From contig NZ_WQNH01000040.1 of the NCBI RefSeq assembly GCF_009812055.1, positions 1 to 46,275 of the forward strand: 46,275 bases of DNA. Direction: 5' to 3'. Made by a program: the position numbers and the translations under genes. Numbering within the stretch: the stretch's first letter is position 1; every line of letters begins with the position of its first letter. The notes under the pieces are model-generated. The model saw nothing but the letters and a program-made list of their open reading frames with translations, did not search any database and had not been told where the DNA came from. The DNA is from Chelativorans xinjiangensis (lineage in GTDB: Bacteria > Pseudomonadota > Alphaproteobacteria > Rhizobiales > Rhizobiaceae). This document shows, piece after piece, positions 1 through 46,275 of this stretch.

Positions 1-140
1 GGGGGAGATTGTGCTGGCCGCTTGCTTCGGCGCCATCCCTGCAATGCTTGCGATTGGCGAAAACCGCCATGACGGCCAATCTCCCCCCTTGCGGGGGAGA
101 TGTCCGGCAGGACAGAGGGGGGCGCGAAGGGGCGCCCGCG
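1..140. repeat. Family A palindromic repeat, left end cut by the window
   Basis: Only the inner left arm, the loop and the right arm are present. The right arm reads CTCCCCCCTTGCGGGGGAG followed by ATGTCCGGCAGGACAGAGG, the same as the right arms near 9700, 16690 and 24040. It lies just downstream of the TRAP permease gene that ends at 165 and may act as a transcript end. Confidence 0.8.
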
Positions 141-164
141 TCTCCATACCCAGCCAACCATGTC

Positions 165-1469
165 TCACCGCCCCCGCAACCCCGCAACCAACGTCACAAG
201 CTCCGGAAACGCGATCAACAGCCCGATGATGACGATGTCGGCCACGATGAACAGGGCAACGCCGCGGAAGATGTCGCCGAGGCTGGCATATTTGTGCGCC
301 ACGTTGCGGATGACGAAGACGTTCATGCCGAGCGGCGGGGTGATCATGCCGACCTCCAGGAGCTTCACCAAGAGAACGCCGAACCAGATCAGGTCGATGG
401 ACGCCGCGTTGAGGAGCGGCAGGAGAACCGGCAGGGTGATCAACATGGCGCCGAAGGGCTCCATGAACATGCCGAGGATCAGATAGAGAATGACGATCAG
501 CACCATTAATTCGACATAGCCAAGCTCCCAGGCCGTCAGCGTCGTCGAGATGAAGCCGGCGGTGCCGCTGAGCCCCAGGAAGCGGGTGAACATCACCGCG
601 CCGACGCCGATGATGAAAAGCGAAACCGACGTTCCGACCGTCTCCAGGAGCGCGGTGCGGAAGCGCGCCCATGGGAGCCTGCCGGTGAGCGCGGCGATGA
701 CGATCGCGCCGGCAGCGCCGACAGCGCCGGCTTCCGTCGCCGTGAAGGCGCCGCCGAAAAGGCCGCCGAAGACGAGGACGACCAACACCAGGATGGGCCA
801 GACGTCCCGGAGGATATTGCCATCGGCAGCACTTCGCGGTTCTTTCGGCAAGGGGGCGATGTCCGGGCGCAGCTTGGCGGTGAGGAAGATCAAGAGGCAG
901 TAGACGGCTGCCGTCATGACGCCCACCGAGATGCCGCCGAGGAAGACCTTCGTCACCGACTGTTCGGCGAAGACGCCGTAGATGATCATGAGGATGGAGG
1001 GCGGGATGAGCGCGCCGATGGTGCCGCCGGCGGCCAGCGTTCCCGTGGCGAAGCTCGGCCGGTAGCCGGCCTTGATCATCTCGGGAATGGCGATGCGCCC
1101 CATCGCCGCCGCGCAGGCCAGGCTCGAGCCGGAGACCGAGGCGAAGCCGGTGCAGGCGAGCACGGCGGCCATCCCCAGCCCGCCGGGCAGGCGATGCAGC
1201 ACCCGGTCGGCGGCGGCAAAGAGCCGCGTCGTCAGCCCGGCATGGAAGGCGACGAACCCCATGAGCAGGAACATCGGCACCGCCGAAAGGGTCCAGCTGG
1301 CGACGAAATCGTACGGCGTCGTCGTCAGGATGCCGACGGCCGGCGCGAAGCCAAGCATCAGCCAGATGCCGCCGAAGGAGACCAGGATCAGCGCCACCGC
1401 CACCGGTACGCGAAGCGCGAGCAGCAGGAGAAGCACGCCGATGCCGGCGAGGCCGGTGGCAACGCTCAC
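165..1469 (-). CDS. TRAP transporter large permease subunit (DctM family)
   Basis: This is the ion-coupled channel subunit of a tripartite TRAP transporter in the inner membrane. The 434-residue product is almost entirely hydrophobic, with about 12 membrane segments. It has the DctM features of an early LALRVPVAVAL helix, a GSSLACAAAMGRIAIPEM stretch, a GTIGALIPPSILMIIYG stretch and a C-terminal TPPLGMNVFVI stretch. I chose the GTG at 1469 because it overlaps the stop codon of the small-subunit gene as GTGA, the usual TRAP coupling. A longer open frame continues upstream but only runs through the other gene in a wrong frame. It is the last gene of the amidohydrolase-dctP-dctQ-dctM set. The link to hydroxycinnamates is inferred from neighbours. 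Confidence 0.93.
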   Translation of the reverse strand: MSVATGLAGIGVLLLLLALRVPVAVALILVSFGGIWLMLGFAPAVGILTTTPYDFVASWTLSAVPMFLLMGFVAFHAGLTTRLFAAADRVLHRLPGGLGMAAVLACTGFASVSGSSLACAAAMGRIAIPEMIKAGYRPSFATGTLAAGGTIGALIPPSILMIIYGVFAEQSVTKVFLGGISVGVMTAAVYCLLIFLTAKLRPDIAPLPKEPRSAADGNILRDVWPILVLVVLVFGGLFGGAFTATEAGAVGAAGAIVIAALTGRLPWARFRTALLETVGTSVSLFIIGVGAVMFTRFLGLSGTAGFISTTLTAWELGYVELMVLIVILYLILGMFMEPFGAMLITLPVLLPLLNAASIDLIWFGVLLVKLLEVGMITPPLGMNVFVIRNVAHKYASLGDIFRGVALFIVADIVIIGLLIAFPELVTLVAGLRGR

Positions 1470-2014
1470 GACGATGCGCCCCCCTCGCCATGCTCGGAAA
1501 ACGCCGCGCCGTCGGCACTGTCCTCCGTGCCGGTGAGGCAGAGATAGAGCTTGAGAACGGAAACGAGGCTCGCCAGCGCGAAGGCGAGCGGCAGGACGAA
1601 ATATCCCGGCCACACCGGCACCGCCACGCTGAGCGACAGGACGAAGCTTCCCGAACCGAATTCGCGCATCGCGGCGAACCAGGTCGTGTAGGCGAGAAAG
1701 GAGAAGGCGGCGAAGCTGAAGAGATTCACCACCGCCATGTCGATGCGCCCCCACCGGCCCTTGAACAGGCTGGCGAAGACGTCGACGGCGATCATCTCGC
1801 CACGCCGCTCCGTCCACGCGAGCGGCAGGAAGGCGATGAGGACCATGTAGTAACGCGACACGATCTCCACCGTCGCTGGCACCGGCCGGCCGAAAAGCTG
1901 CCGCCCGACGATATCGGCCGTGACGTGGAGGAGCATGGCGAGCACGCCGGCGGCTGCGATGAGGGCGAGCGCGTCGGTGAGGTGGCGGAGGAGGGTCAGG
2001 ATGCGGGCGCGCAT
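1466..2014 (-). CDS. TRAP transporter small permease subunit (DctQ family)
   Basis: This is the four-helix small membrane subunit that holds the TRAP permease together. The product of 182 residues has four hydrophobic segments and the DctQ-type pattern of a first helix followed by DIVGRQLFGRPV and a conserved WTERRGEMIAVDVF region. The ATG at 2014 is preferred because it directly precedes the first helix. An ATG at 2038 would add eight residues, and anything earlier lies in a palindromic repeat. The gene overlaps the large-subunit gene by four bases. It is separated from its binding-protein gene by a 190-base inverted repeat. Confidence 0.9.
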   Translation of the reverse strand: MRARILTLLRHLTDALALIAAAGVLAMLLHVTADIVGRQLFGRPVPATVEIVSRYYMVLIAFLPLAWTERRGEMIAVDVFASLFKGRWGRIDMAVVNLFSFAAFSFLAYTTWFAAMREFGSGSFVLSLSVAVPVWPGYFVLPLAFALASLVSVLKLYLCLTGTEDSADGAAFSEHGEGGASS

Positions 2015-2065
2015 TGGGGGGTTGGCCCTTTGGAACATTCCGCATTTCGGTGGACACGACCGAAT

Positions 2066-2253
2066 GGCACACGTCGCGTCCACCCCCCTCCGCCTGCCGG
2101 CACCTCCCCCACAAGGGGGGAGGAAGGCTGGCCGCTTGCTCCGGTGCTTCTTCTGCAATGCTGGCGATTGGCGAAGGCCGTCGCGACGGCTTTCCTCCCT
2201 CCTTGTGGGGGAGGTGCCGGCAGGCAGAGGGGGGTGGTGGCGACCTGTGCCGT
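2066..2253. repeat. Family B palindromic repeat between dctP and dctQ
   Basis: Long inverted repeat whose arms contain CTCCGCCTGCCGGCACCTCC and its complement, separated by a loop of about 90 bases. The outer ends GGCACACGTCGCG and CGACCTGTGCC also pair imperfectly. The same family occurs at 18402 and 32310. It fills the whole gap between the binding-protein gene and the permease genes. Confidence 0.88.
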
Positions 2254-2281
2254 CATCTCCGATGTCCAGCGTGTCACCCCC

Positions 2282-3403
2282 TCACATCCCATAGCTCTCG
2301 TAGTCGACCTTGTCCCACACCTCCGCCTGCACCGCCGCCGCGATCGCTTCGGGATCATGCCCGGCGTCCTCGACAATGCCGGTCCACTTCTCCACCAGCT
2401 CCCGGAAGCGGGCGATCTTCGCTTCGGCGTCGGCAATACCGTACTGGTTTTCCGCAATGCCCACCGCAGCCTCCAGGTCGTCCTCGACGAACGTCTCTGT
2501 CAATTCGACCAGCGCCGCATCCGGCTCGATGAACTCCAGCCCCGCCTCGCGCGCCGCCTCACGCGCCTGATCGGGCCGCTCGAACCCCCAGTTCTGCGTG
2601 AAGGCGGTGTTGGCCTTGTTGGCGGCACGCATGAAGCCCTTGCGTTCCTCGGTGCTGAGCGAGCGCCAGGTGTCGCTATTGACCGTGAAGTTGGACGTCG
2701 CGTGGTAGGTGCCGAGCGGCAGCTCCACCACGTAGCGCGCAAGGTCCACCAGCCGGTAGGACGTCAGGTCGGAGACCGAGCCCATCGTGCCGTCGATCAC
2801 GCCCTGCGACATGGTCTCGAAGGTGTCGCTGACGGGCACGTTGGCCGGCACCGCGCCGACATATTCGGCCCAGCGGGCAAAGGGCGCACCGCCGCTCCTC
2901 AGGCGCAGCGCCTGAAGGTCGGCCTTCGTGCGCACCGGCTTGGTCGTCAGAAGCACGTAGACATCCGACGAGCCGGCGCCGGCGAACACGCCGCCCATCC
3001 TGGCGAACTCCGCCTGGCAATCCTCGCAGGTGGCGACATACTCGGTCATGGCCGCCCCCATCACGTGCGGGTCGCGGCCCAGAAACGCCAGGTCCCCCAC
3101 GAGAGCCGAGTTCGGCAGGTCGCCCGGATAGTAGAGCGGCAGCACGTTGCCCACCTCGGCCACCGACGATTGGAGAGCGCCCTTCATGCCGCCGATATTG
3201 ACCACTTCGGTGCCCAGGATGATGCCGGTGAGCGCGCCGTCCGTCTCCTTCGGCAGTTCCTCGGCGAGCGTGGAATAGAGCGGCGTATGAGCGGGGTGGG
3301 TCGGCGGGCCGCCGGGCGCCAGCCGCAATTCGCGCGCCTCGATGGTGGCGATGGATGCGCAAAGGCTGGTGGCCAAAGCGACGGCAGTGACAAACGCTTT
3401 CAT
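2282..3403 (-). CDS. TRAP transporter substrate-binding protein (DctP family)
   Basis: Periplasmic binding protein that delivers substrate to the TRAP permease. The 373-residue product begins with a signal peptide (MKAF followed by an Ala/Val/Leu-rich core, with cleavage probably near residue 23). It keeps the DctP layout, including LRLRSGGAPFARWAEYVGA around residues 165-185 and the GVIDGTMGS motif. It is some 40 residues longer than the common DctP length and has a CEDC pair near residue 120. The ATG is preceded by GAGGAG at good spacing. It lies directly downstream of the amidohydrolase gene on the same strand. The ligand is probably a hydroxycinnamate or related aromatic acid, from context only. 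Confidence 0.92.
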   Translation of the reverse strand: MKAFVTAVALATSLCASIATIEARELRLAPGGPPTHPAHTPLYSTLAEELPKETDGALTGIILGTEVVNIGGMKGALQSSVAEVGNVLPLYYPGDLPNSALVGDLAFLGRDPHVMGAAMTEYVATCEDCQAEFARMGGVFAGAGSSDVYVLLTTKPVRTKADLQALRLRSGGAPFARWAEYVGAVPANVPVSDTFETMSQGVIDGTMGSVSDLTSYRLVDLARYVVELPLGTYHATSNFTVNSDTWRSLSTEERKGFMRAANKANTAFTQNWGFERPDQAREAAREAGLEFIEPDAALVELTETFVEDDLEAAVGIAENQYGIADAEAKIARFRELVEKWTGIVEDAGHDPEAIAAAVQAEVWDKVDYESYGM

Positions 3404-3472
3404 GGCTTCTCCTCCTCTTTTACGCGCTCTCCCCCGAACGCGCTTGCAATCGATGCCGCCTCCTCGCAGCCG

Positions 3473-4342
3473 TCAGATGTTCAGGAGCCTGCGGGCATTC
3501 TCCTTGAGAATTCGCGGCCTCACCTCGGGCTTGATGTCGAGCTTCTCGAAATCGGCAAGCCAGCGGTCCGGCAGGATCGCCGGCCAGTCGGAGCCGAAAA
3601 GGACGCGGTCCTTGAGCAGCGAATTGGCGTATTTCACCAGGATCGGCGGGAAGTATTTCGGCGACCAGCCGGAAAGGTCGATCCACACATTGGGCTTGTG
3701 GGTGGCGACCGCCAGCGCCTCCTCCTGCCAGGGGAAGGAGGGGTGCGCCATGACGATCCGCATCTGTGGGAAATCGGCCGCCACGTCGTCGAGATGGATC
3801 GGGTTGGAGTATTTCAGCCGCATGCCGTTGCCGCCCGCCATGCCCGCCCCCACCCCTGTCTGGCCGGTGTGGAACAGCGCCGGCACACCGGCTTCCGCGA
3901 TCGCCTCGTAGAGCACGTAGGCGCTGCGGTCGTTGGGGTAAAAGCCCTGCATGGTGGGGTGGAACTTGAAGCCCTTGATGCCGTAGTGCTCCACCAGCCG
4001 CCGCGCCTCGCGCGCGCCCATCCTGCCCTTGGCGGGGTCGATCGAAGCGAAGGGGATGAGGATGTCGCTGTGCGCGGCGGCAAGCTCGGCCATCTCCTCG
4101 TTGTTGTAGCGGCGAAAGCCCGTCTCGCGCTCCGAATCGACGGGAAAGATCACCGCACCGATCTTGCGCTCGCGGAAATAGGCGGCGGTCTCGGGGACGG
4201 TCGGCGGGTGCTTGAAGGGCGAGCGGAAATAGGCGGCCATGCCGGCCTGGAAGTCGTCGTAGCCGTCGTCGGCATGGGTGCCGCACGGCTCCTCGGCGTG
4301 GGTGTGGATATCGATGGCGACGAGAGCGTCAGGGTCGAGCAT
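3473..4342 (-). CDS. Amidohydrolase-superfamily metal-dependent hydrolase
   Basis: TIM-barrel amidohydrolase (Amidohydro_2 type, 289 residues). Visible ligands are the DIHTH motif (His13, His15), GFKFHP (His128), FHTGQTG (His158), MAHPSF (His200) and GSDWP (Asp252), which is a full metal-site set. Family members decarboxylate aromatic acids or hydrolyse small acyl groups. From memory, an amidohydrolase-type protein called CouO was assigned as a beta-ketoacyl-CoA hydrolase in Rhodococcus hydroxycinnamate breakdown, which would fit the CoA ligase and crotonase genes nearby. Start: three ATGs lie at 4354, 4345 and 4342. The GGAGG overlaps the first and sits five bases before the third, so 4342 is chosen. 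The reaction is not assigned. Confidence 0.85.
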   Translation of the reverse strand: MLDPDALVAIDIHTHAEEPCGTHADDGYDDFQAGMAAYFRSPFKHPPTVPETAAYFRERKIGAVIFPVDSERETGFRRYNNEEMAELAAAHSDILIPFASIDPAKGRMGAREARRLVEHYGIKGFKFHPTMQGFYPNDRSAYVLYEAIAEAGVPALFHTGQTGVGAGMAGGNGMRLKYSNPIHLDDVAADFPQMRIVMAHPSFPWQEEALAVATHKPNVWIDLSGWSPKYFPPILVKYANSLLKDRVLFGSDWPAILPDRWLADFEKLDIKPEVRPRILKENARRLLNI

Positions 4343-4401
4343 CATGGCCTCCATTCAGCCAGGTTGTCGCACATGGACGGGGACCTTGTTCTGCTTCGCC
4401 T

Positions 4402-4492
4402 GGACCCCCACCCCTCCCCTCAAGGGGGAGGGGGGCGCCAACGCCTCAGAATCCCCCTCCCCCTTGAGGGGAGGGGTGAGGGGTGGGGGTCC
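4402..4492. repeat. Family C palindromic repeat
   Basis: Inverted repeat with arms GGACCCCCACCCCTCCCCTC and its complement at the other end. Each arm also carries a CTCAAGGGGGAGGG inner part. The same family occurs near 5960, 41740 and 44381. It fills the gap between the MarR gene and the amidohydrolase gene. Confidence 0.88.
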
Positions 4493-4509
4493 GATCAGGG
4501 GGCGCGGCA

Positions 4510-5001
4510 TCACAGCGGCGGCCATCCCGACACCTTTCTGAGCAGCGCCAGGAACGTCGCGTGCTCCTCGTCCGACAGCATGGGAAGGGCGCGCCGGTCG
4601 GCTTCGTACATGAGCGGCGAGAAGGCTTCGAGCAGCTTGCGGCCCTCTTCCGTCAACCGCAGCTCGACCGAGCGGCGGTCCTGCGGCGGCACGAAACGCT
4701 CCACCAGCCCCCGCCCCTCCAGCGAGCGCACCAGCTTGGTCATGTTCGACCATTTTATCTTCAAGACATCGGCCATCGCGCCCTGGCGCACGCCGGGGTT
4801 TTCCGCGATGGCGAGAAGGATGGTGAACTCGCCGATCTTGACGTCAGCGCCCTTCAGTTCCGCGAACATGCGCTCGAACGCCGTGAGCTGGGCAATGCGC
4901 AGGAGGAACCCGGCGGAGCGCTCGAACTTGCCGAAGGAGAGGCCGGCCTTGCCCTCCTCGATCTCGGCCGCCCCGGCCGGCAGGGTCTGCGCGCCGCTCA
5001 T
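4510..5001 (-). CDS. MarR-family transcriptional regulator
   Basis: Winged-helix regulator of 163 residues. The DNA-binding part spans roughly residues 50-120, with the recognition region KIKWSNMTKLVRSLEGRGLV and the MarR wing signature PPQDRRSVELRLTEEG. MarR proteins of hydroxycinnamate operons (for example CouR) are repressors released by the CoA thioester product of the ligase. Here the gene overlaps the crotonase gene by ATGA, so it is co-expressed with it and faces away from the CoA ligase gene. A 12-base perfect palindrome at 5871 in the divergent promoter is the likely operator. The effector is inferred. Confidence 0.92.
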   Translation of the reverse strand: MSGAQTLPAGAAEIEEGKAGLSFGKFERSAGFLLRIAQLTAFERMFAELKGADVKIGEFTILLAIAENPGVRQGAMADVLKIKWSNMTKLVRSLEGRGLVERFVPPQDRRSVELRLTEEGRKLLEAFSPLMYEADRRALPMLSDEEHATFLALLRKVSGWPPL

Positions 5002-5786
5002 GGTCGGGCCTCCGTTCCGGTCGGGATGGCGAGGCGCTCCGCCTTCTTGTCGAGGAAGGCGCGCAGCCGCTCATGAGCCTCCGGCGTTGCCTGGGTGAGC
5101 GAGGCGATCATGGATTCGAAGAACAGCCCCTCGTCGTAGCCGCTGTCGTGGATGCGCTGCAGGGCATTGACGATGGCGTAGTTGGAAAGCGGCGCGTTCT
5201 TCGCCGCAAGCTTTGCCAACTCCTTCGCCCTGGCGAGCGCCCCGCCGGGCTCGGTCAGGTAGGTGACGATGCCGTAGCGCTCGGCCTCGTCGGCCGAAAG
5301 CACGCGGCCGGTCAGCATCATGTCGGTCATCCGCGCCACGCCCATCAGGCGGGCGACGTTCACCGAGCCGCCGCCGCCGACGAAGATGCCGCGCTGGCCC
5401 TCCGGCAGGGCGAAACGGGTGTTGGCGTCGGCAACCCGCACATGGCCGGCGGCCGCCAGCTCCAGCCCGCCGCCCACCACCGCGCCGTGGAGCGCGACGA
5501 AATAGGGGATGGCACCGCGCTGGATGCGGCTGAAGACGGCGTGCCAGCCGCGCGAGCCGGCGATGCCTTCCATGACCGACTTTTCAACCTGCTCGGAAAG
5601 GTCGAGCCCGGCGCAGAAGTGCTCTCCCCTCCCGGCGATCACGGCGGCCCTCGCTTCGCCCGCGGCGCGGTCGACCGCGGCGCCGAGATCGGCCAGCATG
5701 GCGTCGCTCATGGCGTTGCGCTTCTGTGGCCGACAGAGCGTCAGGACCGCGATGCCGTCGTCGATCTCGTAATTGACCAGCGCCAT
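4998..5786 (-). CDS. Crotonase/enoyl-CoA hydratase family protein, probable hydroxycinnamoyl-CoA hydratase(-lyase)
   Basis: Crotonase-fold enzyme of 262 residues. It has the oxyanion-hole motifs FCAGLDL (57-63) and GAVVGGGLEL (101-110) and an acidic catalytic residue in LPEGQRGI (Glu129). Next to a feruloyl-CoA synthase the expected job is hydration of the hydroxycinnamoyl-CoA double bond, possibly followed by retro-aldol release of the aromatic aldehyde and acetyl-CoA. It lacks the SEINWGIPPG segment I associate with Pseudomonas Ech/HCHL, so lyase activity is less certain than hydratase activity. The ATG at 5786 follows GGAGG by nine bases. An in-frame ATG at 5849 would add 21 unrelated residues. 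Confidence 0.88.
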   Translation of the reverse strand: MALVNYEIDDGIAVLTLCRPQKRNAMSDAMLADLGAAVDRAAGEARAAVIAGRGEHFCAGLDLSEQVEKSVMEGIAGSRGWHAVFSRIQRGAIPYFVALHGAVVGGGLELAAAGHVRVADANTRFALPEGQRGIFVGGGGSVNVARLMGVARMTDMMLTGRVLSADEAERYGIVTYLTEPGGALARAKELAKLAAKNAPLSNYAIVNALQRIHDSGYDEGLFFESMIASLTQATPEAHERLRAFLDKKAERLAIPTGTEARP

Positions 5787-5870
5787 TGGCCGGGAGCCTC
5801 CGTTCTCATGTCTCGGATCAGTGTTCTTGTTGAAATTGACACTGTTCACTTTTCAATTATTACTAATGAC

Positions 5871-5882
5871 CGAATGCATTCG
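5871..5882. promoter_or_regulatory. Candidate MarR operator
   Basis: CGAATGCATTCG is a perfect 12-base palindrome in the AT-rich stretch between the divergent crotonase (5786) and CoA ligase (6120) genes. Its size and place suit a MarR dimer. It is the only perfect palindrome I noticed in this gap outside the repeat element. Binding is inferred. Confidence 0.5.
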
Positions 5883-5924
5883 TTTGTGTCAAGTGAGGCG
5901 GCCCCCACTCCGGGCCGGCCGAGC

Positions 5925-6098
5925 AGGGCTATCGCATATGGGTTCTGAGTCCTTGATGGTACCCCCACCCCTCACCCCTCCCCTCAAGGGGGAGGGGGAC
6001 GAAGCCGTGCTCGGCCTGCCTCCCTCCCCCTTGAGGGGAGGGATTGAGGGTGGGGGTTCCGGCGAAGCCGGCAAAAATGACTCATATGCGATAGCCCT
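5925..6098. repeat. Family C palindromic repeat with outer AGGGCTATCGCATATG arms
   Basis: The outermost 16 bases (AGGGCTATCGCATATG, 5925-5940) return as an exact reverse complement at 6083-6098, and the inner family C arms (CCCCTCAAGGGGGAG type) pair within. It lies between the putative operator and the start of the CoA ligase gene. Either it is transcribed as a 5' leader or the ligase promoter is squeezed into the last 20 bases. Apart from this and the operator, the 5787-6119 gap shows no gene. Confidence 0.88.
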
Positions 6099-6119
6099 GG
6101 GGCTCCGAGGGAGGACTGT

Positions 6120-7982
6120 ATGAACGAATCCGCGCCGCGGCAGCGCCCCTGGCTCGCGGCCCCGTTTCGTCCCGTGCGGTGCTGGGCGCCCGAGGTAGAG
6201 GTCCGGCACGGGCCGGGCGGCGTCCTTTACCTGGAGCAGAAGGCTCCCCTGCCGCCCTATCCCGAGCGCATCGCCGACATGCTGGTCCATTGGGCGGCCC
6301 GCGCGCCCGACCGGACGGTGCTGGCAGAGCGCGGCGCGGACGGGGACTGGCGCCGCATAAGCTACGCCGAGGCACTCGCCCATGCCCGGCGCCTCGGCCA
6401 GTATCTGATCGACCGCGGCCTCTCCGCTTCCGCCCCGCTGGCCATCCTTTCCGGCAACGACATCGAGCACGCGCTGCTCGGCCTCGCCGCCGTCTATGCC
6501 GGCATCCCCTATGCCGCCATCTCGCCCGCCTATTCGCTGGTCTCCACCGATTACACGCGGCTGCGCGGGACCTTCGAGACGATCCGCCCCGCCCTCGTCT
6601 TCGCCGCCGATGCCGAACGCTTCGGCCCCGCCATCGAGGCGGTGGCGCCGGGGATAAAGCGCCTCTTCACGAAGGGTGCGCGCAGCCCCGAGGAAGATTT
6701 TGCCGAGGCGCTGGCGACCGAGCCGGGTCCCGCGGTCGATGAGGCGTATCGCTCCGTCACCGGCGAGACGATCGCCAAGTTCCTCTTCACCTCGGGCTCC
6801 ACGGGAACGCCGAAGGCGGTCGTCAACACGAACCGCATGATCTCGTCCAACCAGATCATGAGCCGCGAGACCTTCGCCTATTTCAAGGACGAGCCGCCGC
6901 TGCTGCTCGACTGGGCGCCCTGGCACCACACGGCCGGCGGCAACAAGCTCTTCTACATGCCGATCTTCAACGGCGGCACGCTCCATATCGACGACGGCCG
7001 CCCCACGCAGGCCGACATCGGCAGGACGGTGCGCAACCTCAAGGAGGTTTCGCCGACCTGGTATTTCAACGTCCCCAAGGGCTTCGAGGCGCTGATCCCG
7101 CATCTTCAGGCCGACGCCGCCTTGCGCGAGAGCTTCTTCAAGGACCTGAAGCTCCTGTGGTACGCCGGCGCCGGCATGGCGCAGCACACCTGGGACGCGC
7201 TGGAGCGGCTTGCAGTCGAAACCACCGGCCGGCGCATCGTCATCGCCACCGGGCTCGGCGCCACCGAGACGGCACCGGCGGCGCTCATGTGCACCTGGCC
7301 GCAGGAGAAGGCCGGCAATGTCGGCCTGCCCTGCCCCGGCGTGTCGCTCAAGCTGGTGCCGCTCGACGGCAAGCTCGATGCGCGCGTGAAGGGGCCGAAC
7401 ATCACGCCGGGCTACTGGAACGCGCCGGCTTTGACGGCGGAAGCCTTCGACGAGGAGGGCTACTACCGCTTCGGCGATGCGCTGCGCTTTGCCGATCCGG
7501 ACGACATGCAGGCCGGCTTCTTCTTCGACGGCCGCACGGCGGAGAACTTCAAGCTCGACACCGGCACCTGGGTCAGCACCGGCGCCTTGCGCACCCGCTT
7601 CATCGACCATTTCGGCGCGGCGGTCCGCGATGTCGCCATCGCCGGCGCCGACCGCCCCTACCTCGCCGCCCTCGTCTTCCCCGACCTGGGCGTCCTCGCA
7701 AAGCTTGCCGCTCCCGGCACACCGAAGGAGGCGCGAAGCCTCGCCGCGGACGAGAACGTGCGCGCCCATCTGCGCGAGAAGCTGAAAGGCCTCGCCGCGA
7801 CCAGCACCGGCTCCTCGACGCTGATCCGCAGGATGATCCTCGTCGATCCCCCTCCCTCCATGGACAGGGGCGAGATGACCGACAAGGGCTCGATCAACCA
7901 GCGCGCCGTGCTGCGCAGCCGAAGCGAATGGGTGGAGGAGGTTTATTCGGACAGCGGGCGGGTGATTGGTATCGGGGAATAG
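6120..7982 (+). CDS. fcs: Feruloyl-CoA synthase
   Basis: ATP-dependent acyl-CoA ligase of the ANL superfamily (620 residues) that would convert ferulate or another hydroxycinnamate to its CoA ester through an acyl-adenylate. The AMP-binding P-loop FTSGSTGTPK is at 223-232, GLGATETAP at 378-386 and YYRFGDA at 448-454. The long N-terminal part (about 50 residues before the AMP-binding domain) and the WAPWHHTAGGN segment are as in feruloyl-CoA synthases. The ATG follows GGAGG by five bases. It is divergent from the crotonase-MarR-amidohydrolase-TRAP set, which supplies the next step and uptake. The exact hydroxycinnamate used cannot be read from sequence. Confidence 0.92.
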   Translation: MNESAPRQRPWLAAPFRPVRCWAPEVEVRHGPGGVLYLEQKAPLPPYPERIADMLVHWAARAPDRTVLAERGADGDWRRISYAEALAHARRLGQYLIDRGLSASAPLAILSGNDIEHALLGLAAVYAGIPYAAISPAYSLVSTDYTRLRGTFETIRPALVFAADAERFGPAIEAVAPGIKRLFTKGARSPEEDFAEALATEPGPAVDEAYRSVTGETIAKFLFTSGSTGTPKAVVNTNRMISSNQIMSRETFAYFKDEPPLLLDWAPWHHTAGGNKLFYMPIFNGGTLHIDDGRPTQADIGRTVRNLKEVSPTWYFNVPKGFEALIPHLQADAALRESFFKDLKLLWYAGAGMAQHTWDALERLAVETTGRRIVIATGLGATETAPAALMCTWPQEKAGNVGLPCPGVSLKLVPLDGKLDARVKGPNITPGYWNAPALTAEAFDEEGYYRFGDALRFADPDDMQAGFFFDGRTAENFKLDTGTWVSTGALRTRFIDHFGAAVRDVAIAGADRPYLAALVFPDLGVLAKLAAPGTPKEARSLAADENVRAHLREKLKGLAATSTGSSTLIRRMILVDPPPSMDRGEMTDKGSINQRAVLRSRSEWVEEVYSDSGRVIGIGE

Positions 7983-8028
7983 AACACTCTGCTGTTGGGT
8001 GGGTTCGCCAAATGGATATGATGACACT

Positions 8029-8200
8029 CCTTCGCGCCCCCCTCTGCCCTGCCGGGCATCTCCCCCACACGGGGGGAGATTGGCTGTCACGACGACTTTC
8101 GCCAATCGCCGAGGCAGAACAGGCGCCGGAGCAACCGGCCAGCGCAATCTCCCCCCGTGTGGGGGAGATGCCCGGCAGGGCAGAGGGGGGCGCGAAAGGG
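8029..8200. repeat. Family A palindromic repeat at a convergent gene junction
   Basis: The arms begin CCTTCGCGCCCCCCTCTGCC and return reversed at the right end. Both halves carry CTCCCCC next to CACGGGGGGAG. It sits between the 3' ends of the CoA ligase gene and the LysR gene, where it could form a two-way terminator. Confidence 0.88.
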
Positions 8201-8243
8201 CGCCGGCATATCCATTTGGCCGGCCCCACCAAAAGCACCACCC

Positions 8244-9512
8244 CTACCCCCGCGCCGCCTCCCGCAACGCGTCGACGAAATCGCGCTGCAGCGCCGTCGG
8301 CTGCCAGTCGCTGCGCGCGGTCATGCCGATGGGCCGCTCCGACTGCGGCAGCGCGAAGGGGATGACCTTGAGGAGGCCCGCCTTCTCGTCGTACTCGATC
8401 TGCTGGCGCGAAAGGATCGTCAGGCGGTCCGTCTGCATGAGGATGCCGCGCACGGCGATCAGCGAGCCGGTGACGACCGCCCCGTTCCACCGCCACTGCG
8501 GCGGGAAGTTTTCGGCAAGCGCGTTGAAGATCGCCCGCGTCGGCGTCCCCTGGCGCGGCAGCACCCAGGGGTAGCCGGCCAGGTCCTCGTAGGTGACCGT
8601 CCGTTTGTGCACCAGCGGATGGTCGGCGCGGCCGATGATCGACACCCCGTCGCTGAACAACGTCTCCTCCACCAGGCCCTTCCCCACGGCACCGCGCCGC
8701 AGGGCGCCGACGAGAAGGTCGATCTTGCCGATCAGGAGCGCGCGGATCAGGCTGTCATAGTCGCCGTCGAGGATCTCGACCGTCGCCCGCGGGCGCGAGG
8801 CGCACAGCCTGGCAATGGCGCTCGGGATGATCCTGGTGCGCACCAGCGGCAGCGTGCCGACGATGACGCGGCCGTCGAAGGTGCCTTCATATTCGCGCAC
8901 TTCCTCCAGCGCGCTCTCGAACTCCCTGAGGATCAGATGCGCATGGCTGGCGAGCGTCAAACCGGCCGGCGTCAGGTGGAGTGCGCGATAGGCGCCGTCG
9001 AACAGGGGAACCCCGCCGATGCGCTCCACCTGGCGCGCCGCGCGCTGCACCGAAGGCTCCGCCTGGCCGAGAAGCCGCGCCGCGCCCTGGAACGTGCCGG
9101 CCTCGGCGAAGGCGGCGAGCGCGCGCAGCTGGGTGCTCGTCGCATGCACCTCCAGGAGATCGACCGCCAGCCCCTTGCCGATGCGCGACTGCCGCGCAAG
9201 GCTCACGCTCGCCGCGCGCAGAAGCTCCAGGCTCCGCCGGGCGCGCCGGGCGAGGATGGCGCCGCGCTCGGTGGGAAAGACGCCGGCGCCCTGCCGGTCG
9301 AGCAGCGGGCCGCCGAACAGCTTCTCGAGCCGGGAGATCGCCTGCGAGGCGGCCGGCTGCGAGATGTGCACCTTCTCGGCGGCCCTCGAAAGGGAGGAGG
9401 AGGCGATTGCGGCGTCGAACAGCCGGACATGGCGCAGGTTGGGTTGCGTCTGCATGCCGTACTCTACGACAGCAGGCGTCTCATCGGAATGTGCCGAAGT
9501 CATCGACGACAT
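8244..9512 (-). CDS. LysR-family regulator with two N-terminal HTH domains
   Basis: At 422 residues this is about 120 longer than a normal LysR protein. The excess is a second LysR-type helix-turn-helix. The first spans about 27-84 (SRAAEKVHISQPAASQAISR, ending PTERG). The second spans about 127-185 (FQGAARLLGQAEPSVQRAAR, ending LTPAG). The ligand-binding domain starts near residue 213 (GRVIVGTLPLV). I chose the ATG at 9512 because GGAAGG lies six bases upstream; the frame further upstream only reads through a repeat. It follows galB-galC-galD on the same strand and is probably their regulator, with an aromatic or ring-cleavage acid as ligand (inferred). Confidence 0.9.
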   Translation of the reverse strand: MSSMTSAHSDETPAVVEYGMQTQPNLRHVRLFDAAIASSSLSRAAEKVHISQPAASQAISRLEKLFGGPLLDRQGAGVFPTERGAILARRARRSLELLRAASVSLARQSRIGKGLAVDLLEVHATSTQLRALAAFAEAGTFQGAARLLGQAEPSVQRAARQVERIGGVPLFDGAYRALHLTPAGLTLASHAHLILREFESALEEVREYEGTFDGRVIVGTLPLVRTRIIPSAIARLCASRPRATVEILDGDYDSLIRALLIGKIDLLVGALRRGAVGKGLVEETLFSDGVSIIGRADHPLVHKRTVTYEDLAGYPWVLPRQGTPTRAIFNALAENFPPQWRWNGAVVTGSLIAVRGILMQTDRLTILSRQQIEYDEKAGLLKVIPFALPQSERPIGMTARSDWQPTALQRDFVDALREAARG

Positions 9513-9551
9513 GCTATGCCTTCCGCTCGTAATCGGCAGAGAGAAAGCGCT

Positions 9552-9721
9552 CCGTCGCGCCCCCCTCTGTCCTGCCGGACATCTCCCCCACACGGGGGGA
9601 GATTGCGCCGGCCGCCTGCTCCGACCCCTATTCCGGGAGGGGGACTGGCGAAAGCCGGTGCGACGGCCAATCTCCCCCCGTGTGGGGGAGATGTCCCGCA
9701 GGACAGAGGGGGGCGCGACGG
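9552..9721. repeat. Family A palindromic repeat between galD and lysR
   Basis: Near-perfect inverted repeat with outer arms CCGTCGCGCCCCCCTCTGTC and the complement at 9702-9721. The compensating change of TTCGCGC to GTCGCGC on one side is matched by GCGCGAC on the other, so the pairing is conserved compared with other copies. Confidence 0.88.
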
Positions 9722-9773
9722 GGCGCCAAGTTTTCCGCCTGCCCGCTTTTCGCTCCCGCTCGCCCCACTCCAC

Positions 9774-10829
9774 TCAGGGAAAAACAACCCCATCCGCAAG
9801 CTTCCGCGCCGTCCTCAAGACGCCGGCCGATTGCACCTTCCCATCCTCGCCGAGATTGGCGATAACGGTGAACTCACCCGTCGGGTGTTCCACCGACATG
9901 GATTTCGTGCGCCCTTCCGGCACCTTCGCGTGCCGCGCCGCCGGCCCCTCGGGCAGCAGGCAGGCGGTGGCCACGCTGACGGCGCCGAGAACGCCGATAG
10001 CCGCATGGCAGCGATGCGGAATGAAGGTACGGGTGGAGATCGCCCCGCCATGGCGCGGCGGGCTCACCAGCGTCATCTTCGGCACGGACTTTTCCTTCAC
10101 GTCGCCGAGGTTCATCATCGGCCCCGCCTCGAGGCGGATGGCCTCGAGGCGGGCCTTCAGCGCCGCATTCGCCTCCAGTTCTGCCGGCGTCTCGTCGCCC
10201 CTGATGCCGAAGTCCGCCGCGTCGAGCACGACGCAGGGCATGCCGTTGTCGATCAGCGTGACCTCCACGCCGCCGACCGTGTCGACTTCCCTGCCCGACG
10301 GCAGAAGCGCCCCGCAGGTGGAGCCGGCGGTGTCCTCGAAGACGATGGGAATGGGCGCCGCCGCGCCGGGCACGCCGTCGATGCGCGCCTCGCCCATATA
10401 GTTGACCCTGCCGCCGGGTGTGGCGACCGTGGCGACTGCGACCTGGCCGGTGTTCTCCATAAAGATGCGCACCTCGGTCTCCTCCGACCGCGCCTTCACC
10501 AGCCCGCGCTCGATGGCGAAGGGCCCGACGGCGGCCAGGATGTTGCCGCAGTTCTGGCTGTCGGTGACGATCGCCTGGTCGACGAAGACCTGCAGGAACA
10601 GGTAGTCCACATCGACGCCTTCCCGCTCCGACCGCCGAACCACGGCGACCTTGGACGTCAGCGGATCGGCTCCGCCGAGGCCGTCGATCTGGCGCGGGTC
10701 GGGCGAGCCCATGATGCGCAGGAGCATGGCGTCGCGCATCTTCGCATCCTGCGGCAGGTCGGCGGCGAGGAAATAGCCGCCCTTCGACGTGCCGCCCCGC
10801 ATCCACATGGCGCGAATACCCTCAGACAT
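9774..10829 (-). CDS. galD: 4-oxalomesaconate tautomerase (PrpF/GalD family)
   Basis: PrpF-type isomerase of the diaminopimelate-epimerase fold (351 residues) with the N-terminal signature [12 protein letters not shown] (9-20) and a Cys in [15 protein letters not shown] near residue 94. GalD-type members convert the keto form of 4-oxalomesaconate to the enol form after gallate ring opening. The assignment as GalD rather than a methylaconitate isomerase rests on its operon: it overlaps the aldolase gene by eight bases, and that gene overlaps galB by one. No methylcitrate genes are near. Confidence 0.88.
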
Positions 10830-11493
10830 ATTTGAGACCCTTCTCCTTCAGCCGTTCGCGCATGCCGTAGATATCGAGGCCGAGCTCGCCGGCGGCGAGC
10901 CGCTTGCGCTTGGCCTCCTCGTTCGCCATGCGCGCCTCGGCAGCCTTCAGGACATCGCCGGCGGCCTCGCGGCGGACGACGCAAACGCCGTCGTCGTCGG
11001 CGACGATCACATCACCCGGATTGACGAGAGCGCCGGCGCAGACCACCGGCACGTTGACCGAGCCCGGCGTCTCCTTGACGGTGCCCTGCGCGCAAACGTG
11101 GTGCGACCAGATGGGGAAGCCCATCTTCGTCAGATCGGCGACATCGCGCACGCCAGCGTCGATCACCAGCCCCCTGCAGCCGCGCGCCATCGCAGAGGTG
11201 GCGAGAAGGTCTCCGAAATAGCCGGCATCCGATGGCGAGGTGGGCGCCAGCACGAGGATATCCCCGTCCTTGAGCTGCTCGATGGCGACATGCACCATCC
11301 AGTTGTCGCCCGGAGGCGCGGAGATCGTCACCGCCGAGCCGGCAATGCGCGCACCGGGATAGATCGGCCGCATATAGGAGGCGAGGAGCCCGCTGCGCCC
11401 TTGCGCCTCGTGCACGGTCGCCACGCCGCATTCGGCCAGCCCGGCGATGACTTCCGGGTCGGCCCGCTCGATATTCTCAACGACGATGCCCAT
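10822..11493 (-). CDS. galC: 4-carboxy-4-hydroxy-2-oxoadipate aldolase/oxaloacetate decarboxylase (GalC/LigK family)
   Basis: RraA-fold class II aldolase of 223 residues. It splits 4-carboxy-4-hydroxy-2-oxoadipate into pyruvate and oxaloacetate, the last step of the gallate and protocatechuate 4,5-cleavage routes. Visible family residues are GDLLATSA (94-101) and the DAGVRD motif (112-117) with the substrate arginine and metal-binding aspartate. The ATG at 11493 overlaps the galB stop as TGATG, and earlier in-frame starts run into galB. Distinguishing it from other RraA-like aldolases depends on the galB and galD neighbours. Confidence 0.9.
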
Positions 11494-12224
11494 CACAACT
11501 GATCCACGGTTCTCGGGAAGATCGACTGGAACGCCTCGGCGTATCTGGCGGCGCGCCCGCCCGCCTGCCCGCCGGAGTTGCGGCGGAACTGGTTGGCCCG
11601 GTTCTCCGCGACGTTCGTGTAGTAATCCCACAGGTGCTGCTGGCCCTCCATGCACTCGATGGCCGCGCGCTTCTTGTCCCATACCTCGGTGATGTCGAGG
11701 ATGGTGTCGGGCTTCCAGCCGCATTGCTCCGTCTGATGCGGCTCGAAGAGGTAGAGCTGCGGCGCCCCCAGCACCTTCTCCCCCGGCTTGTGCCCCCAGG
11801 CCTGCGCGATCATGCGGCATTCGAGCGCCATCCGCGTCGCATAGGGATGGTCGGTGTTGTACGGGTCGTCGAGCGAGTGCGAGAGCATGAAGGCCGGCTG
11901 CACCCGGCGGATCACGTCCACCAGCCGGTCCTTTCCCTGGCGGTCCATCTCCAGCGGATAGTCGCCGAGGTCGAAGAATTCGATCTCGTGTGCGCCAAGC
12001 GCCTTCGCCGCGTTCTCCGCCTCCTTGCGCCGCGCTGCCTTGACGCCTTCCAGGCTCGCCCCTTCATCCTTCCAAAGCTTGGCGCTCTCCCCGCGCTCGC
12101 CATAGGAGAGGCAGACGACGGTGACGTCGAAACCTTGCTCCTGATGCAGCGCGATGGCGCCGCCGCAGCGCCAGACGAAGTCGGCCGAATGGGCGCTGAT
12201 CACCAAAACTGTCTTTTCGCTCAT
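11493..12224 (-). CDS. galB: 4-oxalomesaconate hydratase (GalB, PIG-L family)
   Basis: Zinc hydrolase-fold protein of the PIG-L/LmbE family, 243 residues. The usual AHPDD motif is here AHSADF (11-16), a variant I associate with GalB, and the later [13 protein letters not shown] stretch supplies further metal ligands. GalB hydrates 4-oxalomesaconate to 4-carboxy-4-hydroxy-2-oxoadipate, which the next gene product cleaves. It is the first gene of galB-galC-galD, with GGAG 7-8 bases before the ATG. The sequence-unrelated LigJ does the same job in Sphingobium. A deacetylase role is the main alternative, but the operon argues against it. Confidence 0.9.
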
Positions 12225-12260
12225 GGCTTGGCTCCTAATTTTACAGTTACGATTTACCGC

Positions 12261-12330
12261 CGCGCCCCTTCGCGCGCCCCCCTGTCCTGAGCTTGTCGAA
12301 GGGCCGGACAGAGGGGGCGTGAAGGGGCGC
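12261..12330. repeat. Short family A derivative with a GTCGAAGGG module
   Basis: About 70-base inverted repeat: CGCCCCTTCGCGCGCCCC on the left pairs with GGGGGCGTGAAGGGGCG on the right. The centre carries TCCTGAGCTTGTCGAAGGG, a module also found as an insert in the repeat at 35402. It lies between galB and the dioxygenase gene. Confidence 0.75.
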
Positions 12331-12339
12331 TGACCATTG

Positions 12340-13308
12340 CTAGGCTTTGTCCGTGCTTGCCTTCACCGGCGGCGTGCCGTGGGTGTGGAACGATTCGATC
12401 GTCTTGAGCCCCCAGGCCTGCCCCTTCCTGCGCTCCGCCTCGGTCCAGGTGACGGGCTGCCAGTCCGGCCTGAGGATCAGCCGCGCCCCGGCATTGGCAA
12501 CCTCCACGCGGTTGCCCGCCGGCTCGTACACATAGAGGAAGAAGGTGCCCTGGATGGCGTGCTTGTGCGGCCCGGTCTCGATGAAGACGCCGTTCTCCAG
12601 GAAGATGTCGGCCGCGCGCAGCACGTCCTCGCGGCTGTCGACCGCATAGGTGACGTGGTGGAAGCGGCCGGACATGCCGGAATGGTCTTCGGTATAGGCG
12701 ATGTCGTAGCTCTTGTTGTTGACCGTGAACCAGCAGCCGCCGAGCCGCCCGTTGTCGAGCTGGATCTGCTCGGTCACGCGGCTGCCCAGCGCCGTGCACA
12801 TGAAGTCGCGGATGACGGCTATGTCCCGGGCGAGAAGGTTGAGATGGTCGATCCGCCGCACGCACACGCCCCGCCCATGGTAGCGCTGCGCCAGGTTCTT
12901 GAGCGCCGGGCGCTCCTCCGGCGGCGCCTCGTAGGGCTTCGTGTCGTAGTAAAGTTCGAAGATGTGGCCGTCCGGATCGGTGAAGCGGTAGGCCCTCCCG
13001 TGCCCCAGATCGCCCTCCACCCAGCCGATCCCCCAGCCCATCGCCTCGATCACGGCGACCCGCCGCTCTAGCGCCTCGGGCGAAGAGGTGCGGTAGGCGA
13101 CGTGGCCGACGCCGGTGTTGTCGGACCGGGTGAGCTTGAGCGTGTGGAACTCGTAGTCGTCCCAGCCGCGCAGATAGGCCGACGCATCGTCGCGGCCGCT
13201 CTCGGTCAGCCCGTAGACGTTGACGAAGAAGTCGAGGCTCTCCTCGAACTTGTCCGTCAGCACCTCCACATGGCCAAGATGGGCAACGTCGAAACAGGGT
13301 TCGGTCAT
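12340..13308 (-). CDS. Two-domain extradiol ring-cleavage dioxygenase (catechol 2,3-dioxygenase-like, VOC superfamily)
   Basis: Type I extradiol dioxygenase of 322 residues made of two VOC modules. The C-terminal module holds the iron ligands His155 (RRIDHLNLLARD), a His in FHHVTYAV (217-218) and Glu269 (GNRVEV). It also has the second-sphere His250 and Tyr261 expected of XylE-like enzymes. The N-terminal module keeps DPDGHIFELYY (111-121). It is the only ring-opening enzyme in the block, just upstream of galBCD, so the likely substrate is gallate, 3-O-methylgallate or a related catechol carboxylate. That is inference, because gallate cleavage is normally done by unrelated LigAB/DesB-type enzymes. 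The ATG at 13308 follows GGGAG. Confidence 0.88.
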   Translation of the reverse strand: MTEPCFDVAHLGHVEVLTDKFEESLDFFVNVYGLTESGRDDASAYLRGWDDYEFHTLKLTRSDNTGVGHVAYRTSSPEALERRVAVIEAMGWGIGWVEGDLGHGRAYRFTDPDGHIFELYYDTKPYEAPPEERPALKNLAQRYHGRGVCVRRIDHLNLLARDIAVIRDFMCTALGSRVTEQIQLDNGRLGGCWFTVNNKSYDIAYTEDHSGMSGRFHHVTYAVDSREDVLRAADIFLENGVFIETGPHKHAIQGTFFLYVYEPAGNRVEVANAGARLILRPDWQPVTWTEAERRKGQAWGLKTIESFHTHGTPPVKASTDKA

Positions 13309-13364
13309 TTCATCATCTCCCTTTACTTCATTCGGAGAAACATACGTGCCGCCATGTCGCTCCC

Positions 13365-14669
13365 CTATCCGATCATCGTGTTCGGCAGGAACAGTGCGAT
13401 CTGCGGGAAAAGGACGAGCAGGATCACCGCGATCAGCATCACGAACCAGAACGGCATGACGCCGGCGAAGATGTCGCGCAGCGGGATATTCGGCGCCACC
13501 GACTTGACGATGAAGACGTTGACGCCCACCGGCGGGCTGATCAGCCCCATCTCCAGCGTCAGCACCACCAGCACGCCGAACCAGATGGGATCGAAGCCGA
13601 GCCCGACAACGATCGGGAAGAAGATCGGCATCGTCAAAACCAGCATGGCGAAGCCTTCGAGGAAGAGGCCGAGCACGAGATAGCATAGAAGGATGAGCGC
13701 CAGGATGCCGGTCGGGCCGATATCGAGGCCGGTCAAAAGCGTTGCCACCTCATGCGGGATCCGGCTCAAGGCGAGGAACGGGTTGAGCAGGTGCGCGGAG
13801 ATCAGGATCAGCATGACCGTCGCCGTAGTAGTGATGGAATCGCGCACCGCATGGTAGAACGACTTCATCGTCAGCTGGCGCGCCACGACGCTGAAGAGCG
13901 TCACCAGCCCGGCCCCCACCGCCGCCGCCTCCACCGGCGAGAAGAAGCCGACATAGATGCCGCCGATGGTCAAAAGCACGATACCGATGATCGGGACGGC
14001 GCCCAGGAGGGCGGCCGACTTCTCCCGCAAGCTCCTGTGCGGGCCGCTCGGCCCGTAGCTGGGCCGCAGGATGGACAGCGCCGTGATGAGCAGGATGAAC
14101 AGGAGCAACAGCATGATGCCCGGCAAAACGCCGGCGAGGAACAGGCGGCCGATCGATTGCTGCGTCAGGATGGCGTAGACCACGAAGCCGGTGGACGGCG
14201 GAATGAGGATGCCGAGCGTGCCGCCGGCCGCCACGGCACCCGTCGAAAGCCTGGGGTCGTAGTTGAACCGCTCCATCTCGGCGAGCGACACGCGGCCCAT
14301 GGTGAGCGCTGAGGCGACCGAGGAGCCGCACAGCGCGGCAAATCCGCCGCAGCCGACGATGGTGGCCGAGGCAAGCCCGCCCCTGATCGAGCCGATGATC
14401 GCGTAGGCCGCGTCGTAGAGCCGCCGGCTCATGCCGCTGGCGGTCGCCACGTTGCCCATGAGGATGAAGAGCGGCACCACGATCAGCTCGGCACTGGAGG
14501 CCAGCGTGAAGGTCTCGCTGGCGAGGAGGTTGAACGCGTTGGCCGGGCTCGACAGAACCGACACGCCGGCAAGCCCGACGACGAACATGGCGAAGGCGAC
14601 GGGAATGCGGAGCGCCAGAAGCGCGAACAGCGCGAGGATGCCGATCAGGCCGACCAGGCCCGGGCTCAA
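13365..14669 (-). CDS. TRAP transporter large permease subunit (DctM family)
   Basis: Second TRAP channel subunit, 434 residues and about 12 membrane segments. It has LALRIPVAFAM near the start, CGSSVASALTMGRVSLAEM, GGTLGILIPPSTGFVVYA and the C-terminal SPPVGVNVFIVKSVAP typical of DctM. The start is TTG at 14669: GGAGG lies five bases upstream and the codon overlaps the small-subunit stop as TTGA. The gene lies between the second TRAP binding-protein/small-subunit genes and the dioxygenase gene, all on one strand. Import of a methoxylated or hydroxylated benzoate is likely from context. Confidence 0.93.
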   Translation of the reverse strand: MSPGLVGLIGILALFALLALRIPVAFAMFVVGLAGVSVLSSPANAFNLLASETFTLASSAELIVVPLFILMGNVATASGMSRRLYDAAYAIIGSIRGGLASATIVGCGGFAALCGSSVASALTMGRVSLAEMERFNYDPRLSTGAVAAGGTLGILIPPSTGFVVYAILTQQSIGRLFLAGVLPGIMLLLLFILLITALSILRPSYGPSGPHRSLREKSAALLGAVPIIGIVLLTIGGIYVGFFSPVEAAAVGAGLVTLFSVVARQLTMKSFYHAVRDSITTTATVMLILISAHLLNPFLALSRIPHEVATLLTGLDIGPTGILALILLCYLVLGLFLEGFAMLVLTMPIFFPIVVGLGFDPIWFGVLVVLTLEMGLISPPVGVNVFIVKSVAPNIPLRDIFAGVMPFWFVMLIAVILLVLFPQIALFLPNTMIG

Positions 14670-15181
14670 AGCACCTCCCTCCCCTGTTCTCCGCCGGCCT
14701 CAAGGCCCGCCAGAACGATCTCGGCGGCCCGCAGCGCCATCGTCAGCGCGGTGAGAATGGAAAAGCCGGCCAGCGCCCACTGGAACCACGCCTTGGGCAG
14801 GTTGATGATGTTGGTGGACAGGTTGAGCATCAGCGACAGCTGGGCCGACTGGATGATCTTCCAGGCAATGGCCGCGAAGATCGCAGCACCGAGCAGCGCG
14901 ACGGCGATGTCGATCGCGCGGTTCAGCCGCGGCGGAAAACTGTTCTCGAAGATGTCGACGGCGATGTGCCCCTTGATGCGGTCGCAATAGGCCATGCCGC
15001 CGAAGACGATGATCACCATCGACATCTGGCCGATGTCCTGCGCCCCGCGCAGCGGCGCCCCGAAATAGCGGCCGATCACATCGACGAGCACGACACAGGT
15101 GACGAGCACCAGCGCCGCGCTGCCGGCCATGCTGGACAGGCCGATCAGCCTGTCCACGTTTGTCCGCAAGAAATCCAGCAT
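14666..15181 (-). CDS. TRAP transporter small permease subunit (DctQ family)
   Basis: Four-helix small TRAP subunit of 171 residues, with DVIGRYFGAPLRGAQDI after the first helix and DRIKGHIAVDIF in the middle, both typical of DctQ. The open frame extends to 15286 and has an ATG at 15217, but that stretch lies in a RIME-like palindrome shared by other rhizobial intergenic regions. I therefore take the ATG at 15181 (MLDFLRTNVDR) as the native start. Its ribosome site is weak, so coupling or the repeat itself may influence expression. It overlaps the large-subunit gene by four bases. Confidence 0.88.
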   Translation of the reverse strand: MLDFLRTNVDRLIGLSSMAGSAALVLVTCVVLVDVIGRYFGAPLRGAQDIGQMSMVIIVFGGMAYCDRIKGHIAVDIFENSFPPRLNRAIDIAVALLGAAIFAAIAWKIIQSAQLSLMLNLSTNIINLPKAWFQWALAGFSILTALTMALRAAEIVLAGLEAGGEQGREVL

Positions 15182-15209
15182 CGAACCCGCTCGCTGTAGA
15201 TTATTGGAA

Positions 15210-15363
15210 CGACGCATCGTGCTTTCCGAAAATCGATCCCGATTTTCGGGCCGATGCGCTGGAGCAATTCCAGGAAAAGTGGACACCGGTTTTCCGTCCG
15301 GAATTGCGTAAAATCAAAAGCTTAGATCGTTTCAGCGTTTCCGTGAAACACTGAAACGATCTA
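15210..15363. repeat. RIME-like rhizobial intergenic palindrome between dctP and dctQ
   Basis: Mosaic of two hairpins. CGAAAATCG-ATC-CGATTTTCG is flanked by GCATCG and CGATGC. The second part holds CGATGCGCTGGAGCAATTCC and pairs of the GAAAAGTGG/CCGGTTTTCC type, and ends in AGATCGTTTCAGCG...TGAAACGATCT. This matches, from memory, the RIME-type elements of Rhizobium and Mesorhizobium intergenic DNA. It fills the gap between binding-protein and permease genes. Confidence 0.82.
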
Positions 15364-15367
15364 GCCG

Positions 15368-16363
15368 TCAGTTGCCGGTCATGGCCGCCAGCACGTCCTC
15401 CGCCCCCATGTCTTCGAGCAGTTTCTCGCGCAGGGGGTCGGCGATCTCGGTGAAGGCGGCGACCTCCTCCTCCGTCAGGTCGATCACCGTGTTGTCCGGG
15501 TTGTCGCGCAGCGCCAGCAGCGTGCGCTCGGCCAGGGCGTTCCATCCCTCCTCGCCCTTCTGCGAGAGGCCGCGCCCGGTGTGCTTGTCGAGGATGGCGC
15601 GATGCTCCTCGCTCAGGCCCTCATAGCGCGCCTCGTTCATGACCAGGTAGAACATGATGTGGCCGAGCGGCGCGCCGACCGAATAGGAATTCGCCACCTC
15701 GTCGAGCTTGAAGTCGTTGACGGCGCTGGCGCCTGTCACGATGCCGTCGATCAGCCCCGTCTGCAGCGCATTGTACATCTCGCCGGCGGGCATCTGCACG
15801 GGCGTCGCGCCGAACGCCTCGACAAGCGCGCCCGGCACCGAGCCGGAGACGCGGATGCGCAGGCCTTTCAGATCCTCGGGCGAGCGTATCTCGCGGTCGC
15901 GCATGATGAAGATGCTGGGCTCGGAGACCCACAGCGCGAGCGGCCGCGTGCCGGGAAACTCGTCGGACAGATGCTCGTCGAGGGCGTTCCACAGCATGTC
16001 GTAGCCGGTCACGCCCTCGGGGATGGCGCCGGGCATCTCGACGATCATCGACTTGGGAAACTGCGAGGACGTATAGCCCGACAGCCCCCAGGTGATGTCG
16101 GCGACGCCCTGGACGGCGCGCACATACTGCTCCATCGGGCCGGCGCCCAATTCGCCGCCGGGATGGACCTGGATCGTCAGGTCGCCGCCGCTGTCGGCCT
16201 CCACGCCCTTCGACAACGGCTCCACCACCGAGGCGGTGACCACATGCGCGGGCGCCACGAAATGCGCCAGCGACAGCGTCTCGGCGGGCGCCATTGCCGG
16301 CGCCGCGATCATGCTTGACGCCAGCATCAGCAAACCGGCGGACTTATTGAAGAAAGCTTTCAT
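15368..16363 (-). CDS. TRAP transporter substrate-binding protein (DctP family)
   Basis: Periplasmic binding protein of 331 residues. A clear signal peptide (MKAFFNKSAGLLMLASSM) ends near AMAPAE, residue 28. DctP features include VHPGGELGAG near residue 68, LRIRVSGSVPGALVEAFGATP and LQTGLIDGIVTG. The ATG at 16363 follows GGAGGAG. It is the first gene of the second TRAP set and is probably promoter-proximal. Neighbouring demethylase, dioxygenase and gal genes suggest an aromatic acid such as syringate, vanillate or gallate as ligand, which is inference. Confidence 0.92.
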   Translation of the reverse strand: MKAFFNKSAGLLMLASSMIAAPAMAPAETLSLAHFVAPAHVVTASVVEPLSKGVEADSGGDLTIQVHPGGELGAGPMEQYVRAVQGVADITWGLSGYTSSQFPKSMIVEMPGAIPEGVTGYDMLWNALDEHLSDEFPGTRPLALWVSEPSIFIMRDREIRSPEDLKGLRIRVSGSVPGALVEAFGATPVQMPAGEMYNALQTGLIDGIVTGASAVNDFKLDEVANSYSVGAPLGHIMFYLVMNEARYEGLSEEHRAILDKHTGRGLSQKGEEGWNALAERTLLALRDNPDNTVIDLTEEEVAAFTEIADPLREKLLEDMGAEDVLAAMTGN

Positions 16364-16521
16364 CTCATTCTCCTCCCTCATGCCAAAAGGACCGCCGGCG
16401 CCGATACCGGCACGGGCCCGATGACGAACGCAATGGTTAGGCCCGGCCCCGGCTCCAGGCCAATTCGAAGTCGGTTCGCGGCATAAGTTTTTGCTATAAT
16501 TGTGTTTGAAGGGATGGCCTT

Positions 16522-16709
16522 GGCGCCCCTTCACGCCCCCCCCTCTGTCCTGCCGGACATCTCCCCCACACGGGGGGAGATCAGCCGTCATGCTCGTTTT
16601 CGCCAATCGCCAGCCTTGCAGAAGAGGCGCCGGAGCAAGCGGCCAGGGTAATCTCCCCCCGTGTGGGGGAGATGTCCGGCAGGACAGAGGGGGGCGCGAA
16701 GGGGCGCCG
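16522..16709. repeat. Family A palindromic repeat upstream of the second TRAP operon
   Basis: Full-size copy. GGCGCCCCTTCACGCCCCCC on the left pairs with the complement ending at 16709, with the inner CTCCCCCACACGGGGGGAG and its partner. It occupies much of the 527-base gap 16364-16890. The remainder (16364-16521 and 16710-16890) shows no gene and no promoter I would defend, apart from an AT-rich stretch near 16480-16505. Confidence 0.88.
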
Positions 16710-16890
16710 TCATCTCCATTGGCCGAACGCCCAAGGCGATGTTCATGGCATGCTCTCCCACCGATGCATGGCATCTCACAGACCCGATTGCCTGAATGAT
16801 CGGCCTATGCCGGAACATCGAAACACCACCAGCGATCGATGCCAAGCAAACGTTAGCAGTGAGCCCTCGCGGAAGCCCCTGCCCCGCACC

Positions 16891-18300
16891 TCAGCTCATC
16901 GGCCCGCCTTCCGCGCGCCAGCCCTTGCCGACATACACCTTGCGCGCAGCCTCGGCATAGGGAACGGGGCTGACGATGGCGCGGATCTCCGTCCGCGTAT
17001 GAGGCTCGACGGCGGGCTTCCTCGTACCGCCCCCTTCCTCGCCCCAGACGAAGGTGACCTCCGTGCCCGGCTCGGCATATTCGGTGTCGAGGATGGCCAG
17101 CGTCAGCATCCTGCGCTCGTTCGAACTGTAGCCGATCCAGGTGGAGATACCGATCGTCTTTCCGCCGGCGGTCACCTTGTCGAAGGGGTGCATGGAATAG
17201 ACGGCCGACGGGAACTCCATGAACTTGGCGCGGCCTTCGCCCTTCTCGAATTGCGAGGCGATGGCGCGCATCACGTCCTCGTTCTCCAGCGCCAGCGTCA
17301 CCTTCTTGCGGTGCGGCCCCCCGGCCTTCTTCTCCAGCGCCTCGCGGCCGATGAAGTCGTGGTCGAACTTCACGACATGGCCGTAGCCGAGGTCCCAGGG
17401 GGTCAGGTAATAGTCCTCGATATCGTCGGAGGCGAAGCTGCCGCCGATCGAGGCCTTGGCCTCGTAGCCGTCGTCGGGCAGCCACTTGCGGTAGGGCTTC
17501 ATCGCCTCGCCCGTGTAGATCGCCGGCAGCGGCGACGGGATCCAGCCCGATTCCAGCGTGTTGGACGAGTAGGCCCGCCCGCCCACCTGCAAGAGGCCGA
17601 ACTCCTCTCCCGCCGCGACGATCGCCTCGCGCACCGCCTCCCCGTCCGCCCACGGCCCGAAAAACTCGAACCCGGGCTGGCCGGCCATGCCATGGCGCAG
17701 CGCCCGCACCTTCCTGCCGGCGATCTCGACCGGCGCCATATTGAAGAATTTGACGTCCGGCGCCGGCCCTCCCAGCACCTTCTCGATGACCTTCATCGCA
17801 TTCGGCCCCTGCACCTGGAAGCGGTAGGACTTGCGGTTGAAGGGGTCGGGGCGCGCGGCCGAGCGCTCGTCGAGCTCGGTCTTCACGTCGTAGCCGCCGG
17901 TCTCGGCGTTAAAGCGCACCCAGTTGAGCGCCGGAATGCGGCCCACCAGGTTGAACGTGTTCTCGGCCAGGTAGAACAGGATGACATCGCCGATCACATA
18001 GCCGTCGGGACTGCATGGGATGAACTGCTTGGCCTTGTCGACGGCGAAATTGGCGAAGCTGTTGATGCCGAGACGGGAGATGAGCTTGAGCGCGTCCGGC
18101 CCTTCCACGGCAAGGTCGGCCATGTGGTAGGACTGGTTGAAGAGCACGCAGGTGTTCTGCCACGCCGCCTGCTCGTCGCGCCAGTTGGTGAACTCGGCCG
18201 GCACGCCGGGATAGACGTTGGGTCCCGTTATCTGATTGCGGAGGAGCTCGACGGGATTGCGGCAATCCTGGAGCAGATCCTCGAGGCTACGTTTCGACAT
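16891..18300 (-). CDS. Tetrahydrofolate-dependent aromatic O-demethylase, LigM/DesA-like (GcvT family)
   Basis: Aminomethyltransferase-fold protein of 469 residues. Throughout its length it resembles the vanillate/3-O-methylgallate and syringate O-demethylases LigM and DesA of Sphingobium: NVYPGVPAEFTNWR (28-41), FNQSYHMADL (54-63), LVGRIPALNW (118-127), SNTLESGWIPSPLPAIYTG and FVWGEEGGGTRKPAVEPH. These enzymes pass the methyl group of a methoxy-aromatic acid to tetrahydrofolate. Tyr30, His59 and Arg121 fall where I recall active-site residues of LigM. GGAGGAAGG precedes the ATG. A palindrome shared with the IclR promoter lies 33 bases upstream. Whether vanillate, syringate or 3-O-methylgallate is preferred is open; a dimethylglycine-type role is less likely. 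Confidence 0.87.
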   Translation of the reverse strand: MSKRSLEDLLQDCRNPVELLRNQITGPNVYPGVPAEFTNWRDEQAAWQNTCVLFNQSYHMADLAVEGPDALKLISRLGINSFANFAVDKAKQFIPCSPDGYVIGDVILFYLAENTFNLVGRIPALNWVRFNAETGGYDVKTELDERSAARPDPFNRKSYRFQVQGPNAMKVIEKVLGGPAPDVKFFNMAPVEIAGRKVRALRHGMAGQPGFEFFGPWADGEAVREAIVAAGEEFGLLQVGGRAYSSNTLESGWIPSPLPAIYTGEAMKPYRKWLPDDGYEAKASIGGSFASDDIEDYYLTPWDLGYGHVVKFDHDFIGREALEKKAGGPHRKKVTLALENEDVMRAIASQFEKGEGRAKFMEFPSAVYSMHPFDKVTAGGKTIGISTWIGYSSNERRMLTLAILDTEYAEPGTEVTFVWGEEGGGTRKPAVEPHTRTEIRAIVSPVPYAEAARKVYVGKGWRAEGGPMS

Positions 18301-18332
18301 CGGCCTTCCTCCCTTTACCGGTATCCATTGGG

Positions 18333-18348
18333 CTTCATGGATATGAAG
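18333..18348. promoter_or_regulatory. Candidate IclR operator upstream of the demethylase gene
   Basis: CTTCATGGATATGAAG is a perfect inverted repeat with 6-base arms and a 4-base spacer. Its core TTCA-N6-TGAA recurs in front of the iclR gene at 19358-19371. It lies 33-48 bases before the demethylase start and is followed by an AT-rich stretch (CATATATATGAAAAC) suitable for a promoter. Confidence 0.55.
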
Positions 18349-18401
18349 TACATATATATGAAAACAGCCGAGCCGCCTCCTTGTCAAGACCTGCACCCCT
18401 C

Positions 18402-18550
18402 GTCACCACCCCCCTCCGCCTGCCGGCACCTCCCCACAAGGGGGAGGAAAGCCGTCGCCAGCGTTGCAGAAGAAGCGCCGGAGCAAGCGGCCAGCCTTCC
18501 TCCCCCCTTGTGGGGGGAGGTGCCGGCAGGCGGAAGGGGGTGGTGGCGAC
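18402..18550. repeat. Family B palindromic repeat
   Basis: The arms contain CTCCGCCTGCCGGCACCTCC and its complement, with outer GTCACCACCCC pairing GGGGTGGTGGCGAC. It lies between the IclR gene's 3' end and the demethylase promoter. Confidence 0.87.
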
Positions 18551-18599
18551 GGGAGCCATCATCTCCCTTTGCCGACTCCCACCTGGAAAACAGACCGCC

Positions 18600-19352
18600 C
18601 TACGCCGTCTCCCGCCCCCACCCGTCCATCTCATCCACAATCCGGACGATCTCGTCGGCGATCCTTCTCTCGGTGAGATGGTCGAAGCGCGGCGAGGGGA
18701 TCGCCACGCTGAGGCTGTATCGGCCGTCGAGCGCCACGCCGATGCCCATGACGCCGATCGTATGCTCCTCGCGCGATAGGGCGTATCCGCGGTCCGCGGT
18801 GCGCTTCAGGTCCTCCCGCAGGCTTTCCTCGTCGACCAGCGTATAGGGCGTGAAGCGCGCGCACGGCATGGCCGCCAGGCATTCGTCGAGTTGATCCGGC
18901 GGGAGTGCCGCCAGGAGCGCCTTGCCGGAGGCGAAGCTGTGCAGCGGCACGCGCATGCCCTTTTGCGGCGTGAACCGCAGCGGGTGGGCGGAAAGCTCCA
19001 CATCCACCACCTCCACGTCGTTGCCGCGCCGGATGAAGAGGGACGAGGTCTCGCCCGTCGAGCGGGTGACGGCGCGCAGGATCGCCGCCCGCCGCTCGGC
19101 AAGCGTCGGCGGGGCGCCGGAGGCAAGCCGCGCGAGCGCCGGGCCGATCACATAGGCCCGATCAGTGCCGGGCAAAAGCCAGTGCCGGCTGACCAGTGTC
19201 GTCAAAAGGTAGGAAAGGCTGCTTTCGGGAATGCCGGTGGCACGGCTGATCTCGCGCGCCGTCGCCGATCCTGAGCGCGAGACCTGCTCGACGATGTCCA
19301 TGGCGCGGGCGGCGGACTTGACAGAGGCTGGCTGTTTGTCTTTCATCATCAT
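18600..19352 (-). CDS. IclR-family transcriptional regulator
   Basis: IclR protein of 250 residues: an N-terminal winged helix at about 12-70 (AREISRATGIPESSLSYLLTTL) and a C-terminal effector domain with LHSFASGKALLAALP (136-150) and SREEHTIGVMGIGVAL. IclR members often control aromatic-acid catabolism. It lies upstream of the demethylase gene on the same strand and shares an operator-like TTCA-N6-TGAA sequence with it, so it is a likely regulator of demethylation and of itself. The start region is ATGATGATG; the first is used, and any of the three is possible. The ribosome site is weak. Confidence 0.92.
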   Translation of the reverse strand: MMMKDKQPASVKSAARAMDIVEQVSRSGSATAREISRATGIPESSLSYLLTTLVSRHWLLPGTDRAYVIGPALARLASGAPPTLAERRAAILRAVTRSTGETSSLFIRRGNDVEVVDVELSAHPLRFTPQKGMRVPLHSFASGKALLAALPPDQLDECLAAMPCARFTPYTLVDEESLREDLKRTADRGYALSREEHTIGVMGIGVALDGRYSLSVAIPSPRFDHLTERRIADEIVRIVDEMDGWGRETA

Positions 19353-19356
19353 GTAG

Positions 19357-19372
19357 CTTCAAATATGTGAAA
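19357..19372. promoter_or_regulatory. Candidate IclR autoregulatory operator
   Basis: CTTCAAATATGTGAAA is an imperfect inverted repeat with core TTCA-N6-TGAA, the same core and spacing as the site at 18333. It lies only five bases before the iclR start and at the edge of the decayed demethylase remnant on the other strand, so it may once have served a divergent promoter pair. Confidence 0.5.
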
Positions 19373-19456
19373 TTCGGAATCCCGTCAATTCGGCATGTCG
19401 GGGGGCGAGGCCGGGAGGACGGGCAAAGGAGAATGCGTTCGCCGCACCCCACGGGC

Positions 19457-19611
19457 GTTAGCAAGCCCGGAACGGAGGTGACGCTCACCTGGGGCGAGGA
19501 AGGTGGCGGCACCCCGCGCCCGGTGGTCGAGAGGCATGTCCAGACGGAGATCCGCGCGACGGTGGCGTGTGCCCGTATTCGGCGGTGGCGCGGGAGGCGT
19601 ATCGGGTTTGA
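19457..19611 (+). pseudogene. Remnant of a second LigM/DesA-like O-demethylase (C-terminal fragment, frameshifted)
   Basis: Translation from about 19460 gives KPGTEVTLTWGEEGGGTPRP, then VVERHVQTEIRATVA. This parallels EPGTEVTFVWGEEGGGTRKP, AVEPHTRTEIRAIVS near the end of the intact demethylase (16891-18300). The homology then continues in another frame from 19570 as CPYSAVAREAYRV and stops at 19609-19611, matching PYAEAARKVY in the intact protein. So this is the last 45-50 codons of a related gene with one frameshift. Nothing upstream matches the missing 400 residues. It lies on the opposite strand to the intact gene, directly beyond the IclR start. The rest of the 19353-19740 gap is a family A half-repeat near 19676-19702 and nothing else I recognise. 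Confidence 0.8.
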
Positions 19612-19740
19612 GGCAGGATTGCGGGTCGCGGCTGACCTCTCCGGAGGCGATGGGGCGGAAGCGGAAAGCTCAGGGCAGAGGGGGGCGCGAAGGGGCGCTG
19701 AGCCAGCCAGAAAGCTTGCGCCAAGCCAATGCACCTCGCC

Positions 19741-20244
19741 CTACCCCCGCGAAAGATACACACCCGCCAGATAGGCCGCCTTCGCCGGCACGGGCAGCAC
19801 CCTTCCAACCAGCGCCTGCCGCTCCGGCGTATAGTGATCCTCGCCGTGCAGCATGTTGACCGTCCCCACCAGCGCGTCGCCCAGCACCACGGGCAGGTTG
19901 ATGACCGAGCCGCAGCCCAGCGCGCCGATCAGCGCGTAGTCGGGAAAGATCCTGGCGATATCGGCCAGCTTGTTGGCGACGAACATGCGCCGCGCGTCGT
20001 GCACCTCTTCGAACCAGCGGTCCTGGCGGACAGGCTTCGTGCCGGAGGAAGGATAGCTGTTCGGGTCGCTCGTATAGGCGCGGCGGACAAGCCCCCTCTC
20101 CATCTCCACCGTCGTGAAAGTGAAGAGCTTGGCGCCGACGAGCGCCTGGGTGAGCGCGAAAAGCGCTGCAAAGGGCGCCTCCGGCTCCTTGGCAAGTGAG
20201 AGCGCCTGGTCGAATGCGGCGAGCGCGCCGTCGATATCCGTCAT
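19741..20244 (-). CDS. GAF domain-containing protein
   Basis: Soluble protein of 167 residues made of a single GAF-like ligand-binding domain with no attached output domain. Typical stretches are KLFTFTTVEMERGLVRRAYT (residues 40-60), RMFVANKLADIARIFPDY and GCGSVINLPVVLGDALVGTVNML. The ATG at 20244 lies 16 bases after the ABC ATPase gene, so it is the last gene of the dppB-C-D-F-like operon. A free GAF protein at the end of a transporter operon may bind the imported compound or be a small enzyme; no function is assigned. An in-frame upstream start (20322) would overlap the ATPase gene and is not preferred. Confidence 0.85.
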   Translation of the reverse strand: MTDIDGALAAFDQALSLAKEPEAPFAALFALTQALVGAKLFTFTTVEMERGLVRRAYTSDPNSYPSSGTKPVRQDRWFEEVHDARRMFVANKLADIARIFPDYALIGALGCGSVINLPVVLGDALVGTVNMLHGEDHYTPERQALVGRVLPVPAKAAYLAGVYLSRG

Positions 20245-20260
20245 TATGAAATGTCCCGAT

Positions 20261-21007
20261 CTATGCTGGTTGAAGAGTGCCGCCGCTGGCGGCATAGAGT
20301 TCGCGCGAATAGGGGTCGGCAAGCCTCCCCGTCTTCAGCGCCTCGACATGCGCCACCTCGACGATGCGGCCATGCCGCATGACGGCCAGCCGGTCGCAGA
20401 GGAAGGAGACGACGGGCAGGTTGTGGGTGACGAGAAGATAGGTCAGCCCCTCGGCCCGGCGCAATTTCTTCAACAGGTTGAGGATTTCCGCCTGCACCGA
20501 GACGTCGAGCGCCGAGGTCGGCTCGTCGAGAAGCAGGATGCGCGGCTCCAGCATCAGCGCGCGGGCGATGGCCACACGTTGCCGCTGCCCGCCGGAAAGC
20601 TGGTGCGGATAGCGGAAGCGGAAACGCCGGTCGAGGCCGACCGCCGCAAGCGCCGCCTTCACCCTCTCGTCGCGCCCGCCGACGCCATGCACGGCGAGCG
20701 GCTCGGCCAGGCAGTCGTCCACCGTCTTGCGCGGATGCAGCGAGCCGTAGGGGTCCTGGAACACCATCTGGCAGGTTTTCGCAAAGCCGCGGTCGGGCCG
20801 GTGCGCGCGCGGATTGCCGAGAACTGAGATCTCCCCCGTCCATTCCGGCGCCAGCCCGGTGATCGCCTTGAGGATGGTCGATTTGCCCGAGCCGCTCTCG
20901 CCGACGAGCGCGAAGCTCTCCCCCTCGGCAACGGTGAGCGACACGTCGTGCACGACCCTTGCCGGCCCGTAGGCGATATCGAGACGGGCAAGTTCGATGG
21001 CGTTCAT
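20261..21007 (-). CDS. ABC transporter ATP-binding protein (DppF/OppF type)
   Basis: Nucleotide-binding subunit of 248 residues: Walker A GESGSGKS (36-43), signature LSGGQRQRVAIARAL, Walker B ILLLDEPTSALDVSVQ and the His of VTHNLPV. It pairs with the second ATPase encoded just upstream, as in peptide/nickel-type importers. The ATG at 21007 overlaps that gene by ATGA. It lacks the C-terminal oligopeptide-type extension seen in longer OppF proteins. Substrate unknown. Confidence 0.93.
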   Translation of the reverse strand: MNAIELARLDIAYGPARVVHDVSLTVAEGESFALVGESGSGKSTILKAITGLAPEWTGEISVLGNPRAHRPDRGFAKTCQMVFQDPYGSLHPRKTVDDCLAEPLAVHGVGGRDERVKAALAAVGLDRRFRFRYPHQLSGGQRQRVAIARALMLEPRILLLDEPTSALDVSVQAEILNLLKKLRRAEGLTYLLVTHNLPVVSFLCDRLAVMRHGRIVEVAHVEALKTGRLADPYSRELYAASGGTLQPA

Positions 21008-21840
21008 GTGGCCGCCCATGCGGTTCTGTCGAGCACCGGCAGTTCCTCCCGGTCCTCGTCCATGCGCGGCATGGCGGCAAGCAGCCCGCGCGTATAGGGG
21101 TGTCTCGCCTTGTCGAGATCGCGCGCCGCGCATTCCTCGACGATGGCCCCGCCGTTCATCACCAGGATGCGGTCGCAATAGCGCGCCACGAGGCCCAAAT
21201 CATGGCTGATGAGGATCAGCCCCATGCCGTTCCTCCTCACCAATTCATCGATGATGTCGAGCACCTGCGCCTGCACCGACACGTCGAGCGCCGAGGTCGG
21301 CTCGTCGGCGATCAAAAGGTCGGGCTCCGGGATCAGCATCATGGCGATCATCACCCGCTGCCCCATGCCGCCCGACACCTCGTGCGGGTAAAGGTCCGCC
21401 ACCCGCTCCGGCTCGTTGATGCGCACCGCTTCGAGCATCTCCAGCACCCGCGCGCGCAATTGGCGCCGCGGCATCGGCCGGTGCGTCTGCAGCGCCTCGC
21501 CGATCTGCTCGCCCACCGTCATCACCGGATTGAGCGAGAACTTCGGGTCCTGCATGACCATGGAGATGCGCGCCCCGCGCAATTCCCGCATCCGCCGCTC
21601 GCGCAGCCCCATGAGATCGATGCCGTCGAACACCATCTCGTCCGCCGTCACCCGCCCGGGCGGGCGGATGAGCTTGAGGATCGAGCGCCCGGTCATCGAC
21701 TTGCCGGACCCGCTCTCGCCGACGATCCCCAGCCGCTCGCGCCCAAGTGAGAAGGAGATGCCGCGCACCACCTCCACCGGCCCCTTCGGCGTCGGAAAGG
21801 TGACGGTGAGGTTCTTGATGGTAAGGAGCGGCGCCGTCAT
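21004..21840 (-). CDS. ABC transporter ATP-binding protein (DppD/OppD type)
   Basis: Nucleotide-binding subunit of 278 residues with Walker A GESGSGKS (41-48), the DppD-style signature VSGGMGQRVMIAMML, Walker B LLIADEPTSALDVSVQ and the switch His in LISHDLGLV. The C-terminus HPYTRGLLAAMPRMDE is the short oligopeptide-transporter tail found in DppD proteins. The start at 21840 overlaps the permease gene by ATGA. A longer open frame upstream belongs to shadow reading of the permease gene. Confidence 0.94.
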   Translation of the reverse strand: MTAPLLTIKNLTVTFPTPKGPVEVVRGISFSLGRERLGIVGESGSGKSMTGRSILKLIRPPGRVTADEMVFDGIDLMGLRERRMRELRGARISMVMQDPKFSLNPVMTVGEQIGEALQTHRPMPRRQLRARVLEMLEAVRINEPERVADLYPHEVSGGMGQRVMIAMMLIPEPDLLIADEPTSALDVSVQAQVLDIIDELVRRNGMGLILISHDLGLVARYCDRILVMNGGAIVEECAARDLDKARHPYTRGLLAAMPRMDEDREELPVLDRTAWAAT

Positions 21841-22742
21841 CTCCCGTCCCTCTGCTTGGGGTCGAGCACGTCGCGCAACCCGTCGCCCAGAAAGCAGAAG
21901 CCGAGGCTGACGGCGATGATGGCGAAGCCCGGCATGGTGGCGACCCACCACTGGTCGAGGATGAAGTTGCGCCCGCTGGAGATCATGGCGCCCCACTCGG
22001 GCAGCGGCGGCTGCGCGCCGAGGCCGAGGAAGCCCAGCCCCGCCGCCGTCAGGATGATGCCGGCCATGTCGAGCGTGACGCGGATGATGGTGGAGGAGGC
22101 GCACAGCGGCAGCACGTGGCGCAGGATGACGCGCACCGAGGAGGCGCCCTGCAGCTGAACGGCTGCGATGAATTCGGAATCGCGGAACGTGATGGTCTCG
22201 GCACGCGCGATGCGGGCATAGACGGGCCAGGCGGTAATCGCGATGGCGATGATGGCGTTCTCGATGCCCGGCCCCAGCGCCGCCACGAAGGCGAGCGCCA
22301 GGATAAGCTTGGGCATGGAGAGAAAGATATCCGTGACACCCATCAGCACACGGTCCGTCCAGCCGCCGAAATAGCCGGAGACCGCGCCGACGAGAAGCCC
22401 GATGGGCGCGGAGATGACGGCCACCATGGTGACGATCATGAGCGTGATGCGCGAACCGTAGACGACACGCGAGAAGATGTCGCGGCCAAGCTCGTCCGTG
22501 CCCATCCAGTGAAGGGCCGATGGCGGCGCCAGCCGGTTGGCAAGGTCCTGCCCGATGGCCGAATGGGGCGCGATCCACGGCGCGAAGACGGCCATCACGA
22601 TCAGCACCACGATGATGAGCGCGCCGGCCACCGCCAGCGGATTGCGCATGAGGGCGGAAAAGCTGCGCCAGGCGCGCCCGAGGCTCGCCTGCAGGCGCGA
22701 GGACGGGGAATCATCGAGAAGCCAGTCGCGCACCGCACTCAT
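21837..22742 (-). CDS. ABC transporter permease (DppC type)
   Basis: Inner-membrane permease of 301 residues with the DppC layout: a short cytoplasmic N-terminus, a first helix at about residues 45-65, HWMGTDELGRDIFSR, then the permease domain with SEFIAAVQLQGASSVRVILR (the EAA-type coupling loop) and five further helices. The start at 22742 overlaps dppB by ATGA, and the stop overlaps the DppD-type gene in the same way. Confidence 0.94.
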   Translation of the reverse strand: MSAVRDWLLDDSPSSRLQASLGRAWRSFSALMRNPLAVAGALIIVVLIVMAVFAPWIAPHSAIGQDLANRLAPPSALHWMGTDELGRDIFSRVVYGSRITLMIVTMVAVISAPIGLLVGAVSGYFGGWTDRVLMGVTDIFLSMPKLILALAFVAALGPGIENAIIAIAITAWPVYARIARAETITFRDSEFIAAVQLQGASSVRVILRHVLPLCASSTIIRVTLDMAGIILTAAGLGFLGLGAQPPLPEWGAMISSGRNFILDQWWVATMPGFAIIAVSLGFCFLGDGLRDVLDPKQRDGR

Positions 22743-23782
22743 CGCCGCGCCCTCGGATCGAGTATGCGGTAGAGCACGTCGGAAACCTTGTTGATGAGAA
22801 TGAAGACGGAGCCGATCACCAGCGTGGCGCCCAGCACGGCGTTCATGTCGGCGTTCAGAAGCGCCACCGTCAGATACCGGCCGATGCCGGGCCAGGAAAA
22901 GACCGTCTCGATCATCACCGAGCCTTCGAGAAGGCTCGCATAGGAAAGCCCGATCACGGTGATGAGCTGGATGCGGATCGGATAGAAGGCATGGCGCCAG
23001 ATCACCCGCCGCTCCGGCACGCCCTTCACGCGCGCTGTTGTCACGTATTCCTGGGAAAGCTGGTCGAGCATGAAGGAGCGCGTCATGCGGGCGATATAGG
23101 CGAGGCTGAAGAAGCCGAGGATCGAGGCCGGCAGCAGAAGGTGGCTCGCCGCGTTCCAGAAGACTTCCCATTCGCCGGCCATCAGGCTGTCGATCAGGTA
23201 GATGCCCGTCACCGGCTCCACCAGGCCCTCATAGAAGATGTCGATGCGCCCCGGTCCCGCCACCCAGCCGAGCCCGGCATAGAAGACGGCAAGCCCCACC
23301 AGCCCCAGCCAGAAAGCCGGCACGGAATAGCCGAGCAGGCCCAGGACGCGGATCACCTGATCGGCCCAGCTTCCCTGCCGCCTCGCCGCCGTCACGCCCA
23401 TCGGCACGCCGAGCGCAACGCCGATCAGGATGCCCACCGTCGCCATCTCCAGCGTGGCGGGAAAGAAGCGGCCGAGATCGTCGACCACCGCCCTGCCCGT
23501 GGAGATGGACTGGCCGAGATTTCCCGTGAGCACGTCGCCGACATAGGAGAAGAACTGCACGAGGAGCGGCCGGTCGAGCCCCATCCGCTCGCGCGCCGCC
23601 TCATAGACCGCCGCCGTCGCCCGGTCGCCGACCACGGCCAGAACCGGGTCGATAGGCACCACGCGGCCGATGAAGAAGGTGATGGCCAGAAGCCCGAGAA
23701 AGGTCGCCGCCACCACCAGCACGAAGCGGGCGATGCCCGCCACCCCCCGCGCCGCCTGCCCAGCCATGACGCCGGCGCTCAT
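22739..23782 (-). CDS. ABC transporter permease (DppB type)
   Basis: Inner-membrane permease of 347 residues: first helix at about 20-42, the large periplasmic loop with RMGLDRPLLVQFFSYVGD and GNLGQSI, and the EAA-type loop SQEYVTTARVKGVPERRVIW. It is the first gene of the operon and faces away from the XRE-cupin regulator. Two starts are possible, 23782 and 23767, neither with a strong ribosome site; the longer is given. Unlike the four other transporters here, no binding-protein gene precedes it. The matching one is probably the divergent gene at 24908. Confidence 0.92.
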   Translation of the reverse strand: MSAGVMAGQAARGVAGIARFVLVVAATFLGLLAITFFIGRVVPIDPVLAVVGDRATAAVYEAARERMGLDRPLLVQFFSYVGDVLTGNLGQSISTGRAVVDDLGRFFPATLEMATVGILIGVALGVPMGVTAARRQGSWADQVIRVLGLLGYSVPAFWLGLVGLAVFYAGLGWVAGPGRIDIFYEGLVEPVTGIYLIDSLMAGEWEVFWNAASHLLLPASILGFFSLAYIARMTRSFMLDQLSQEYVTTARVKGVPERRVIWRHAFYPIRIQLITVIGLSYASLLEGSVMIETVFSWPGIGRYLTVALLNADMNAVLGATLVIGSVFILINKVSDVLYRILDPRARR

Positions 23783-23879
23783 ACGCGCGCTGCTGTCTGC
23801 CGGTGATGGTTCGAACGCCACGGAACGGCCTCTCAATGGGACGGGTTCAGGGAGAATAAAGCATATGCTTGCAGCCTCG

Positions 23880-24062
23880 GCTCCCCTTTGCGCCCCCCTC
23901 TGTCCTGCCGGACATCTCCCCCACATGGGGGGAGATTGGCCGTCGCATATGGTTTCGCCAACCACCAGCGTTGCAGGAAAGGCGCCGGAGCAAGCGGCCA
24001 GCCAATCTCCCCCCGTGTGGGGGAGATGTCCGGCAGGACAGAGGGGGGCGCGAAGGGGAGCC
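23880..24062. repeat. Family A palindromic repeat in the divergent dppB/regulator gap
   Basis: Full copy: CTCCCCTTTGCGCCCCCCTC on the left pairs with the complement ending near 24060. The inner loop carries CATATG and a GCCGGAGCAAGCGGCCAG segment seen in other copies. The 23783-24209 gap also holds a short AAGGGGTT/AACCCCTT inverted repeat and AT-rich DNA near 24180-24210, but no gene. Confidence 0.88.
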
Positions 24063-24117
24063 GGCGTTCCAACAACTGAACCAATCTCAATACAACCTGA
24101 ATGCCACTTCCGGCGCG

Positions 24118-24154
24118 AAGGGGTTACCTCCTCTACCGACCCAAAAAACCCCTT
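24118..24154. promoter_or_regulatory. Short inverted repeat before the XRE-cupin regulator
   Basis: AAGGGGTT (24118-24125) and AACCCCTT (24147-24154) are exact reverse complements 21 bases apart. A weak promoter-like pair, TTGGAG (24153) and TTACAT (24176) with 17 bases between, starts at its right arm. It could be an operator for the regulator or a hairpin; neither is shown. Confidence 0.3.
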
Positions 24155-24209
24155 GGAGCATACAAAGAAGTCTGCTTACATCAAAAAAATTTTTCTGAGG
24201 GAAAAAGTT

Positions 24210-24911
24210 TTGAGCAGCCTCGAGAAAGCCGAGCGCGATGTTCAGGCAAGGCTCGGCGTCCTCATCCGTGCCCGCCGGCGCAAGCTCGGGCTGACGCTCC
24301 AGGAGCTCGGCAAGGCCGCCGGCCTTTCGGTCGGCTATCTGAGCCAGGTCGAGCGCGACAACGCCACGCCCACCCTCGGCACGCTGGCGCAGATCGCCCG
24401 CTCGCTCGACGTGCCGCTCGATTATTTCATCTCCGCTCCGCGCGCCGAAGATGCGCTGACCAGGGCCGAGGCGCGGCGGCGCTTTTCCATCGACGGCTCG
24501 TCCATCGTCTATGAGCGGCTCGGCACCGAGTTTCCCGGCAACGTGCTCTCCTCCTTCATCCTCACCGTGCCTCCCGGCTATGCCTCCGAGACGGTGAGCC
24601 ACGAGGGCGAGGAGATCATCTACATCCTGGAAGGCTCCATCACCCAGGTTCTCGACGGCAAGGAGATGGTGATGGGCGCCGGCGACAGCCTGCATTTCCG
24701 CGGCAACGTGCCCCACGCCTGGGCCAATCCGGGCGGCGAGCCGGCGCGCATGCTGTGGACCGGCACCCTGGCGCTCTTCAACGCGGCAAACCGCGTCGCG
24801 CTCGGCACGCCGGACGTGATCGCCGGCGACCAGACAACCAAAAGCGGCCAAACAGCCAAAAGCAGCAAGACAAAACCAAAAACCTCCGGAAACAGGGAAC
24901 GCAAATCATGA
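24210..24911 (+). CDS. XRE-family regulator with C-terminal cupin domain
   Basis: Protein of 233 residues. A helix-turn-helix of the XRE type spans about 16-72 (LTLQELGKAAGLSVGYLSQV, then PTLGTLAQIARSLDVPL). A cupin ligand domain spans about 115-185 (SHEGEEIIYILEGSITQVLD, then GDSLHFRGNVPHAWANPG). The tail after residue 205 is rich in Lys, Ser and Thr. No ATG fits before the HTH. The TTG at 24210 is preceded by GAGGG and gives the usual N-terminus length. The stop overlaps the start of the binding-protein gene (ATGA), so regulator and binding protein are one transcript. XRE-cupin proteins commonly sense a small metabolite tied to their neighbour's pathway. Confidence 0.9.
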   Translation: MSSLEKAERDVQARLGVLIRARRRKLGLTLQELGKAAGLSVGYLSQVERDNATPTLGTLAQIARSLDVPLDYFISAPRAEDALTRAEARRRFSIDGSSIVYERLGTEFPGNVLSSFILTVPPGYASETVSHEGEEIIYILEGSITQVLDGKEMVMGAGDSLHFRGNVPHAWANPGGEPARMLWTGTLALFNAANRVALGTPDVIAGDQTTKSGQTAKSSKTKPKTSGNRERKS

Positions 24912-26506
24912 AACCTCTGAAATCCGCCCTCCTGGCGGCAGCCCTGTCGCTGCCAGTGACAGGAACGATGGCAGCCACGGCCTTCGCCGTCACCCCGCCC
25001 AACCTCCTGGTCGTGGCGCAGAACATCGACGATATCGTCGCCATCGACCCGGCCCAGGCCTACGAGTTCTCCTCCGGCGAGCTCGTCACCAACGTCTACG
25101 ACCGCCTCGTGCAATACGACGCGGAGGACCCGACGGTGCTCGCCCCGGGTCTTGCCGCCGAATGGGAGGCGGACGCCGAGGCCAAGACCATCACCTTCAC
25201 CCTGCGCGACGACGCCACCTTCCATTCCGGGAACCCGGTGCGCGCCGAGGACGTCGTCTTCTCCTTCGCCCGCGTCATCAAGCTCAACCTGACGCCGGCC
25301 TTCATCCTCGCCCAGCTCGGCTGGACGCCGGAGAACGTCGCCGAGATGGTCACCGCCGAGGGCAACACGGTGACGGTGAAATACGAGGGCGAATTCTCGC
25401 CCGCCTTCGTGCTCAACGTGCTGGCCGCCCGCCCGGCTTCCATCGTCGACGAGAAGACAGTGATGGAGCACGAGGCCGATGGCGACATGGGCAACAAGTG
25501 GCTCAACGCCAACTCCGCCGGCTCCGGCCCCTTCGAGCTTCAAACCTACCGGCCGGGCGAACTGGTGCGCTTCAAGGCGAACCCGGACTATTTCAAGGGC
25601 GCGCCCAAGGTCGAGGGCGTCCTGATCCAGCACGTGGCCGAGGCCGCCACCCAGCAGCTCCTCCTGACCTCGGGCGACGTCGACATGGCGCGCAACCTGA
25701 CGCCCGACCAGATCGCCGGGATCACCGGCGACGACATCAAGGTCGAGACCTTCCCGCAGGCCGCCGTCCACTTCCTCTCCTTCAACCAGAAGGTGGAGGC
25801 CCTGCAGCCGGAGCCCCTGTGGGAGGCCGCGCGCTATCTCGTCAACTACGAGGGCATGGCGGGCAGCTTCCTGAAGGGCCAGATGGAGATCCACCAGGCC
25901 TTCTGGCCCAAGGGCTTTCCCGGCTCCTACGACGAGACGCCCTACATCTACGACCCCGAAAAGGCCAAGCAGATTCTCGAAGAGGCCGGCGTTGAGACGC
26001 CCATCAACGTCACCCTCGACGTCATCAACTCCACCCCCTTCACCGACATGGCGCAGTCGCTGCAGGCAAGCTTCGCCGAGGCCGGCATCAACTTCGACAT
26101 CATCCCCGGCACCGGCTCGCAGGTCATCACCAAGTACCGCGAGCGCAGCCACGAGGCGATGCTGCTCTACTGGGGGCCGGACTTCATGGACCCGCACTCC
26201 AACGCCAAGGCCTTCGCCTATAACAGCGACAACTCCGACGAAAACTACCAGGCCACCACCACCTGGCGGAACGCCTGGGCCGTGCCGGCGGAGATGAACG
26301 AGCTGACCATGGCGGCGCTCGCCGAATCCGACCCGGAAAAGCGCAACGAGATGTATGTCGACCTGCAGGAACAGGTGCAGGCGGCCTCCCCCATCGTCAT
26401 CATGTTCCAGGCCGCCTACCAGGTGGCCATGGACAAGGGCGTGGAAGGCTATGTGAATGGCGCGACGTCGGACTTCGTCTATTACCGGCTGGTGACGAAG
26501 GAGTGA
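24908..26506 (+). CDS. ABC transporter substrate-binding protein, family 5 (DppA/OppA type)
   Basis: Periplasmic binding protein of 532 residues with a signal peptide (basic MKPLK, hydrophobic core, cleavage probably near residue 27 after AFA). Family 5 features are the early YDRLVQYDAEDPTVLAPGLA stretch, RDDATFHSGNPVRAEDVVFS near 100-120 and NSAGSGPFELQTYRPGE. It is the likely partner of the divergent DppBCDF-type operon, since no other permease is adjacent. The ligand may be a peptide, an opine, nickel or another small compound and cannot be told from sequence. A GC-rich hairpin follows at 26537. Confidence 0.93.
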   Translation: MKPLKSALLAAALSLPVTGTMAATAFAVTPPNLLVVAQNIDDIVAIDPAQAYEFSSGELVTNVYDRLVQYDAEDPTVLAPGLAAEWEADAEAKTITFTLRDDATFHSGNPVRAEDVVFSFARVIKLNLTPAFILAQLGWTPENVAEMVTAEGNTVTVKYEGEFSPAFVLNVLAARPASIVDEKTVMEHEADGDMGNKWLNANSAGSGPFELQTYRPGELVRFKANPDYFKGAPKVEGVLIQHVAEAATQQLLLTSGDVDMARNLTPDQIAGITGDDIKVETFPQAAVHFLSFNQKVEALQPEPLWEAARYLVNYEGMAGSFLKGQMEIHQAFWPKGFPGSYDETPYIYDPEKAKQILEEAGVETPINVTLDVINSTPFTDMAQSLQASFAEAGINFDIIPGTGSQVITKYRERSHEAMLLYWGPDFMDPHSNAKAFAYNSDNSDENYQATTTWRNAWAVPAEMNELTMAALAESDPEKRNEMYVDLQEQVQAASPIVIMFQAAYQVAMDKGVEGYVNGATSDFVYYRLVTKE

Positions 26507-26536
26507 GGAGGGCCGCCGGCCCGTCGAAACCAAGAA

Positions 26537-26558
26537 AGCCGCCCCAAGCTGGGCGGCT
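26537..26558. terminator. Probable bidirectional terminator
   Basis: AGCCGCCC and GGGCGGCT form a perfect 8-base-pair stem with the loop CAAGCT. On the minus strand the stem is followed by TTTCTT, as in an intrinsic terminator for a transcript arriving from the plus-end side. It lies between the convergent binding-protein gene (ends 26506) and the antitoxin gene (ends 26579). Confidence 0.7.
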
Positions 26559-26578
26559 CTCGTTCGCGAGGGAGCTGG

Positions 26579-26887
26579 CTACGCGGCGTTCTGGTGCTTG
26601 TCCTCCGCACGGACGATCGTCAGCCGGAACCCCAGAGCTCGCGCAACCTTGGCGATGGTCGCCAGTTCCGGATTTCCCTCGCCGCTGAGCGCCTTGTAGA
26701 GCGCCTGGCGTGTCAGGCCAGTCTTGCGCGATAGATCGGAAATGCCGCGAGCGCGCGCGACCACGCCCAGCGCGTGGGCGATTTCCGCCGGGGATCCGTC
26801 TTCGCAGGTAGCCAGAAGATATTCCTCCTGAGCCTCCTCCGTGGTCAGATAACGTGCCGGATCAAAGTCACGGGTCTTCAGGGCCAC
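26579..26887 (-). CDS. Addiction-module antidote protein, XRE/HigA type
   Basis: Antitoxin of 102 residues with a C-terminal helix-turn-helix at about 45-92 (GISDLSRKTGLTRQALYKAL, GNPELATIAKVARALGFRL). It has the N-terminal DFDPARYLTTEEAQEEYLL segment typical of the antidote half of RelE/ParE-linked modules. Its start overlaps the toxin gene by 20 bases and it is the second gene, the order seen in HigBA-like systems. It would neutralise the toxin and repress the pair's promoter. Confidence 0.92.
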   Translation of the reverse strand: MALKTRDFDPARYLTTEEAQEEYLLATCEDGSPAEIAHALGVVARARGISDLSRKTGLTRQALYKALSGEGNPELATIAKVARALGFRLTIVRAEDKHQNAA

Positions 26888-27188
26888 TTTCGTTCTCCTT
26901 CCACGCTCTTGCTAGCTCCTTGGCCCTCCTGATGTCCTTCGGCTGCGTCCGCTTGGCGCCGCCACACAAAAGTATCACCAGAGCTGCACCACGGCTCAGA
27001 AAATAGACGCGGTAGCCGGGACCATAGTCGATGCGCAGCTCGCTAACACCTTCACCGACCGGTTTGACATCGCCGGGATTTCCGGCGGCAAGCCGGTCGA
27101 TCCTGCGCACGATCCGGGCTTTGGCGCGTTCATCTCGCAATCCGCTCAGCCAATCGGAAAATTCGTCCGTCTCGCGGATTGTGAACAT
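26868..27188 (-). CDS. RelE/ParE-family toxin (addiction-module killer protein)
   Basis: Toxin of 106 residues with the RelE/ParE core: the first strand FTIRETDEFSDWLSGL, ARIVRRIDRLAAGNPGDVKPV in the middle, and the family strands LRIDYGPGYRVYFLSRG and LVILLCGGAKRTQ. The Arg and Tyr residues expected of a RelE-fold ribonuclease are present in the YGPGYRVYF strand. It is the first gene of the pair. The ATG at 27188 is used because upstream in-frame sequence encodes nothing family-like. Whether it cuts mRNA or hits gyrase is not decided by sequence. Confidence 0.92.
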   Translation of the reverse strand: MFTIRETDEFSDWLSGLRDERAKARIVRRIDRLAAGNPGDVKPVGEGVSELRIDYGPGYRVYFLSRGAALVILLCGGAKRTQPKDIRRAKELARAWKENESGPEDP

Positions 27189-27211
27189 GGTTGTATGTAA
27201 ACCATGGTTGT
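27186..27211. promoter_or_regulatory. Candidate toxin-antitoxin operator
   Basis: AACCATGGTT at 27200-27209 is a perfect palindrome, and CATGGTTGT occurs twice as a direct repeat (27186-27194 and 27203-27211). The first copy overlaps the toxin start codon. This arrangement suits cooperative binding by the HTH antitoxin to the promoter of its own pair. Confidence 0.5.
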
Positions 27212-27306
27212 CGCTTTGTCGAGGCCTGCTGTGGGCCGCCTCGTTGCAGGGTTGAGTACTTTCCCGGTATGATGCTGCGGCGAATTGTGCGCGATTCGAG
27301 GAGCCG

Positions 27307-27528
27307 ATGCGAGCCACAATAGAGATTGATGACGATGTCCTTCTGGCCGCAACGGCTATTGCAGAAGAGTACAAGTGCCCACTTGGCGAGGTCATCTCCG
27401 ATCTGGCCCGCCGCTCGCTCCAGCAGCAGACTTCGGGTAAGCGCAACGGCATCCCGCTGCTCGTCCCGCGTCCCGACGCGCCGTTGGTGACGCACGAGAC
27501 GGTCAAGGGTCTGTGTGAAATTTCCTGA
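27307..27528 (+). CDS. Orphan VapB-like ribbon-helix-helix antitoxin
   Basis: Small protein of 73 residues that begins RATIEIDDDVLLAATAIAEE and continues CPLGEVISDLARRSL, the pattern of an Arc/CopG-type DNA-binding VapB antitoxin. The C-terminal part (GIPLLVPRPDAPLVTHETVK) corresponds to the toxin-wrapping tail. A VapC PIN-domain gene normally follows directly, but here the convergent uxuB gene ends eight bases after the stop, so the toxin is absent. It may be a leftover of a lost module or may act on a toxin encoded elsewhere. It is divergent from the RelE-type pair. Confidence 0.75.
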   Translation: MRATIEIDDDVLLAATAIAEEYKCPLGEVISDLARRSLQQQTSGKRNGIPLLVPRPDAPLVTHETVKGLCEIS

Positions 27529-27536
27529 CCAAGCGC

Positions 27537-29012
27537 TTACCGCGTCACCGCCTTCTCCACAGCCGGCGCCACGCCCTTCTCCAGCATGCCGGACAGAGTG
27601 TCCGTGACGAGGCCGGTCCAGCGAGGGTCGTCGACGAGCCTTGGCGGAAACACACCGGGCAGCGCGAAGAGCGCCTGCGCGATGCCGCCGGGATCGTCCG
27701 CGCCGGCAAGGGCTGCGCCAATCGCCTCCTCCCGCGGATCACGCAGCGCATAGCCCATGCCGTCGTCCGTGCGCCCAAGGCAGTAGCGCATCCAGGCAGC
27801 CACAGCGAAGGCGAAGGGGCGCAGGTCCTGGCTGTGCTCAAGCGCGTAGAGCGCCGGTGCCGCGAGGCGCTGCGGCAGCTTCTCCGTTCCGTCCATGGCG
27901 ATCTGGTACGTCTCGTGAGCTATCGCAGGATTGGCGAAGCGCCGCGCGAGCGCCTCCGCATAGTCGCCGGTATCGATGCCTTCGAGCGGGGCCAGCGTCG
28001 CGGCGGCCGCCTTCAGGTGGCGCCGCACGAGCCTTGCAAGTGCCCTGTCGGCCATCACGTCGCGTACATATTTGCGGCCGGAGAGGAAGCCCGCATAGGC
28101 CATCATGGAATGGGTGCCGTTCAGCATCCTGAGCTTCATCGCCTCGTAGGGCGCCACGTCGTTGACGAAGATGGCCCCGCCCCGCTCCCATTCGGGCCGG
28201 CCGGCGGGGAAGCGGTCCTCGATCACCCATTGCGAGAAGGGCTCCGTCTCGACCGCCGCCAGATCGCGCACACCCAGGTGCCGCTCCGCCTCGGCCAGCG
28301 TGTCCGCCGTGGGCGCCGGGGTGATGCGGTCGACCATGGTCGAGGGGAAGGAGACGGTCTCGATGATCCATCCGGCGAAAGCCGGGTCGAGCCTTGCGGC
28401 GAGGTCGAGAAGGCCGGTGCGCACGAGGTTGCCGTTGTCCGGCAGGTTGTCGCAGCAAAGGACCGTGAAGGGCGGAAGCCCCCTCTCCCTCCTCAGCCGC
28501 AACCCCTCGGCAAGGAGCCCGAGCACGCCTTGCGGCGCATGGCGATCGGCAAGATCGGCGGCGATCGCCGGGTGCGCCTCGTCCACCCTTCCCCGTGCCC
28601 GGTCGATGCCGTAGGCCTTCTCGGTGACGGTGAGGCTGACGATGCGGGTCTCCGGCGCGGCAAGGGCGGCGAGCGGCGCTTCTCGGTCGCGCGCGGCGGC
28701 GATGACCTTGCGGATGCTGCCGATCACCCGCGCCGCGACGCCCTCCTCGCCGCGTTCGATCATCGCAAAGAGCCCGTCCTGCGGGTTCAGCGCGTCGGCG
28801 ATATCGGTGCTGCGCAGGCTGATGCCGTCGATGCGCCAGTCGCCGCCCGCCTCGGCAAGGGCCGTGTCCGAATAGACGGCCTGGTGCGCGCGGTGGAAGG
28901 CGCCGACGCCGATATGGACGATGCCGGCGCCATGGTGGGCCGGGTCGTACGCAGGCCGCACCACCTTGGACGGCAGACCGGCGAGCGTCTTAACGCCGAG
29001 CCGCCCGCTCAT
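27537..29012 (-). CDS. uxuB: Fructuronate reductase / mannonate oxidoreductase (mannitol dehydrogenase family)
   Basis: Long-chain polyol dehydrogenase of 491 residues. The NAD-binding Rossmann motif is in IVHIGVGAFHRAHQ (31-44) and the catalytic family signature is KLRMLNGTHSMMAY, with the active-site Lys and His. UxuB reduces D-fructuronate to D-mannonate. It overlaps uxuA by ATGA as the second gene of the pair, which argues for fructuronate rather than mannitol or altronate. A longer upstream frame belongs to uxuA shadow reading. Confidence 0.9.
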   Translation of the reverse strand: MSGRLGVKTLAGLPSKVVRPAYDPAHHGAGIVHIGVGAFHRAHQAVYSDTALAEAGGDWRIDGISLRSTDIADALNPQDGLFAMIERGEEGVAARVIGSIRKVIAAARDREAPLAALAAPETRIVSLTVTEKAYGIDRARGRVDEAHPAIAADLADRHAPQGVLGLLAEGLRLRRERGLPPFTVLCCDNLPDNGNLVRTGLLDLAARLDPAFAGWIIETVSFPSTMVDRITPAPTADTLAEAERHLGVRDLAAVETEPFSQWVIEDRFPAGRPEWERGGAIFVNDVAPYEAMKLRMLNGTHSMMAYAGFLSGRKYVRDVMADRALARLVRRHLKAAAATLAPLEGIDTGDYAEALARRFANPAIAHETYQIAMDGTEKLPQRLAAPALYALEHSQDLRPFAFAVAAWMRYCLGRTDDGMGYALRDPREEAIGAALAGADDPGGIAQALFALPGVFPPRLVDDPRWTGLVTDTLSGMLEKGVAPAVEKAVTR

Positions 29013-30226
29013 GGCGTCAGCCCGTATTGCGGATGGGAAAGCGCCGTCATGATGCCGCGCAGCTCCGCCAGCCCCTTGAGGCGGCCGATGGCGGGGTAGC
29101 CCGGCTGCGCCTGGCGCTTGAGGTCGTCGAGGATGTCCTGTCCGTGGTCCGGCCGCATGGGGATCGAATGGTCGGCGCGGCCGCCCGCCTTGCGGCGCGC
29201 CTCCTCTTTCAGCACCTCGGCGATGAGCGCCACCATGTCGGTGCCGCCGGCAAGGTGCTCGTCCTCGTAGAAGGAGCCGGCAACCGCCTCGCCCTCGCGC
29301 CTCACGTTGCGCAGGTGCAGGAAGTGCACGCGGCCGCCCAGCCGCCGCATCATGCCGGGCAGGTCGTTGTCGGGCCGGGCGCCGAGCGAGCCGGAGCACA
29401 GCGTGATGCCGTTGGCGGGCGTATCGACGGCCTTAATCATGGCCGCGTAGTCGGCCTCGGTGGACATGATGCGCGGCAGGCCGAGCAGGGGGAACGGCGG
29501 GTCGTCCGGGTGGCAGCAAAGCCGGATGCCGGCCTCCTCCGCCGTCGGCGCCACCTCTTCCAGGAAGGCGATGAAGTGGCTGCGCAGCCGCTCGGGCGAG
29601 ATGGCGCCGTAGGCCCTAAGATGAGCCCGAAGCCCCTCCAGGGTCAGATGCTCGGCGGCACCTGGAAGACCGAAGGCGACATTGCGGGCAAGCTTCTCCT
29701 TCCGCTCCTCGTCCATCCCGGCAAAGCGGCGGGCCGCCTCTTCCACCACCTCGCCGGGGAAATCGCCCACAGCCCCCGGCCGCTTCAGGATGTGGATATC
29801 GAAGGCGGCGAAGTCCGCGAAGTCGAAGCGCATGCAGGTGCCGCCGTGGGGAAGCCGCCAGGCAAGGTCCGTGCGCGTCCAGTCGAGCACCGGCATGAAG
29901 TTGTAGCAGACCACCTCGATGCCCGCGGCCGCCAGGTTCTTCAGGCTCGTCCTATAGTTGGCGATGTGCTCGCGCCAGGCGCCGGTCTGCCTCTTGATGT
30001 CCTCGGAGACGGGCAGGCTTTCCGCCACTTCCCAGGCGAGGCCCGAGGGCCGGCCGTCGGACATGCGGCCGATCTCGCCCTGCCTCCTGGCGATCTCCGC
30101 CGGCTCCCAGACCGCGCCGGCAGGCACGTGATGCAGCGCCGAGACGACGCCCTCCACGCCCGCCTGCCGCATATCGTCCACCGAGACGAGATCCCTCGGC
30201 CCGAACCAGCGCCACGTCTGCCTCAT
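29009..30226 (-). CDS. uxuA: Mannonate dehydratase
   Basis: TIM-barrel metal-dependent dehydratase of 405 residues that turns D-mannonate into 2-keto-3-deoxy-D-gluconate. The start RQTWRWFGPRDLVSVDDMRQ is a hallmark of UxuA. Later stretches CCHPDDPPFPLLGLPR, CSGSLGARPDND, FLHLRN and MRPDHGQ hold the metal and substrate residues. GGGAG lies seven bases before the ATG. It is the first gene of uxuA-uxuB, divergent from a GntR gene, with a RIME-like repeat in its leader. Uronate isomerase (uxaC) and the later KDG kinase and aldolase genes are not in the window. Confidence 0.94.
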   Translation of the reverse strand: MRQTWRWFGPRDLVSVDDMRQAGVEGVVSALHHVPAGAVWEPAEIARRQGEIGRMSDGRPSGLAWEVAESLPVSEDIKRQTGAWREHIANYRTSLKNLAAAGIEVVCYNFMPVLDWTRTDLAWRLPHGGTCMRFDFADFAAFDIHILKRPGAVGDFPGEVVEEAARRFAGMDEERKEKLARNVAFGLPGAAEHLTLEGLRAHLRAYGAISPERLRSHFIAFLEEVAPTAEEAGIRLCCHPDDPPFPLLGLPRIMSTEADYAAMIKAVDTPANGITLCSGSLGARPDNDLPGMMRRLGGRVHFLHLRNVRREGEAVAGSFYEDEHLAGGTDMVALIAEVLKEEARRKAGGRADHSIPMRPDHGQDILDDLKRQAQPGYPAIGRLKGLAELRGIMTALSHPQYGLTP

Positions 30227-30259
30227 CGTGTCTCCCTTCGTACCTCGCGCCTTTTCCTC

Positions 30260-30424
30260 AAGGGAATGCGCGGATCAATCTACCGCCGTCATCCCGGAAG
30301 CCGGAGCAAAGCGGAGGCTGTCCGGGACCAATTCCGCGACTCGTCCATGTTCCGGAATGGATCCCGGCCCTCGCTCCGCTCGGCCGGGATGACGCGCGTG
30401 GGATTGACCTAAGCGCATCCCTCT
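30260..30424. repeat. RIME-like palindrome upstream of uxuA
   Basis: Outer arms around AATGCGCGGATCAATC (left) and GATTGACCTAAGCGCATC (right) pair imperfectly. Inside, GTCATCCCGG and CCGGGATGAC pair exactly, with GGAATGGATCCCGG in between. It occupies most of the 30227-30559 gap; the rest holds the candidate GntR sites and a promoter region. No gene is seen. Confidence 0.78.
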
Positions 30425-30491
30425 TAAGCGCCGTTGACAGCTGCCAACCTACCCGCCGGCTCCATACCAGCTTCGCTGCGCCAATGGGTAG

Positions 30492-30528
30492 CAGGAACCG
30501 TTCCTGTTGACTAGTATGGAAGTATGGA
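30492..30528. promoter_or_regulatory. Candidate GntR operator region
   Basis: CAGGAACCGTTCCTG (30492-30506) is a palindrome with 7-base arms around one central base. It is followed by AGTATGGA repeated twice in tandem (30513-30528). Both lie between the divergent uxuAB and GntR-TRAP transcription units, just before the chosen GntR start at 30560. Binding is inferred. Confidence 0.45.
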
Positions 30529-30559
30529 GATAAATACCGCCTTCGGGAGGCAAGTGCCG

Positions 30560-31255
30560 ATGAACGTCGAACCGCGCAGGGAATGGACGCTGGAACAGGG
30601 CGCGCCCATCGGGCCGCAGCTCTACCGCATCCTGCGCGAGCGCATCATCGGCGCCGATTTGACGCCCGGCAGCCGGATCTCCGAATCCGAGGTGGCCAAG
30701 ACCTATTCGCTGAGCCGCCAGCCCGTGCGCGAGGCCTTCATCAAGCTCGCCGAGGACGGGCTGGTGGAAATCCGCCCGCAGCGCGGCACGCTGGTGCGCA
30801 AGATTTCGCCGGCGGCGGTGATGGATGCCCGCTTCGTGCGCGAGGCCATCGAGGCCGACATCGTCAAGCTGGTCGCCGAGGAGGCCGACGACGCGCTCGT
30901 CAGGGAGCTGAACGCGCAGCTCGCCCGCCAGCGGGAGCTGCCGGACAACGAGCCCGACCGCTTCATCGCGCTCGACGAGCGCTTCCACCGCACGCTCGCG
31001 GAAGCCGCGGGCAAGGCGCATGCCTGGAAGATGATCGAGGAGGTGAAGGCGCAGATGGACCGCGTGCGCTACCTGAGCGCCCTGCACTTTCCCAAGCGCG
31101 CGCTCGTCGCCCAGCACACCGAGATCGCCGAGGCCATCGCCCGGCGCGACGCGCAAGCGGCCGAACGGGCCATGCGCGGCCATCTGCGCAAGATCCTGAC
31201 CGACCTTCCGGCAATTGCCGAGGCGCGCCCGGATTTCTTCGAAGCGACGGACTGA
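30560..31255 (+). CDS. GntR-family regulator (FadR/FCD type)
   Basis: Regulator of 231 residues: winged helix at about 15-75 (GSRISESEVAKTYSLSRQPV, REAFIKLAEDGLV) and a C-terminal all-helical FCD domain with DERFHRTLAEAAGKAHAWKM and QHTEIAEAIARRDAQAAERA, which carry the metal-site Asp and His residues. FCD-type GntR proteins (UxuR, ExuR) commonly repress hexuronate genes and release on binding the sugar acid. The ATG at 30560 follows GGGAGG. An ATG at 30524 would add 12 residues but falls inside the tandem AGTATGGA repeat. It faces away from uxuAB and precedes the TRAP genes on its own strand. Confidence 0.92.
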   Translation: MNVEPRREWTLEQGAPIGPQLYRILRERIIGADLTPGSRISESEVAKTYSLSRQPVREAFIKLAEDGLVEIRPQRGTLVRKISPAAVMDARFVREAIEADIVKLVAEEADDALVRELNAQLARQRELPDNEPDRFIALDERFHRTLAEAAGKAHAWKMIEEVKAQMDRVRYLSALHFPKRALVAQHTEIAEAIARRDAQAAERAMRGHLRKILTDLPAIAEARPDFFEATD

Positions 31256-31284
31256 ACAATCCCAATCAATAAGGAGGAAACACC

Positions 31285-32253
31285 ATGAAACCAATGACCA
31301 CCTTCACGACGGCGCTCATGGCCGGCGTCATCTTCGCCGGTTCGGCGCTGGCGCAGGAGATGACGCTGAAGCTCGGCCACCTCGCCAACGAGGAGAACAC
31401 CTGGCACAAGGCGTCGGTGAAATTCGGCGAGGAGCTTTCGGCGCTGACCGACGGGCGCCTCAAGGTCGAGGTCTATCCCAACGAGTCGCTCGGCAAGGAG
31501 ATGGACTTGATCAACGGCATGCAACTCGGCACCGCCGACATGACGATCACCGGCGAGAGCCTGCAGAATTGGGCGCCCATGGCGGCCCTCCTCGCCGTGC
31601 CCTACGCTTACAAGAGCCTCGAAGACATGGACGAAGTGGCCGGCGGCGAGATCGGCGACCGGATCGAAGCGCAGATCGTCGAGAAGGCGCAGATCCGCCC
31701 CATCGCCTATTTCGCGCGCGGCCCGCGCAACCTCACCTCCAACCGGCCGATCACCTCGCCGGACGAGCTCGACCGCCTGAAGCTGCGCGTGCCGAACGTG
31801 CCGCTCTTCGTCGACGTGTGGGAGACGCTCGGCGCCCAGCCGACGCCGATGGCCTTCTCGGAGGTCTTCACCTCGCTGCAGAACGGCACCATCGATGCCC
31901 AGGAAAACCCGCTGGCGCTCATCCACTCGGCCAATTTCAACGAGGTGCAGAAGAATGTGAACCTCACCGAGCACGTGCGCTCCTGGATCTACCTCACCAT
32001 CTCCGAGGTCACCTGGAACAAGCTTTCCGACGAGGACAAGGAAGCGGTGATGGAAGCGGCAAACCGCGCCCAGGAATATGAGCGCGAGCTGTTCATGGCC
32101 GACGAGGAGAAGCTCGCCAACACGCTCCAGGAGAAAGGTATGACCTTCGTCGAAGTCGATCAGGAGGCGTTCGCCGCGAAGGCGAAGGACGCGGTGCTGG
32201 CCAATGTGAACGAGGAAATCCGGCCGGTGGTGGAGAAGCTGTTCGCGGATTGA
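31285..32253 (+). CDS. TRAP transporter substrate-binding protein (DctP family), probable sugar-acid type
   Basis: Periplasmic binding protein of 322 residues with a signal peptide ending SALA-Q near residue 23. DctP hallmarks are LGHLANEENTWHKASVKFGE, VEVYPNESLGKEMDLINGMQ and LKLRVPNVPLFVDVWETLGA, with NGTIDAQENPLALI near residue 205. The last is typical of TRAP binding proteins for acidic sugars, which use an Arg (here in KLRV) to hold the carboxylate. The ATG follows AAGGAGG. Given uxuAB and GntR beside it, a hexuronate or aldonate is the expected ligand (inference). Confidence 0.93.
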   Translation: MKPMTTFTTALMAGVIFAGSALAQEMTLKLGHLANEENTWHKASVKFGEELSALTDGRLKVEVYPNESLGKEMDLINGMQLGTADMTITGESLQNWAPMAALLAVPYAYKSLEDMDEVAGGEIGDRIEAQIVEKAQIRPIAYFARGPRNLTSNRPITSPDELDRLKLRVPNVPLFVDVWETLGAQPTPMAFSEVFTSLQNGTIDAQENPLALIHSANFNEVQKNVNLTEHVRSWIYLTISEVTWNKLSDEDKEAVMEAANRAQEYERELFMADEEKLANTLQEKGMTFVEVDQEAFAAKAKDAVLANVNEEIRPVVEKLFAD

Positions 32254-32309
32254 CTCCCGCCTGCCTTTCGTTCCGCTGTTGGGTGGAGGCACTTGGTTGG
32301 AAATGATGG

Positions 32310-32490
32310 CACACGTCGCGTCGACCCCCCTCCGCCTGCCGGCACCTCCCCCACAAGGGGGGAGGAAGCCGTCGCCGCTACCTTCGCCAATCGCTAACGT
32401 CGCAGAACAGGCGCCGGAGCGTGCGGCCGGCTTTCCTCCCCCCTTGTGGGGGAGGTGCCGGCAGGCGGAGGGGGGTGGGCGCGACGTGTG
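32310..32490. repeat. Family B palindromic repeat between dctP and dctQ
   Basis: Outer arms CACACGTCGCG and CGCGACGTGTG (32310 and 32490 ends) enclose CTCCGCCTGCCGGCACCTCC with its complement. It is the best-preserved family B copy in the window. It fills most of the gap between the binding-protein gene and the small permease gene. Confidence 0.9.
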
Positions 32491-32543
32491 CCGTCATCGC
32501 CCTTTGGCCGACCCGACCTAAAGCACCCACGCCAGGACCCACC

Positions 32544-33050
32544 ATGCCAAACCGCCTCCACACCGCCCTCATCACCCTCTGCCGCCTCGCGGTGGGGCTC
32601 TCCTTCGCGATCCTCATCTTCGCCGTCCTGGTCCAGGTCCTCGGCCGCTCCGTCTTCTCCTCATCCCCCGTCTGGACGGAGGAGCTCACCCGCTTCGCCC
32701 TCCTCTACCTCGCCGCCTTCGGGGCCGGCCTTTCCTACCGCTCCGGCGACCTCGTGAATGTCGATATCGTCAGCGAGGCGCTGCCGGGCCGCCTGCCCGT
32801 CCTCCTGCGCTTCCTCTCGGCCGCCGCCACCGTCATCCTGTGCGCCGCCCTCATCCTGCCGGCCTGGCGCTTCACCGTCATCGGCAGCCTGCAGACCTCG
32901 CCGGCGCTCGGCTGGCGGATGAGCTTCATCCACGCCAGCGTTCTCGTCCTCATCGTCTCCCTCCTGGTCTTCGCCGTAATGCGCGCCGTCGCCATGCTGG
33001 CGGGCCGCAGCGACGGGCGCTCCGCCTTCAACCCGGACCTGCCGCAATGA
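32544..33050 (+). CDS. TRAP transporter small permease subunit (DctQ family)
   Basis: Small TRAP membrane subunit of 168 residues with four hydrophobic segments. It has VLGRSVFSSSPVWTEELTRF after the first helix and YRSGDLVNVDIV in the second loop, both standard for DctQ. The ATG at 32544 follows AGGA. The frame upstream only reads through the repeat. Its stop overlaps the large-subunit gene by ATGA. Confidence 0.92.
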   Translation: MPNRLHTALITLCRLAVGLSFAILIFAVLVQVLGRSVFSSSPVWTEELTRFALLYLAAFGAGLSYRSGDLVNVDIVSEALPGRLPVLLRFLSAAATVILCAALILPAWRFTVIGSLQTSPALGWRMSFIHASVLVLIVSLLVFAVMRAVAMLAGRSDGRSAFNPDLPQ

Positions 33051-34324
33051 ACCTTGCCATCCTCATCGGCGTCTTTGTCGGCGGGCTCGCCGCCGGCATC
33101 CCCGTGGCCGTCACCCTCGGGCTCGCCTCCATGTGCTATCTGCTGGCCGCCGGCATCCCGCTCGTCGTCATGCCGCAGAAGATGTATGCTGGCATCGATG
33201 TCTTCGTGCTCCTCTCCATCCCCGGCTTCATCCTCGCCGGCAACCTGATGAACCATGGCGGCATCACCGAGCGCATCATCCGCTTCGCCAATGCGCTGGT
33301 CGGCTGGATGCGCGGGGGCTTGGGCCTTTCCAACGTGGCGGGCTCGATGCTCTTCGGCGGCATATCCGGCACGGCCGTCGCCGACGCCGCATCCATCGGC
33401 GGCGTCATGATCCCCGGCATGAAGAAAGCCGGCTATCCGGCCGATTTTTCCGCCGCCGTCACCGCCGCCTCCTCCACCGTCGGCCCCATCATCCCGCCCA
33501 GCGTGCCGATGATCATCGTCGGCTCGCTCTCGGGCATCTCCGTCGGCCGCATGTTCATCGCCGGCGCCGTGCCCGGCATCCTCCTCGGGCTCGCCATGAT
33601 GGTGACGACCTACATCATCGCCGTGCGCCGCAACTACCCGCATCAGCCCTGGCAGGGCGTTTTGGAGCTCGGCCGCGCCTTCATGGGCGCCTTCTGGGCG
33701 CTCGCCATGACCGCCCTCATCGTCGGCGGCTTGCTCTCCGGCATGATGACGCCGACGGAGACGGCGGTGGTCGCCAGCGTCTACGCCTTCATCGTCGGCG
33801 CTTTCATCTACCGCGACCTGAAGCTGAAGATGGTTCCCAAGGTGCTCGTCGACAGCGCCGTCTCCTCCGCCGCCATCCTGGCGCTGGTGGGCTTTGCCAA
33901 CGTCTTCGGCTGGATCCTCGTTTCCGAGCGCATCCCGCAGACCGTCGCCAGCGCCGTGCTCTCGGTGACGGAGAACAAGTTCCTCGTCATCCTGCTCATC
34001 AACCTCTTCCTGCTCTTCATCGGCATGTTCATGGAGACGATCGCCGCGCTGATCGTCCTCTTCGTCCCGCTCCTGACGCTGGCACAGGGCGTCGGCGTCG
34101 ACCCGCTGCACTTCGCCACCTTCGCGGTGCTAAACCTGATGATCGGGCTCACCACGCCGCCCGTCGGCGTTTGCCTCTTCATCTGCGCCAATATCGCCCG
34201 GCTGCCGCTGGCGCCGGTGGTCAAGGCGATCGCGCCTTTCCTTCTGACCAATATTCTGGTCTTACTCGCCGTCTCCTACTATCCGCCGCTGGCGACCTGG
34301 CTGCCCGGCCTCCTGTTCGATTGA
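33047..34324 (+). CDS. TRAP transporter large permease subunit (DctM family)
   Basis: Large TRAP channel subunit of 425 residues with about 12 membrane segments. Family stretches are AAGIPVAVTLGLASM near the N-terminus, GGISGTAVADAASIGGVMIP, STVGPIIPPSVPMIIVGSLS and TPPVGVCLFICANIARLPL. It ends seven bases before the dehydrogenase gene, so GntR-dctP-dctQ-dctM-dehydrogenase probably form one transcript. Confidence 0.94.
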   Translation: MNLAILIGVFVGGLAAGIPVAVTLGLASMCYLLAAGIPLVVMPQKMYAGIDVFVLLSIPGFILAGNLMNHGGITERIIRFANALVGWMRGGLGLSNVAGSMLFGGISGTAVADAASIGGVMIPGMKKAGYPADFSAAVTAASSTVGPIIPPSVPMIIVGSLSGISVGRMFIAGAVPGILLGLAMMVTTYIIAVRRNYPHQPWQGVLELGRAFMGAFWALAMTALIVGGLLSGMMTPTETAVVASVYAFIVGAFIYRDLKLKMVPKVLVDSAVSSAAILALVGFANVFGWILVSERIPQTVASAVLSVTENKFLVILLINLFLLFIGMFMETIAALIVLFVPLLTLAQGVGVDPLHFATFAVLNLMIGLTTPPVGVCLFICANIARLPLAPVVKAIAPFLLTNILVLLAVSYYPPLATWLPGLLFD

Positions 34325-34331
34325 GGTGAAA

Positions 34332-35378
34332 ATGGAAACCCGCGTTTGCCGTCTCTACGGCCCACACGACATCCGCATCGAGCGCCAGAAGGTGGCCGCG
34401 CCCGGCACCGGCGAGGTGCTGGTGCGCGTCGGTGCCGGCGGCATCTGCGGCTCGGACCTCCACTACTACCACGACGGCGGCTTCGGCCCCATCCGCGTGC
34501 GCGAGCCGATCATCCTCGGCCACGAGGTGGCGGGCACTATCGAGGCCGTGGGCGACGGCGTAGCCCACCTTTCCGCCGGCGACCGCGTGGCGCTCAACCC
34601 CAGCCGGCCGTGCGGCGAATGCCGCTATTGCCGCGAGGGGTTGCGCCAGCACTGCCTTTCCATGCGCTTCTATGGCTCTGCCATGCGCTTCCCCCACGAG
34701 CAGGGCGGCTTCCGCGACCTGATCGTTTCGCAGGCGTTCCAATGCGAACGGATCGGACCCGAAACGAGCCTTACTGAGGCTGCCGTTGCAGAGCCCCTGG
34801 CCGTGTGCCTTCACGCGGTGAGCCGCGCCGGCGCGCCGAAGGGCAAGCGCGTTCTGGTGACGGGCGCGGGACCGATCGGCGTCCTCACCGCAGCGGCATG
34901 CGCCCATGCCGGAGCGGCCGAGATCATCGTCACCGACCTGCAGGATGCGCCGCTCGAGGTCGCCCGCGCCATGGGCGCGACGAAGACGGTGAACGTTGCG
35001 GCAGAGGCGCAAGTGCTCGAACCCTACTACGACGAAAAAGGCACCTTCGACCTCGCCTTCGAATGCTCCGCCGCCGCGCCCGCCCTGAAATCCGCCATCC
35101 AGGCCGTGCGCCCGCAGGGCACCATCGTCCAGGTGGGCGTGACGGGCGAACTTCCCATCCCCGTCAATCTCCTGGTCGGCAAGGAGATCCACCTCATCGG
35201 CTCGCACCGCTTCGACGCCGAATTCGCCGAGGCCGTCCGCCTCATCGACAGCCGCGCCATCGACGTACGCCCCATCATCTCCGGCAGCTTTCCGCTGGAA
35301 GACGCCGTGGCCGCCTTCGACCGCGCCGGCGACCGCAGCCAGGCGGTAAAGGTGCAGCTCACCTTCGCGGGTAGCTGA
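34332..35378 (+). CDS. Zinc-dependent MDR dehydrogenase, L-idonate 5-dehydrogenase-like
   Basis: Medium-chain dehydrogenase of 348 residues. Catalytic zinc ligands are Cys39 (GGICGSDLHYY) and His64-Glu65 (LGHEVAG). The structural zinc site is Cys94, Cys97, Cys100 and Cys108, and the NAD(P) motif is GAGPIGVL near 171. Similarity to E. coli IdnD is strong by eye (GGICGSDLHYY, MRFYGSAMRFPHEQGGF, AEPLAV). IdnD oxidises L-idonate at C5. In this operon, oxidation of L-gulonate to D-fructuronate would instead feed straight into UxuB and UxuA, so an L-gulonate 5-dehydrogenase role is a real alternative. GAGG precedes the ATG at 34332. Confidence 0.88.
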   Translation: METRVCRLYGPHDIRIERQKVAAPGTGEVLVRVGAGGICGSDLHYYHDGGFGPIRVREPIILGHEVAGTIEAVGDGVAHLSAGDRVALNPSRPCGECRYCREGLRQHCLSMRFYGSAMRFPHEQGGFRDLIVSQAFQCERIGPETSLTEAAVAEPLAVCLHAVSRAGAPKGKRVLVTGAGPIGVLTAAACAHAGAAEIIVTDLQDAPLEVARAMGATKTVNVAAEAQVLEPYYDEKGTFDLAFECSAAAPALKSAIQAVRPQGTIVQVGVTGELPIPVNLLVGKEIHLIGSHRFDAEFAEAVRLIDSRAIDVRPIISGSFPLEDAVAAFDRAGDRSQAVKVQLTFAGS

Positions 35379-35401
35379 CAGGTTGTTCGATCGGTCATCT
35401 C

Positions 35402-35601
35402 GGCACCCCTTCGCGCCCCCCTCTGTCCTACCGGACATCTCCCCCGCATGGGGGGAGATTGGCTGTCAAAATTGGCTTCGCAAATCTTCAAGCGCTGCAG
35501 AAGAGGCGAAACGTCGATGAAGGGATAATCTCCCCCCTTGCGGGGGAGATGTCCGGCCCCTTCGACAAGCTCAGGACAGAGGGGGGCGCGAAGGGGTGCC
35601 G
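35402..35601. repeat. Family A palindromic repeat with an extra module, at a convergent junction
   Basis: The left arm CGGCACCCCTTCGCGCCCCC pairs with the right end. The right arm is interrupted after GATGTCCGG by CCCCTTCGACAAGCTCAGG, which has no partner on the left. The same module (as GAGCTTGTCGAAGGG) lies in the repeat at 12261. It sits between the convergent dehydrogenase and sugar ABC genes. Confidence 0.87.
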
Positions 35602-35619
35602 GCGCTTCCGTTTGACCCG

Positions 35620-36729
35620 TCAACCCTCCTCGCCATCCAACGGCAGCCTCAGCCCCTCTCCGTCGAACAGATGGATATGATCGGCGGCAAACCCCAGCCT
35701 CACCCGGCCCTCCAGCGCCACCATCTCGTCGGTGAAGATGCGGGCGGTGAAGCGGGCCGCATCCTCGCGCTCCAGCGTCACCAGCGCTTCCGGCCCCATG
35801 TTCTCGTTGGCGAACAATTGACCGGCGATCGTGTTCTCCTCGCCGCCCGATGCGATCGACAGATGTTCCGGCCTTACGCCCAGCGTCAGGCTCTTGCCGC
35901 CTTCCAGCGCCTTCGCCGCCGCGCGCGTGACCTTCAAGGGCGACGTCGCCAGCCCGTCCGCCCTAAGGTGCAGCGCGCCGTCGGCAATCATCGCCTCGAC
36001 GGGCAAAAGGTTCATGGGCGGGTTGCCGACGAAATTGGCGACGAAGGTGGTGGCCGGCCGGCGGTAGACTTCGAGCGGCGGCGCGTACTGCACCACGACG
36101 CCGGCATCCATCACCGCCACGCGCGTCGCAAGCGCCATCGCCTCGGCCTGGTCGTGGGTAACGTAAACCGCCGTCATGCCCATGTCGCGCTGCAGGTGGT
36201 TCAAGAAGCCGCGCGCTTCGAGCCGCAATTTGGCGTCGAGATTGGAGAGCGGCTCGTCGAACAGGTAGACGTCGGACGGATAGACCAGCGCGCGGGCAAG
36301 CGAGGTGCGCTGCTGCTGGCCGCCGGAGATCTGCGAAGGCATGCGCTCCAGAAGCTGGCCGATCTTCAGGACGTCCGCCACCTCGCGGGCCCGCGCGTGG
36401 CGCTTCTCCTTACTCTCGCCGCGCACTTTCAGCGGGTAGGCTATGTTGTCGGCCAGGTTCATATGCGGATAAAGCGCGTAGTCCTGGAAGACCATGGAGA
36501 TCTTCCGGTCCTTCGGGTGCATGAAGGTGACGTCCCTGTCGCCGATCCTCACGCGGCCCGAAGTCGGCGTCTCCAGCCCGGCGATCATCCTGAGCGTCGT
36601 CGTCTTGCCGCAGCCCGAGGGCCCGAGCAGGCAGACGAACTCGCCGTCGCCGATCCCGATACCCAGGTCCGAGACCGCGGTGAAGTCGCCGAACTTTTTG
36701 GTGACGCTGTCGAAACTGACTGAAGCCAT
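35620..36729 (-). CDS. Sugar ABC transporter ATP-binding protein (UgpC/MalK type)
   Basis: ATPase of 369 residues for a CUT1-type sugar importer. Walker A is GPSGCGKT (36-43), the signature QISGGQQQRTSLARAL, Walker B VYLFDEPLSNLDAKLR and the switch His in VYVTHDQAEAM. A C-terminal TOBE-type regulatory part follows (FVGNPPMNLLPVEA, then LGVRPEHLSI). It is the last gene of the binding protein-permease-permease-ATPase operon. Sugar specificity is not readable. Confidence 0.94.
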   Translation of the reverse strand: MASVSFDSVTKKFGDFTAVSDLGIGIGDGEFVCLLGPSGCGKTTTLRMIAGLETPTSGRVRIGDRDVTFMHPKDRKISMVFQDYALYPHMNLADNIAYPLKVRGESKEKRHARAREVADVLKIGQLLERMPSQISGGQQQRTSLARALVYPSDVYLFDEPLSNLDAKLRLEARGFLNHLQRDMGMTAVYVTHDQAEAMALATRVAVMDAGVVVQYAPPLEVYRRPATTFVANFVGNPPMNLLPVEAMIADGALHLRADGLATSPLKVTRAAAKALEGGKSLTLGVRPEHLSIASGGEENTIAGQLFANENMGPEALVTLEREDAARFTARIFTDEMVALEGRVRLGFAADHIHLFDGEGLRLPLDGEEG

Positions 36730-36735
36730 TGCGTA

Positions 36736-37566
36736 TCAAGCCTTGATGCCGCCGAAGAACCGGAAGCCGAACTTCCAGCTCACGAACAGATAGAGGACGA
36801 TCACGGGGAGCGAATAAAGAAGCGAATAGGCCGCCAGCAGCGTGACGATGGGCGTGCCCGCCTCCGAATAGAAGGAATAGATGGCGACGGAGGCCGGCAT
36901 CTTCTCGCTGGAGCGCAGGAGGATGAAGGGGATGAGGAAGCTCCCCCAGATGTTGACGAAGGCCCACACCACCACCACGACGACACCCGGCCGGATGACC
37001 GGCAGCGCCACGTCGAAGAAGGCCTGCACCGGCGAGGCGCCGGCCACCATGGCGCTCTCCTCGTAGCTCTTCGGGATGCCGTCGATGAAATCGCGCAGGA
37101 TGAACATGGCCGTCGGCAAAAGCCCGCCGGCGAAGACCAGGATCACCGCGATATGCGTGTCGATCAGGCCCATGCCGTTGACGATCAGGAAGATCGGCAC
37201 CATCGCCGCCGAGCCGGAGACGACGGAGGAGAAGAGCAGGAGGATATAGGTGACGACATTCTTGCCGCGGATGGGCGAGCGCGACAGCGCATAGGAGGCG
37301 AGCGTCGCCCCGGCGCCGACCAGGACCACCCCGCCGACGCTCTGGATCAGGCTGTTCCACAGGCCCCGCAGCGCGAAGGCGTTCTGGAAGACTGTCTCGA
37401 AATTCGCCAGCGAAAACGGGTCCGGCACGGCAAGGCCGAGCTCGGCGCGCGGGTTGAACGGCGCGAAGACGAACCAGATGAGCGGCAGCGCGAAGACGGC
37501 GCCGAGAACCGCGGTCGCCACGGAAAAGCCGATGCGCGTGAAATAGAGGCTCAAGTACCGCGTCAT
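36736..37566 (-). CDS. Sugar ABC transporter permease (MalG type)
   Basis: Inner-membrane permease of 276 residues with six helices. The EAA loop is EESAMVAGASPVQAFFDVAL, PVIRPG near residues 180-205. It is the second permease of the CUT1 importer. The ATG at 37566 overlaps the stop of the first permease gene by ATGA, and the ATPase gene begins six bases after its stop. Confidence 0.93.
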   Translation of the reverse strand: MTRYLSLYFTRIGFSVATAVLGAVFALPLIWFVFAPFNPRAELGLAVPDPFSLANFETVFQNAFALRGLWNSLIQSVGGVVLVGAGATLASYALSRSPIRGKNVVTYILLLFSSVVSGSAAMVPIFLIVNGMGLIDTHIAVILVFAGGLLPTAMFILRDFIDGIPKSYEESAMVAGASPVQAFFDVALPVIRPGVVVVVVWAFVNIWGSFLIPFILLRSSEKMPASVAIYSFYSEAGTPIVTLLAAYSLLYSLPVIVLYLFVSWKFGFRFFGGIKA

Positions 37567-38474
37567 GCCGCCACCCTTGCCGCCCGCCGGCGCGTGACCC
37601 AGAGATAGAACAGCGCGAAGACGAGATTGATCAGCATGATGATGACGCCCACCGCCGCGCCCTTGCCGAACTCGAAGTCGCGGAAGGCGACGCGGTAGGT
37701 GTAGATGGAGAGGATCTCCGTGCGAAAGGACGGCCCGCCCGCGGTCAACAGGAACGGCGTGAAGACGTTGAAGGTCCACATGGTGATGAGGATCAGGTCC
37801 GTCACCACATGGCCGCGGATGAGCGGCAGCCCGATGTCGCGGAACTTCTGCCAGCTCGTCGCCCCCGCCACATCCGCCGCCTGGAAATAGCTCGGCGGGA
37901 TCGACGAGAAGGCCGAGTTGAACAGCATCATGGAAAAGGCGGTCCCGCGCCAGGTGTTGAAGACGACGATCACCCAGAAAGGAAAGCTCAAGAGCCAGTC
38001 GCCGCGCGGCAGGCCGAGCGCGTCCATGATCATGTTCAGCGTGCCGTCGTCATAGTCGAGGAAGGCGAACCAGGCGAAGGCGATCACCACCTCGGGCAGG
38101 ATCCAGGCGGCGATCACCACCATCTCCGTCAGGCGCTTGAGCGACTTCGGCACCGACTGCAGCATCCAGGCGAGCAGCATGCCCAGCACCGCCTGCCCGG
38201 CGAGCGCTGAGAACAACACGAACTGGACGGTGAGGATCAGCGAGAAGCCGAACTCGCCGCGCGTGAAGAAAGAGGCGGCGTCGAACAGGGAGAAATAGTT
38301 GCCGAGCCCCACGAACTCCGGATTGAGCGCCGTGCGCCCAAGCAGCGTCCGGTTGGTGAAGGAGACGTAGATGACCCAGAAGAACGGGGCGATGACGAAG
38401 GCGCCGATAAGCACCCCCGCCGGTGTCATGAAGGCCGCGCCGGCGGTCCGCGACAGAAGGGAAAATTGTCTCAC
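37563..38474 (-). CDS. Sugar ABC transporter permease (MalF type)
   Basis: Inner-membrane permease of 303 residues. A cytoplasmic start and first helix (TPAGVLIGAFVIAPFFWVIY) are followed by the usual long periplasmic loop. The EAA loop is YFQAADVAGATSWQKFRDIG, LPLIRG near residue 220. The start is taken as GTG at 38474 because GGAGG lies four bases upstream. A CTG just before it and upstream frames are less likely. It is the first permease after the 49-base inverted repeat that separates it from the binding-protein gene. Confidence 0.9.
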   Translation of the reverse strand: MRQFSLLSRTAGAAFMTPAGVLIGAFVIAPFFWVIYVSFTNRTLLGRTALNPEFVGLGNYFSLFDAASFFTRGEFGFSLILTVQFVLFSALAGQAVLGMLLAWMLQSVPKSLKRLTEMVVIAAWILPEVVIAFAWFAFLDYDDGTLNMIMDALGLPRGDWLLSFPFWVIVVFNTWRGTAFSMMLFNSAFSSIPPSYFQAADVAGATSWQKFRDIGLPLIRGHVVTDLILITMWTFNVFTPFLLTAGGPSFRTEILSIYTYRVAFRDFEFGKGAAVGVIIMLINLVFALFYLWVTRRRAARVAA

Positions 38475-38624
38475 CAGTCCTCCGCCCTCCCGCTCTGACC
38501 GATGCCGGGCGTCAAGCCCGTCGTGTGGGGATCGGACCCACGCCGGCACCGGTCAGGCGGGGAGGAGTGCGATGTTTCTATGACGTCATACTTAGAAAGC
38601 CGGTGCCCCTCTCTCTGTCCTGCT

Positions 38625-38802
38625 GGTGCCAAGCGCCCTCGTGGTTCGACAGGCTCACCATGAGGGCTACTGGGAGGTCGGCGCTCTCCTGCCGCTTGAG
38701 CACTTCGCGCGGTTGCTTGCGCTCTGCTTGGCCGTGATAGCAAGCACGACGCTCCAGTAGCCCTCATGGTGAGCCTGTCGAACCACGAGGGCGCTTGGCA
38801 CC
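38625..38802. repeat. Perfect 49-base inverted repeat between binding-protein and permease genes
   Basis: Bases 38625-38673 and 38754-38802 are exact reverse complements over all 49 positions, starting GGTGCCAAGCGCCCTCGTGG and separated by 80 bases. It contains the common rhizobial unit GGTTCGACAGGCTCACCATG. The arms have had no time to diverge or are kept identical. The remaining part of the 38475-38839 gap shows no gene. Confidence 0.93.
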
Positions 38803-38839
38803 GGCATCTCAAGCATCCGCATTCCAATCCCACCAACCC

Positions 38840-40201
38840 TCAGAGCAAACTCACCGTATTCTCCTCACCCACGATCCCGACCACCGCGTCCCGATACCGC
38901 GCCATCGCGTCCTGTGGCGACATCTCGCCCGAGACCACGGCCTCCGTCATGCGCTGGATCTCGGCCGAGACGGCGTTGTACTCGGCGCTGTTGGGCCGCG
39001 CGGTGGTGAGCGGCAGGAGCGTCTGCGAGGTCTCCGTCAGGAAGGGCGCCTCGGGGATTGGCACGTCGTCGCGGATGCGGATGCGCGGCTGGAAGTCCTG
39101 GAACGCGGTGAGCTGCTCCTGGCCGTTCATGAAGGCCAAAAGCTCCCAGGCGAGTTCCGCCTCGTCCGTGTTGGGATTGAGCACGAAGCCGGTGCCGCCG
39201 GAGATCGTCACGAAATCCTGGCCGCGCAGGCCGGCACCCGGCTCCTTGGCCGGCATCCTGGCCCACGTCATCACCTCGTCGCGGTTCTCCACCGCGAACT
39301 CGGAGCCCGGCGCGGTGACGGAGCGGTAGAACCAGTCGCCCTCCACCAGGAGCGCCGTCGTGCCGTCGCGGAAATTGGCGAAGGTGCGGTTGCGCCCGTC
39401 GCCCAGGAGCTGGGCGCGCTGGTCGCCCAGCTTCTCGTCCACATAGATGGTCTTATAGAGGTCGAGCGTGTCGAGGATGCCCTGGCTCTCGACGATCCAG
39501 CGCCCCTCCTCGTCGGTCACCTCCTCGCCTGTGCCGAGCAATGCCATCCAATAGCCCTGCATGGTCGTCGCCTCGCCCATCGGCACGCCGGCGTTGAGCT
39601 GCAGGGGGAAGGAGTCCGGGTTCTTCTCTTTAAGTGCGCGCGCCGCATCGAGAAGCTCTTCCCACGAGGTGGGCTGCCAGGCCTCGGCGTCGATGCCGGC
39701 GTCCTTTAAGATATCGGCGCGCACGAAGATCATGCGCACGTCGGTGCCGAGCGCGATGCCGTAGGGCTGGTCCTGATAGGACATCAGCGCCGACGCGCCC
39801 TCGGAGATGTGGTCCCAGCCCTCCCAGCCCGTCACGGCATCGCCCGCCAGTTCCTCGAGCGGCTTCAAGAGCCCGCCCTCGACGAAGCTCGGAATGAGAA
39901 AGCCGTCGAAGCCGGCGACATCCGGCCCCGCGCCGGTGGAGAAATCGAGCGCGAGCTGCTGCGTAAGCTGCTCGTCGGAGCCGGCGAACTCGGTGAAGGT
40001 GACGTTCACCTCCTCGCCCGCCTCGGCCTTCATCTTCGTGAAGGCGGGGATGACGCTCTCCTTGATCCACATGGCCTGTTCGGAGTTCACCCCGTCCTCG
40101 ACGCAGCGGCAGGTGATGGTGAGATCGGCGGCCATGGCCGGCGCGGCCAGTGCGGTCGCCGCTGTAAGGCTGATCCAGTAGGCATGCTGACGAATATGCA
40201 T
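38840..40201 (-). CDS. Sugar ABC transporter substrate-binding protein (family 1)
   Basis: Periplasmic binding protein of 453 residues with a signal peptide (MHIRQHAYW, then an Ala-rich core, cleavage near AMA-A, residue 24). Family 1 stretches are DFSTGAGPDVAGFDGFLIPS near 90-110, YGIALGTDVRMIFVRADIL and LVEGDWFYRSV. GGGAGG lies nine bases before the ATG. It is the first gene of the CUT1 importer. A LacI-type operator lies about 100 bases upstream. An ATG at 40258 would add a hydrophilic stretch before the signal peptide and is not preferred. The sugar is unknown; the GH38-like gene nearby hints at a mannoside or other glycoside. Confidence 0.93.
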   Translation of the reverse strand: MHIRQHAYWISLTAATALAAPAMAADLTITCRCVEDGVNSEQAMWIKESVIPAFTKMKAEAGEEVNVTFTEFAGSDEQLTQQLALDFSTGAGPDVAGFDGFLIPSFVEGGLLKPLEELAGDAVTGWEGWDHISEGASALMSYQDQPYGIALGTDVRMIFVRADILKDAGIDAEAWQPTSWEELLDAARALKEKNPDSFPLQLNAGVPMGEATTMQGYWMALLGTGEEVTDEEGRWIVESQGILDTLDLYKTIYVDEKLGDQRAQLLGDGRNRTFANFRDGTTALLVEGDWFYRSVTAPGSEFAVENRDEVMTWARMPAKEPGAGLRGQDFVTISGGTGFVLNPNTDEAELAWELLAFMNGQEQLTAFQDFQPRIRIRDDVPIPEAPFLTETSQTLLPLTTARPNSAEYNAVSAEIQRMTEAVVSGEMSPQDAMARYRDAVVGIVGEENTVSLL

Positions 40202-40301
40202 CGCGATAACCCTCCCTTCGCGACATTTCCGTTGAGCGGCTGCGGCAAATGCGGCCATGCCAGTATCGCACCGAAAGCCCGGTGCCCAAACAATGGAAAA
40301 G

Positions 40302-40315
40302 TGAACACGTTTTCA
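40302..40315. promoter_or_regulatory. Candidate LacI operator upstream of the sugar-binding-protein gene
   Basis: TGAACACGTTTTCA is a near-palindrome centred on CG, of the typical LacI/GalR form, preceded by AAAAG. The same sequence with one change recurs at 40489. It lies 100 bases before the binding-protein start on the minus strand. Confidence 0.6.
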
Positions 40316-40452
40316 GTTGAGCGTCAATCCCGCCACGGACAGCGCGAAAACAATGGACGGCGAAAGCCCCGCTCGTGCTGTGGATTGTCATCGAACAGAC
40401 GTATTTTCCGAGGGGAACAGACGCATTTCCAAGCCCGCGCGGCATGGCTCCC

Positions 40453-40502
40453 TTGACAGAGGCCGCCTTTGCGGAAAGATGAAAGAAGTGAACACGCTTT
40501 CA
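40453..40502 (+). promoter_or_regulatory. lacI-type gene promoter and second operator
   Basis: TTGACA (40453-40458) is a consensus -35 box, with a weak -10 (AAAGAT) 16 bases on. TGAACACGCTTTCA at 40489-40502 matches the 40302 site in 13 of 14 positions and lies 24 bases before the TTG start of the LacI gene, which suggests autorepression. The 40202-40525 gap holds both operators and no gene. Confidence 0.55.
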
Positions 40503-40525
40503 AAATTGCGCGATAGGCCGGATAT

Positions 40526-41587
40526 TTGACGGGAAAGCCTGAGGGAACGCAGCAGCGGGCGACGGCGGAGATGGTGGCAAGGGCCGCAAAGGTCTCGCGC
40601 GCCGCCGTCTCGCGCGCCTTCAACCCCGAGGCGCCGCTGAAGCCGGAGAAGCGGGCGCGCATCCTGAAGATCGCCGGGGAGCTGAGCTACACGCCGGACC
40701 GCGCGGCCCGCGCGCTGGTGACCCGGCGCTCGCATCTCGTCGGCGTGATCGTGCCGGACGTCTGCAGCCCCTGGGAAAGCCAGGAGGTCGACGCGCTGAC
40801 GACGGCGCTGCAGGCGGAAGGCTTTGCCACGCTGCTCTTCAAGACACGCGTCGATTCGAGCATGGACGAGACGCTGCTCACCTATATGCGCGGCTTCAAT
40901 CCCGATTCTGTGATCGTCTTCACCGAGAACGTGCGCCCGCACATGCTGTCCCGCTTCCTCGACCGGGCCGTGCCGATCTACGTCACCTACCCCATAGAGC
41001 GCCCCAAGGAGAACGACGGCAACGGCAGGTGGCCCGGCGAGCCCGACACGCTGTTCGACCGCATCGACGTCGACCAGTGGGAGGGGATGGAGCAGGCGGT
41101 GGCGCTGCTCGCCGGCTACGGCTGCCGGCGCATCGCCTATCTTTCCGGCAAGCCGGTATCGCTGGGCCAGCATGCACGGCGCAAGACCCTGGAAGCGCTG
41201 ATGGCAAGGCGGGGCCTGCCCGCGCTTGTCGTCGTCCCCGGCGATTTCAGCTACGACAGGGGCTATGCCGGCACGCTCGACCTGTTCCGGCTGGAGGGCG
41301 GCGCCGACGCCGTCTTCGCCGCCAACGACGAAAGCGCCTTCGGCGCGCTCGACGCGCTGCGCTGCGAACTGAAACTCCGCGTGCCCGAGGACGTGAAGGT
41401 GATCGGCTTCGACGACATCGCCCAGTCGCACTGGCGAAGCTACAACCTCACCACCGTCAAGGTCGACCTCGAAGCCCGCGTCCGCGCCCTCGTGCGCCTG
41501 ATCCAACGCCGCCTGAAAACACCCGACGCCCCGGCCATCACCGAAACCGTGCGCACACGGCTGGTGGTGCGTGGGACGGTGGGGTGA
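40526..41587 (+). CDS. LacI-family transcriptional regulator
   Basis: Regulator of 353 residues with an N-terminal LacI HTH (RATAEMVARAAKVSRAAVSRA, 11-31) and a periplasmic-binding-like sugar domain (HLVGVIVPDVCSPWESQEVD onward, and ADAVFAANDESAFGALDAL near 255-275). No ATG lies before the HTH. The TTG at 40526 gives the normal N-terminus, though its ribosome site is weak. It is divergent from the sugar ABC operon, and two matching operator-like sites lie between them. It probably represses the importer and itself until a sugar or sugar metabolite binds. The GH38-like and DUF1428 genes follow on the same strand after a repeat. Confidence 0.92.
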   Translation: MTGKPEGTQQRATAEMVARAAKVSRAAVSRAFNPEAPLKPEKRARILKIAGELSYTPDRAARALVTRRSHLVGVIVPDVCSPWESQEVDALTTALQAEGFATLLFKTRVDSSMDETLLTYMRGFNPDSVIVFTENVRPHMLSRFLDRAVPIYVTYPIERPKENDGNGRWPGEPDTLFDRIDVDQWEGMEQAVALLAGYGCRRIAYLSGKPVSLGQHARRKTLEALMARRGLPALVVVPGDFSYDRGYAGTLDLFRLEGGADAVFAANDESAFGALDALRCELKLRVPEDVKVIGFDDIAQSHWRSYNLTTVKVDLEARVRALVRLIQRRLKTPDAPAITETVRTRLVVRGTVG

Positions 41588-41627
41588 GTGTTGGAACGGT
41601 TAGGCAATTCGGACATGACGCCACTCC

Positions 41628-41920
41628 ATCGCGCGCACCTCCGTCCTGAGATTTGTCGAAGGGCCTGGCATCTCCCGATCGAGGGCAGGGCTATTGCATA
41701 TGGATGGAGTCTTTGTTCGGCTTCGCCGGACCCCCACCCTCAATCCCTCCCCTCAAGGGGGAGGGAGGCTTTGGTGCCTGGCGCCAACGTTGAAGCCAAT
41801 CGCGCAACGCTGACGTCCCCCTCCCCCTTGAGGGGAGGGATTGAGGGTGGGGGTATCATCAAGGACTCAGAACCCCCGCCCTTGTGGAGGAGATGCCCGG
41901 CAGGGCAGAAGGGGCGCCGG
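41628..41920. repeat. Nested repeat: a family C element inside a family A element
   Basis: A degenerate family A left arm with the GTCGAAGGG module (41628-41676) and a family A right arm (GAGATGCCCGGCAGGGCAGA, to 41920) flank a family C element. The C element has the outer end AGGGCTATTGCATATGG (41687), core arms at 41730-41765 and 41819-41854, and the inner ATCATCAAGGACTCAGAACC. Relative to the copy at 5925 the C element is in the opposite orientation. It fills most of the 41588-41970 gap; no gene is seen. Confidence 0.8.
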
Positions 41921-41970
41921 CCTTTCCAACTGGCTCGCCTGAACCCATTGCCCTCCAGATCGGAATAAGA

Positions 41971-43920
41971 ATGCCCCCCCGTATCCACCTGGTCTTCAAG
42001 ACCCATCTAGACATCGGCTTCACCGACCACGCGGAGAAGGTGCGCCAGCTCTATCATGAGCGCTTCATCCCGCAGGCGATCGCCACCGGCGAGCACTTCC
42101 ATGCCGAAGACCCGGAGAACCCGAAGTTCATCTGGACGACGGGCGCCTGGCTCATCTGGGATCACCTCGATTCGCGCTCGAACGACGAAGTGGCGCGGCT
42201 CGAAAAGGCCATCGAGAAGGGCATCGTCCGCTGGCACGGCCTGCCCTTCACCACCCATTCGGAACTGATGAGCCCGGCGCTCTTCCGCGCCGGCCTCTCC
42301 TTTTCCGCCGAGCTCGACAAGCGCTTCGGCAAGAAGACTATCGCCGCCAAGATGACCGACGTGCCGGGCCACACGCGCGGCATCGTGCCGCTGATGGCAG
42401 AGGCCGGGCTCAAGTTCCTGCACATCGGCGTCAACACCGCCTCACCGCCGCCCGACGTGCCGGAGCTCTTCCGTTGGCGCGCCCCGTCGGGCGAGGAGGT
42501 CGTGGTGATGTACCAGCGCTCCTATGGGGAGACACACCTGCCCGAAGGGTTTTCCGACGGCTTGAGCTTCGCCCACACCAACGACAATATGGGCCCGCAG
42601 CAGATCCACCAGGTGATCGAGGTCCTGCGCGCCCTTTCCCACCGGCATCCGGGCGCCGAAATCCGCGCGGCGACGCTGGAGGATTACGGCGCCATCCTGT
42701 GGGAGAACCGCGCGCTTTTTCCCGTGGTCGACCTCGAGCTTGGCGACAGCTGGATCCACGGCAGCGCCAGCGATCCGGTGAAGACCCAGCGCTTCCTCGC
42801 CCTGCAGCGGCTCTACGACGCCTTCGAGGCGGAGGGCCTGACACCCGCCAGGCAGGCCTTCGGCCGCGGCTTGACCATGGTTGCCGAGCACACCTGCGGC
42901 GTCGATGTCAAAACCTTCCTGCGCGAGGAGACCGCCTGGGACCGGCCGGACTTCGAGGCTATGCGGGCGAAGGACTTCCGCTTCCGCTACGCGGAAGCCT
43001 CCTGGGCCGAGCAGCGCGCCTATCTCGATACGGCGGTAGACGTGCTGCCCGAGGAGGACCGCGCGCGCGCCGCAAAGGCCCTGGCGGAACTTAAGATCCC
43101 CTCCTCGCCGCCGATCCTGAGCCGCGCGAAAGAGAACGAGAGCCTGGTCCTCGATGCCTGGCGCGTCGAGATCGACCCACAAAGCGGCGACATCCGCGCC
43201 CTGCAGTCGACGGACGGCAAAAGGCTGTGGGGCCTGAACGGCCCGCTCCTGGCCTACCGCTACGAAAGCTACGACGCCGCCGACATGGCGCGCTACCGGG
43301 ACAGCTACCTCACCGACCGCCCGGAATGGGCGATCCTCGACCACGACAAGCCGGGGCTGGAGCGGGCGCGCAGCGCGCGGTCGGCCGCCTGGACCCCGCG
43401 CCTCCTCGGCACCGCCCAGACCAGGGAGAGGCTGATCGTCGCCACCGCCCTGCCCGAGGCCGCCTACGAGACGCTCGGCGCCCCCCGCCGCGTCGACTAC
43501 GTTCTAACCCCCCACCGCGGCGGGCTGGAGCTTGCCGTCGTCCTGCGCCAGAAGCCGGCAAACCGTATGCCGGAGGCGGGTTTCCTGGACTTCGCGCCGA
43601 AGGACACGCAGGGCTGGCACTTCCTCAAGACCGGCCTGTGGCAGGAGGCCGCCCGCACGGCACCGCGCGGCGGTGGTGCTTTGCAGGCGATATCCGTCGC
43701 GCGCTCCATGCTCGAAGGCGGAACCCCGCTCCGGATCGCCCCCCTCGACACGCCGCTCGTCGGGCCGCTCGGCCAGCCCTTCATGGTCTTCCCCAAGACG
43801 CCGCCATCCTATGACGCCGGCCTGCGCTTCAACCTTCACAACAACAAATGGTGCACCAACTTCCCCATGTGGTGGGAAGGCGAACTTGCCGCCCGCTTCC
43901 GCATCGCCGTCGGGGGATGA
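41971..43920 (+). CDS. DUF5054 protein, glycoside hydrolase family 38-like N-terminus
   Basis: Large cytoplasmic protein of 649 residues without a signal peptide. The N-terminal part resembles GH38 alpha-mannosidases: THLDIGFTDH (11-20) gives the His-x-Asp metal pair, and MTDVPGHTRGI (128-138) places Asp130 where the GH38 nucleophile stands. The C-terminal half is probably beta-rich and I do not recognise its parts. It is probably a glycosidase or related metal enzyme acting on a sugar imported by the adjacent ABC transporter. The ATG at 41971 has a weak ribosome site (GGAATAAG). It lies downstream of the LacI gene and before a DUF1428 gene. Confidence 0.82.
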   Translation: MPPRIHLVFKTHLDIGFTDHAEKVRQLYHERFIPQAIATGEHFHAEDPENPKFIWTTGAWLIWDHLDSRSNDEVARLEKAIEKGIVRWHGLPFTTHSELMSPALFRAGLSFSAELDKRFGKKTIAAKMTDVPGHTRGIVPLMAEAGLKFLHIGVNTASPPPDVPELFRWRAPSGEEVVVMYQRSYGETHLPEGFSDGLSFAHTNDNMGPQQIHQVIEVLRALSHRHPGAEIRAATLEDYGAILWENRALFPVVDLELGDSWIHGSASDPVKTQRFLALQRLYDAFEAEGLTPARQAFGRGLTMVAEHTCGVDVKTFLREETAWDRPDFEAMRAKDFRFRYAEASWAEQRAYLDTAVDVLPEEDRARAAKALAELKIPSSPPILSRAKENESLVLDAWRVEIDPQSGDIRALQSTDGKRLWGLNGPLLAYRYESYDAADMARYRDSYLTDRPEWAILDHDKPGLERARSARSAAWTPRLLGTAQTRERLIVATALPEAAYETLGAPRRVDYVLTPHRGGLELAVVLRQKPANRMPEAGFLDFAPKDTQGWHFLKTGLWQEAARTAPRGGGALQAISVARSMLEGGTPLRIAPLDTPLVGPLGQPFMVFPKTPPSYDAGLRFNLHNNKWCTNFPMWWEGELAARFRIAVGG

Positions 43921-43982
43921 TGTCGGTTTCCCCGCTCCCCATTCGTCCTCCGGCCGCAACCAGACGAAAAAAGGAGGTTCCC

Positions 43983-44336
43983 ATGGCTTATGTCGACGGC
44001 TTCATCCTCGCCGTGCCGAAAGACAACATCGAGGCCTACAAGAAGATGGCCCGGCTCGGCGAAGAAGTGTGGAAAGCGCATGGCGCCCTCGCCTATGTCG
44101 AGTGCATCGGCGACGACGTCCCCTACGGCGAAGTCACCTCCTTCCCCCGCGCCGTGCAGGCGAAGGAGGACGAGGTCGTCATCTTTTCCTGGATCGTCTA
44201 CGAATCGCGCGAGCAGCGCGACACGATCAACGCCAAGGTCATGGCCGACCCGCGTATGAATGCCGGCTGGGAGAGCATGCCCTTCGACGGCAAGCGCATG
44301 ATCTTCGGCGGATTTCAGTCGTTTCTAGGGCTTTAA
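43983..44336 (+). CDS. DUF1428 domain protein
   Basis: Small soluble protein of 117 residues, probably with a ferredoxin-like alpha-beta fold. It shows the DUF1428 pattern YVDGFILAVPKDNIEAYKKM at the start, YVECIGDDVPYGE near 38-50 and a final MIFGGFQSFL. AAGGAGG seven bases before the ATG is a very good ribosome site. It is 62 bases after the DUF5054 gene on the same strand. Proteins of this family have no established reaction, so none is given. Confidence 0.9.
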   Translation: MAYVDGFILAVPKDNIEAYKKMARLGEEVWKAHGALAYVECIGDDVPYGEVTSFPRAVQAKEDEVVIFSWIVYESREQRDTINAKVMADPRMNAGWESMPFDGKRMIFGGFQSFLGL

Positions 44337-44370
44337 GCGCCGGTACTTGCCTGCAGATAGAGTCTTTGCC

Positions 44371-44487
44371 GGCTTCGCCGGGACCCCCACCCCTCACCCC
44401 TCCCCTCAAGGGGGAGGGGGCGCCGGCGTCTCAGAATCCCCCTCCCCCTTGAGGGGAGGGGTGAGGGGTGGGGGTCCGGCGAAAGCC
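44371..44487. repeat. Family C palindromic repeat
   Basis: Outer GGCTTCGCCGGGACCCCCAC pairs with GTGGGGGTCCGGCGAAAGCC at the right end, with the inner CCCCTCAAGGGGGAG arms. It lies in the 308-base gap between the DUF1428 gene and the GST operon. The rest of that gap shows no gene; the GST promoter should be in 44490-44640. Confidence 0.88.
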
Positions 44488-44644
44488 AAACAAAATCCCT
44501 TCATCCGCTCGGCGCAGTGAGCCGCACGGCAAAAGTTACCCACTCGGGAAACTATCCCTTGCGCGTCGGCTTCGGCGATGTTAGTTAGCCACATGGATAA
44601 CCTTTCAACAAGCAGGCCGGACCGCCGCCGTCCGCGAGGAAGCC

Positions 44645-45328
44645 ATGTCTCTCACCCTCCATTTCCACCCCCTCGCCTCTTACTGCCATAAGGTGCTGAT
44701 CGCCCTCTACGAGAGCCGGACGGCCTTCGAAGGCCGGATCGTCGATTTCGCCGACGAGGCGTCGAGCGCGGAACTCTTCGCGCTGTGGCCGGTCGGCAAG
44801 ATCCCCCTCCTGCGCGATACCGACCGTGACCGCACGGTGCCCGAGACCAGCGTCATCATCGAATATCTGGACCGGCACCATCCCGGCCCCGCCCCGCTCA
44901 TTCCCGCTGATCCGGAAGAGGCGCTGGAAGCGCGCCTGTGGGACCGGTTCTACGACCTTTATGTCAGCACGCCGATGCAGAAGATCGTCACCGACCGGAT
45001 CAGGCCCGATGGTAACCGCGACCCGCACGGCGTAGCCGAGGCGCGGGCGATGCTCGGGACGGCCTATGAGATGGTCGAGCGGCGGATGGGCGACAGGCGC
45101 TGGGCGGCCGGCGCGGCCTTCACCATGGCCGACTGCGCCGCCGCGCCCGCCCTCTTCTACGCCGAAGCGGTCCTGCCGTTCAGCGGCAGCCATCCGAACG
45201 TCGCCGCCTATTTCGACCGCCTGGCCGAGCGCCCCTCCTTCAAGCGCGCGCTCGCCGAGGCCCGGCCCCATTTCCACCTCTTCCCCTATCGCGAGGCGAT
45301 CCCCGCGCGCTTCCTGGAGGCGCAATGA
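44645..45328 (+). CDS. Glutathione S-transferase family protein
   Basis: Protein of 227 residues with an N-terminal thioredoxin-like glutathione-binding domain (HPLASYCHKVLIALYES, then GKIPLLRD and the PETSVIIEYLD motif that contacts glutathione) and a C-terminal helical domain (WAAGAAFTMADCAAAPALF, the usual folding motif). The stop overlaps the ArsR gene by ATGA. Possible roles are conjugation of electrophiles or glutathione-dependent dehalogenation or ether cleavage. The exact substrate is unknown. GAGGAAG precedes the ATG. Confidence 0.92.
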   Translation: MSLTLHFHPLASYCHKVLIALYESRTAFEGRIVDFADEASSAELFALWPVGKIPLLRDTDRDRTVPETSVIIEYLDRHHPGPAPLIPADPEEALEARLWDRFYDLYVSTPMQKIVTDRIRPDGNRDPHGVAEARAMLGTAYEMVERRMGDRRWAAGAAFTMADCAAAPALFYAEAVLPFSGSHPNVAAYFDRLAERPSFKRALAEARPHFHLFPYREAIPARFLEAQ

Positions 45329-45678
45329 TGCTGCAGACCGTCGATCTCGACCGCGCCTTCCACGCGCTCGCCGACCCGACCCGCCGCGGCATGGTCGACC
45401 GGCTTACGGAGGGCCCCGCATCGGTGAAGGAACTGGCCGCGCCGCTGCCGATGGCGCTGCCCTCGGTGTTGAAGCATCTGCGGGTGCTCGAAGCCGGCGG
45501 CATCGTCATGTCGGAAAAGGCCGGCCGCGTGCGCACCTACCACATCGAGCCTGCCGCGCTCGCCGGTATCGAGGAATGGGTCACCCGGCGCAAGGCAGCC
45601 TGGAACCGCCAGTTCGACCGCCTCGACGAATACCTTTCCGGGCAGGACCAAACCCCACAGCAGGAGACCAGGAAATGA
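45325..45678 (+). CDS. ArsR-family winged-helix regulator
   Basis: Protein of 117 residues with an ArsR winged helix: RAFHALADPTRRGMVDRL (10-27), VKELAAPLPMALPSVLKHLR for the recognition helix region and a wing with GRVRTYHIEP. It has no metal-binding Cys pattern, so it belongs to the non-metal group that is typically paired with an SRPBCC protein, as here. Two adjacent ATGs (45325, 45328) follow GGAGG; the first is used. It overlaps both neighbours by four bases and is probably an autorepressor of this three-gene operon. Confidence 0.93.
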   Translation: MMLQTVDLDRAFHALADPTRRGMVDRLTEGPASVKELAAPLPMALPSVLKHLRVLEAGGIVMSEKAGRVRTYHIEPAALAGIEEWVTRRKAAWNRQFDRLDEYLSGQDQTPQQETRK

Positions 45679-46139
45679 CCGGCCGCTCCACCCTCCACAC
45701 CACCTTCACCATCGAGCGCCGCCTCACCGCGCCGCCGGAGCGCGTCTTCGCCGCCTGGTCCGACCCCGAGGCCAAGCGCCGCTGGTCCTCCTGCCACGAA
45801 GAGGCGTTCGAGGTGGAATACCGCCTCGACTTCCGCGTCGGCGGCACGGAGCTCAACCGCGCCACCGGCCCGGACGGCCCGGCCTTCGTCTACGAAGCGC
45901 GCTTCCTCGACATCGTGCCGAACCAGCGCATCATCTACGCCTTCGACATGCACTTCGGCGAAAAGCGCGTGACGGTCTCGCTCGCAACCGTCCTCCTCGA
46001 GCCGGCGCCGCCCGGCACGAAGATGACCTTCACCGAACAGATCGTCTTCCTCGACGGCTACGACGATCTCGAAGGCCGCAAAAGGGGCACCGAGGAAGGG
46101 ATGGATCGGCTGCAGCCCTTCCTCGAAGGGAAGCATTAG
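45675..46139 (+). CDS. SRPBCC family protein (AHSA1-like, START-like domain)
   Basis: Protein of 154 residues with a single SRPBCC/AHSA1 fold: FTIERRLTAPPERVFAAWSD at the start, FRVGGTELNRATGPDG in the middle and GMDRLQPFLE at the end. Such proteins bind hydrophobic ligands in a deep pocket. Pairing with an ArsR repressor is very common and suggests the SRPBCC protein handles the compound that relieves repression. It is the last gene of the GST-ArsR-SRPBCC operon and overlaps ArsR by ATGA. Confidence 0.92.
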   Translation: MTGRSTLHTTFTIERRLTAPPERVFAAWSDPEAKRRWSSCHEEAFEVEYRLDFRVGGTELNRATGPDGPAFVYEARFLDIVPNQRIIYAFDMHFGEKRVTVSLATVLLEPAPPGTKMTFTEQIVFLDGYDDLEGRKRGTEEGMDRLQPFLEGKH

Positions 46140-46163
46140 GGGTGGTTTGCTGGGGCAAGCGTA

Positions 46164-46223
46164 GCGCCCCTTCGCGCCCCCCTCTGCCCTGCCGGCCATC
46201 TCCCCCGCAAGGGCAGGGGAATC
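46164..46223. repeat. Family A left arm fused to a family C end, cut by the window
   Basis: GCGCCCCTTCGCGCCCCCCT starts a family A left arm. After the CCGCAAGGGCAGGGG part it switches to ATCGCATAT, the outer end of family C. This is the same join as at 41676-41700, so it is probably another nested copy whose remainder lies beyond the window. Confidence 0.65.
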
Positions 46224-46275
46224 GCATATCAGTATTTTCTTTATTGCCAAGAAGGTTTGGATGGATTCTTGAGAG

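Follow-up and report, generated by a model that had tools for sequence, protein, structure and literature searches.

Gene content of the locus

On its reverse strand, the window (the whole stretch of DNA that was analysed, 46,275 nucleotides) carries a single block of genes for a DesA-type O-demethylase, a TRAP transporter, a two-domain VOC dioxygenase and the enzymes GalB, GalC and GalD, as assigned from gene calls together with family and PDB searches. The features of the block and its surroundings are:

4998..5849, reverse strand: enoyl-CoA hydratase family protein, possible feeder gene (PF00378)
6120..7982, forward strand: acyl-CoA synthetase, possible feeder gene (NF009232, 722 bits, under the cut-off of 777)
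8244..9455, reverse strand: LysR-type regulator, candidate GalR (PF00126 (HTH_1) in two stretches, PF03466)
9774..10829, reverse strand: GalD, 4-oxalomesaconate (OMA) tautomerase (NF033377, 543 bits, cut-off 440; 6p3j, E 1.6e-161)
10822..11493, reverse strand: GalC, 4-carboxy-4-hydroxy-2-oxoadipate aldolase (TIGR02798, 382 bits, cut-off 304.5; 3noj, E 1.3e-88)
11493..12224, reverse strand: GalB, 4-oxalomesaconate (KCH) hydratase, PIG-L family (5cgz, 4-oxalmesaconate hydratase, E 1.3e-97; PF02585)
12340..13308, reverse strand: two-domain VOC (type I) extradiol dioxygenase of 322 aa, proposed gallate dioxygenase (Pfam Glyoxalase, PDB and fold matches)
13365..14669, reverse strand: TRAP transporter large permease DctM (TIGR00786, 301 bits, cut-off 268)
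14666..15217, reverse strand: probable TRAP transporter small permease DctQ (named from its position, the open frame being flanked by those of DctM and DctP)
15368..16363, reverse strand: TRAP transporter substrate-binding protein DctP (PF03480, NF037995)
16891..18300, reverse strand: DesA-type syringate O-demethylase, GCV_T family (NF047633, 877 bits, cut-off 800; also NF047885 LigM, 643 bits, cut-off 580, and 5tl4 and 5x1i, E 3e-160)
18600..19352, reverse strand: IclR-type regulator upstream of desA (PF01614, PF09339)

The gal pathway set of GalB, GalC and GalD is complete in the window by profile and PDB matches alike, and all the genes that an initial sequence-only reading had named around the dioxygenase, including a DesA/LigM-like O-demethylase and the TRAP transporter, are present. 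The structure matched by GalD (6p3j) is a (4E)-oxalomesaconate isomerase, and those matched by DesA (5tl4, 5x1i) are vanillate/3-O-methylgallate O-demethylases. The candidate GalR reaches 192 bits with the PcaQ model, under the cut-off of 304, and the acyl-CoA synthetase is possibly a feruloyl-CoA synthetase.

Family, fold and active site of the dioxygenase

At E≤0.001 the only Pfam matches of the ring-cleavage enzyme are the Glyoxalase and dioxygenase-like N-terminal models, and the LigB domain PF02900 is absent from the protein. Glyoxalase matches in two stretches, together with Foldseek matches of the AlphaFold model (mean pLDDT 84, low confidence at residues 298-307) to 3lm4, 7q2a, AphC, LapB, XylE and homoprotocatechuate 2,3-dioxygenase (HPCD), identify the two-domain VOC fold. 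The closest PDB entry by sequence is 9wgj, for the source of which a literature search gave nothing.

A type I extradiol enzyme with metal ligands His155, His217 or His218, and Glu269 had been predicted, and this was borne out: alignment with XylE, with what we take to be its metal-binding residues as the reference, points to His155, His218 (the second of an HH pair) and Glu269. This 2-His-1-carboxylate triad is kept in 104 of 104 aligned sequences and is common to the type I catechol 2,3-dioxygenases XylE, LapB and AphC, as is the two-domain fold. The clade differs from those three enzymes at the site of the second-sphere catalytic histidine of type I enzymes, presumably His199 in XylE, where it has Tyr201. 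The tyrosine is found in all 99 relatives of at least 60% identity (98 distinct sequences, the window included), whereas the five outgroup sequences all have histidine. For BphC, PMC3962378 gives His194 as the catalytic histidine. With tyrosine in this place the enzyme might carry out another reaction, a point against gallate cleavage.

HPCD/HpaD, which has the same fold and acts on an acidic catechol, is set apart from the window enzyme by score (200 bits with the HpaD model, cut-off 321) and by a threonine that the window enzyme has at the position of an arginine in an HpaD-like protein; we take this arginine to correspond to the carboxylate-binding Arg243 of HPCD/HpaD. The catechol 2,3-dioxygenase model TIGR03211 gives 324.9 bits, just above its cut-off of 320.2.

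Gene neighbourhoods in other organisms

Comparison of the neighbourhood in relatives, which the sequence-only reading had called for, drew on 80 VOC loci that are the best matches of a pattern scan and not independent cases. A gal gene occurs in 60 of the 80, and in 50 the VOC gene has two or more of galB, galC and galD on its own strand and no farther than 4.5 kb away, so the arrangement is far beyond chance. No gal gene was seen in the other 20 of these best-matching loci, only four of which are shorter than 18.5 kb. Genes like desA or ligM occur in 41 of the 80 and LigB genes in 12, and in Roseomonas LigB adjoins the VOC gene; VOC and LigB-type enzymes often coexist.

Gene tables for plasmids, incomplete by their source's own note, give the order galB-VOC-galC-galD-tannase family for Agrobacterium pAt. 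On Pantoea plasmid p527820, galBCD, a LysR gene, an aromatic acid/H+ carrier and the VOC gene stand together, with no porin in the stretch; most of this content is that of the P. putida gal set as outlined in PMC12314914, with VOC in place of GalA. A Nonomuraea enzyme, 61% identical, is encoded in the order galB-galC-galD-VOC. All three neighbourhoods agree with an association of VOC and gal genes. No demethylase is annotated in the VOC stretches of Agrobacterium, Rhizobium Q54 and Thioclava. A MetE-like protein beside VOC was considered as a DmtS-like demethylase and rejected, DmtS being described as VanA-like in PMC8091115.

These neighbours bear on the possibility that a catechol or alkylcatechol 2,3-dioxygenase of the usual kind has come to lie in a gal operon by chance. 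The narrow pass with TIGR03211 speaks for it, as do the nearest solved folds, among them AphC with 4-ethylcatechol, LapB with 4-methylcatechol, and XylE. Genes of the lower meta-cleavage pathway, expected beside a catechol 2,3-dioxygenase, are replaced here by gal genes: four Thermus meta-cleavage queries (hydrolase, aldolase, acetaldehyde dehydrogenase and HpaB-like protein) found no match at E≤1e-15 outside the Thermus cluster, either in the loci compared or in the window. Together with the co-occurrence with GalB reported below and the invariant exchange of the catalytic histidine for tyrosine, this makes such an enzyme highly improbable. The C23O of Bacillus ligniniphilus, reported in PMC8671467 to be inactive on protocatechuate and pyrogallol, was rejected as a guide to VOC function.

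Co-occurrence across genomes

In an even draw of 397 genomes from the order of the source organism, VOC was scored as present at 65% identity, a cut-off set at a gap among full-length matches (at least 65%, then at most 50%); the genomes are not independent cases, which tallies by genus and family offset only in part. GalB is encoded in 56 of the 59 genomes with VOC (a number that includes G188, where VOC is in two pieces) and in 26 of the 338 without. In 34 of the 56 the GalB and VOC genes are no more than 12 kb apart; in the other 22 they are not that close. Strong LigB-type genes (175 bits or more) show the opposite trend, being found in 12 of the 56 GalB genomes with VOC versus 18 of the 26 that lack it (Fisher p 5e-5; p 0.0046 when each of 42 genera, and p 0.023 when each of 23 families, is given its majority state). 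PF02900 has no match in 19 of the 56 genomes with both VOC and GalB; nor has it in 5 of the 26 GalB genomes without VOC, so GalB in itself is no proof of a ring-opening partner.

The earlier idea of a non-homologous replacement of the LigB-type enzyme is supported in so far as VOC travels with galBCD and 19 of 56 genomes have no PF02900 match, but the genome of the window itself has LigAB. A simple replacement is opposed by this gene pair and a LigI-like gene in the same genome, by LigI-like genes in 45 of the 59 VOC genomes (E≤1e-20) and by the TIGR03211 score. The search for LigAB, DesB and GalA homologues had been proposed together with the statement that such a gene, if required for growth on gallate, would undo the replacement; a LigAB pair, one half of this, was found on another contig, and the dioxygenase gene described as the one ring-cleavage gene is the only one in its block, not in the genome. 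Likewise LigI, correctly noted as absent from the gal block, has a LigI-like counterpart elsewhere in the genome (C75; 57% identity to the query L022).

That this LigAB is the main gallate enzyme of the strain, with VOC in an accessory or different role, we consider the least probable of the alternatives. Its presence, MetF-like and PurU-like frames seen by eye nearby in a close relative, and the opening of gallate by LigAB and LigAB2 of Novosphingobium, as given in PMC8091115, all point that way. Against it, no gal gene was recognised on the 3.8 kb LigAB contig or, by eye, among the frames listed for 19 kb around LigAB in a relative, and 19 genomes with VOC and GalB have no PF02900 match. Moreover, the fusion of LigA with a hydrolase hints that the product of LigAB is an ester. 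The pair and its hydrolase resemble MgaAB, a two-subunit dioxygenase probably of LigB type, and the hydrolase MgaC in the syringate route of Pseudomonas NGC7, which also ends in GalD, GalB and GalC (PMC12314914). In that route 3-O-methylgallate is opened by MgaAB, and the part of PMC12314914 that treats it mentions no VOC enzyme.

It is unlikely, if less so than any other alternative, that VOC opens 3-O-methylgallate, the product of DesA, to the methyl ester CHMOD, which would reach GalBCD by hydrolysis or by cyclisation to PDC. DesA lies in the same block, DesA/LigM-like genes are frequent in the best-matching loci, the LigI-like hydrolase of 45 of the 59 VOC genomes would fit a route through PDC, and GalA of P. 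putida is stated in PMC12481942 to accept 3-O-methylgallate. However, the VOC-gal block of the window is without a methylesterase, the hydrolase accompanying LigA instead in a manner that recalls MgaAB and MgaC; the three VOC stretches without an annotated demethylase also argue against it, as do nine VOC genomes without either a LigI-like or a strong LigB-type gene. 

All nine of the VOC genomes without a LigI-like or a strong LigB-type gene have GalB, and four of them (G095, G159, G345 and G369) have no PF02900 match at all. This favours the direct formation of 4-oxalomesaconate by ring opening, as the sequence-only reading had supposed, and such a product fits gallate as the substrate.

An improbable further reading is a protocatechuate 4,5-dioxygenase, the product of which would pass through PDC to OMA by the action of LigI and of a DUF1932 dehydrogenase-like protein that takes the part of LigC. 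The DUF1932 protein is encoded in 50 of the 59 VOC genomes and 46 of 82 clustered sources, and LigI-like genes are similarly common in VOC genomes; the genome of the window, however, has no DUF1932 match at E≤1e-25, and 14 of the 59 lack a LigI-like gene. PcaH is present in all 59 (above cut-off in 57), so that an ortho route is available for protocatechuate.

The methoxy-aromatic link that had been suggested applies to this block, which includes DesA, but is not general. At E≤1e-80, with at most four candidates scored per genome, a DesA/LigM-like gene was found in 10 of the 59 VOC genomes versus 4 of the 338 others, and DesA/LigM was rejected as an obligatory partner on this count. Gallate of other origin may for this reason be the broader role of the VOC set. 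Tannase-family genes, present in 23 of the 59, were likewise rejected as a general partner: none of 39 listed matches lies within 15 kb of VOC, and among these the nearest on a VOC contig is about 40 kb away (G367).

Proposed route and significance

We favour, with a probability of about two in three, a type I extradiol gallate dioxygenase as the function of the VOC enzyme, judged from sequence and gene context. It would take the pathway place that GalA of P. putida and DesB of Sphingobium SYK-6 hold in feeding GalD, GalB and GalC according to PMC12314914; the two known enzymes are type II members of the LigB superfamily (as classed in PMC4250580 and PMC3962378), whereas that of the window belongs to the VOC family. 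Syringate would be converted to 3-O-methylgallate by DesA of the window, and this to gallate by LigM, encoded on another contig of the same genome. Two neighbouring hydroxyls of gallate would bind to the metal held by His155, His218 and Glu269, and the ring would be opened beside the third hydroxyl, giving 4-oxalomesaconate in a single step; GalD, GalB and GalC would then yield pyruvate and oxaloacetate. What the comparisons show is which genes are present, how they are ordered and that they occur together, that the metal ligands are conserved, and that many genomes with the set have no PF02900 match; which substrate is used and what it becomes, where the ring is cut, which metal is bound and what Tyr201 does are all predictions.

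Somewhat better than even, in our estimate, are the chances that the widespread VOC clade forms a second, non-homologous class of gallate dioxygenases, with tyrosine in place of the catalytic histidine found in the five outgroup sequences, AphC, LapB and XylE, and with the third hydroxyl of gallate possibly sharing in proton transfer. If so, searches limited to LigB-type enzymes would overlook the breakdown of gallate and syringate in one or more actinomycetes and, among the alphaproteobacteria, in many Hyphomicrobiales and in members of other groups; the homologue survey for the ring-opening step in PMC12314914 names desB, ligAB and galA. The clade would then fill a pathway gap, provide a new enzyme for the conversion of lignin and tannin, and offer a natural variant in which to test what the catalytic histidine does during extradiol cleavage. 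The name of a large protein group would also be corrected, as 442 stretches in one scan encode a VOC relative. The exchange of LigB-type for VOC enzymes appears to recur in related bacteria, where such enzymes usually carry other labels; most annotated plasmid entries of the clade read catechol 2,3-dioxygenase or VOC family protein.

The proposed gallate block and its ring-cleavage gene

The sequence-only reading placed a ring-cleavage gene of the VOC type amid a LigM/DesA-like O-demethylase gene, TRAP transporter genes and galB, galC and galD-type genes, and this was confirmed, all of these genes lying on one strand:

8244-18300, minus strand: block in the order desA, dctPQM, VOC dioxygenase, galB, galC, galD, LysR regulator

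galB shares a few bases with galC, and galC with galD; the gap between the VOC gene and galB is 115 bases, an operon-like spacing. GalB, GalC and GalD each match an enzyme of known structure from the 4-oxalomesaconate (OMA) pathway (5cgz, 3noj and 6p3j, respectively), and DesA scores above the curated syringate O-demethylase cut-off. We favour a reading, with a probability of roughly two in three, in which the VOC enzyme is a non-homologous substitute that recurrently takes the place of gallate dioxygenase; where the catalytic His would be expected, it has an unusual Tyr.

Passages of PMC3962378, PMC4250580 and PMC8091115 describe the gallate, 3-O-methylgallate (3MGA) and protocatechuate 4,5-dioxygenases as LigB-type enzymes, and the titles, abstract openings and passages listed from the open-access literature on type I/VOC enzymes with gallate or oxalomesaconate describe no gallate dioxygenase of type I.

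LysR regulators with two separate HTH matches occur in gal clusters, both in the window (8244-9455) and in L100, an enterobacterial plasmid locus (6095-7321).

Fold and active-site residues

The VOC protein matches the Pfam Glyoxalase family in two stretches, and its model has the two-domain type I extradiol fold, the nearest folds being 3lm4, AphC, LapB, XylE and homoprotocatechuate dioxygenase. It passes the catechol 2,3-dioxygenase model narrowly (324.9 bits, cut-off 320.2), in keeping with most annotated plasmid entries being named “catechol 2,3-dioxygenase” or “VOC family protein” (one is called bphC, some are unlabelled). No second copy or relative was detected in the same genome at E<=0.001.

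The metal ligands His155, His218 and Glu269 are identical in 104 of 104 aligned sequences. Position 201 is Tyr in all 99 sequences of at least 60% identity (98 distinct, the window included), whereas it is His in all five outgroup sequences and, according to the alignments, in AphC, LapB and XylE. It aligns with His199, the catalytic base of XylE. Tyr is also found there in 9wgj, the best PDB match by sequence, which is named catechol 1,2-dioxygenase. His194 of BphC is described as essential in a passage of PMC3962378.

Neighbourhoods of related genes

Among the 80 related loci compared, the best of 442 relatives found, 60 carry a gal gene and 51 all three of galB, galC and galD; in 50, at least two of these lie on the strand of the VOC gene, no more than 4.5 kb from it. 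A DesA/LigM-like gene occurs in 41 loci and LigB in 12. Only 4 of the 20 loci without a gal gene are shorter than 18.5 kb. Recurrent neighbours, counted over 82 clustered sources, are a DUF1932 dehydrogenase-like protein (46), a weakly MetF-like protein (28) and PurU (10).

The order galB-VOC-galC-galD is found on annotated plasmids of Agrobacterium tumefaciens from walnut (followed by a tannase-family gene) and A. vitis (followed by a carboxylesterase), and in plain form on plasmids of Rhizobium Q54 and Thioclava. The actinomycete Nonomuraea has galB-galC-galD-VOC, and on a Pantoea piersonii plasmid the VOC gene adjoins galBCD, with a LysR gene and an aromatic-acid carrier. Looser cases are A. 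tumefaciens H25/79 (galC-galD and VOC, galB being absent from the stretch), Methylobacterium (DUF1932-VOC, an aldolase gene 7 kb off), and Pantoea sp. At-9b and Chimaeribacter (VOC without gal genes within the stretch). A Thermus relative of 45% identity has His at position 201; its cluster also holds meta-cleavage genes and one resembling 4-hydroxyphenylacetate hydroxylase, so that function probably changes outside the clade.

Clade members were also seen on large enterobacterial plasmids of Pantoea and Chimaeribacter (L095, L098, L099 and L100; galBCD in two of the four stretches), an apparent horizontal transfer. In Roseomonas (L101, 7420-9972), LigB-type, hydrolase and VOC genes are adjacent and VanA/VanB-type genes are also present; the two types of ring-cleavage enzyme adjoin on one strand. 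The DUF1932/6-phosphogluconate-dehydrogenase-like protein is a very constant gal/VOC neighbour (e.g. L041, 13463-14326), present in 50 of the 59 VOC genomes surveyed; it had no match in the genome of the window at E<=1e-25.

Survey of the order

In 397 genomes, a VOC orthologue (at least 65% identity) was found in 59, GalB (E<=1e-50) in 82 and both in 56 (Fisher p 5e-44); in 34 of the latter, the two genes are no more than 12 kb apart. A strong LigB-type gene (PF02900, at least 175 bits) is present in 12 of the 56 GalB genomes with VOC vs 18 of the 26 without (p 5e-5; 0.0046 by genus majority, 0.023 by family). All counts of this survey rest on set thresholds and draft genomes, so that a gene may be missed or unlike in single genomes. 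PF02900 had no match in 19 of these 56 genomes, nor in 5 of the 26.

PcaH occurs in all 59 VOC genomes (57 above cut-off). A LigI-like hydrolase occurs in 45, so the PDC branch would be common among them. Nine VOC genomes had neither a LigI-like nor a strong LigB-type gene (four of them had no PF02900 match), and because both are absent, OMA should there arise straight from the ring. In a scheme in PMC8091115, gallate is drawn as the direct source of OMA, with 3MGA leading to CHMOD and protocatechuate to CHMS.

O-demethylases and LigAB elsewhere in the genome

A second DesA/LigM-type copy, on contig C1, scores over the LigM but under the DesA cut-off and is flanked by GntR-type and MetF-like frames (read by eye); a third, on contig C45, is under both. 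The copies in the window (DesA) and on C1 (LigM) are thus candidate enzymes for the conversion of syringate via 3MGA to gallate.

On contig C96 (3.8 kb), LigA is fused to an alpha/beta hydrolase; LigB comes next, followed by a YciI-like frame and a LysR gene (these last two by eye). One close relative, examined alongside another, has transporter, hydrolase, MetF-like and PurU-like frames after the LigAB set (mostly by eye). This LigAB with hydrolase resembles the 3MGA dioxygenase MgaAB with hydrolase MgaC, as described in part of PMC12314914, and by this analogy we infer that LigAB may serve the 3MGA branch and VOC the gallate branch.

LigA and an alpha/beta hydrolase share one frame, LigB adjoining, in L001 (349-1476) and L046 (8304-9353), possibly a pair for ring opening and ester hydrolysis. 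A remnant at 19409-19567 (plus strand) matches the C-terminal portion of a demethylase of the LigM/DesA type, and two close relatives (L002 and L003) have an intact gene of this type there. A methionine-synthase-like protein (PRK06520) occurs in VOC loci (L074, 8799-9995, and seven further sources), and a Pantoea plasmid has a similar label. Finally, copies of a dispersed repeat, at most about 180-200 bases long and about 78-85% alike, lie in the window at 18400-18584, 2064-2243, 32299-32519, 16607-16733 and 23965-24048.
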